Source: a virus
DNA: 34,475 bases
Reading direction: 5' to 3' (one strand)
IMG/VR virus record: IMGVR_UViG_3300030329_004398
Span: 1-34,475 of that record
The position numbers and the translations under genes are program-made. Positions 1 through 34,475 of this stretch are shown here, in pieces (position 1 is the stretch's first letter; every line of letters starts with the position of its first letter). The notes below the pieces were generated by a model. The model had not been told where the DNA came from, did no database searches, and worked only from the letters and a program-made list of their open reading frames with translations.

Positions 1-99
1 GAATCTTGAAAGCGCATACTGGATAGCCAAGGGAAAACGCTCTGCTGCGCAAAAGGCAGTGCAAAGCCATGAGGATAAAACAGCAAGGGAACGCAGAAA
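1..99. repeat. Terminal direct repeat, left copy
   Basis: These 99 bases are identical to the last 99 bases of the window (34377-34475). The scaffolding gene reads in one frame through the join. The simplest reading is an assembly overlap that closes a 34,376-bp circle, or a circularly permuted genome. A true packaged terminal repeat is less likely, because the repeat lies inside a coding region and 99 is a common assembler k-mer length. Confidence 0.93.
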
Positions 100-223
100 A
101 AAGATGAGCACCCTTGTAACCAGCGGCGCACGTCGATCAGCATCCACGATGCCTACCAATATTAAGGAGATGGATGCATGGGAAATCTACGAAAGCCTTA
201 AAAATCAAGCCGATGGAAAATAA
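2..223 (+). CDS. Scaffolding protein, C-terminal part (continues from the right end)
   Basis: This is the last 73 codons and stop of the scaffold gene that begins at 33721. Joining the two ends through the shared 99 bases gives one uninterrupted 292-aa frame. The C-terminus is rich in Lys, Arg and Ala (for example KGKRSAAQKA), as expected for the short basic helical tail with which scaffold proteins hold the coat protein. The stop at 221-223 is 99 bp before the major capsid gene. There is no start in this part. It looks like a truncated gene only because the circle was cut here. Confidence 0.85.
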   Translation, partial: NLESAYWIAKGKRSAAQKAVQSHEDKTARERRKKMSTLVTSGARRSASTMPTNIKEMDAWEIYESLKNQADGK

Positions 224-240
224 TGTGTTATAGTAATTTT

Positions 241-271
241 GATTTGAAACCCGCATGGATACGTTCAAATC
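241..271 (+). promoter_or_regulatory. Inverted repeat upstream of the capsid gene
   Basis: GATTTGAA (241-248) and TTCAAATC (264-271) form a perfect 8-bp inverted repeat with a 15-base spacer, in the 99-bp gap between scaffold and capsid genes. No T-run follows closely, so it does not look like an intrinsic terminator. It could be an mRNA hairpin or processing site that lets the capsid message be expressed separately, or a protein site. The TTGAAA in it resembles a -35 box, but no good -10 follows at 17 bp. Confidence 0.4.
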
Positions 272-322
272 CAGCCCGGATAGGACACGCTGACAACAAT
301 CATATTTTTTTAGAGGGAAACA

Positions 323-1414
323 ATGGCAATTTCTAATGTCACGGTCTCCGGGGTACAATATGACATTCTCGCGTCAACCTTACGTATCCTCCGAGACAAA
401 GAAGTAGATAATACTTTTCGGAACATTCCATTGCTGGAAGCCTGTCAACGTCATTCAAATATTGAGAAAGTTGATGGTGGTTCCTATGTGGATGCTCCAG
501 TAATTCTTACAGATCATAGCACGATTACCAATCTGGTAAGCGGTTATGAGTCTATCAACCTTGCAGTAAAGGACCCCCTTCGTACTGCCAATTACAAGTG
601 GTGTGACTTTGTGGCACCTGTTGTACTGGCTGATACCGAAGCGCTTAGCAACAAGGGAGAACGAGCAGTCGTCAAGATTCTCGAAGCCCGATTGAAAAGC
701 GTAATGGGCATGCTGAAACGAGAATGGGAAAAGCAGATCGTTGCTGGTTCCAGCACCGTTCTTACCAATCTCGAAAGTCTGTACTATGGTGGTAACGGCG
801 GAACTCAGGGTTGGTTTTCTGACACCGCTTTTGGATCTCAAGCATCTACTATCGGTGGCATAGCTCAGTCATCGTTTACGACGGCATGGCAGCATCAAGT
901 TAATACAACAAAAGCTTATAGTGCCACAACTAACACTATTTCTGAAAACTTTGCAGAAATTTATGTTGATTCTCAAATCTACGCCCCACAGGGTCAGATT
1001 GACATTATTCTGTGCTCCCCTGCACTTTACCGGGTATATAAATCTGAGCTTGAGACTCGAGAACGATATACCAGTGTAGCTGCAACAAAAGACATGGCTG
1101 GAAAGCTTGTTCTTATGTTCAACGGTGCTGCCTGCTATGTTGAGCCATTTATGGTTGAAGCTGGCGGACAAGGATTGACAGCGTATAAATCCTCTGACGG
1201 TCTTTCATCTGGAAACTATATCCATGCGTATATGCTTAATAGCGATCTTTTCAATCTTTACTTTGACAAGGACGCATTCTTTACGCTTGGTGATATGGAG
1301 CGAATCAGTGGCTATGCTGCTGCCAGTGCCAACATCATGACCCGTGTACAGATGACTACCCAGAACCTTTCCGGTCATGGTGTGGTAACCTTTGACTCAC
1401 GAAACATAGTATAG
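323..1414 (+). CDS. Major capsid protein (HK97-fold type)
   Basis: The 363-aa product is placed exactly where a coat protein belongs: after portal and scaffold, before a decoration protein and tail adaptor. The N-terminal part (about residues 30-110) has the pattern of phage coat proteins, with a run of polar beta segments. It is followed by a long charged helix near residues 110-140 (KGERAVVKILEARLKSVMG), which fits the HK97 spine helix. Length is within the usual 300-400 aa. There is no N-terminal delta domain, and a separate scaffold gene lies upstream. The start is set by AGAGGG 6 bases before the ATG. Family assignment rests on context and overall pattern, not on an alignment. Confidence 0.82.
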   Translation: MAISNVTVSGVQYDILASTLRILRDKEVDNTFRNIPLLEACQRHSNIEKVDGGSYVDAPVILTDHSTITNLVSGYESINLAVKDPLRTANYKWCDFVAPVVLADTEALSNKGERAVVKILEARLKSVMGMLKREWEKQIVAGSSTVLTNLESLYYGGNGGTQGWFSDTAFGSQASTIGGIAQSSFTTAWQHQVNTTKAYSATTNTISENFAEIYVDSQIYAPQGQIDIILCSPALYRVYKSELETRERYTSVAATKDMAGKLVLMFNGAACYVEPFMVEAGGQGLTAYKSSDGLSSGNYIHAYMLNSDLFNLYFDKDAFFTLGDMERISGYAAASANIMTRVQMTTQNLSGHGVVTFDSRNIV

Positions 1415-1423
1415 GAGGCTAAC

Positions 1424-1888
1424 ATGGCTACAAATACTCTATTACAGTCTCTTAATGACTCTGCAAATCAGGCTACAATTGATTCTTCAAACCGTCGCCA
1501 GGTTGAAACTTATCTTGCCTCTGCTGCTATTGCGGCTGGCGATGCTGTCTGTTTTGATGCTTCAAAAACAAACGCCAGTGATAAAGCGTTGTATGTTTTA
1601 AAGGCCAGCACAAATGCCGCTACATCAAAATGTTTTGTTGGAATAGCAATTGAAGCAGCAGCGGCTGCGGGTGACCGCATTAAGGTTTGCATCTCTGGAA
1701 TTTGCATTGCAAATATTACAGCAGCAAATGCAGCTTCAGCAGGTGTTAACCTTATGATCTCTGCTCATCCAGCAGCAGGCGAGCTTGCGGATTATTCGGC
1801 AGGCAGTGTGCTACAAAATGTTGGTATCAGTTGTGAAGCAAGAGATGGTGATGGACAAGCTACTGTTATGATTTTTAAACAGTTTTAA
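1424..1888 (+). CDS. Capsid decoration/cement protein (DUF2190-like)
   Basis: The 154-aa protein is Ala- and Gly-rich and beta-patterned. It contains the phrase type FVGIAIEAAAAAGDRIKVCISG (residues about 70-91), which recalls the DUF2190 family of small capsid cement proteins, where a 'GIA...GD.v.V...G' strand pattern is typical. Its position directly after the coat gene (9-bp gap, strong AGGAGG site) and just before a terminator is the usual place for a protein made in equal amounts to the coat protein. An alternative is a head fibre or virion surface protein of other ancestry. Confidence 0.65.
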   Translation: MATNTLLQSLNDSANQATIDSSNRRQVETYLASAAIAAGDAVCFDASKTNASDKALYVLKASTNAATSKCFVGIAIEAAAAAGDRIKVCISGICIANITAANAASAGVNLMISAHPAAGELADYSAGSVLQNVGISCEARDGDGQATVMIFKQF

Positions 1889-1908
1889 TTAGGCTATTGT
1901 AAGACAAT

Positions 1909-1946
1909 GCCCTCTCTCTCTGCACGGGGAGGGAGGGCTTTTTTTT
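1909..1946 (+). terminator. Intrinsic terminator after the capsid genes
   Basis: A 12-bp stem (1909-1920 with 1927-1938; GC pairs and two G-U pairs), a 6-base loop TGCACG and a run of eight T (1939-1946) form a textbook Rho-independent terminator. It lies between the decoration gene and the tail adaptor gene, so tail genes would be transcribed by readthrough at a lower level than capsid genes. Confidence 0.9.
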
Positions 1947-1956
1947 GAGAGGGGAT

Positions 1957-3258
1957 ATGGCAACGCTTAAGGACATCAGGGATTTTGTAAAGAGGAATCT
2001 TGACTACACTCCAACCTCTACGGATTTTGACAAGACGCTGAACCAGCTCATCAATGTCCAGTACATGGATCTGTTCACGGCGAAGCCATACAACTTTGCG
2101 CAGAAGGAAGCGAAGGTCAAGGTATACAAGGATTTGGAAACGACAGACGCAACAATTAATTACGTCACCAATAAAATCACTGTACCAGGAGCATCTACAG
2201 ATTTTCCTATTTGGTGCGAAGGTCAAATAGCAACTATTGATCATGGATCATTTAAAGAAGAAGTAGAATTGACATATCGAGAAGATGCTGACAATGCATA
2301 TTTTAAAGGGCAAAGGACTCCTTTAGCTGGAACCAAGACAATAACGATAAAAAACAGATACATAGACCTTCCAGAAGATTGTGTCGAGATTCTGAACGTG
2401 TCACGAAGAAGTCTTGAGATTACAGCTAACAATACTGGAATGTATCAGGCTATTTCAAGGTATGAGGACGAATGGCACAACCTTCCATTGGATGAGACGG
2501 GAGAGCCCTACTACTGGGTCTACCATGATGATTCGCACATAGAGGCCCCGAGATTTCTAACGGTTGCTGCTATTGCTTCCGGAGTGGGTAACGGAATAAG
2601 GACACTTCAAATTTCCGGAGCATTTGTTTACAGAGGCGCAAATACAGATGATTATGGTAAAAGATACAGTGGTGTTTCTCCAGAAACTACGATTACATTG
2701 GCTGATAATCAAGTTTTGCAAATAACCTTTTCGGGTGATTATTCAGAAGAAGGGTTTTACAAAACAGTCTATTTTAAAAATGAAGAAAACGGATGGAAAA
2801 ACAATCGGGTTCTTGATTTAAAATCTCCTGCGGCATTTACTGCCAATTACAATCTTACGCTTACGGAACTGCAAAGCAACGACGTGCAGGTAAACTATGA
2901 GAAGGCCCCTGAGAACGGCGGCAACACCAAAAGAATACGTCTGTATCAAAGACAGGATGAAGACTACGAGTTGTCAATCAGGTACGTTTATCGACCACAG
3001 AGCATGAACGAGGATCAGGATACGGTTGAAATACCATCCAGCCATGCGGTTTATGCTATTGGTTACGCTGTACTTGAGAACATGGCAATGAATACCGACA
3101 ACGACCAGAGGTCTGTCTACTACCAGAAGAAAAAGGAACAGGCTCTTGACGAGTTGGACAGTCACTTCCTGACAAGCCAGGCCAGAAGATATGTGAAGAG
3201 CTACATGTCTAATAAAAGAATGCCTCCCATCTACACGAAACTGACCAGGACCCCATGA
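1957..3258 (+). CDS. Head-tail adaptor / tail tubular protein A-like
   Basis: A 433-aa protein in the slot of T7 gp11. The N-terminal 50 residues are helical (MATLKDIRDFVKRNL), a segment near 140-155 reads YIDLPEDCVEILNVSRRS, and the C-terminal part is again helical (residues about 340-420). This arrangement of helices around an 'LP.D..EI' strand is common in podovirus adaptors. It is more than twice as long as T7 gp11 (196 aa): two beta-rich stretches (about 55-135 and 200-310) look like insertions. The ATG at 1957 follows GAGAGGGG by two bases; a TTG at 1945 would lie inside the terminator T-run and is rejected. The last codons overlap the next gene by ATGA. Confidence 0.68.
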   Translation: MATLKDIRDFVKRNLDYTPTSTDFDKTLNQLINVQYMDLFTAKPYNFAQKEAKVKVYKDLETTDATINYVTNKITVPGASTDFPIWCEGQIATIDHGSFKEEVELTYREDADNAYFKGQRTPLAGTKTITIKNRYIDLPEDCVEILNVSRRSLEITANNTGMYQAISRYEDEWHNLPLDETGEPYYWVYHDDSHIEAPRFLTVAAIASGVGNGIRTLQISGAFVYRGANTDDYGKRYSGVSPETTITLADNQVLQITFSGDYSEEGFYKTVYFKNEENGWKNNRVLDLKSPAAFTANYNLTLTELQSNDVQVNYEKAPENGGNTKRIRLYQRQDEDYELSIRYVYRPQSMNEDQDTVEIPSSHAVYAIGYAVLENMAMNTDNDQRSVYYQKKKEQALDELDSHFLTSQARRYVKSYMSNKRMPPIYTKLTRTP

Positions 3259-5333
3259 GAAATACAAAGATAGATGTACCTGTCCTGAACGGTATTCAGG
3301 AACGACAACCACAAAGCAAAGACTTTGCCGATGAGATTGTGAACATGAGAGTGGACCCGACCACCGGCGGGTGGGATTCCCGCATTGGATACGAAAGATT
3401 TCTCGTTAAGAAGGATGTTTTTGTTCCGTGGGAAGCGGACAACAGGATTGAAAGCATCTACTACTGGAATCGCAGGGGTGGGGCAGCTGATATTCTGCTA
3501 TACCAAACGGGAACAAGTTTGAAATTTGTACAGGATTGGAACGGAACCACGGTTTCAGGAATAACGCTGGCGAATGTTCCCAAAGCATCAAGCACGACAA
3601 ACGCCATACAATATTGCGAGTTCGGTAAATGGCTTATTGTGGCATTTGGAGAGGGGCAGCCGATAAAGTTTTCAGGATGGCCCATACCGGCATCCGCTTT
3701 GGCTACGAATCTGCCTCTTTTCAACGTGGGTTTCCCTATACGGCCTTCGCCCCCGAGACCGAGAAAACCGGAAGTAGATCCGACCGTGGATTTTCCTACT
3801 TTTGCAGCGGAGAACAGCCTGTTTTTGAGAAGAGACAATCCCAGAGGACAGGGTCTTGGTAAAGCCGCTGGAACCACCAATACATTTAGATACAAGGTTT
3901 CTTTTGTTTCAAATACAGGCTCTGAAGGTCCTCTTTCAGACCCCAGCTCTCCTGTCATTTGGGATACAGGCGCGGCGGCCGCTCCGACATATGAGTATCA
4001 ATTTTGTATTGCAGTAGACATTCCAACAGGACCGGACGGCACCGTCGCTCGAAAAATATACAGAACGGCAAACAGCGGTTCAGTCTATTATTTTGTAGAT
4101 GAAGTCAAAAACAATGTTGATGAAACATACCATGATTTAAGAAGGCAGGATGATTTGGGTATAACCGAACCCCTTTCATCTGAAAGCATTTCTTTTCCAG
4201 CCCAAGATGCGAGATATTGCGCGACATTCCAGTCATGTCTTTTTTTAGACGGTGGATCGGCTGAGGATACGACGCTTTATTTTTCTCATCCCTTAAAGCC
4301 AGATCAATTTGGTGCTCTTGATTCAATGGAATTAGGATTGCGAAAAGGTGGCGGGATAACAGGATTGGTTAATTACTTTAACTTTTTAATTGTATTGCGG
4401 AATTCGTCCATTGATATTGTCTCAGGGTCATACCCCAATTTCACATCCCAAACGATTTTGCAGGGAATCGGCAGTACGGCAATAGATAGCGCGGCAACAA
4501 TCCCGGAGCTGGGGATTGTCTTTGCCGCGTTTGACGGAGTGTATCTCTTAGCTGGGAATCTCCAGTATATCGACAAGCCCGAAATGATGAAGATTAGCGA
4601 ACCTATTTCTAAGATATGGAAACGGGTGAACAAGGACCAGCTTTCACGTGCTGTTGGTAGCTATTCGCATAAATACAGGGAATATCACTTGTATCTATGC
4701 GTAGACGGCTCAGACATCCCCAATCTGGGCCTGGTGTTCCATGTTGAAAAGAAATCCTGGTCGATCAGGGAGAGTTTCCCGGTTTCGGGCCTGGATACGG
4801 ACGGTCAAGGCAACTTTCTTTTCGGGCACAATGAAGGAGCTCAGACGGGCGAGCCTAAGCAATGCGGCGTGTTTGTTATATCAGGGAAGAGACACTTAGG
4901 GGAGAAACAAAGTGATGATATCCTGACCCTACAGGGGCCACCGACCTGGAAAATAAAGTCACCTTGGTTGGATTTTGGTGACCCCTCGATAAAGAAGAAG
5001 GTTCATCATGTAGCATTGCACATGTATACAACTGGAGACCAGTCCATAACGATGAAGGTCAGAAGAGATTTTGATTTTACAGCGGATACAGCGGCAAACC
5101 AAGTCGCGCAACGTCCAGAATATGAAGATCAAATAACCTATGATGTATCCACGCTCGACGGATCAAACACTTGGCAGGCAAACCTTCTGACCACCATCCG
5201 GTGGGATGTCTACAATAGCTCGTGCAACCATTTTCAATGGGAGGCTTCCGGAACGGGAGATGTCATCGTGGTTGGGTACGAGGTTCTTTTCACGGCGAAT
5301 CAGATGAAGATGATAAAGGGAAAAACGTCATGA
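3255..5333 (+). CDS. Tail nozzle / tail tubular protein B-like
   Basis: A 692-aa beta-rich protein following the adaptor, the place of T7 gp12. A segment near residues 390-440 (GIGSTAIDSAATIPELG followed by IVFAAFDGVYLLAGN) matches the pattern of podovirus nozzle/stabilisation proteins, in which a beta-propeller repeat reads roughly 'GS.a..S......G..f.s.DGvYll.G'. The N-terminus (FADEIVNMRVDPTTGGWDSR) resembles the 'N...d...gg...RpG' opening of this family. Length is near T7 gp12 (794 aa). It would form the hexameric lower tail tube through which DNA leaves. The start overlaps the previous stop (ATGA). Confidence 0.72.
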   Translation: MRNTKIDVPVLNGIQERQPQSKDFADEIVNMRVDPTTGGWDSRIGYERFLVKKDVFVPWEADNRIESIYYWNRRGGAADILLYQTGTSLKFVQDWNGTTVSGITLANVPKASSTTNAIQYCEFGKWLIVAFGEGQPIKFSGWPIPASALATNLPLFNVGFPIRPSPPRPRKPEVDPTVDFPTFAAENSLFLRRDNPRGQGLGKAAGTTNTFRYKVSFVSNTGSEGPLSDPSSPVIWDTGAAAAPTYEYQFCIAVDIPTGPDGTVARKIYRTANSGSVYYFVDEVKNNVDETYHDLRRQDDLGITEPLSSESISFPAQDARYCATFQSCLFLDGGSAEDTTLYFSHPLKPDQFGALDSMELGLRKGGGITGLVNYFNFLIVLRNSSIDIVSGSYPNFTSQTILQGIGSTAIDSAATIPELGIVFAAFDGVYLLAGNLQYIDKPEMMKISEPISKIWKRVNKDQLSRAVGSYSHKYREYHLYLCVDGSDIPNLGLVFHVEKKSWSIRESFPVSGLDTDGQGNFLFGHNEGAQTGEPKQCGVFVISGKRHLGEKQSDDILTLQGPPTWKIKSPWLDFGDPSIKKKVHHVALHMYTTGDQSITMKVRRDFDFTADTAANQVAQRPEYEDQITYDVSTLDGSNTWQANLLTTIRWDVYNSSCNHFQWEASGTGDVIVVGYEVLFTANQMKMIKGKTS

Positions 5334-5953
5334 AAAAATGGTCTGAGAAACAAGCGTCCAGCAACACCGTTATTTCGGAATCGTTTTCTGAAGAGTATTC
5401 CCAATACAAACAAGTGTTTAACGGGGGGCTTGACCGGACGGCATTGCCGGCAAGCTACTTCACTAAATCGCATGTGAAGGCTGAGGCTTTCCATAAATGC
5501 AAAGTATTCTTTGTCGGTGAAAACACCCATTTTATACAGACATCTGGGTTTAGCCCGACGGACAGAGAGTTTATATGCCAGAATTACAGTACGTATCTTG
5601 GTGGAGAGTATCTCGCGTCAACGCAGACCTTACAGAATATAAAATCAGGATGGGTAAATGTTGAAGTGTCCTCCATGTTCTTTTGCTCTACTGAAAACTT
5701 AAACTATCAAGAAGACACGACCAAAGAATTTTTTGTCCGCTTGACGTGGAACGGGGAGACGATTGCAACAGCGGGGCCGTTTACAAAATCAATGTATTCA
5801 TACCGAATAAGCGCAGGAGCGTATACAACGTCAGGAACAGGAACCCTGAATATATACATCAGGGGGGCAGGCCCGCATCAGTTTGACAACACAACTGATC
5901 AGACATATCATTGGTGGAACATGCAGGGATTTATTCTTGCAAGGTGGAGATGA
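5330..5953 (+). CDS. Hypothetical tail-associated protein
   Basis: A 207-aa protein with no family I recognise. It starts at the ATG overlapping the previous stop (ATGA); an ATG 36 codons upstream would lie deep in the nozzle gene and is rejected. The C-terminal half (from about residue 95) is rich in aromatic and beta-forming residues, ending GFILARWR. There are no membrane segments or coiled coil. Its place between nozzle and internal virion genes, with two similar-sized beta-rich neighbours, suggests a tail appendage or carbohydrate-binding accessory. This is inference from position. Confidence 0.6.
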   Translation: MKKWSEKQASSNTVISESFSEEYSQYKQVFNGGLDRTALPASYFTKSHVKAEAFHKCKVFFVGENTHFIQTSGFSPTDREFICQNYSTYLGGEYLASTQTLQNIKSGWVNVEVSSMFFCSTENLNYQEDTTKEFFVRLTWNGETIATAGPFTKSMYSYRISAGAYTTSGTGTLNIYIRGAGPHQFDNTTDQTYHWWNMQGFILARWR

Positions 5954-6804
5954 TGAGCAAGATAAGCAACCAACTTCCAAAAGAAGGCGACAATTTATCG
6001 TCAACAGATTTAAACAGTCTTTTTAGTGACTGGGTGGGGGCGACCAGCACTGCAATGAACGAAGACAACGCAGCGAACCAAAGCATAGACATTACCAATT
6101 TAAACCTTCAGGCATCTTCAGGAGCGGCAAATTTCATATTGAAAGACCTTCAGGGGCACGACATAGCAAATGCGGGGATAACGCTTTCATCTGAAAGCGC
6201 AACCGGGGTACCTCTCTACAACACAGTTTCAAACAGCACATTTTCATTTGGTGCCAGCGGAAAAACAATAGCCACCAATGATATTCTACGCATTTACTAC
6301 AATGTAAGGATCGGTGATGCGGCTTACGCTACTCCTTTTGGCTCCGCAGTGAATGAATGGCGGGGGTGTTGGCTAACATGGCTGGAATATGCTTCAGCCT
6401 GGAGTGGTTCACCGTCAAATTGGCAGCTCGTTCCCGGCCAGGCTGATCCCGCAACTTTAATCACGTCAAATGGAGGTAATGATTATTACGGAGTATCGTT
6501 GAGCAGCGCAAGGTCCATGACGGTCATACCCCATCAAATGGGTGAATTGGCTAACTCGGGGCTGCCCGGCATTATAAACACCACCCAGCAGGATTTTAAC
6601 GGACAATACTTCCATCAGCATACGGGTGCGAATGATACTTGGTACGGATTAAGAATAAGAATCGGAGGGGTTTTCTGGCCGTTTAATCATAACGGAAACA
6701 ACTACCTGGTGTTTTCAGGAGGTCCTACCCCCATTGTTTCAACAAGCAACACAATAACCTATTTCAATGGTAATATATTGTGGTTGCAAGTGACGAGTAG
6801 CTAA
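5950..6804 (+). CDS. Putative tail appendage protein
   Basis: A 284-aa protein starting at ATG 5950 (ATGA overlap) or ATG 5953; GGTGGAG just upstream fits the second slightly better. The N-terminus (PKEGDNLSSTDLNSLFSDW) has the 'P..gd.l...DlN..f' pattern often seen at the start of phage fibre-like proteins. The following region, to about residue 130, is rich in Ser, Thr, Asn and Ala with beta character. The C-terminal half is rich in Trp, Gly and Asn, as in receptor- or sugar-binding beta structures. No catalytic motif was seen. A side-fibre or tail decoration role is likely. Confidence 0.55.
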   Translation: MMSKISNQLPKEGDNLSSTDLNSLFSDWVGATSTAMNEDNAANQSIDITNLNLQASSGAANFILKDLQGHDIANAGITLSSESATGVPLYNTVSNSTFSFGASGKTIATNDILRIYYNVRIGDAAYATPFGSAVNEWRGCWLTWLEYASAWSGSPSNWQLVPGQADPATLITSNGGNDYYGVSLSSARSMTVIPHQMGELANSGLPGIINTTQQDFNGQYFHQHTGANDTWYGLRIRIGGVFWPFNHNGNNYLVFSGGPTPIVSTSNTITYFNGNILWLQVTSS

Positions 6805-7430
6805 TGCCTATAACGATTCCCAAGACATGGGCTTCCAATGAAGTCTTAGATGCTTCAGATATGAATGCAAATCTAAACGCTATAAAAGAAGGGGTAGCTG
6901 GTACGGATTCAACATGGTGGACAACGGGCCAATGGATTGAGGCGAAGCATATAGTCAACCCGGTTTTAGAGACGGTTCAGAATGCCACCCATAATGTATC
7001 TGGATATTTCGTATCTCAATCCTCCGGGGCCTTGTTCACGTCAGGTTCCTTCATATCGGGTTTTGAATCGGCAGTTGGCAGGAGAATGATTGTTCCCAAG
7101 ACAAGCATTATCATACCTGTTGCGCATCCATGCACATGGTTTTATCAGCTATGGGCTTGTGTAGAATCGAGATCAGATGAAGATGCAACAAGAGGTAACG
7201 CGGAATTGCACTCAGGAATAAACGGCGCGGCAAGCGTATACAGTGCGGCTGTCATGCAGGAGCAGGAGACAAACAAATCCATTGCATCCGGCAGAACCTA
7301 TGCAAATACGTACAGTCATGGAACGCAGGCTACTCCAGCAGACTTGAAATTAACGATCAGCGCATTCGGAACAGAAATGAATGCACAGTTAGTATCGTGG
7401 GGTTTCACTGTGGAATGTTTCTACATTTAG
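6804..7430 (+). CDS. Putative tail appendage protein with fibre-like N-terminus
   Basis: A 208-aa protein sharing one base with the previous stop (TAATG). The first 30 residues (IPKTWASNEVLDASDMNANL) closely follow the 'iP.tw..g..L.AsdlNa.l' opening common to phage fibre and appendage proteins, and resemble the opening of the preceding gene product. The rest is beta-patterned with many Ser, Thr and Ala residues and no membrane segment. The pair may be two appendage proteins built on a shared attachment motif. Confidence 0.6.
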   Translation: MPITIPKTWASNEVLDASDMNANLNAIKEGVAGTDSTWWTTGQWIEAKHIVNPVLETVQNATHNVSGYFVSQSSGALFTSGSFISGFESAVGRRMIVPKTSIIIPVAHPCTWFYQLWACVESRSDEDATRGNAELHSGINGAASVYSAAVMQEQETNKSIASGRTYANTYSHGTQATPADLKLTISAFGTEMNAQLVSWGFTVECFYI

Positions 7431-7439
7431 GAGGATAAA

Positions 7440-8117
7440 ATGGGAGTATTGGGAGCTTTGGCGATAGCAGCAGGAGTGGGCACTGCAATAAAGACAGGTG
7501 CCGGCATGTACCAGGCATCGACAATCTTTGATGACAAGGATGAGAGACGCTTAAGAAGACTTGAGCGTTTACAGGCTGCAAAAGAGCTGGGCATGACGGA
7601 AGATGAAATAAATGAAGCCCGGAACCAGCTGACCACCCAAATCATCAGACCGGCGATGGCCGCGGAAAGGCAATCAAGAGATACTCTTGCCGCGCAGCAA
7701 AGCATAGCAGATATTGGAAGCGGACAAGCGGCAAGACAGCAGGCTGCCATAACCGGTGTGGCCCAGAGGGAGAGGGGTCGAGCCGAAGAAGCAATCGAGC
7801 AGCAATTGCAGCAACAAAAAATGCTTGCAGAGCAGCAGGACTTGGCGGAGATTGCCATGCTCCGGGAAAAGAAGAAAGAAGAGAAAAGGCAATTCTGGGG
7901 TGCTCTTGCGGGAGGTCTCGCAGAGGGAGTGGAAGCGGCAGGCGCATATCAAGCGGCAAAGCTACAGGAAGCAAACCAAACCATGCAAGCAGAATGGATG
8001 CAAGCTCAAACTTTAGCGGCTCAAAATCAATCCCAATATCTAAATCAAATGATGATGAATCAGCAGAGAATGCTTTGGGGCGACCCCATGGTGGGTCCAC
8101 CTTCCCCAGGAGGCTAA
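7440..8117 (+). CDS. Internal virion protein, gp14-like position
   Basis: A 225-aa protein after a strong AGGAGG site. Residues 3-22 (VLGALAIAAGVGTAIKTGAG) form a hydrophobic Gly/Ala-rich segment. Residues 35-165 are charged helix with many Gln and Glu, a second Gly/Ala-rich stretch lies near 160-178 (FWGALAGGLAEGVEAAG), and a Gln/Met/Asn-rich tail follows. Size, hydrophobic start and helical body fit T7 gp14, which inserts in the outer membrane during DNA ejection. The two following genes are in the order expected for gp15 and gp16. No sequence similarity to gp14 can be claimed by eye. Confidence 0.6.
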   Translation: MGVLGALAIAAGVGTAIKTGAGMYQASTIFDDKDERRLRRLERLQAAKELGMTEDEINEARNQLTTQIIRPAMAAERQSRDTLAAQQSIADIGSGQAARQQAAITGVAQRERGRAEEAIEQQLQQQKMLAEQQDLAEIAMLREKKKEEKRQFWGALAGGLAEGVEAAGAYQAAKLQEANQTMQAEWMQAQTLAAQNQSQYLNQMMMNQQRMLWGDPMVGPPSPGG

Positions 8118-8118
8118 T

Positions 8119-9876
8119 ATGAAAGCAGCAGACTTTTTCAAAATGGCTTACAGCGACAATAACACAAACATTATGTCGCTTTATCTTAGTCAAATGCAGC
8201 AATCCCAGAGAAGCTCCGTTGCCAGGCAGCGTGATATATCAGCCAGGATCTCCAGGCTTGAGACCCAGCTCGGCAGGTTTCGTCGTGACTACAATTTAGC
8301 CATTCAAAAAAACCCGGGAAGGAAACGAAACTTCGAGATCCTAAAGCAGAACTACAGAGAGCGGAACAGTCTTCGTACTGAGATTGGAAAAAACAACCGA
8401 GCACTGCTATCGGCAGGGGTTGATGTCGCAAGCATACAACAACGCAGTCAGGGAATGATGCTGGAAGCCCAGCAAATGAAAGCAAGAATAGAAAAGAATG
8501 TCAGAAAAGAATGGGAAGCGACATCCAAAGTTAAAAAGCTTGCTGAAGAACTGGATGATAATGCAACAAGAACACGTACGCTTGGTCTTGATACGGCAAC
8601 AGTTGATGTTGCAGGTTTAACAGACAAACAAAAAATCATGTTTGCAAGTCTTTTGTACACCAAGCTGAAGGACCATAAAAACTTAGGAACCCCAGAATCG
8701 ATAAAATCGGCAATCGAAGGAAAATACGAAACAAGCGTTTTAACCAACAGAGAAATAAATCAGCAATTGAATAAAGATATTGCCGCTGCAACAGGAAAAA
8801 TAAAAGGCGCAGGCAGACAACTAATTAGGCTTGGTGGGAAGGAAGTTAATCTTGTCAAGGAAGTTGAAAAAGCTAAAAAAGAATTGGAAAAAGTACAAGC
8901 TGCAGTAAAAGCATCCGAACAAAAATTAAATATAAACCCTGAACAACAAAACAAGATTAATAAGTTGAGGGCAAATAAGGACCTTATTGCATATCTTGAG
9001 GATGCAAAAGACTACCAGATTGACGGGTATTATACGGATGAAAAAGGCCAGCAACGACAATATGACCAAAGAGCAGCAAATGAAGCCAGGGCGGAGTTGC
9101 TGGCTATTGGAATGCAAGACCCTGCTCAAGTGCCACTTGAGGAAATTCAGCTTCTCGACAGGACCGGGTATCTTGAGATAGAGGCGAACAAGAGAGCGTT
9201 GGAAGCACAGATGCGCTCTATTGGAACGGATTCTACGTTGCCTCGCATGTTGGCAGCCCCTCAATTCAACCTATTTACTCCTATTGGCCAAATAAACTCT
9301 TATATCCGCGATATGAAGTCCGGTCTGGAGAAGAACAGACTCATGGCAGGGCAAATAGCTGAAATGGGAGAAAATCCTGAATTTACGCGTTTGTACAACA
9401 ATGCTGCTCCAAACCAAAGGATTGTCTTTGCTGTCATGCCCATGGTGTCTGACAGGGTTAAAAACGTAAAGGACGGTAAGCTGAATCCCGAAACGGGTAT
9501 CGAGAAGAAGGCGGCCCAATACATAACTTCGTTGCAGACAGGAGGTAAGGATTGGTCACCCAATCTTCGGGCCCCGGCATTGGTTGACATGGCCGAAAAT
9601 CTCTATGGTGACAACGAAACCAAGAAGGCCGAATTCATAACGTATGTTCTTGCCGCGCAGCAGGTTAAAATGGCACCAGGATATACTTACGAAAAAGAGA
9701 CAGCAAACCCTGAAAAGTTTAAAAAATCTGCTCGAAGAAAATTAGTTAAAGAAGCAGAACAAGAAGGCTCTACTTTAGAAGAGATAGCTGCTGATCTTTG
9801 GGAATCAAAACCATTTTCTATAGGAACCAATGAAGCTTTAGACAAAGAACTTATGGAAGAAATGGGAGGTAACTAA
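8119..9876 (+). CDS. Internal virion protein, gp15-like position
   Basis: A 585-aa protein, almost wholly helical and charged. Coiled-coil-like stretches occur at about 28-140 and 220-290 (KEVEKAKKELEKVQAAVKA). There is no signal peptide and no catalytic motif that I recognise. It is flanked by the gp14-like and giant gp16-like genes, and shares one base with the latter (TAATG). T7 gp15 (747 aa) is likewise helical and forms the middle of the ejection channel. Function is assigned by order, size and composition. The 3' end (from about 9700) is visibly more AT-rich than the middle. Confidence 0.55.
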   Translation: MKAADFFKMAYSDNNTNIMSLYLSQMQQSQRSSVARQRDISARISRLETQLGRFRRDYNLAIQKNPGRKRNFEILKQNYRERNSLRTEIGKNNRALLSAGVDVASIQQRSQGMMLEAQQMKARIEKNVRKEWEATSKVKKLAEELDDNATRTRTLGLDTATVDVAGLTDKQKIMFASLLYTKLKDHKNLGTPESIKSAIEGKYETSVLTNREINQQLNKDIAAATGKIKGAGRQLIRLGGKEVNLVKEVEKAKKELEKVQAAVKASEQKLNINPEQQNKINKLRANKDLIAYLEDAKDYQIDGYYTDEKGQQRQYDQRAANEARAELLAIGMQDPAQVPLEEIQLLDRTGYLEIEANKRALEAQMRSIGTDSTLPRMLAAPQFNLFTPIGQINSYIRDMKSGLEKNRLMAGQIAEMGENPEFTRLYNNAAPNQRIVFAVMPMVSDRVKNVKDGKLNPETGIEKKAAQYITSLQTGGKDWSPNLRAPALVDMAENLYGDNETKKAEFITYVLAAQQVKMAPGYTYEKETANPEKFKKSARRKLVKEAEQEGSTLEEIAADLWESKPFSIGTNEALDKELMEEMGGN

Positions 9877-12800
9877 TGGCACTGCCCTATCCCCAGGTTC
9901 CTGGTGCTGCAAAAGCTCCTAAAAAAAGAAAACAGTTTGACCCTGAAGAACTCGCCAGGCTTCAGGAACAGGAAGTCATGCTTTCCGAGGAGTTGGATTA
10001 CATCAGGCAGAACAACGCATTGCCCCCTGGTGATACTCCCAGAAATGAATTTCTTAACAGGAATGTGGATATCGAGGCATACACGATGCAGTTACAGTCT
10101 CGATTGGGAGAGCTTGCATCGAAGCGTCAGGAGCTTGAAAAGGAAGTTAGGGAGTTTGAATACCGCTCTGCAATGCAGCGAGCCAGGGAAGAGGACATTG
10201 CAGCAGACCCGCGCACTCCAGCGCAGAGGGGCAGAGACAGAAAACAAGAAGAGCAGATTGATAGACAGATAAAAGCCATCACAAGAAGGATTACAAACCA
10301 CCAGCTTGAAGGCAATGAGAAGGGGGTGGAAGAAGAAAGGAAACGCTTGAGGCACCTTCAATTCCAAAAGCATCAGATTCACGTTCCCACGACACGTAAG
10401 CAAGCTCAGGTGTACGAGCTTCATGAAGCAGAGAAGGCAAAATCCCGGACGCGACTGATATCAAACTTCATCAACAGAACGATGAAGCAGCTCAGAAGAA
10501 CCCATCCTGATATGGAAGAGTCTAAAGTACACGAGCTGGCACTGAAAAGATTCCAGGATGCCGTCGGAACCAAAGCCGTAGAGCCATCAGGTGAGTTTGC
10601 TTATCTAAAAGATGCGCCTGATGTTACTGTTGACTGGGAGACGTTCACGATGTACGACCCCGAGCTGGGGACCAGGCGACGCATGACTAGAGAAGAAGGT
10701 GCTCGTCTTGCCAGGGAAAGGCAAATCTTACATCTTCCCAAAACGACATTGGCCATGTTGGAGAACAGGAAAAAGCCCCAGGCGTTATTTGATTCGATAC
10801 AGAATCAGCTAAGGGGTCTCGATGAAACCAGAGCTATGTTGACGCGCCTAAGGAATGACCCACAGGTGAGGGGCAGGATATCGGAAGAAGAATTCAACAG
10901 AAGAATGCTTGATATCGCATCGGAAACCGAGCGTCTTGAAAAGGCGAAAATAAAAGCCAAAGCCAAATTAGATTTGCTACCTGATCCAAAGAATCTTTCC
11001 TGGTTCCTTACGCCCGAGGCGCGACCTGGTGGGGTGGTCGTTGAAAACTGGTATCAGCATAAGCTTCGTTATCTTTTGACATTCGCATCGATGGGAACAA
11101 CCGCTCTTCTCAGGGAGGCATCAACTGTAACAAAGGACCCCGATAAGCCAAAGTCTGAGTTTGGTTATTTTGAGATTCTTCCAGATGCCCCAAGTATTCT
11201 GAGAACGAAGGAGGAGGGAGGTCTTGAAGGAGGAGGCGGATTTGACTGGTGGAACAGCGAAGCAATGTCCGCAGCGCAAGCGACAATGCCTATGTTTAGC
11301 TTCATGACAAAGCACTACCCCGGCATTGTCCATGGGGGCACAGGAACACGATTTACCGCTGCCGTTCTTGCAGGACTGGGTGACATAGCCATGCCTGTTG
11401 GTCCCGAAGCCTTGGGTATCGTTGCAGCAAAGGCTGCAGCTCCCATCGGGGCGGGTATCAGTGGAGTGGCAAAAACAGGGAAGGTTGCTTTAAAGGTTGG
11501 AGAAAAGGGGCATAAGTTTAGAGAATCAGTGCGGAAGTTGCGAAGGCAAAAAAGCAGGGGAATCGACAAACAGAAGATAAAAGTAGCCAAGGATATACTG
11601 GACAAGGGTGACAGGCTCGGCCGTGCCATAATGACTTCGGGGTTTTCCGAAGGGAACAAGTATCTGGCGAACACGACTGTAAAGGCCATGACGGTCAGAC
11701 AGGTCAATGATGCACTCGACAAGGGAAGCGGAGTTGAAGGCTCATGGCTGAAGCGACGATTTAAAGGGATTGGGGCTGCTTTTAACCCCCTGGAAAACCC
11801 GAGCACGATACGATCTGCCGCTGCGGGCAAAGTAGCGGAACAACTGGCGGACAGCCTGGGGAATCAGTCCGCTGCGATCAAGGCATTCAAAGCCAATCCG
11901 GTCGAATTTAAAGCCTGGATGAGTGAAACATTGAATCGTGTTCCACATGGAACAGCAGATGAAAGAGCCATGAAGGCTATCCTGGCGAGTGACTCCATTG
12001 ATTTGGACACGATATTCAAGGCGTTTAGGAATGAAGCTATCGGTGCCTCGAAAGAGATAAAGGATGGGATTCTGAATAGCGCACTCATGCAGCGGGAAAA
12101 GATAGCCAAATACATCAATGATGAGTTTGCAACGATTGACAGTGATTTTCTCGACATGTTTAACAATCGATTGTTTGCTGCTCGAATCATTGAAGAGAAT
12201 CGCTTATTGCCAGAAATCACCCGGTCCCTGGATGATGGAACCTTCGATGCCCGGACCATCGTTGATGGTGCCACCCCTGAGCAAATACAGGCGGCGGCGA
12301 AGGAAACGATGCAAGACTATGTGGAGCTGAATCTCTTCAACCGGGCACCCAACAACATGATATTCGTCACCAGGGATTTGCTGGTCGATGAAACGCTGGG
12401 CGCAGATCCAAACTTCGCAAGAGCGATTGCGGAGAAGTCTGGTAAAATCTACAACGAAATGAAAGTCTTAGAGAATGGAGATACGACCTTCGGGAACATG
12501 TCCGACCTTGTCTCCAGGATTATCATCACCAACAAGGGAACAGATACGATCAGAAGATCACCCAAGTGGAGGAGCATCCTTCGCAACGTCATAAAGAAGG
12601 AAGGATTGAACATGGAAGACATGAGTCTTGTCCATGATCAAATCAAAAGCTACTATGCCAAACAGACGGCAAAGGAGTTTGCTGACAGAGGACTGGCATT
12701 TACCGGCCGAAAATCAATCGCAGCACCTTCAAGGCCCTTGGAGACCCCTGCTGGCGCTCTTATGACAGAGCGAGCGTTTAAGTATGCTTCTGGAACACCC

Positions 12801-15800
12801 AGGGAAAGGAGACCGTTTAGTCCTACAGACTTTTTTAGAAGAACGGGTAGTCAGACCGATATTATCACCTTGCAAGGCCTGGCGAAGGCCAAGAAAAGTC
12901 TTCTGGGAAGACTGGGCCGCAGGTATTCATTAACCGAAAGAGCACCCGTGGCCGTGCAGAACATGATGAAAGACATGAAGGCAACGGACTCGGCTGTTTT
13001 TGAAGATATAGTCAAAACATTGAAAGAAGGCTCAAAGAGAAAAGAATCTCCTCCTGATATAGTAAATGGATTGATATCCAGAAACATCGAAGATCAAGTT
13101 GAGTTTTCCCTTAACCAGCTAAAAGATGCAGCGTCCCGGCGCGGGGTGGATCAGTTTACTGCAGCAGAGATTAAAACCTTTCTGGCTTCGCAGGACATGA
13201 GCAAGCATCTTCCTCTATTCGAAGGGGAGAGTTTCCTTCTGAAAGATGTTGTCGAAACCCTTAGGCCTGCAATAAGAACAGATAAACAAAAAAAGTTTTT
13301 TGAACGGTATCTGAAGACTTTTTTCCAATTTACGAAAAAAGAAACGAAAAAGAAAATACCTAGATGGTTAGAAGGTTTTGAAGAAACAGATATTGAAGGC
13401 GCATTGAAATGGGTCAGAGAGAGAAGCGGAGAAACCTTAAAGCAGAGAGGAATGGCTCTTAGAAGATTTGAGCTTTCGGGAGAGGCCTATACGGAAGCTG
13501 CTCTTGTGACCATTGCAAACGACATGAGCAAACTACGCAATAATAAGATTATCGACGCTTCCCTTATGAACAATCCTTCGCTTCGATTCGAGCTTATACC
13601 CAGTCTACGGGCAGAACGGAAAGGTGATTTTCTGTGGAACGGCACCTACGGATATCGGGTAGATGAAGTCATGGAAGGCATCATATCCGAACACAGAGGC
13701 AGATTGACGGATGATCAAATCAACCTTCTAAAGGAATCGAAGGGATATCAGGATGCCGTTAATTCATTGAACAGAGCCTACATGCGTGTATGGTCTAACT
13801 TCAACAATCCTCGCTACGTTGGAAAACAGCTTGATGTAATGCTTAAAGGTGCTCTTGAAGAAGGCATAGATGGATTGGACGAGGCTGTTGAATCCATAAT
13901 TGCAAAAGATAAGGCATTTACCAGAGACATAAATAACGCAAGCAATCAATTGGGGAACGCAGTTAGAGCCAGCGAAGAAAGCAAAATAATACGAACGCTT
14001 AAGCAAAAAGAACAATTAATCCAGACGCTGCCCAGGGATCAGGTGATCATCCAAAAACAGGAGCTAAGAGAATTAAAGAAATCCAGAGCAACGTCTGACA
14101 AAGCTGCACGAAAAGCGGCCAGGGAAAAAAACAAAGAGACCATTGATCAGAAACGTGAAGAGCTTATGGTGGAAGAGGGTATTGCCCCTCCCATGGCAGC
14201 AGACATAAAAGCTCCGCTTGTTAAGAAGCGTCGCGAGATAATGAAAGCATACAGAGAACACATGAAAGGTGTGAAAAAAGCGTATTGGAAAGAAAGGAAT
14301 GCTTTAATTCGAGAGAAGAGAGCGAAATTCAGAAAGGAACAAGGCCTGATAAGACATACCAGGGAGGAGCGAAAACGAAGATACGACATCGTTAGAAAGA
14401 ATGTAAAAGAGTTTATCAAACGTGAAATGGAAAACATTCAGATAAAATACGATGCGTATGATTTGAAGATGAAAAAGAAGCATGGCATACCGGAGAAGAT
14501 GACGGATAGCGAATACGACATCATGCGGAAGAAATACCACCAGGAAAGCCAGCGATACAACAAAGAAACCTTCCTGGATAGAGAAGGAGTAAGAAGAGAA
14601 GAAATCAGCAGAGTTGTTCAATCAATCAGCCCGAGAATTGCTGATGACTTGGATTTAAAACAAATCGATGACCTCGTTGAGGCTGACGTTCTCGCTAGAT
14701 TCGACGCGGTTGAAGCCAAGCACAAAGTGGAGCGAGCAGCGATGCGAGCCAATTTTGAAGCGCAAGTGAAAGCCGGGGAGATGACCGAACAGCGTATGCG
14801 GTCAATGATATACGGCTACAACCGATACAAATACTTTGACAAATGGAATGAGATTGACGACTACACCATTGATTCCTATGCCAGGCATTTTGACCCAGAG
14901 GGAGACGTAGAAGGCCTGGCGGCTGCAGTGCGGGATGAGATGCGGGAATGGGATGCTGTCTGGGGCATGAAAAGAAGAGACGCAAGAATTGAACACATGA
15001 ATCAAAAGAGGTTGGAATGGGGCTTCCCCGTAAAAGACCCTGAGAAGGCTGCAGCATACAAGAAAGACATGAAGGAATATGCAAAAGCCCAACGCATAGA
15101 ACACATAGAAAGAAGAAAAAAGCATCGAGAAGCTCAGATGAAGGAACAGGAGCTGGTGTCAATGAAAAGAGAAGAGCTTGAAAGAAGACAGTCAGTCGTT
15201 AGAGAACGGATGAAACAATTCAAAGAAAAGCAAAAGAAAGCCAGTGAAATAGAAAAGGAAAAATGGAAAGAGGAGAGAACCCAGAGATGGGATGAAGTCA
15301 GCAAAAAGTTAGGCTTGCGTAAGCCTGTGAAGGGCAGAGAGGAGAAGATGAAACGTATTGCTGAAAAAATAAAAACTCTTCGCAAAAAACTCCAGGAAGA
15401 GATGAATGCCTTTAAGGATAAACAAAAGCTTGATTATGCTAAGTTTGGAGAAGCCGAACGGGAACGGTTAGGCTTGAAGAGAACGCTCAGCGAAAAGGAA
15501 AAAGCACAAGCCTGGGAGAAGGTAAAGCAGAGAAAATTGGAATTGAAAGATGACGAAGGCCTGGCGACACTGCAGGGCAAAGTAAAGGAAGGGGTTTTAA
15601 GCAGAACACCATACCCAACCCGCTCTGAGTTTGCGGAGTTTGCGGATTTTAATCCGAACATACATCCCTTGAACGATGTTAAAAACAAACTTAAATCCAA
15701 ACTCGAAGACGCGGGTATTGATCTGTACAGCGATGTCGCGCCTGCTGGAATGCTTCAGCAAATCAATCAGATCATTCATAACCCATCGAAGGATCTGGCT

Positions 15801-17318
15801 GTAATTCTGCAGCCAAAGACTATAGAAAAGTTGAAAAATACTCTGAAGAACAAGGATTTTCAAAGAGCCTTGGAAGCGTATTCCGTTAGAGACGCTGAGG
15901 GATCAGCCAAAATATTTAAATGGATCAAAGAAAGCGTAGAGAGAATGCGACAGATACAGACAGGTGGCCTGCTCGGTGGCTGGGTTGTGACCCGGTATGC
16001 AGGTCTTAACATATGGTCTGCCCCTGCTCTGATGATGATGACAAGGGGAGTAGCAGGAACAGCTTCGGATCTTTCCGAATTGGCTGTAAGCTGGTTCAGG
16101 AGAGGGGGCGGAAAGGAAACCATGTTTGTTGATGTCTATGGAAGGCCATGGACATTTGATGAAATAGCTGCTGCAGAAGCGAGGAACCCATTGTTCGCGT
16201 CTGCTCTGGCTGCAGAAATGGACTCAGGCAATCTTGCATACCTTATGGAGGTAATGAAAAGCCATGAATATTCCCAAAAGCTTCGGAAGCTCACTCCATT
16301 TTCAGCCCGAAACTATGTGGCTCGGTTTGCTGATTTTACTGATAGTGTCCTTAGACGTGCTGTATTCCGCAACGGGCTTAAGCGAGGATTGACAGAAGCA
16401 CAGGCAGCAAGAGAAGCGAAGGATGCTCTGTTCGATTATGCCAAGGCAAGAGAAAGCACGGTGAACAGACGGATAGGTCAGGCCCTTATGTTCTGGTCGT
16501 TTCAAGCCGAAAGCATCCGTGCTCTTGCAGATGCAATGGCAAGAGGCGAAGTCAGACCCGTCGTGCATGCATACCGGGCAATCCGCAAAATGGCGCAGCA
16601 GCAAGGCCTGGATGCGCAGGGAAGCAGCTATGACATGGCTCGCGTTTACCGCTACATATCGGAAGACTTCGAGGACAACCCCTCCATAGTTGGCGGGTTT
16701 ACAATACCGGCACTCGAAAGCTTTGGTCTCTTAGCAGAAGGGTTTGGCAACGTTGCATCTGTGGCGGTGGGAGATGCGAGTTTCCAGGAGGCACTATCAA
16801 GGCAGGTTAAAATCCTGACAAACAGAAGTCAGTTTCGGCCCCTTCTTGATGGTCTTATTGCAGAAATCGAAAAGAAAGACGATCTTAGCATGGGCAAGGG
16901 TGGGTTTGTTCCAAATGCCTATGTGTCTGGAATGCCTGATTTTGCATGGGAGGAACTTAAAAACCGAAACTGGATAAAAGCTGTTGACCCCTTGAAGCGC
17001 AGACAAGGTAAAGCTACTCGAGATAATGAGCAATGGAAGTTTGTTGACCACGAATCCAAGGCTGCCTTCGAGCATATACAGCGTGGCATGCTAGCCATTG
17101 GAATCAAAAGAGCAATAGAGGATAACGTGATTAAGACTCGAGCAATATTTGCAGGATCAGAAGAAGGCATGGTTCCCTATCCCTTATCAGGTTCTGGTGG
17201 ATTGTGGGATTTAATATTGTACCATGCTGCAGTAAAATCATTTCTATCTAAACAAGCCGAGGATTTAAAGATACAATATAAAGGATGGCAGATAGAAAGA
17301 TCTTTGCAGCAGCAATAG
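9876..17318 (+). CDS. Giant internal virion / DNA-ejection-type protein (2,480 aa)
   Basis: One open frame of 7.4 kb, about 22% of the genome, in the place of T7 gp16 (1,318 aa). Visible layout: charged helical start (1-370); hydrophobic segments near 395-412 and Gly/Ala-rich near 490-540; a long helical middle; an extremely Lys/Glu/Arg-rich zone (about 1400-1930) typical of coiled coil; then a Gly-rich hydrophobic stretch (about 2027-2060, with GGLLGGWVVTRYAGLN). After that comes a conserved-looking block with LFDY (Phe2186-Tyr2188) and MFWSFQ (2205-2210). A similar 'FDY ... PF..W.r' block occurs in many very large phage virion proteins. No lytic transglycosylase, polymerase, nuclease or ATPase motif was seen. 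Good AGGAGG-like site (GGGAGG) before ATG 9876. Confidence 0.68.
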   Translation: MALPYPQVPGAAKAPKKRKQFDPEELARLQEQEVMLSEELDYIRQNNALPPGDTPRNEFLNRNVDIEAYTMQLQSRLGELASKRQELEKEVREFEYRSAMQRAREEDIAADPRTPAQRGRDRKQEEQIDRQIKAITRRITNHQLEGNEKGVEEERKRLRHLQFQKHQIHVPTTRKQAQVYELHEAEKAKSRTRLISNFINRTMKQLRRTHPDMEESKVHELALKRFQDAVGTKAVEPSGEFAYLKDAPDVTVDWETFTMYDPELGTRRRMTREEGARLARERQILHLPKTTLAMLENRKKPQALFDSIQNQLRGLDETRAMLTRLRNDPQVRGRISEEEFNRRMLDIASETERLEKAKIKAKAKLDLLPDPKNLSWFLTPEARPGGVVVENWYQHKLRYLLTFASMGTTALLREASTVTKDPDKPKSEFGYFEILPDAPSILRTKEEGGLEGGGGFDWWNSEAMSAAQATMPMFSFMTKHYPGIVHGGTGTRFTAAVLAGLGDIAMPVGPEALGIVAAKAAAPIGAGISGVAKTGKVALKVGEKGHKFRESVRKLRRQKSRGIDKQKIKVAKDILDKGDRLGRAIMTSGFSEGNKYLANTTVKAMTVRQVNDALDKGSGVEGSWLKRRFKGIGAAFNPLENPSTIRSAAAGKVAEQLADSLGNQSAAIKAFKANPVEFKAWMSETLNRVPHGTADERAMKAILASDSIDLDTIFKAFRNEAIGASKEIKDGILNSALMQREKIAKYINDEFATIDSDFLDMFNNRLFAARIIEENRLLPEITRSLDDGTFDARTIVDGATPEQIQAAAKETMQDYVELNLFNRAPNNMIFVTRDLLVDETLGADPNFARAIAEKSGKIYNEMKVLENGDTTFGNMSDLVSRIIITNKGTDTIRRSPKWRSILRNVIKKEGLNMEDMSLVHDQIKSYYAKQTAKEFADRGLAFTGRKSIAAPSRPLETPAGALMTERAFKYASGTPRERRPFSPTDFFRRTGSQTDIITLQGLAKAKKSLLGRLGRRYSLTERAPVAVQNMMKDMKATDSAVFEDIVKTLKEGSKRKESPPDIVNGLISRNIEDQVEFSLNQLKDAASRRGVDQFTAAEIKTFLASQDMSKHLPLFEGESFLLKDVVETLRPAIRTDKQKKFFERYLKTFFQFTKKETKKKIPRWLEGFEETDIEGALKWVRERSGETLKQRGMALRRFELSGEAYTEAALVTIANDMSKLRNNKIIDASLMNNPSLRFELIPSLRAERKGDFLWNGTYGYRVDEVMEGIISEHRGRLTDDQINLLKESKGYQDAVNSLNRAYMRVWSNFNNPRYVGKQLDVMLKGALEEGIDGLDEAVESIIAKDKAFTRDINNASNQLGNAVRASEESKIIRTLKQKEQLIQTLPRDQVIIQKQELRELKKSRATSDKAARKAAREKNKETIDQKREELMVEEGIAPPMAADIKAPLVKKRREIMKAYREHMKGVKKAYWKERNALIREKRAKFRKEQGLIRHTREERKRRYDIVRKNVKEFIKREMENIQIKYDAYDLKMKKKHGIPEKMTDSEYDIMRKKYHQESQRYNKETFLDREGVRREEISRVVQSISPRIADDLDLKQIDDLVEADVLARFDAVEAKHKVERAAMRANFEAQVKAGEMTEQRMRSMIYGYNRYKYFDKWNEIDDYTIDSYARHFDPEGDVEGLAAAVRDEMREWDAVWGMKRRDARIEHMNQKRLEWGFPVKDPEKAAAYKKDMKEYAKAQRIEHIERRKKHREAQMKEQELVSMKREELERRQSVVRERMKQFKEKQKKASEIEKEKWKEERTQRWDEVSKKLGLRKPVKGREEKMKRIAEKIKTLRKKLQEEMNAFKDKQKLDYAKFGEAERERLGLKRTLSEKEKAQAWEKVKQRKLELKDDEGLATLQGKVKEGVLSRTPYPTRSEFAEFADFNPNIHPLNDVKNKLKSKLEDAGIDLYSDVAPAGMLQQINQIIHNPSKDLAVILQPKTIEKLKNTLKNKDFQRALEAYSVRDAEGSAKIFKWIKESVERMRQIQTGGLLGGWVVTRYAGLNIWSAPALMMMTRGVAGTASDLSELAVSWFRRGGGKETMFVDVYGRPWTFDEIAAAEARNPLFASALAAEMDSGNLAYLMEVMKSHEYSQKLRKLTPFSARNYVARFADFTDSVLRRAVFRNGLKRGLTEAQAAREAKDALFDYAKARESTVNRRIGQALMFWSFQAESIRALADAMARGEVRPVVHAYRAIRKMAQQQGLDAQGSSYDMARVYRYISEDFEDNPSIVGGFTIPALESFGLLAEGFGNVASVAVGDASFQEALSRQVKILTNRSQFRPLLDGLIAEIEKKDDLSMGKGGFVPNAYVSGMPDFAWEELKNRNWIKAVDPLKRRQGKATRDNEQWKFVDHESKAAFEHIQRGMLAIGIKRAIEDNVIKTRAIFAGSEEGMVPYPLSGSGGLWDLILYHAAVKSFLSKQAEDLKIQYKGWQIERSLQQQ

Positions 17319-17327
17319 GAGTTAGCA

Positions 17328-17678
17328 ATGGAAGAGTCGATTTTTAAGTACCTGCTGGATTACGGTTCGCTTGGCATAACTGCCGGTCTTCTCTTCTGGC
17401 TTTATCTTCATTCGCAGAAGCAGGTTGATAAGATTCGCATCCAGTCCAGGGAGGACTTGAACATGCTTAGAGACAGGTACGAGGTTGTGATCAGCAAGTA
17501 CGATCAGGACAAGGATCTGTTCTTCAGCGAGCGTCAGCAGATGCACAACCAGGTTGTCATGAAGATCGAATCGATAGAGAAGACAATCGAGAAGCAGGAC
17601 AAGGCTATCGAGTCGATCAAGGATAAGATAGATCAAATCCTGATACTAAGAGAGCACAGAAATCAGGTGGCGGGTTGA
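17328..17678 (+). CDS. Membrane-anchored coiled-coil protein, holin-like (BhlA/UviB-type) candidate
   Basis: A 116-aa protein with one N-terminal membrane segment (about residues 10-28, YGSLGITAGLLFWLYL) followed by a charged helix up to residue 110. This arrangement resembles BhlA/UviB holin-like peptides ('...l...G.faal..wll....k...') and also i-spanins. It stands 9 bp after the giant gene with an AGGAG site and upstream of the amidase gene, so a role in lysis is likely. It is longer than typical BhlA (70-90 aa). A superinfection or virion role cannot be excluded. Confidence 0.55.
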   Translation: MEESIFKYLLDYGSLGITAGLLFWLYLHSQKQVDKIRIQSREDLNMLRDRYEVVISKYDQDKDLFFSERQQMHNQVVMKIESIEKTIEKQDKAIESIKDKIDQILILREHRNQVAG

Positions 17679-17788
17679 CTCCTGAGTCCATTACTGGTAT
17701 ATTTTAATTGCTGCATGAAGCAGCAGAAAAAAAACACACCTAATTATATGGTGCGGAAGTTTTTTTGACTGGTTAGTGAAAGTTGGAT

Positions 17789-17820
17789 AACCACCATCTT
17801 TTTAGGTGGTGGTTTTTTTT
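17789..17820 (+). terminator. Intrinsic terminator inside the lysis region
   Basis: An 11-bp stem (17789-17799 with 17804-17814, one G-U pair), a TTTT loop and a T-run to 17820 make a strong Rho-independent terminator. It separates the holin-like gene from the small peptides, amidase and methyltransferase. Upstream, GGTTA (17771-17775) could pair with TAACC (17788-17792) and compete with the terminator stem, a possible antiterminator; this alternative is speculative. Confidence 0.88.
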
Positions 17821-17830
17821 GGGGGCCGAG

Positions 17831-17992
17831 ATGGAAGACAGCAAAAAGCAGGCCGAACGACTGGTAGGTAAGAAATTAACTTGTGATCAGTGGATGAATA
17901 TATTAAAGAAACTGAAGAAGAAGAAACCAGATATGCATCCGAGGATGCCAACCATTATTATACAGGTGAACAATGCCAGACATAAAAGTTGA
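17831..17992 (+). CDS. Small Lys-rich hypothetical protein (53 aa)
   Basis: ATG 17831 follows GGGGG by five bases, 11 bp after the terminator. The 53-aa product is highly basic in its middle (ILKKLKKKKPD) with a hydrophobic beta strand TIIIQV near the end. A longer frame starting at 17783 would begin inside the terminator stem and is not credible. It overlaps the next small gene by 20 bases. I do not recognise the family. It could be a lysis accessory or a nucleic-acid-binding peptide; the evidence that it is expressed is only the start site and tight packing. Confidence 0.45.
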   Translation: MEDSKKQAERLVGKKLTCDQWMNILKKLKKKKPDMHPRMPTIIIQVNNARHKS

Positions 17993-18137
17993 GATAGTAG
18001 ATGATTTGATGGGCCTCATTTGGAAGCTCTGGAAGTACAGGAAAGGGGGCTACTCGAAGGAGGAGGCTGCCGACCTGGCAGATGATTTGATGGGTCTGGC
18101 CATGGGCATCGTTGCCCAGTACATCGAGAAGAAATAA
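17973..18137 (+). CDS. Small hypothetical protein with internal duplication (54 aa)
   Basis: A 54-aa gene beginning at ATG 17973 (AGGTG six bases upstream) and sharing one base with the amidase start (TAATG), which supports translation. The product is amphipathic helix with two copies of DDLMGL (residues 10-15 and 37-42); the DNA repeats a 14-mer exactly at 18000-18013 and 18081-18094, 27 codons apart. Two hydrophobic faces (LIWKLW, LAMGIVAQY) suggest membrane-surface binding or self-association. By position it may be a lysis helper, but no family is recognised. Confidence 0.6.
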   Translation: MPDIKVEIVDDLMGLIWKLWKYRKGGYSKEEAADLADDLMGLAMGIVAQYIEKK

Positions 18138-18550
18138 TGGGAAGGCAATCCAAGGTATCCAAGATCTATGTCCACCACTCCGCCTCTCCGAAGGCGAGTA
18201 CCGACGCGGCAAGAATCCGCCGCTGGCATATCGACCGGGGCTGGAACGACATAGGCTATCACTGGGTGATCGAGCATGACGGGAAGATCGTGAAGGGCAG
18301 GGAGGAGAACATCGTGGGTGCCCACGTCAAGGGGCATAACCGAAACACCCTGGGCATCTGCGTGTGCGGCAACTTCGAGAACGAGCAGCCCAACCCGATA
18401 CAGTGGACGCTGCTATGCTGCATGCTTCAGTACCTGATGTACAAGTACAAGCTCACGAAGGAGGACATCAGCTACCACAGGGCAGCTGCTGCCACTGCCT
18501 GTCCGGGAAAGAATCTGATCACGAAGTTGAAGGAATGGCTGGGGGAGTGA
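18137..18550 (+). CDS. N-acetylmuramoyl-L-alanine amidase (T7-lysozyme type endolysin)
   Basis: A 137-aa Amidase_2-family protein, close in length to T7 lysozyme (151 aa) and without extra domains. It cleaves the bond between muramic acid and L-alanine in peptidoglycan at lysis. Expected zinc ligands are His13 (YVHHS), His114 (SYHR) and Cys122 (ACPG), with the eight-residue His-Cys spacing found in T7 lysozyme. Tyr41 in GYH matches the catalytic Tyr46. T7 Lys128 is replaced by Thr120, seen in other family members. There is no signal peptide, so export needs a holin. Since no phage RNA polymerase is present, the polymerase-inhibiting role of T7 lysozyme is not expected. The gene looks more GC-rich than its neighbours. 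Confidence 0.92.
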   Translation: MGRQSKVSKIYVHHSASPKASTDAARIRRWHIDRGWNDIGYHWVIEHDGKIVKGREENIVGAHVKGHNRNTLGICVCGNFENEQPNPIQWTLLCCMLQYLMYKYKLTKEDISYHRAAAATACPGKNLITKLKEWLGE

Positions 18551-18993
18551 TAAGATTCGATAAGGCCATACAGGGAACCAGGGAGAGCGATCACTACGCT
18601 ACACCTAAATCCTTCTATGTCCAATTGAATTCCGAATTTAAATTCAGTCTTGATCCATGCCCACTGCGAAGCACCTTTAACGGATTGAAGATGGACTGGG
18701 CTGGTTCGGTTTATGTCAATCCTCCATACAGCAACATCAAACCCTGGATCGTCAAGGGGTTAATGGAATTGCAGGCGAACAGGGCTAAGACCATTGTGTA
18801 TCTGCTCCCCGTTCGTACGGACACAGCATACTGGCATGACCTGATCCTGCCAAACGCAGCGGAAATAAGACTTGTCAGGGGCAGGCTTAACTTCAATGAA
18901 ATGAAGACACCTGCCCCCTTCCCGGTATGCCTCGTTATTTTAGAACGGGGAAACATACAGCTAAAACTCTCCAGTTACACGCAAAGAAAATAA
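18535..18993 (+). CDS. DNA adenine-N6 methyltransferase (phage Dam family)
   Basis: A 152-aa protein of the phage-type N-6-adenine methyltransferase family. The opening DHYATPKSFYVQLNSEF and DPCP (residues 40-43) follow the family pattern 'd...TP..f...l..ef.f.lDp.a', and NPPY (62-65) is the catalytic motif. Methyl transfer from S-adenosylmethionine to adenine would protect phage DNA or mark it. The start is uncertain: ATG 18535 overlaps the amidase end by 16 bases with AAGG one base upstream; GTG 18547 gives a GTGA overlap and 148 aa. Base composition is lower in GC than the amidase, so it may be a later arrival. No partner restriction enzyme is present. Confidence 0.85.
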   Translation: MAGGVIRFDKAIQGTRESDHYATPKSFYVQLNSEFKFSLDPCPLRSTFNGLKMDWAGSVYVNPPYSNIKPWIVKGLMELQANRAKTIVYLLPVRTDTAYWHDLILPNAAEIRLVRGRLNFNEMKTPAPFPVCLVILERGNIQLKLSSYTQRK

Positions 18994-19005
18994 AAACATC
19001 ATTGT

Positions 19006-19033
19006 CAATTCATGGCAATTCATGGCAATTCAT
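19006..19033. repeat. 10-bp tandem repeat at the convergent junction
   Basis: The unit CAATTCATGG occurs at 19006-19015, 19016-19025 and partly (8 of 10) at 19026-19033. It lies in the 36-bp gap between the ends of the converging methyltransferase and resolvase genes and runs into the resolvase stop codon. No T-run terminator accompanies it. It may be a slippage product or a short protein-binding array where the two transcription units meet. Confidence 0.7.
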
Positions 19034-19575
19034 AGAATCTCCGAGAGGTAGATGGATGTCACAATCTCCTCATCCACCCCGGCGAACCAGCAATCCGCCT
19101 GGATGGAATAGATCTGGCTGTCGTTCTGTATGACCCCGGCATCCTGGAGGATATCGAACAGGCTCTTGATGCGGTTGTCGATATCCCCCCTTGTCTTGTA
19201 GCAGGGCAGCCTGTCGTTCTTCGTCAGCTTCCGTATCTTGCTCTTGGGTTTCTTAATCAGGAAGACAATCTCTATCCTAAGCGCACCGGTCAGGGTCTCT
19301 CCCTTCCATGCCTGGCGCAGTAGGAAGGCACCCTTCGTCTTAAAATCCCGGTAGGTCTTTGGGTAATAGGTGATGCCCGTTCGCATGACCCTGGGCCTGG
19401 GAGCTGGGGGGATCTCGATATCGATCTGTATCTTCTTTTCCTCAGGGCACGGTCGGTTTCTCGCCAGGCGAACTATCTCATCGAGTAGCCATCGCTTCCT
19501 GGTATGATAATCATTGACCGTTTTATCGAGAGCATGAAGCTCTTCCGCTATCGCTTTGAGTTTACGGCTATCCAT
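19030..19575 (-). CDS. rusA: RusA-type Holliday junction resolvase
   Basis: A 181-aa protein. The second half follows the RusA family: a start strand IEIPPAPRPRVMR (about 53-65), then GDIDNRIKSLFDIL (130-143) and QNDSQI (150-155). The three acidic residues that bind metal are Asp131, Asp133 and Asp152. RusA cuts four-way DNA junctions, here probably resolving replication or recombination intermediates before packaging. An extra helical N-terminal region of about 48 residues precedes the usual domain. ATG 19575 lies within the end of the primase gene (8-bp overlap), with AAGGA about eight bases upstream; an in-frame start at 19593 is less well placed. Last gene of the early block. Confidence 0.88.
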   Translation of the reverse strand: MDSRKLKAIAEELHALDKTVNDYHTRKRWLLDEIVRLARNRPCPEEKKIQIDIEIPPAPRPRVMRTGITYYPKTYRDFKTKGAFLLRQAWKGETLTGALRIEIVFLIKKPKSKIRKLTKNDRLPCYKTRGDIDNRIKSLFDILQDAGVIQNDSQIYSIQADCWFAGVDEEIVTSIYLSEIL

Positions 19576-21877
19576 TGTAGTAGTCCTTTGCATCGAGTTT
19601 GGATATCAGCTCCTCTTCCCTCTCCAACTGCTTCTTCATCGCAAGCTCATCGGTAAGCGGCACATCGTATATGGTTCTTCGATGCCCGTACTTCACTCCG
19701 CGCCGGGACGTGCATCCGTAGTTCCGAAGTATCTGTGGGATATGACCCGACCATGTCTTGGGTTTCAGCTTGGTGCGGTCTCGATGATAGCAATCTTTCA
19801 CCACCTCCAATACGGTAATCTCCTGCCCCTGCTTTCCTACAAGCCATTCGTGGACCAACTGCTCATGGGAATCCTGCGGCTTGAACTCCGCATTCTTCTC
19901 CTTGCTCCAGGCAAACTCCTCCTGCGTCAGCCAGTACAGGCATTTGTCATAGCGGTAAGATCCGTCCTCTCTCTCTGACCTTCCCTCCAAATAGTAGTGC
20001 ATGGCTTCTGCCCACAGGTGTGGCACGACATCTCGCAGTTCCTCCTCATCGTAGGTATCCTCGTACTCCTGCGCCTTGCTTTCCATGATCCACATTCGGC
20101 GCGACCCCTTTGCGTCGAGGTTGAAGCTGTCCTCGTTCGTCGATCCAACCAACGCGCACCTGCGAGGGTGGTACTCCTGCTTGTATCCCCAGGGCTCTCG
20201 GTACATGTCCGCCTTCAGGGTGATGAAGTGCCGGATGTCCTCGATCATCTTCCCCTTCAGGTTCGCCAGCTCCGCCATCTCCACGATCCATCCCTGTCTC
20301 AGCTTGGCTTTGCCGTCCTTATCCGTGATGTCTATCTTCTCATCGACAAAGCATCCCATGGACAGGGCTTCCCATAGCTTGGACTTCTGGATTCCCTGCT
20401 CCCCCTTGATGATTAAAACGCTATCGAGCCTGCACCCCCAGTCCATGGCCCGTGCCAGTGCTCCGATGAAAAATTTACGGGAATACACTCGATTGATGGG
20501 GGTGTCCTCAACCTTCAACCACTTGATAAAGAACCCATCAATCCTCTCCTCATCGCCAGGTCTCCATTTGGGCAGAGCCTCCAGCTTTTCCCGGAGGGGG
20601 TCTCGTGGTCGCTGCGCCGCTGCCCCGTAGAATGCTCGCAGGAATACCTGGTTCCCGATGGATGCTGCCCCTGGGTTCAATTCGCTGGTCACCTCGATCC
20701 CCAGGTTGTCTATCTCGTAGTCCTCCAGCCTCTTCTTTCCCTTGTAGGCAACGCCTGTCCTGATGTCCAGCCACAGATCGGAATGGGTGGCTGCCATGTG
20801 GCGCATGGCATTCCCTCTATCGACGATGGGTTGGTTGCTCTTCTTGTCGAGAACGATACCATTTCTGCTTGTGATGGACCGGAAGTGTGTTCGCGTTGCG
20901 TTCGATGTCAACGTGAAAAGCTCGTACCCGGACATGAGACCCTGCTCTCTCTTAAGGAATGCAGACCCTGAGGTGGTTCCATTGAAGGGGCAGATGCAAT
21001 TGATGTATCCCTTTCGATTGCTGCGAAAATCCCTGGCGAATCCATCCCAATCGTTGATGATCTCCTGCATGGTGTATCGCTGTCCACGCTCGACAAGCTG
21101 AACAGAGATCTTTTCAGGAGAGACATACCGAACCTTGTACTTGCCGTCGGTCTCAGCATTGCCATCGGAGGGTGGGGCCAGAGGTATGGGCATGCTCCCC
21201 TGGGTTTCCCGTACCTCCTCCCTGGACTGCATGACAGCATCCACGTCGACGCATGCCCCGTCGTTTCTCTTGTTCCATCGAGCTCCCCTCCGGTCATCCC
21301 GACATGAGTGGACATACCAGAAGCGTGCCGGGTCCTTCGCTGCAGGGTCACACTCCGGGCATAGCTCGCGGATGGCTACCCTCCAGAAGTGGGGCCATTC
21401 CTGCAGGGTCACGGGCCTGGACAGTGGCAGCACCACGCGGAAGCAGTGCCCCTTCTTCAATGGTGATCCGTTGCTGAACGTCGAGTGCGCGTTGTAGGTG
21501 AAGCTCTCGAGCCTCTCCAGGATGGGCCCGCTATCCCGTATCCCGTCTAGGTCCAGCACCAGCGCATGTATCGAGCGCACCTTGTCCTCCGAGCGAGAAC
21601 CTGTCGTTGCGCTCCAGGTGACGGGTGCCCATAGTTTGATGTCCAGTTTCCCCAGTTCCGATTTCTTTACCGAGCCATCAGCCTTGCGTCGCTCGGATAC
21701 GCTTCGGTTCGTCGAGACCATGTAGCGTTCCTCCCCGAGGAAAGTGGCAACAGGAACCTCGTTAATCCATGCCTTGGATAGCTCGTTTGTAGCCCCCCAT
21801 CCCCTCTTCGGAGCTGGGTGGATGCTGACGGGGATTCTCCATTCCCCATATTTTTTTTGTTTCCCCTTGAATTTCAT
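19568..21877 (-). CDS. VirE-type primase-helicase (prim-pol plus P-loop ATPase)
   Basis: A 769-aa two-part replication protein. The N-terminal part has the archaeo-eukaryotic primase/prim-pol pattern: LVLDLDG (about 105-112) and later GHCFRVVLPLSRPV. The C-terminal part (from about 450) matches the virulence-associated-E family. It has a P-loop GEQGIQKSK (about 490), an acidic Walker B-like WIVEMAEL (about 532), and LVGSTNEDSF with SRRMWIM, as in these ATPases. It would make primers and unwind DNA at the origin; no phage DNA polymerase is present, so host polymerase is implied. ATG 21877 is chosen (AGGGG ten bases upstream); a start at 22009 would add 44 basic residues and overlap the preceding gene. 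Confidence 0.87.
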   Translation of the reverse strand: MKFKGKQKKYGEWRIPVSIHPAPKRGWGATNELSKAWINEVPVATFLGEERYMVSTNRSVSERRKADGSVKKSELGKLDIKLWAPVTWSATTGSRSEDKVRSIHALVLDLDGIRDSGPILERLESFTYNAHSTFSNGSPLKKGHCFRVVLPLSRPVTLQEWPHFWRVAIRELCPECDPAAKDPARFWYVHSCRDDRRGARWNKRNDGACVDVDAVMQSREEVRETQGSMPIPLAPPSDGNAETDGKYKVRYVSPEKISVQLVERGQRYTMQEIINDWDGFARDFRSNRKGYINCICPFNGTTSGSAFLKREQGLMSGYELFTLTSNATRTHFRSITSRNGIVLDKKSNQPIVDRGNAMRHMAATHSDLWLDIRTGVAYKGKKRLEDYEIDNLGIEVTSELNPGAASIGNQVFLRAFYGAAAQRPRDPLREKLEALPKWRPGDEERIDGFFIKWLKVEDTPINRVYSRKFFIGALARAMDWGCRLDSVLIIKGEQGIQKSKLWEALSMGCFVDEKIDITDKDGKAKLRQGWIVEMAELANLKGKMIEDIRHFITLKADMYREPWGYKQEYHPRRCALVGSTNEDSFNLDAKGSRRMWIMESKAQEYEDTYDEEELRDVVPHLWAEAMHYYLEGRSEREDGSYRYDKCLYWLTQEEFAWSKEKNAEFKPQDSHEQLVHEWLVGKQGQEITVLEVVKDCYHRDRTKLKPKTWSGHIPQILRNYGCTSRRGVKYGHRRTIYDVPLTDELAMKKQLEREEELISKLDAKDYYNG

Positions 21878-21924
21878 GATACAATTTCCCCTGGATAGTC
21901 TTATCCTGTTTTGTAGTGGTCTTT

Positions 21925-21956
21925 CCCCGGTCGTTGTTCTTTTCCTGCGGCCGGGG
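21925..21956 (-). promoter_or_regulatory. Hairpin in the leader of the primase-helicase gene
   Basis: CCCCGGTCG (21925-21933) and CGGCCGGGG (21948-21956) pair with one mismatch in nine, in the 85-bp gap between the ribbon-helix-helix gene and the primase gene. No T-run follows on the minus strand, so it is not an intrinsic terminator. It may slow ribosomes or RNases between the two cistrons. Confidence 0.5.
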
Positions 21957-21962
21957 ATTCTT

Positions 21963-22181
21963 TTATTTTTCGCGTGCTGCGATCTTCTCGCTTGTGTTCT
22001 GCAGGGCATTGGCTACCATGCGTGCCCGCTTTGAGATATAATCCTCAATCGCTATCGTCAGCCCGTCCTTTATGGATCGGCCATCGTGTGCGCAGATCGC
22101 CCGAAGTGCTGAATAGGTTGTGACATACATCTCGAGCGGATAGACCGCCCGTTGCCTGGATGGGATCTTCTTCTTTGACAT
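21963..22181 (-). CDS. Small ribbon-helix-helix (CopG/Arc-like) DNA-binding protein
   Basis: A 72-aa protein. Residues 12-20 (AVYPLEMYV) can form the DNA-reading beta strand, followed by helix YSALRAICAHDG, a turn, and helix SIKDGLTIAIEDYISKRA, the layout of ribbon-helix-helix dimers. Such proteins repress or control copy number by binding operators. It sits immediately upstream of the primase-helicase gene, so control of replication gene expression is likely. The start has a strong AAGGA site eight bases upstream. The first third lies over the tail end of another frame (22045-22341). The assignment is by secondary-structure pattern only. Confidence 0.66.
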   Translation of the reverse strand: MSKKKIPSRQRAVYPLEMYVTTYSALRAICAHDGRSIKDGLTIAIEDYISKRARMVANALQNTSEKIAAREK

Positions 22182-22341
22182 GTTTTTTTCCTTGTTTGTT
22201 TTGTTGTAGCGCAGGGGTGCATCGATGCATCATGCGCTTGTCGTCTGCTGATACAGCATCAACAGATATGTAGCCCGTATGGGTGGGCAGCCAGTAACAC
22301 TGGCCACCACACCTCGGGCAGATGTAGCTATTCGTCTGCAA
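22045..22341 (-). CDS. Small zinc-ribbon protein overlapping the RHH gene
   Basis: TTG 22341 is preceded by GGAGGGGG five bases upstream and gives 98 aa. The N-terminal part has C8-x2-C11-G, then Trp, and THTGYISVDA, then HRC (His-x-Cys). This 'CxxCG....W..T..G....vDA....HxC' pattern is common in small phage zinc-ribbon proteins, so the frame is probably real. A longer version starting at TTG 22428 is possible but lacks a good site. Its last 137 bases overlap the ribbon-helix-helix gene in another frame, which is unusually long; the C-terminal half may be poorly constrained. Function unknown. Confidence 0.55.
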   Translation of the reverse strand: MQTNSYICPRCGGQCYWLPTHTGYISVDAVSADDKRMMHRCTPALQQNKQGKKHVKEEDPIQATGGLSARDVCHNLFSTSGDLRTRWPIHKGRADDSD

Positions 22342-22356
22342 GATTACCCCCTCCCC

Positions 22357-22385
22357 ATTATAGGAGGGTGGGGTTGTCGTTGCAA
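22357..22385 (-). promoter_or_regulatory. Candidate sigma70 promoter in the early block
   Basis: On the minus strand TTGCAA (22380-22385) and a perfect TATAAT (22357-22362) are 17 bp apart. They lie exactly in the 46-bp gap between the recombination-type gene and the zinc-ribbon gene. The -10 box is enclosed by CCCTCC and GGAGGG, an inverted repeat that could be an operator. The predicted start near 22350 falls inside the ribosome site of the TTG gene, so it would mainly serve the ribbon-helix-helix, primase and resolvase genes. Confidence 0.55.
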
Positions 22386-22387
22386 GA

Positions 22388-22747
22388 TCATTTGTCTCCT
22401 CCCAATTCTTCGAGCGAGCAGACTCCAAGTCCGAGATACAATCTCAGGCAGCGGGCTATCGCTCGTGTCTCAGCCATTCGGATGGAATGCCGGGCGATCA
22501 TCTTGTTCACGTTCTTGGGCGACGCGTCGCCCGTTGCCGTGTACGTTCCGTGCTTACCTGTGGCAGTGGCCTGGAAGATGGCAAGCCCGGTCTCATGCAC
22601 CTTGTCCAGGTTGGACAGTGGCTTGGTAATGATGGACTCTATCCCCTCCTTGTGGGCCAACCAGAGCAGGCCCTTGAAGGTGACGAATTGATTCCCTTGT
22701 AGGTTGATGATGTGTCCTTCTTTTTGAAGGGTTTGCATGTAGTTCAT
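22388..22747 (-). CDS. Possible Rad52/Erf-like single-strand annealing protein
   Basis: A 119-aa protein. The stretch GTYTATGDASPKNVNKMI followed by RHSIRMAETRAIARCLRL and GVCSLEELG resembles phage proteins with a 'GdAsp.nv...m..h.irmAETRA.aRaLr' segment. That segment is analogous to the 'A...A.tyArRyAL' helix of Erf/Rad52-type annealing proteins. It would bind and anneal single strands during recombination-dependent replication; the nearby RusA and primase genes fit. It is shorter than usual Rad52-like proteins. ATG 22747 has GGAG seven bases upstream and overlaps the previous stop (TAATG). The family link is moderate, by pattern memory. Confidence 0.5.
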   Translation of the reverse strand: MNYMQTLQKEGHIINLQGNQFVTFKGLLWLAHKEGIESIITKPLSNLDKVHETGLAIFQATATGKHGTYTATGDASPKNVNKMIARHSIRMAETRAIARCLRLYLGLGVCSLEELGGDK

Positions 22748-22842
22748 TATTGGCTCCATATGTTGATGATGAGCTGGATGTATAGGTAGATAAATGGTGC
22801 GGCCAGGGTAAATCCCGCCGCCAGGCTGATGGTGTCTCTCAT
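22747..22842 (-). CDS. 31-aa single-span membrane peptide
   Basis: ATG 22842 with GGAGGA four bases upstream encodes 31 residues, most of them one hydrophobic segment (LAAGFTLAAPFIYLYIQLII). The start overlaps the previous stop (ATGA) and the stop overlaps the next start (TAATG), which strongly supports translation although the gene is tiny. An alternative ATG at 22854 adds four residues (MEEQ). It could alter the host membrane, exclude other phages or regulate a host membrane protein; no family is recognised. Confidence 0.6.
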   Translation of the reverse strand: MRDTISLAAGFTLAAPFIYLYIQLIINIWSQ

Positions 22843-23003
22843 TTGTTCCTCCATTGCCGTTCCTCCTCCGCCACCAGTCGGCGGAAGTTGGAAGGGGATG
22901 TCAGGAAAAGCTCGACGGCATCGTCGAAAGAGATCATAAGGATTCGCGCGCCTTCGCGTATCTCCTCCTTCAGATCATGGTCATTGTGTAGGCTCAATGG
23001 CAT
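22839..23003 (-). CDS. Small hypothetical protein (54 aa)
   Basis: ATG 23003, with AAAGGA seven bases upstream, gives 54 residues ending in an acidic then basic helix (RRLVAEEERQWRNK). The start lies 23 bases inside the end of the SWIM gene and the stop overlaps the next start by ATGA. Composition is soluble and helical, without cysteines. No family recognised. Coupled position and good ribosome site are the evidence that it is real. Confidence 0.58.
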   Translation of the reverse strand: MPLSLHNDHDLKEEIREGARILMISFDDAVELFLTSPSNFRRLVAEEERQWRNK

Positions 23004-23265
23004 TGAAAAATCCTTTGTGTAGTAGGTAGGTTAGAGCCAGGGAGAGAACATGCTTGCATGGTTCCTTGGTCTCGAGGGTTTGGAATCGCACGAATGGGCA
23101 CGAGCAATGGTGGGAACCAGTGGCCGAGATCCACAAATCATACTTTTCCGTTCGTCCTCTCACGAGAGAGGAAGAGATTGATTTTGAAATAAGACGGACC
23201 GATGCGCTGCGCTGCAATGCAGTAAAGCACCCGGTATAATAGATTTTTGCTACGGCTTCCGTCAT
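22981..23265 (-). CDS. Small SWIM zinc-finger protein
   Basis: A 94-aa protein with Cys54-x-Cys56 and Cys70-x-His72, the CxC...CxH signature of SWIM zinc fingers, followed by the usual helix (VLSLALTYLL). SWIM domains bind DNA or protein and occur in transposases, helicases and recombination partners such as Shu-type complexes. Here the domain makes up nearly the whole protein. ATG 23265 overlaps the previous stop (ATGA); ATG 23274 is an alternative. Gene neighbours (annealing protein, primase, RusA) suggest a role in DNA transactions, but this is inference. Confidence 0.68.
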   Translation of the reverse strand: MTEAVAKIYYTGCFTALQRSASVRLISKSISSSLVRGRTEKYDLWISATGSHHCSCPFVRFQTLETKEPCKHVLSLALTYLLHKGFFNAIEPTQ

Positions 23266-23534
23266 GACATCCATCCAATGTGTTTCTTTCCTGCGCAGCA
23301 GGAGCACCCGGGACGACACCATGGGTGTGCGAACTCCTGTCCTTCGTCGAGCCGGTCCAAATAGAACTTCATCCGGCGGGCATCCTCCCAGCTCGGACCA
23401 GCCTCAACAAGATCCTTGCGGCCGACGACATGCCATGTGTCGGCCAACAGGATCACGGTACGCGTATCGGAAACATATCGCGCCCAAGGCAGGCAATGCC
23501 CATCATCGAAGACGATCCTAGAAGGGGATGTCAT
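23262..23534 (-). CDS. Hypothetical Cys-rich-tail protein (90 aa)
   Basis: ATG 23534 has GGAGG nine bases upstream and overlaps the end of the previous gene by 17 bases. The body is a mixed alpha/beta fold of about 65 residues (for example DTRTVILLADTWHVVGRKDL), followed by a cysteine-rich end with WCRPGCSCCAG that could bind zinc. No family recognised. It lies in a run of coupled early genes and precedes the SWIM protein. Confidence 0.6.
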   Translation of the reverse strand: MTSPSRIVFDDGHCLPWARYVSDTRTVILLADTWHVVGRKDLVEAGPSWEDARRMKFYLDRLDEGQEFAHPWCRPGCSCCAGKKHIGWMS

Positions 23535-23853
23535 TTTGCTTTTCCTCCTCAGCACTGGGATAGCCCAGCGCCGTGTACGCCGTGTCCATGTTCAGAGGGT
23601 GCTTGTACGCCAACACCATGACCGACATCCACCATGCCCGGTGGAAGAATGTGAACGTATCCGTAGCTAGCCCGTCCTGCTCTCGAATAGCCTCGAACAT
23701 TAGTTCGAAGCATTCCCCCAGGACTGCGAAATAGTGGGGCCGGGAGCGCACCCATTCGGCAAGATGGTGCTCGTCCGGGTTGTCATCCGGGGACTCGTGC
23801 CCCCAGAATTCAGCTTGTGCTTTGTAGCATTCTATTTCTTGATCGTAACTCAT
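23518..23853 (-). CDS. Hypothetical early protein (111 aa)
   Basis: ATG 23853 is seven bases after AAGGAG and overlaps the previous stop (ATGA). A frame opening far upstream at 24114 would cover the preceding gene and is rejected. The product is acidic and helical (SYDQEIECYKAQAEFWG at the start; AEEEKQNDIPF at the end) with a Trp-rich middle. No metal motif, membrane segment or known family was seen. It is an early accessory gene, probably host-directed or regulatory by position. Confidence 0.62.
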   Translation of the reverse strand: MSYDQEIECYKAQAEFWGHESPDDNPDEHHLAEWVRSRPHYFAVLGECFELMFEAIREQDGLATDTFTFFHRAWWMSVMVLAYKHPLNMDTAYTALGYPSAEEEKQNDIPF

Positions 23854-24101
23854 TGCTTTCTCCTTCGTTTCAGTTCCTCCGCAACTTGTCGGACTCCCTT
23901 TAGAAACTCCTCTAGGTCTCGGTCGTATTGCTCGCGCTGCCTCCTCTTCTGCTCTTCGGTGAGAGGTGGGCGCTTCTTGCTGGGTGGAGGTGGGTTCTCC
24001 TCCAATCTCTTCCTCCTCCTCTTCTCCTCCTCTCTCAATTCGTGCATTGTCCTTGGGCACGAGAAGCGGGGCTGACCCCCATAGTCGGGAATGTATTTCA
24101 T
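23850..24101 (-). CDS. Highly charged helical protein (83 aa)
   Basis: An 83-aa protein made largely of Arg, Lys and Glu: RREEKRRRKRLEE-type helices flank a Pro-rich hinge (ENPPPPSKKRPPLTEE). It begins with a short aromatic segment (MKYIPDYGGQPRF). Both ends overlap neighbours by ATGA. The design suggests two charged helices joined by a flexible linker, able to bind nucleic acid or another protein. No family recognised. Composition alone is not proof of function, but coupling to both neighbours supports expression. Confidence 0.6.
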   Translation of the reverse strand: MKYIPDYGGQPRFSCPRTMHELREEEKRRRKRLEENPPPPSKKRPPLTEEQKRRQREQYDRDLEEFLKGVRQVAEELKRRRKQ

Positions 24102-24526
24102 GTCTTCTCCTCAATTGAGTTTTTGCATTCCATTACTTGGATTGATTTAATCCAAGTAAGATTGCCTGCAATGTGTTCGATCAGTCCTTCGGTCTCATAG
24201 GCATACGTTTGCTGCCACCCATCCGACGACATGCCCTCCACCCCAACCTCAAACTCCACAATGACGACCTTTCTGATACGCGACCTGCCTGGCTCCATTC
24301 CCCGGAGCGCGAGCCTTATGCCTGTCACATTGAACGCAACGTCCTGATCAATCTTCTGCGAAATTTTATGTGCCATCATATGTGTCGTTGCGAATGTAGG
24401 TTTGTTCTTGCCTGTCTCCCAGAAACTGATTGTTTTCTGGGAGACTCCCAGCCATTTGGCCGCGCCGGTCTGGGTCATGCCTAGTTCTTTTCGCAGACAA
24501 GCAAATCTAAACCTATTCCATTTCAT
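24098..24526 (-). CDS. XRE-family transcription regulator
   Basis: A 142-aa protein with an N-terminal helix-turn-helix of the Cro/C1 type: RKELGMTQTGAAKWLGVSQ then KTISFWETGKNKP (about residues 12-43) matches the classic recognition-helix pattern. The remaining 90 residues form a mixed domain of unknown kind, possibly for dimerisation or signal binding; there is no LexA-type Ser-Lys self-cleavage site visible. As an early gene inside the block rather than divergent from it, it may switch early transcription off, perhaps at the 15-bp palindromes near 26834-27229. ATG 24526 overlaps the previous stop (ATGA). Confidence 0.85.
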   Translation of the reverse strand: MKWNRFRFACLRKELGMTQTGAAKWLGVSQKTISFWETGKNKPTFATTHMMAHKISQKIDQDVAFNVTGIRLALRGMEPGRSRIRKVVIVEFEVGVEGMSSDGWQQTYAYETEGLIEHIAGNLTWIKSIQVMECKNSIEEKT

Positions 24527-25017
24527 GTCTCCTCCACTACATGCACGGCATATCCGTTTGGGTCGTCAACAAATTTGCGGGCAATATCGCACCATCGGAT
24601 AGGGGGTAGCCCCTCCACAGGGTCGCGCCCGTGGATGCTCCTGTAAATCTGCCGGCACTGGTCGAAGATACCCCGCCAGATCTCCTCCTCCTTCTGTTTC
24701 ATCTCCTCATAGGTGGTCGTATAGCCCCCGCATCTCGACAAAACAGAATGGGGTCTCAGTCGACAATCAGTATGACAGGGGAATAGCCCACGAAGAAAGG
24801 CAAGCTCCTTGTTAGGTGCTATGACCATGCACCCCGACCTGAAGTAGTCGTTCCATTTCTCTTCAAGGACCCGCCGGTCCTCCTCCAGTTCTTCCAGGGT
24901 GTCATATGCAGCACCCTCAAGCGTGCTGAACATCCCCTCAAGAGTCACGTTTGGGTCATTGCCCCAGTGTTTGAGGTAGTGCTCTCTTATCATCGTTTGT
25001 ATGGTGTAGTGTTTCAT
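24523..25017 (-). CDS. Hypothetical early protein (164 aa)
   Basis: ATG 25017 is eight bases after AAGGAG and 4 bp after the previous stop; a frame opening at 25164 would overlap that gene and is rejected. Residues 30-60 form a charged helix (EELEEDRRVLEEKWNDYF). A central region has Cys and His residues (CMVIAP, FPCHTDCRLRP, SRCGG) that could bind metal. The C-terminal part contains a helical stretch with Trp and Cys. No family recognised. The stop overlaps the XRE gene start. Confidence 0.62.
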   Translation of the reverse strand: MKHYTIQTMIREHYLKHWGNDPNVTLEGMFSTLEGAAYDTLEELEEDRRVLEEKWNDYFRSGCMVIAPNKELAFLRGLFPCHTDCRLRPHSVLSRCGGYTTTYEEMKQKEEEIWRGIFDQCRQIYRSIHGRDPVEGLPPIRWCDIARKFVDDPNGYAVHVVEET

Positions 25018-25021
25018 CTCA

Positions 25022-25231
25022 TCATCTCCTTGATGTATTCTTTTGCCTGTTTGATAGTCGTGATGAAGGGTCGACGACCCTCCTCTTTTCCTTGTGGCCC
25101 TTCGATTCGGTACAGGTACCGGATACCCAAGGTTTAAAGCATCCAGCTGAACAAAAAGATTCATTGTAATCCTTTTCAGCTTCTCCGCAGTCTATCCCTA
25201 ATTTTGATCCGCAATTTTTACAGTATGACAT
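25022..25231 (-). CDS. Small zinc-binding protein (69 aa)
   Basis: A 69-aa protein with Cys4-x2-Cys7, Cys15, and Cys27-x3-Cys31 in the first half, a treble-clef or ribbon-like zinc site (YCKNCGSKLG; FCSAGCF). A basic tail follows (KGHKEKRR, RLSNRQKNTSRR) that could contact nucleic acid. ATG 25231 has AAGGA nine bases upstream. The stop lies 4 bp before the next start. Its role is unknown; small zinc proteins of this kind often modify host RNA polymerase or other host factors, but that is not shown here. Confidence 0.62.
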   Translation of the reverse strand: MSYCKNCGSKLGIDCGEAEKDYNESFCSAGCFKPWVSGTCTESKGHKEKRRVVDPSSRLSNRQKNTSRR

Positions 25232-25234
25232 GAT

Positions 25235-25306
25235 TTAAATCCTTGTTAGGCCAGGGCGGGTGGTGGTGGTGTTGGTTTTTATGATGGTGTTTCCATGGTA
25301 GTTCAT
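25235..25306 (-). CDS. Possible 23-aa peptide
   Basis: ATG 25306 follows GGAGG by nine bases and comes right after the stop of the preceding gene (TAAGATG, the same junction as at 25625). It encodes only 23 residues including a run of Thr (NTTTT) from a GGT repeat. The short gap it fills (76 bp) would otherwise be empty. It may be a leader peptide that couples translation to the zinc-binding gene. Evidence is slim. Confidence 0.33.
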   Translation of the reverse strand: MNYHGNTIIKTNTTTTRPGLTRI

Positions 25307-25307
25307 C

Positions 25308-25625
25308 TTATCTATCCTCCGGACCGATAAAACATATCAGTCTTTGGAGCTGAGAGTCCTCCGACAGGCAGGGGGCACGGTCAAGTCCGTCCTTTGTCAG
25401 TGCCTCTTGAATGTCGCATACAGACATCAAAAGAGCAGGTGGTAGATGCCCTCGTGTTACGACCGAGGAGGACAAAACAATAGCTATCTCATAGTTTTCC
25501 GCGCTCCAATCAAGCCACTGCAGTTCCCCAGGAGTAGGAATGTAGTAAAACACCCCCTGTTCTGTGATTCTTTCCAAGCTACACACTTCCATATTCTCTA
25601 ATGCTTTTGATGTATATGTGTTCAT
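25308..25625 (-). CDS. Hypothetical early protein (105 aa)
   Basis: ATG 25625 comes one base after the previous stop (TAAGATG). The product has an N-terminal mixed part (VFYYIPTPGELQWLDWS), a hydrophobic strand (YEIAIVLSSSVV) and an acidic helical end. There is no membrane anchor, metal site or recognised family. The weak ribosome site (GGCGGT) suggests it relies on coupling to the gene before it. Confidence 0.58.
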   Translation of the reverse strand: MNTYTSKALENMEVCSLERITEQGVFYYIPTPGELQWLDWSAENYEIAIVLSSSVVTRGHLPPALLMSVCDIQEALTKDGLDRAPCLSEDSQLQRLICFIGPEDR

Positions 25626-25626
25626 C

Positions 25627-25908
25627 TTATACCGCCGAGTTGTGAGAGGGATGACGCGCCGCTATGTATCCGGCAATGAAGGCTTGCATATAGTAGTATA
25701 CTTCCCGCTTCGTTCCTCTTCTTGTTACGTCGATTTGTCCTCCACCACTGGAAGTTATCTTGCCCAATCTTACCCCACCATAAGCCCAGTCAAGGACATA
25801 GGTGCCTACGTTATAGGTATCGTTTGAGTATGCTTTCTCCTCTTGGTTTGTTAGTTCATTGATGCGCTTCAGTACCGCGTAAAGGTCTGACTGTGTTATT
25901 CGTGACAT
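25627..25908 (-). CDS. Conserved-type phage hypothetical protein (93 aa)
   Basis: A 93-aa protein of a kind often found in tailed phages without known role. It has an N-terminal helix (LYAVLKRINELTN), then NVGTYVLDWAYGGVRLGKI (a 'G.Y.ld.AYGG.rL' pattern), SGGGQIDVTRRGTKREVYYYMQAFIAGY at the end. The 'GTKRE.YY.....aG' helix is characteristic of this group by memory. ATG 25908 has AAGGA seven bases upstream, within the end of the preceding gene's trailer. Confidence 0.65.
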   Translation of the reverse strand: MSRITQSDLYAVLKRINELTNQEEKAYSNDTYNVGTYVLDWAYGGVRLGKITSSGGGQIDVTRRGTKREVYYYMQAFIAGYIAARHPSHNSAV

Positions 25909-25912
25909 GTTA

Positions 25913-26194
25913 TTATCCTTGGTTGTTTGTGTTTGTTTGTGTGTTATTTTTGTCTAGGTAGCCGAGCATCCAGAGGTTTTCCTGTTCTTCACAGAGGAAG
26001 ACGCGCGGGTTGTGTATGACTAGTTTCGCTGTAGCAATGACCTTGGACAGGGTGCACTGCCTGAAAGAATGCACCACCCTCCTGCTACCCCTGAATGATA
26101 TGTAATGTCCTGTCACCACCCGCTTAGGTTGACCCTCACTGTCTTTGATGCATTGCCGGCGCGTTATGTAGATTCCTCTCAAGTCATGTTTCAT
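25913..26194 (-). CDS. Hypothetical early protein (93 aa)
   Basis: A 93-aa basic protein, probably beta-rich in its first half (GIYITRRQCIK, TGHYISFRGSRRVV). A helix (LSKVIATAKLVIHN) and a low-complexity Asn/Thr tail (NNTQTNTNNQG) follow. The tail is encoded by TTTGTGTTTG-type repeats near 25921-25945 and may be unconstrained. ATG 26194 follows CAAGGATAAG. No family recognised. Confidence 0.58.
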   Translation of the reverse strand: MKHDLRGIYITRRQCIKDSEGQPKRVVTGHYISFRGSRRVVHSFRQCTLSKVIATAKLVIHNPRVFLCEEQENLWMLGYLDKNNTQTNTNNQG

Positions 26195-26223
26195 TTTCTT
26201 ATCCTTGGTTTGTGTGAAGTTAC

Positions 26224-26241
26224 AGACCCCGTGCGGGGTTT
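26224..26241 (-). promoter_or_regulatory. Intercistronic hairpin
   Basis: AGACCCC (26224-26230) pairs with GGGGTTT (26235-26241; one G-U pair) around a four-base loop, in the 54-bp gap between two early genes. No T-run follows on the minus strand, so it is more likely an mRNA stability or processing element than a terminator. Confidence 0.5.
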
Positions 26242-26248
26242 CGGCTCA

Positions 26249-26539
26249 TCAAGCCTCATCAGTGCAACTCTTCCAGCGGGTGAGGGCGACGTAGCCATGT
26301 CCGCCGCAGTAGCTTATTGTATAGGTCCACTCATCATAGGCAGGGAAGTCTATCGTCCGGTCAAAATAGCCCCATGGCCTCATATTGCCCTCGGTTGGAC
26401 TGTGCTCCATCTCGGGCCCGTAATCCCATTGGGCGAGGTGTTTAAGCACGGCCTCATATTGCCCGTCTAGTAGCTGGTTTATCAAGTCGCTTGCTTCTTC
26501 GGTGTCTTGAAGGAAGATTATGTTATGATACTCTTTCAT
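26249..26539 (-). CDS. Hypothetical early protein (96 aa)
   Basis: A 96-aa acidic protein starting at ATG 26539, six bases after the previous stop and with CAAGGATAAG upstream. The N-terminal half is helical (EEASDLINQLLDGQYEAVLKHL), followed by WDYGPEMEHSP and a Tyr/Trp-rich C-terminal part (DEWTYTISYCGGHGYVALTR). There are no metal sites. The pattern recalls small phage proteins of unknown role that accompany early operons. Possibly host-directed; not recognised. Confidence 0.58.
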   Translation of the reverse strand: MKEYHNIIFLQDTEEASDLINQLLDGQYEAVLKHLAQWDYGPEMEHSPTEGNMRPWGYFDRTIDFPAYDEWTYTISYCGGHGYVALTRWKSCTDEA

Positions 26540-26545
26540 TGTCTC

Positions 26546-26782
26546 TTATCCTTGGGCTGGTGGGCAGGAGTAGAATCGATCCATTATCTCATCGATGGAT
26601 CGCTTCAGATCATGCGCCACAACCGAAAATGGATGACCGAGTGTTAGAACTCGGTAGGTGATCTCACGCGATAGCCAAGCATCGTGGGAAAGGGAAACAA
26701 GGTCTAACTCGCATGTCAAGCAGTAGGGGGATTGGTCTGTGCTGGCTACGTGCCAGCGGCAAAGGGAGCATAAAAGAAGCAT
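26546..26782 (-). CDS. Zinc-ribbon plus HTH protein, first early gene
   Basis: A 78-aa protein that opens the early block. Cys5-x2-Cys8 and Cys21-x2-Cys24 form a zinc ribbon. Residues about 33-70 (WLSREITYRVLTLGHPF, then HDLKRSIDEIMDRF) resemble a short Myb/GcrA-type helix-turn-helix ('W...e......lG.....va..L.RS...i..R'). A DNA-binding early regulator is likely, perhaps acting on the palindromes just upstream. ATG 26782 lies about 38 bp after the predicted transcription start, with AGGA upstream. The HTH call is by pattern. Confidence 0.6.
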   Translation of the reverse strand: MLLLCSLCRWHVASTDQSPYCLTCELDLVSLSHDAWLSREITYRVLTLGHPFSVVAHDLKRSIDEIMDRFYSCPPAQG

Positions 26783-26826
26783 ATAAAAATCCTGGTTGGG
26801 GTGGTCTGTGGACTCGCCACATGACT

Positions 26827-26855
26827 ATTCTACTTATGTAGAACATAAACGTCAA
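26827..26855 (-). promoter_or_regulatory. Early leftward promoter (sigma70 type)
   Basis: On the minus strand TTGACG (26850-26855) and TAGAAT (26827-26832) are separated by exactly 17 bp, each one base off consensus. Transcription would start near 26820, about 38 bp before the first early gene. The spacer contains one of the 15-bp palindromes, so a bound protein would block polymerase directly. Confidence 0.82.
26834..26848. promoter_or_regulatory. Operator-like palindrome O1
   Basis: TTATGTAGAACATAA, an interrupted palindrome (TTATG-N5-CATAA) lying in the spacer of the early promoter. A second, overlapping inverted repeat TTCTAC-N4-GTAGAA covers 26828-26843, extending into the -10 box. Expected binding site of the early XRE or zinc/HTH regulator. 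Confidence 0.7.
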
Positions 26856-26900
26856 GGATTATTTTCAATCTTTCTTTCACAATGCCGTTACGCACTGCGT

Positions 26901-26915
26901 TTATGCGCAACATAA
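26901..26915. promoter_or_regulatory. Operator-like palindrome O2
   Basis: TTATGCGCAACATAA, same half-sites as O1 (TTATG-N5-CATAA), located 67 bp from O1 measured start to start, upstream of the early promoter -35. Confidence 0.62.
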
Positions 26916-27059
26916 GAGCTCGTTTTCAGGGGGGTTCTGTTGTCCTGTCGGGGAAGCCAGCTACTAGACGGCTGGCCCTATGATTCTTTCCTTTTCCTCA
27001 AGAAACCCTAGAAAAAAGACAAATTCATCTTAAAAACTGAAAAAAGTGTCTACCAGTCG

Positions 27060-27150
27060 TGGCTTTCTCTGAAAAGAATACATTCAACCAGGGTTTTCCG
27101 TGGCGACACCCTGGAAAAGTGCTGGCTTTCTGGCCTAAAGTGGTGGCTTT
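27060..27150 (+). repeat. TGGCTTT direct repeats
   Basis: TGGCTTT occurs at 27060-27066, 27123-27129 and 27144-27150. The spacings are 63 and 21 bp, six and two turns of DNA, so all copies face the same side of the helix. They could be a small iteron-like set for an initiator or activator; the short length means chance is possible. Confidence 0.4.
27088..27114 (+). promoter_or_regulatory. Hairpin in control region
   Basis: CCAGGGT (27088-27094) and ACCCTGG (27108-27114) form a perfect 7-bp stem with a 13-base loop. TTTTCC and GGAAAA next to the arms add dyad symmetry. No T-run follows. It may be an origin structure or a protein site. Confidence 0.45.
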
Positions 27151-27214
27151 TTAAAGAAATACTTGTAATTCTTACATTTTTTTGGGGGGAGGAGTTGAGG
27201 TCAAGTAGGGCCAA

Positions 27215-27229
27215 CTATGTTGAGCATAA
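27215..27229. promoter_or_regulatory. Operator-like palindrome O3
   Basis: CTATGTTGAGCATAA, same pattern as O1 and O2 with one half-site change. The flank AACGTCC matches the flank of O1 (AACGTCA), so the similarity extends past the palindrome. It lies 233 bp upstream of the first late gene and could control late transcription. Confidence 0.58.
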
Positions 27230-27461
27230 AACGTCCAGCCCTATGAGCACCATAACCGACAATTCGCCAGCATGGCCAACCCCCCAGCTCGGACAATGGA
27301 GAAGCGCGCTTTCCTTTGAGCCGGCCACCCCCCGGGGTACCCCCATTTTTTATTTCCGCTCTATGAGTGCAAGACCCTCTTATATTTCTGTCACAAAATT
27401 AAACATCTCGATTGCGTAGTATGTGCTATTCTATTATTGAATTACAATCTTTGGGGGCAAA

Positions 27462-27863
27462 ATGAGATACAAGTTACCGGGTTCGACGAGCGATTCCACA
27501 CAGAAGGCAGGTATAGGAACCAGCTATGATGCGGCCAAGAAGGCAACGCTGTCACTGCCTAAGAATTCAAATTTCAACTTCACAGGCAATCTTGGGGGGC
27601 TGTGGATCTGGATGAGCTCCATTAGTGGTGCCACAAAGATAACGTTCAGAATCTCTCTTGATGCAGCCGGAGACGAGATGCTGGTAACAGACACGGAGGC
27701 AGATCCCATCTACACGGGCACGACGACGGCAACGGACGGTTCGGTTGTCTATTCTCTAAACGGTCTTCCCGTGGATTTAAACGTTGACACGCTGTATGTC
27801 TTCTTCAAGACCGATGCAGGAACGGTAGCGGTAGATAAGGTCCAACTTTCATGGGGGTATTAA
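27462..27863 (+). CDS. Hypothetical virion/tail protein, first late gene (133 aa)
   Basis: A 133-aa beta-patterned protein with many Thr, Ser, Gly and Asp residues, ending in a strand VAVDKVQLSWGY. No membrane segment or catalytic motif. It lies one base before the fibre/spike gene and shares its surface-protein composition, so it is probably a structural partner of the fibre (adaptor, tip or decoration). ATG 27462 has GGGGG four bases upstream. Not recognised as a family. Confidence 0.6.
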   Translation: MRYKLPGSTSDSTQKAGIGTSYDAAKKATLSLPKNSNFNFTGNLGGLWIWMSSISGATKITFRISLDAAGDEMLVTDTEADPIYTGTTTATDGSVVYSLNGLPVDLNVDTLYVFFKTDAGTVAVDKVQLSWGY

Positions 27864-27864
27864 G

Positions 27865-29205
27865 ATGTCGATTGTTAACTCGTTTGGTAGTGGTGGTGGT
27901 GGTGCTGTTTCCTCGGTAACGAATGGAGCAGACGATCGTATTGCTTTGTTTGGGTCGTCGGATTCGCTCGTAGGAAATACGGGTCTCACATACACGGGGA
28001 GTGAGTTTGCCGTGACCGGGGATATAAGTTCCACGGGGAACTATTACGGTAGCCAGTTCTTCTACCACACAGGCGATACCGACACGAGCATGAAGTTTAC
28101 GGTTGACCAGATTAATCTGACTGCTGGCAATATCAACATGCTGAAGATCAAGGAGGCTGCCCAGGACGAGGTAGTCTGGTTTGAGGACGGCAATGATGTT
28201 GATTTCAGAATCGAGGTTCCGGGGCAGGCCTATTTCTTCTGGATTGATTCTGGGAATGACAAGCTCTACATTGGTGGTAACACTGCAAACAAGATGACAT
28301 CCGAAATGATGAATTTCCAGGATGGCAATATCGGCATTGGTAGAAACAGTGCTGACAACGTAGGATCGGAAGTCACGTTTGCAAAAAGTCGTCACGCGAC
28401 CGATGGGTCACACACAATCGTGCAGTCAGGTGATACACTTGGCGAAATTAACTTCAAGGGTTCGGATGGGGATTCGCTTTCCTTCGCTGCCCAGATAAAG
28501 GGTACGGTTGATTACTCGACACCGGGCGACGGAGACATGCCGGGCAGGATTATCTTCTCGACGACACCTGATGGATCGGATGGATTGACGGAGGCGATGA
28601 GGATCAACCAGGGTCAGGGTGTCGTTCTGAAGAATGGTGGCTTCTGCGTTCAGGGATATAATTCAGGTGCTGAGTTCGGCGAGGGAACGAATAATTTCAA
28701 TGGCATGGTGATGGATTATTTCGCGACTGCATACGATTCCAAGCCAGGAGGCAGGCTGATTACTCGTGGTGATGGCACCAACAGAGGGGTTTTCGTAATC
28801 AAGGGAGAGAAGGAGGATGCCACTTCCGGTCTCGAATATCTCCAGATCGATGCTTCAGGGAACATACTGAACCCCACTGGCCAGTTGCACGCGGGCTCTG
28901 ATCGGAGGCTGAAGAAGTACATTCGCACTCTCGATTCGGTCTGGGATCAGGTGAAGCAGCTAAATCCCGTGAGGTACCAGTGGAAGAGTGCATACAAGAA
29001 CGAATCGGGAAGATCGAATATTTGCTATGGATTCATCGCCGACGAGGTTGAGCCAATCTTCCCCGAGGTTGTCATGACCGGTTCGGAGACGGATAGCGAT
29101 CTACCTGATAATCTTCAGCATCTTGCGTACATAGAGATGATACCCATACTTTGCAAGGTCATTCAGGAATTGCAGGACAGGGTTATTGCCCTTGAGGGAG
29201 GATAG
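27865..29205 (+). CDS. Tail fibre/spike with S74 intramolecular chaperone
   Basis: A 446-aa protein. The start has a flexible Gly run (SFGSGGGGAVSS), then beta-rich repeats typical of a trimeric fibre shaft (residues about 20-330; phrases such as LTYTGSEFAVTGDISSTG). The C-terminal 100 residues form a peptidase-S74 chaperone: Ser345-Asp346-x2-Leu-Lys350 (SDRRLKKYI), then NPVRYQWK, GFIADEVEPIFPEVV and a final helix ending LQDRVIALEGG. The chaperone helps trimer folding and then cuts itself off before Ser345, leaving a mature shaft of about 344 residues. The fibre binds the host receptor. Its place before the terminase genes matches gp17-terminase order in T7. Confidence 0.88.
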   Translation: MSIVNSFGSGGGGAVSSVTNGADDRIALFGSSDSLVGNTGLTYTGSEFAVTGDISSTGNYYGSQFFYHTGDTDTSMKFTVDQINLTAGNINMLKIKEAAQDEVVWFEDGNDVDFRIEVPGQAYFFWIDSGNDKLYIGGNTANKMTSEMMNFQDGNIGIGRNSADNVGSEVTFAKSRHATDGSHTIVQSGDTLGEINFKGSDGDSLSFAAQIKGTVDYSTPGDGDMPGRIIFSTTPDGSDGLTEAMRINQGQGVVLKNGGFCVQGYNSGAEFGEGTNNFNGMVMDYFATAYDSKPGGRLITRGDGTNRGVFVIKGEKEDATSGLEYLQIDASGNILNPTGQLHAGSDRRLKKYIRTLDSVWDQVKQLNPVRYQWKSAYKNESGRSNICYGFIADEVEPIFPEVVMTGSETDSDLPDNLQHLAYIEMIPILCKVIQELQDRVIALEGG

Positions 29206-29206
29206 A

Positions 29207-29626
29207 ATGTCATTGAAACCGAAGCAGAGAACGGCAGCATTGCTGCTTGGCCGTGGTATGACGGCAATGGAGACCGCTGAAAAAATCGGGATATGTCACA
29301 CGACCATCTACAAATGGAAATGCAGGCACCCGGAATTCAAGGCTCTTATCGAGGCGGAGAAGAAGTACATCCAGTCAGGTAGCGAGTACGCCTGGCATGT
29401 TCATGCGTCTGCGATCAAGGCGCAGATCAGTGGTCTTATCAAGGTATCGCTGGAAACCCTTCATCGCCAGATGAGGGAAGGCAAGAACGAGATGGCTGTC
29501 ATCAAGGCTGCCACCTACATTCTGGATAAATATGGATCCGACCACATATCAGATATCAGGGGCAGCTCAGAGAATACGGATGAGGTCGAGCTCCTTTCGG
29601 CCCTGAGGCTTGTTGATGGCGGCTGA
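29207..29626 (+). CDS. terS: Terminase small subunit
   Basis: A 139-aa protein with an N-terminal helix-turn-helix (KQRTAALLLGRGMTAMETAEKIG, then HTTIYKWKCRHPEF; about residues 5-45), the usual DNA-recognition domain of phBC6A51-like small terminases. A helical oligomerisation part and an acidic tail follow. It recognises the packaging site and hands DNA to the large subunit. ATG 29207 follows GGGAGGA by four bases, 1 bp after the fibre stop; the end overlaps the large-subunit start by 11 bases. Confidence 0.84.
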   Translation: MSLKPKQRTAALLLGRGMTAMETAEKIGICHTTIYKWKCRHPEFKALIEAEKKYIQSGSEYAWHVHASAIKAQISGLIKVSLETLHRQMREGKNEMAVIKAATYILDKYGSDHISDIRGSSENTDEVELLSALRLVDGG

Positions 29627-31163
29627 TATCCACATCCCCAGCATTATACCGAAGAAGCACACACGAAAAATAAAAGCTGCTTTGTCTACTCCTGAAAACT
29701 TTTTCAAGTTGATGAAAATCATTGACAAGCAAACACAGGGATTGATTCCTTTTGAAATGAATCCAGAGCAAAAACGTTTGCTGGAAGTACTAAAGACCAA
29801 GAACAAGATTATCATCTTGAAACCTCGGCAGATTGGAGTGTCAACACTTCTCCGCGCCTATGCCTTTTGGAAAGCCTACACCAGCAAGAATGCAGGTAAA
29901 TGGGGAGTGATTTCATTTCATGAACGATCAGCAAAGCATCTCCGGAGAATGGACAGTACGTTTCACGAGAACCTTCCACAGCTTTTGCGCAGAAAGATGC
30001 ATATCGAGAACACGACCGATTTCGAGTTTGACGATACGCGTTCTTCCATGTGCTCTTACACGGCAGGTTCCAAAGGCGGAACAAGAAGTTTTACGCTGAC
30101 ATCTGCACATCTTTCCGAGTTTGCCTACTATGACAATCCGGGCAATGTCCTGGCATCGACGACGGCAACGCTTCCCAAGGATGGAAAGCTGATCATTGAA
30201 AGCACACCCAAGGGTTGTGGAGACCTGTTTCATCAGCTTTGCGTCGGAAGTCCTGACAACGGGTGGACGCTTGTATGCTTCTGGTGGTGGGAGCATGCAG
30301 CATATCGATCTACGGCGGCACCTAATTTCGAGCCCACTCCAGAAGAGGAGGTCTTGCAGGCACGATACGGACTGCATCCGGATCAGATACAATGGAGAAG
30401 AGAGCAGATTGCCACCATTGGGAACGAGGATTTTAGACGGGAGTACCCAGGATGTCTTGAAGATGCCTTCTATGCGGGGGATTCCGTCTATTTCGATGGT
30501 GACATGCTGGACAAGATCGAGGCTGTTCCCATGCGTGGCGACCGGATAACGTTCCAGGAGCCCGAAGAGGAAAACTGCTACGTCATGGGTGTCGATGTAG
30601 CTGCGGGTGTGAACAAGGATTACAGTGTCATAACCGTGGCAAGTGCCATCGATAACCAGCTCGTATATGTATATCGATCCAACAAGATCAGTCCGAGCGG
30701 CTTTTCAGACATCGTTTACAAGGTTGCATGCACATATAACGAAGCCTTTACGCTTATTGAAAGCAACAATCATGGCCATCTAATCCTCGACAGGCTGAAA
30801 ATGTACGGGTACACCAATCTGTGGTGTGATGCGAGAAGGCGCGATTGGGTCACAAGCCTTCATTCAAAAGTAAAGATTTACGAGATTCTCAGAGAATACA
30901 TTCACAATCAGATGATCTTGAAGATGCCGGATGTCATGCTACTTGAATTGCGTTCACTGATTGTGGAAAAAGTGGCTCCGGAAGCTCCGCGTGGAATGCA
31001 TGATGACCTTGCAATGAGCCTTGCTCTGTGCTACCGTGCATTGCGGGATATTCCTGCCCGGCAAATTGCCTCCAAGAAAATGAATCTTATGGACCAGCTT
31101 ATCAGCAAGCAGCGTAAGAAGCGGATAACTCAACATGCCTACCCATGGAAGAAGACGCTATGA
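29616..31163 (+). CDS. terL: Terminase large subunit (ATPase and nuclease)
   Basis: A 515-aa packaging motor. The ATPase part has KPRQIGVST (69-77, the Walker-A variant of terminases) and a hydrophobic-then-acidic Walker B (LTSAHLSEFAYY, near residue 170). The RNase-H-like nuclease part has VMGVDVAAG with Asp327, then LIESNNHG, and MHDDLAM with Asp463/Asp464 at the end. It pumps DNA into the procapsid and cuts it. ATG 29616 has GAGG eight bases upstream. The stop overlaps the portal start (ATGA). Confidence 0.93.
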   Translation: MAADIHIPSIIPKKHTRKIKAALSTPENFFKLMKIIDKQTQGLIPFEMNPEQKRLLEVLKTKNKIIILKPRQIGVSTLLRAYAFWKAYTSKNAGKWGVISFHERSAKHLRRMDSTFHENLPQLLRRKMHIENTTDFEFDDTRSSMCSYTAGSKGGTRSFTLTSAHLSEFAYYDNPGNVLASTTATLPKDGKLIIESTPKGCGDLFHQLCVGSPDNGWTLVCFWWWEHAAYRSTAAPNFEPTPEEEVLQARYGLHPDQIQWRREQIATIGNEDFRREYPGCLEDAFYAGDSVYFDGDMLDKIEAVPMRGDRITFQEPEEENCYVMGVDVAAGVNKDYSVITVASAIDNQLVYVYRSNKISPSGFSDIVYKVACTYNEAFTLIESNNHGHLILDRLKMYGYTNLWCDARRRDWVTSLHSKVKIYEILREYIHNQMILKMPDVMLLELRSLIVEKVAPEAPRGMHDDLAMSLALCYRALRDIPARQIASKKMNLMDQLISKQRKKRITQHAYPWKKTL

Positions 31164-32860
31164 ATCCTAAGAAATTCCAAGAAATATACAGAGCGCACCA
31201 GAACTATTGGGATGACCGTAGAGCAGAAATGCGTAATCTTCGCAATGCATATGCCAATCGATACTGGCACAAGGGGCCAAATGAGGCGCAGATCGCCATC
31301 GAAGTGCCCAGGGCATACGAATATGTGGAGGGTTTTCTTGCCAGTCTTTTTGCCAGGAACCCGGCTGTTATCGTTAAATCAGATATCCGTGGCCGAGGAA
31401 CACCCGGCAAGGTCCAATCGTTGGCAAACGAGTTTCTAAAGTCTACCCGTACGCAGCTTGAAGATGCTTGTCGTCTTGCCATCATCTATCCGAACAGCTT
31501 TATAAAGCTTTCGATTCAGCAGAACGATGATCCCTTTGCAAGGATTGAAACATCCTGCATCGCTCCATGGGATTGCATTGTTGATCTTGATGCTGCGGAA
31601 TGGAACGGACAGAGCTATTGCGCCCATAGATACTATTTGACGCATGAGCATGCGAAGAAGAAATACGGGAACAAGAAATTCGCCATCAAACCTCTGAAAC
31701 GATACCTGGACACCAATGATACTGACAAGGTGCAGAGCATCTATCGGTCTTTCGATGATAACAAAGAGCCCCAGGATGGTCTCAACAACTATGTTGAGAT
31801 TGTCGAGGTCTATGATGTCGAAAACAATAAGTTTTATATCTGGTCTCCAGACTATCAGGAAGGCAGAAAATGGGTAGAAGACGGTATAGATATAGAGGTT
31901 GGCGATGAGGACAATGTCAAGATTGAGAAGTTTAACGAGATTCCCTTTGCGGATATGTCAAATAATCCCGTTATACCTATTATCCCTATGTATTTTTCAC
32001 GGATGCCTGATCTACCACTTCGGGGATATTCTGCACTTCGTCGTGTCTATGATCAGATCGTCGAAACCAATACGATAAGGACCTACCAGGCTGCCATGAT
32101 TCGCAGGGCTGCAAGGCAATGGGTTGTAGAGAAAGGCGTTTTTGACGATATATCTCTGTCCAAGATAAGCCAGGGCCATGATGGCGAGTTCATCGAGGTC
32201 CAGCTTTCGCAGGGGCAGACGCTCCAGGGGTCCATCATGGCGATGCCGCACACCCCTGTTCCTCATGAGCTGGAGCAGTATTTCAATCAGGTTCAGACCG
32301 ATCTACAGCGTGGCACCGTAATGGCACCCTTCACAAGGGGAGAGGCGACGAAGGCGACAGCAACGGAGAATCTTCTTCTTGCTGCATACACGTCTTCAGA
32401 AGTTGGAAGACTGGCTCGGGAAAGAGATTCCGTGATTGAGTCCATGGCCGATGTATACATTGCAATGCAGAGAATATTTCTCGGAGACGATTCTGATATT
32501 ATTCTTCTTGACGGTAGACCGGAAGCGATATCCTTATCTGATCTCGATGGAAACTTCGGGTATTTCGCACAGGATTCTGGATCTACTCCCGTATCGGAAG
32601 CTGTTAAAAAACAGGAGTTTCTGATGACTGTTCCGATTCTACAGCAACTTGGAGTCAATCCCCAGGCGATACTGCAGGAGATAGTAAGACTATTCGACCT
32701 GCCGGAAGGATTGTTGCCGGGTGCTCTTCCCAATGCGGAGCCTGAACAACCACAGCCGAGCCCATCTGGGATGCAGTCTCCGCAAGTCGATGCCAAGATG
32801 CAGGCAGCCACAGCTCAACCACAGCCTTCACAGGTTTCAAACATACTGGGGATTAGATAA
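31160..32860 (+). CDS. Portal protein
   Basis: A 566-aa protein with the podovirus/siphovirus portal layout. It has a helical N-terminus (FQEIYRAHQNYWDDRRAEM), an alpha/beta wing (residues about 100-290), a long helix-rich stem and crown (residues about 290-480), and a Gln/Pro-rich tail (AEPEQPQPSPSG). It forms the twelve-fold ring through which DNA enters and leaves. ATG 31160 overlaps the terminase stop and has GGAAGAAG five bases upstream; an ATG at 31145 is less likely. Confidence 0.88.
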   Translation: MNPKKFQEIYRAHQNYWDDRRAEMRNLRNAYANRYWHKGPNEAQIAIEVPRAYEYVEGFLASLFARNPAVIVKSDIRGRGTPGKVQSLANEFLKSTRTQLEDACRLAIIYPNSFIKLSIQQNDDPFARIETSCIAPWDCIVDLDAAEWNGQSYCAHRYYLTHEHAKKKYGNKKFAIKPLKRYLDTNDTDKVQSIYRSFDDNKEPQDGLNNYVEIVEVYDVENNKFYIWSPDYQEGRKWVEDGIDIEVGDEDNVKIEKFNEIPFADMSNNPVIPIIPMYFSRMPDLPLRGYSALRRVYDQIVETNTIRTYQAAMIRRAARQWVVEKGVFDDISLSKISQGHDGEFIEVQLSQGQTLQGSIMAMPHTPVPHELEQYFNQVQTDLQRGTVMAPFTRGEATKATATENLLLAAYTSSEVGRLARERDSVIESMADVYIAMQRIFLGDDSDIILLDGRPEAISLSDLDGNFGYFAQDSGSTPVSEAVKKQEFLMTVPILQQLGVNPQAILQEIVRLFDLPEGLLPGALPNAEPEQPQPSPSGMQSPQVDAKMQAATAQPQPSQVSNILGIR

Positions 32861-33219
32861 TGCCAGCGTATGATTATTGCTGCAAGAATTGTCTTGCAAT
32901 CGAAGAGCTTATCGTATCCGTTGAAAAGATAGACGACATACAGATATGCGAACATTGCGGACATCCTTTGGAACGCATGATCCCGGTACCCAAAAGACAC
33001 GGTTCCTGGTCAGGTGTTTATTCGGGTTATTTCGATAGAGGTCTCGGATGCTACATAGAGGACTATCACCACAGAGAGAAGGTGATGGCTGAAAAGGGTG
33101 TTCGTCCGCTTGAAGCGTCCGAGCACACCAACAATCAGGTAGACGATTGCATCAATGAAGCGCAAAGACACAATGAAGCAGTTAAAACTTTTATGAGAAC
33201 AGGAGAATACAATGCCTAA
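32860..33219 (+). CDS. FmdB-like zinc-ribbon protein in the head module
   Basis: A 119-aa protein with an N-terminal FmdB-type zinc ribbon: YDYCCKNC (Cys8-x2-Cys11) and ICEHCGHPLERMI (Cys30-x2-Cys33). A central part rich in His, Tyr and Gly (residues about 48-75) and a helical C-terminus follow. FmdB ribbons are found as short regulators in bacteria and also beside phage head genes, where their role is not known. It shares one base with the portal stop (TAATG). Confidence 0.75.
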   Translation: MPAYDYCCKNCLAIEELIVSVEKIDDIQICEHCGHPLERMIPVPKRHGSWSGVYSGYFDRGLGCYIEDYHHREKVMAEKGVRPLEASEHTNNQVDDCINEAQRHNEAVKTFMRTGEYNA

Positions 33220-33724
33220 TGAAATGTATGAACAGAACGAAGACATGGGAACGAATCCGCAGCGGGTTGCCGAGCTGGGACGTACAATGGATGAAACCAT
33301 TGCGGACGAGGTGGATATGCTAACTCCTACCGGAGTGTATAGCGTAGATGGATTGAATGCACTGGTTGATGGTCTCAACAAGGTTTTGCCTATGTTTAAA
33401 ATGCCTGCCTACCCTACGTTCACCGAGGGAATCGAGGGGGCTTTGCCTGAGGAGTTTGTCCGTCAGCTTGCAATGGTAAATGAAGCTGCGGTTGCCGCTG
33501 GTCATGAACCGTTTCCTTTTGAGGATGCTGTCGATGATACAGGCCTTAAGATGATGGCAGGGCGGCTTGATAGTCTGTCAAAGGACAAGGCATTTTCCAA
33601 GTTTCTTGAAGAGCAGATATCCCTTATTGAGGAGGCTGATTTTGAAGAACCCGTCGAGGAAGTTGTCGAGGAGGCACCTGGAGGGGAGATTGATGAAGAA
33701 GAACTATTCATGGAGAGAGTATGA
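33212..33724 (+). CDS. Hypothetical head-assembly protein (170 aa)
   Basis: A 170-aa acidic protein between portal and scaffold genes. It is mostly helical with a very acidic C-terminal tail (EEPVEEVVEEAPGGEIDEEEL). ATG 33212 overlaps the previous stop by eight bases and follows AGGAG. The stop overlaps the scaffold start by ATGA. The acidic tail is like those of capsid assembly factors that bind basic partners. No family recognised. Confidence 0.62.
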   Translation: MPNEMYEQNEDMGTNPQRVAELGRTMDETIADEVDMLTPTGVYSVDGLNALVDGLNKVLPMFKMPAYPTFTEGIEGALPEEFVRQLAMVNEAAVAAGHEPFPFEDAVDDTGLKMMAGRLDSLSKDKAFSKFLEEQISLIEEADFEEPVEEVVEEAPGGEIDEEELFMERV

Positions 33725-34475
33725 CAATGGAAGGTGAAGTACAGGCGCAGGAAGCCCAGCCTGAAACAAAGCAGGACACTCCAATTCAGGAGTCTGCGGA
33801 CAGCAATGAAAAGGTTTCACTAACTTCGGAAGCAAGCGCACCGGAATATGGCGATGAGTATGATCAGAAGATTGAAAAGCTGATCCGATCTCATGAGCAG
33901 GAACAGGAGCGTGCCGCTGAAACGGAAGTTCAGAAAGAGGAGCGTGAACAGGAAACACTTCGTGAAGGTGAGTCCTGGGATTCCGTGTTTAAAAGCCAAC
34001 CCGAAGACGTGCAGCGAGCCATGCAGTCTCTGCGTGCTGACTACACGCGAAAAACGCAGGAAATAGCCAAGCAGCGGAAGGAGCTGGAAGCACAGCAAAA
34101 GGTTCTTCTTGAATCCGATGTTGTAAAGAACCTACAGGAAGTAGCTCAGCAGGAAGGGGATGAGTTTGATCCCTTTGATCCTGATTCTTTCAACAAATAT
34201 GTGAACAAGGTGGTAGCGGAAAAGCTACAGACCCTGCTTGCTCCCATGCAGGAGGCGCAGGAAAAGGCGGCCGCGAAAGCAAAAGTCGATACTTTTATGG
34301 AAGCTCATCCGGAATTGAAGACAAACCAAGAGCTTAGAAGCGAGGTTAAGAATCTCTTGATCAATAATGAAAGCCTGAATCTTGAAAGCGCATACTGGAT
34401 AGCCAAGGGAAAACGCTCTGCTGCGCAAAAGGCAGTGCAAAGCCATGAGGATAAAACAGCAAGGGAACGCAGAAA
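33721..34475 (+). CDS. Capsid scaffolding protein (5' part; continues at position 2)
   Basis: Opens with ATG 33721 (ATGA overlap; ATG 33727 is an alternative) and runs past the right end. Joined with positions 2-223 it is 292 aa. It is acidic and Gln/Glu-rich (first 75 residues low complexity), with coiled-coil-like helices (AMQSLRADYTRKTQEIAKQR, then KELEAQQKVL) and a basic C-terminus. This is the classic composition of a scaffold placed between portal and coat genes; it guides procapsid assembly and then leaves. Confidence 0.8.
   Translation, partial: MTMEGEVQAQEAQPETKQDTPIQESADSNEKVSLTSEASAPEYGDEYDQKIEKLIRSHEQEQERAAETEVQKEEREQETLREGESWDSVFKSQPEDVQRAMQSLRADYTRKTQEIAKQRKELEAQQKVLLESDVVKNLQEVAQQEGDEFDPFDPDSFNKYVNKVVAEKLQTLLAPMQEAQEKAAAKAKVDTFMEAHPELKTNQELRSEVKNLLINNESLNLESAYWIAKGKRSAAQKAVQSHEDKTARERR
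34377..34475. repeat. Terminal direct repeat, right copy
   Basis: Identical to 1-99. It marks the point where the circle was opened; see the left copy. Confidence 0.93.

Follow-up and report, generated by a model that had tools for sequence, protein, structure and literature searches.

To our knowledge, the giant ejected proteins known are enzyme carriers, such as the N4 RNA polymerase and the DarB-like proteins, and belong to phages of about 60–75 kb. T7 gp16, which participates in the channel, is a very large third protein encoded with gp14 and gp15 behind the tail genes, and it carries an annotated endolysin-type domain. In N4 (Schitoviridae), gp50 is the virion RNA polymerase; with gp51 and gp52 it makes up a small/medium/giant layout (150/644/3,500 aa) and it is ejected last. 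In N4 and DEV, the two smaller proteins, as oligomers, form an outer-membrane complex and a periplasmic tunnel; the giant passes after them, and its N-terminus comes to lie close to the inner membrane (PMC12633501). The DarB-like giant of the Lessievirus phages (JC1 gp69, Bcep22 gp75) is likewise the third of a small/medium/giant set. CsCl-purified virions of JC1 contained all three of gp67, gp68 and gp69 (196/510/4,515 aa), the last of them identified by 51 unique peptides, and gp69 takes up 22.1% of its genome (PMC9144972). This protein contains transglycosylase, methylase/helicase-like, LPD3 and LPD38 domains. LPD38 has been reported only in polyvalent proteins of the phage type, for which injection is predicted (PMC5512222).

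Here, we describe a giant of 2,480 aa encoded by a far smaller genome, contained in a 34,475-bp viral record (hereafter the window, meaning the whole stretch of DNA analyzed). Very probably it belongs to a set of three ejection proteins, of which it is the third and the largest, and is packaged and ejected; it has no recognizable enzyme. It belongs to a new protein family, of which it is the longest member found, but its kind is already known: the giant, cysteine-free ejected proteins of podoviruses.

Gene map of the window and the giant reading frame

The window carries exact 99-bp direct repeats at both ends (1–99 = 34377–34475), indicating a complete circular assembly with a unique genome of 34,376 bp; terminal repeats of their own first bases also occur at the record ends of two relatives. 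The gene order starts with the terminase genes, small before large, and the portal gene; two small genes come next, and then a reading frame cut off by the end of the record, at the place where the scaffold gene usually lies. It continues with the capsid, a decoration-type protein, an SU10-type adaptor, a 692-aa tail protein and three tail/fiber genes, and then with genes of 225, 585 and 2,480 aa, a probable holin, an amidase, a Dam-type methylase and a VapE-type helicase (reverse strand). The main features are as follows.

323–1414, + strand: major capsid protein, Mx8-like (phrog_9953, E 8e-24; tblastn matches to Mx8/Mx9)
1945–3258, + strand: SU10-type adaptor protein, 437 aa (PF24175, E 1.8e-13)
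3255–5333, + strand: tail tube/nozzle-type protein, 692 aa (phrog_511, E 3e-12)
7440–8117, + strand: small ejection-type protein, 225 aa, no cysteine, gp14-like position (hydrophobic N-terminus)
8119–9876, + strand: medium ejection-type protein, 585 aa, no cysteine, gp15-like position (homologs adjoin the giants in relatives)
9876–17318, + strand: giant third ejection-type protein, 2,480 aa, no cysteine (open reading frame and translation, ribosome-binding site, same-slot relatives)
17328–17678, + strand: probable holin, small, with a single hydrophobic segment at the N-terminus (phrog_2429, E 2e-5; amidase gene next)
18137–18550, + strand: amidase-type endolysin (phrog_822, E 2e-35)
29610–31163, + strand: large terminase (phrog_2, E 5e-32)
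31145–32860, + strand: portal protein (phrog_1216, E 1e-8)

PHROG and Pfam profile searches of the window returned no tail tube or sheath families, and the lack of a tail-tube gene indicates that the phage is a podovirus. Its capsid protein is distant kin of those of Myxococcus phages Mx8 and Mx9 and Stenotrophomonas phage BUCT555, with 22–26% identity to the capsid proteins of Mx8, BUCT555 and ppBjS10J-1. In contrast to the window, the last genes of the structural set in these three phages encode only about 430–860 aa, with no detectable homology to the window's. A capsid profile search of genome contigs found no prophage or host.

The giant gene is a single unbroken open reading frame with an ATG start, preceded by a GGAGGT ribosome site; its start codon shares bases with the stop codon of the 585-aa gene, coupling the two. 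It occupies 21.6% of the genome, and the three ejection-type genes combined occupy 28.7%. An earlier note on this DNA, made from the sequence alone, had described a 2,480-aa frame filling a fifth of the genome, almost twice the length of T7 gp16 and with no visible transglycosylase or enzyme motif. The frame is indeed uninterrupted and 2,480 aa compares with 1,318 aa for T7 gp16. Searched whole or in pieces, the giant also had no match in Pfam or PHROGs, and none among PDB sequences by profile. Weak Pfam matches such as PF06722 and PF03152 were set aside, as they lie below the cut-off and are absent from relatives. No match was found to the whole protein by tblastn in 50,697 phage records, or in a scan of viral contigs for close relatives.

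Comparison with individual ejection proteins gave the same picture. Homology to the ejection proteins of T7, P22 and N4 was undetectable by profile comparison. There was no sequence or profile similarity to the T7 gp16 family and no lytic transglycosylase domain in the giant. The T7-like RNA polymerase motifs (T/DxxGR, A, B, C) were absent or incomplete and profile similarity to the N4 virion RNA polymerase was lacking, so an identity as RNA polymerase was rejected. P22 gp16 scored 29.5 against a profile of the giant's relatives (A9, described below) and was also rejected, as a reversed control reached 28.5.

A family of same-slot giants and its conserved blocks

Searches with the capsid protein and with the small ejection protein, whose homologs are 24–35% identical, led to relatives of the window, all of them uncultivated. 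Counting the window, 38 phages of a single uncultivated lineage have a giant of 1,759–2,480 aa in the slot behind the tail genes. The homologous giants of the 37 other phages span 1,759–2,433 aa, and the 37 complete giants have a median length of 2,111 aa (range 1,759–2,480). Finding homologous giants in the same slot of 37 other phages excludes chance. Near-complete relatives have genomes of about 30–35 kb, and all with enough sequence have the same-slot giant. Identity of the window giant to its relatives is only 13–19%; with the window protein alone as query, the first link was a match in the C-terminal block at E 1e-10. Relatives of the L110/L112/L117 group share 35–64% identity with one another. 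A C-half profile of 20 giants, which contains the window giant, scores it at 628 bits.

Pfam and PHROG scans of 23 giants found no known domain except one weak LysM match (PF01476, E 9e-4) in one member of profile A9 (among L250–L265). This match may hint at peptidoglycan contact in the family. As a family feature, LysM was rejected, since the motif was not found in any giant.

Conservation along the giant falls into two blocks, residues 241–1080 and about 1500–2480, with a peak at 2040–2280. The segments, with their nucleotide positions, are as follows.

9876–10595, + strand: residues 1–240, long helices, 123–383 aa across the family (alignment; the better part of the N-half model)
10596–13115, + strand: residues 241–1080, conserved N block, with E390 and R398 invariant (alignment of 22 giants and A7)
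11364–11468, + strand: residues 497–531, hydrophobic and Gly/Ala-rich, candidate membrane-active segment (hydropathy 1.28–1.51, kept in the family)
13116–14072, + strand: residues 1081–1399, variable insert, 0–350 aa in relatives and nearly absent in several (low alignment occupancy)
14073–15605, + strand: residues 1400–1910, Lys/Glu/Arg-rich helical zone (40% K+R+E, versus 17–28% aligned in relatives)
15606–17315, + strand: residues 1911–2480, most conserved C block (alignment)
16341–16541, + strand: residues 2156–2222, signature D-x3-LRR-x-VF...G-x-T-x2-QAA-x2-AK...DY...F-x2-F (aligned with the LPD38-flanking segment of giant polyvalent phage proteins)

The earlier note had pointed to a Lys/Glu/Arg-rich helical zone of roughly 500 residues. 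This zone is real, but it is no family feature: the ordinary charge of all 21 aligned relatives makes it peculiar to the window phage, in which it is probably a spacer. Of the three hydrophobic segments proposed in the same note, 490–540 is clear, with a best 19-aa Kyte-Doolittle mean of 1.51, and the aligned segment reaches at least 1.0 in 17 of 22 giants, compared to 9% of random segments. The other two, 395–412 and 2027–2060, are weaker in the window giant (best means 0.88 and 0.94) and better in relatives, and an additional segment at 2262–2310 (mean 1.24) had been missed.

AlphaFold models of the two halves were mostly helical, with mean pLDDT of 51.6 for the N half and 44.7 for the C half, too poor for naming domains. 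Foldseek matches of both halves served only as a lead, for which profile comparisons run alongside decoys provided the test. The C-half model gave four matches at E < 1e-3 (1e-9 to 6e-5), and the two that are named are phage proteins with large polyvalent protein associated domains. Seven sequences from cultured phages went into a profile (A10) of the LPD38 region, which we compared to profiles of the window family by hhalign. The part just before LPD38 scored 39.9 with A6, 35.3 with A9, which excludes the window giant and the A6 sequences, and 30.7 with A3; A9 scored 45.0 against a longer version of A10. By comparison, 40 column-shuffled decoys scored at most 20.5 and reversed profiles at most 19.6. 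Every alignment fell in one register, the window's D2156...LRR-VF...G-T-QAA-AK...DY...F...F, and the E-value of the relationship was about 1e-3. LPD38 itself (PF18857) had no match above the curated cut-off in the window giant, while the JC1 positive control matched at E 8e-37. The adjoining segment aligns and LPD38 is undetected, which indicates remote kinship of the flank and not LPD38 membership. Judged by these alignments, the C-terminal third is remotely related to the segment adjoining LPD38 in giant polyvalent phage proteins.

The same C-terminal segment links the window to two other LPD38-type giants, those of Vibrio phage K248 (2,502 aa) and Synechococcus phage MinM2 (2,803 aa), each of which matched the independent profile A9 as a single sequence. 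Both are near the window giant in length, but unlike it they are clear tblastn kin of the JC1 C-terminus and come from genomes of 60–65 kb. The earlier note had named kinship to a polyvalent protein family unrelated to ejection as a result that would speak against its reading. A remote polyvalent kinship is present, but LPD38 proteins are of the phage type and predicted to be injected (PMC5512222); the kinship thus reframes the ejection idea and does not refute it.

Scarcity of cysteine in ejection-type proteins

The three ejection-type proteins of the window contain no cysteine in 3,290 aa, where about 42 would be expected from the window's other genes (average 1.28%); treating residues as independent, the probability of finding none at this rate is about 10^-18. 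The giant alone has none in 2,480 aa, against about 32 expected. Tryptophan is not avoided, with 31 residues in the giant. The triplets of six relatives contain one cysteine in 17,948 aa (238 expected), and the 38 giants together contain 10 in 79,065 aa. The highest count in any one of the 38 is three, in the giant of L265 (4931–11461), a natural exception to the pattern.

We then surveyed other podoviruses, with ejection proteins either proven or assigned by gene order (L146–L148, L267, L270, L271, L275–L277, L279). For proven ejection proteins, cysteine counts were 1 in 2,261 aa for T7 gp14–16 (30 expected), 0 in 1,309 aa for P22 gp7/20/16 (11 expected), 0 in 4,294 aa for N4 gp50–52 (29 expected), 0 in 2,416 aa for phiKMV (12 expected), 0 in 2,487 aa for SP6 (21 expected) and 1 in 1,326 aa for Sf6 (14 expected). 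JC1 gp67, gp68 and gp69 all lack cysteine, as do the triplets of K248 and MinM2. The ejection proteins of epsilon15 are depleted only (5 in 2,574 aa, 27 expected). In T7, P22, N4, SP6, phiKMV, Sf6, LUZ24, JC1, K248 and MinM2, the ejection proteins are cysteine-free or nearly so, and many neighboring structural proteins are not. As a control, we counted two giants of Bacteroides phage BKO1-TP3: its 5,553-aa LPD38-type giant has 8 cysteines, compared to 41 in a second giant of 2,638 aa. The latter (L272, 28605–36521) adjoins a reverse transcriptase gene.

The lack of cysteine in N4-like virion RNA polymerases was previously proposed to be needed for passage through the tail and periplasm (PMC3715699, PMC2784036). 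In the literature covered, which is incomplete, we found no paper that widens this to podoviral ejection proteins generally. The near-absence of cysteine is a sign derived in the present analysis and no formal definition of ejection proteins. Cysteine is also missing from the 853 aa of the lambda tape measure gpH (L278, 1543–4104) and from some scaffolds, so the lack of cysteine alone cannot name an ejection protein. A remark on N4-like polymerases becomes a simple sequence criterion, fully or nearly held in the podoviruses checked, that can help name ejection genes in uncultivated phages.

Role of the giant

The layout of the window, with proteins of 225, 585 and 2,480 aa behind the tail genes and likewise in dozens of relatives, is that of a podoviral ejection set. 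The earlier note's placement of the giant as an ejection-type protein in the gp16 position is borne out by this gene order, by a scarcity of cysteine in common with proven ejection proteins and by the remote C-terminal kinship to a virion-borne giant. The resemblance to T7 gp16 lies in the gene position, the absence of cysteine and the very large size of the third protein, although gp16 is half as long and homology is undetectable. N4 gp50 shares the small/medium/giant layout and zero cysteine, but is set apart by its polymerase. The JC1 set is like the window's in its three cysteine-free proteins, in a giant of about 22% of the genome and in the pre-LPD38 segment that aligns with the C block; JC1 gp69 differs in its length of 4,515 aa and in the domains listed above, none of them detected in the window's giant. 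By analogy, the same layout, the lack of cysteine and the virion location of JC1 gp67, gp68 and gp69 support packaging of the window giant.

We propose a route of entry modeled on N4 and DEV; what carries it over to the window is a shared layout and composition rather than homology. The giant would be packed in the capsid and would exit through the portal and short tail, extended or domain by domain, after the 225-aa and 585-aa proteins, the same order as for N4 gp50. The two smaller proteins would form the outer-membrane pore and periplasmic tunnel; in DEV, this channel is trumpet-shaped. The N block, with its hydrophobic segment at 490–540, would probably lodge at or near the inner membrane, the C block may be the delivered or gating end, and the charged zone between them could act as a flexible spacer.

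A tentative alternative is that the giant is a delivered polyvalent effector or enzyme, like the N4 virion RNA polymerase or DarB, with catalytic domains that have diverged beyond recognition. The resemblance of the C block to the LPD38 flank points this way, given that LPD38 is known only from phage-type polyvalent proteins (PMC5512222), as do the enzyme-like domains of JC1 gp69 (PMC9144972) and of the MinM2 giant (annotation). Against this, neither Pfam nor PHROGs revealed an enzyme family in the scanned members, the motifs of T7/N4-type RNA polymerases are absent or incomplete, and invariant polar residues in the alignments of the giants are few and scattered. It is possible, though we would not expect it, that an unrecognized activity delivered with the DNA replaces the enzymes of other giant ejected proteins. 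If so, a whole lineage of 30–35 kb phages pays about a fifth of its genome for the giant. The lack of a recognizable enzyme in so small a genome makes this a variant worth study, and a 30–35 kb lineage with an enzyme-less giant offers a clean case for the role of non-catalytic parts in DNA entry.

We consider it unlikely that the giant is itself the conduit, a very long trans-envelope channel or scaffold made mainly of the helical zone. The models are mostly helical, hydrophobic stretches are conserved and T7 gp16 is part of a channel. However, the small and medium genes, whose counterparts form the conduit in N4 and DEV (PMC12633501), are present; the charged zone is not conserved and the neighboring residues 1081–1399 are nearly absent in several relatives; and in oligomeric tunnels the length of the conduit is not set by the length of the chain. 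These results speak against the earlier suggestion of an unusually long conduit. The companion suggestion, that several ejection functions are fused in one chain, finds no support if taken simply: the small and the medium ejection protein have genes of their own beside the giant, both in the window and in nearly all relatives whose flanks are long enough, so the giant is no fusion of them.

Returning to an ejected third protein, we infer its packaging, which leaves a slim chance that the giant is a late intracellular protein merely adjoining structural genes. The near-total lack of cysteine in the window giant and across the 38 giants, together with the presence of the JC1 same-slot giant in virions (PMC9144972), argues against this. 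Most improbable of all is a tape-measure-like virion protein, to which the N half has a weak Foldseek likeness (E 6e-3 at best) and lambda gpH a likeness in lacking cysteine, as no tail tube or sheath genes were found in the window, the adaptor and nozzle genes are of podovirus type, and the small/medium/giant layout is that of N4 and JC1.

Several other features of the window stand apart from the ejection genes. Rfam and tRNA scans gave no match. The VapE-type helicase/primase (19568–22009) is the sole replication gene recognized, and no DNA polymerase was seen in the window, indicating that replication probably leans on the host. The Dam-type methylase frame as listed (18364–18993) overlaps the amidase frame (18137–18550) by ~190 bases, and its true start is likely downstream of 18364. 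Between the portal and the next structural genes lies a gene for a zinc-ribbon (FmdB-like) protein with 7 cysteines in 119 aa (32860–33219), and one relative (G014) has a similar cysteine-rich gene of 132 aa near its portal.
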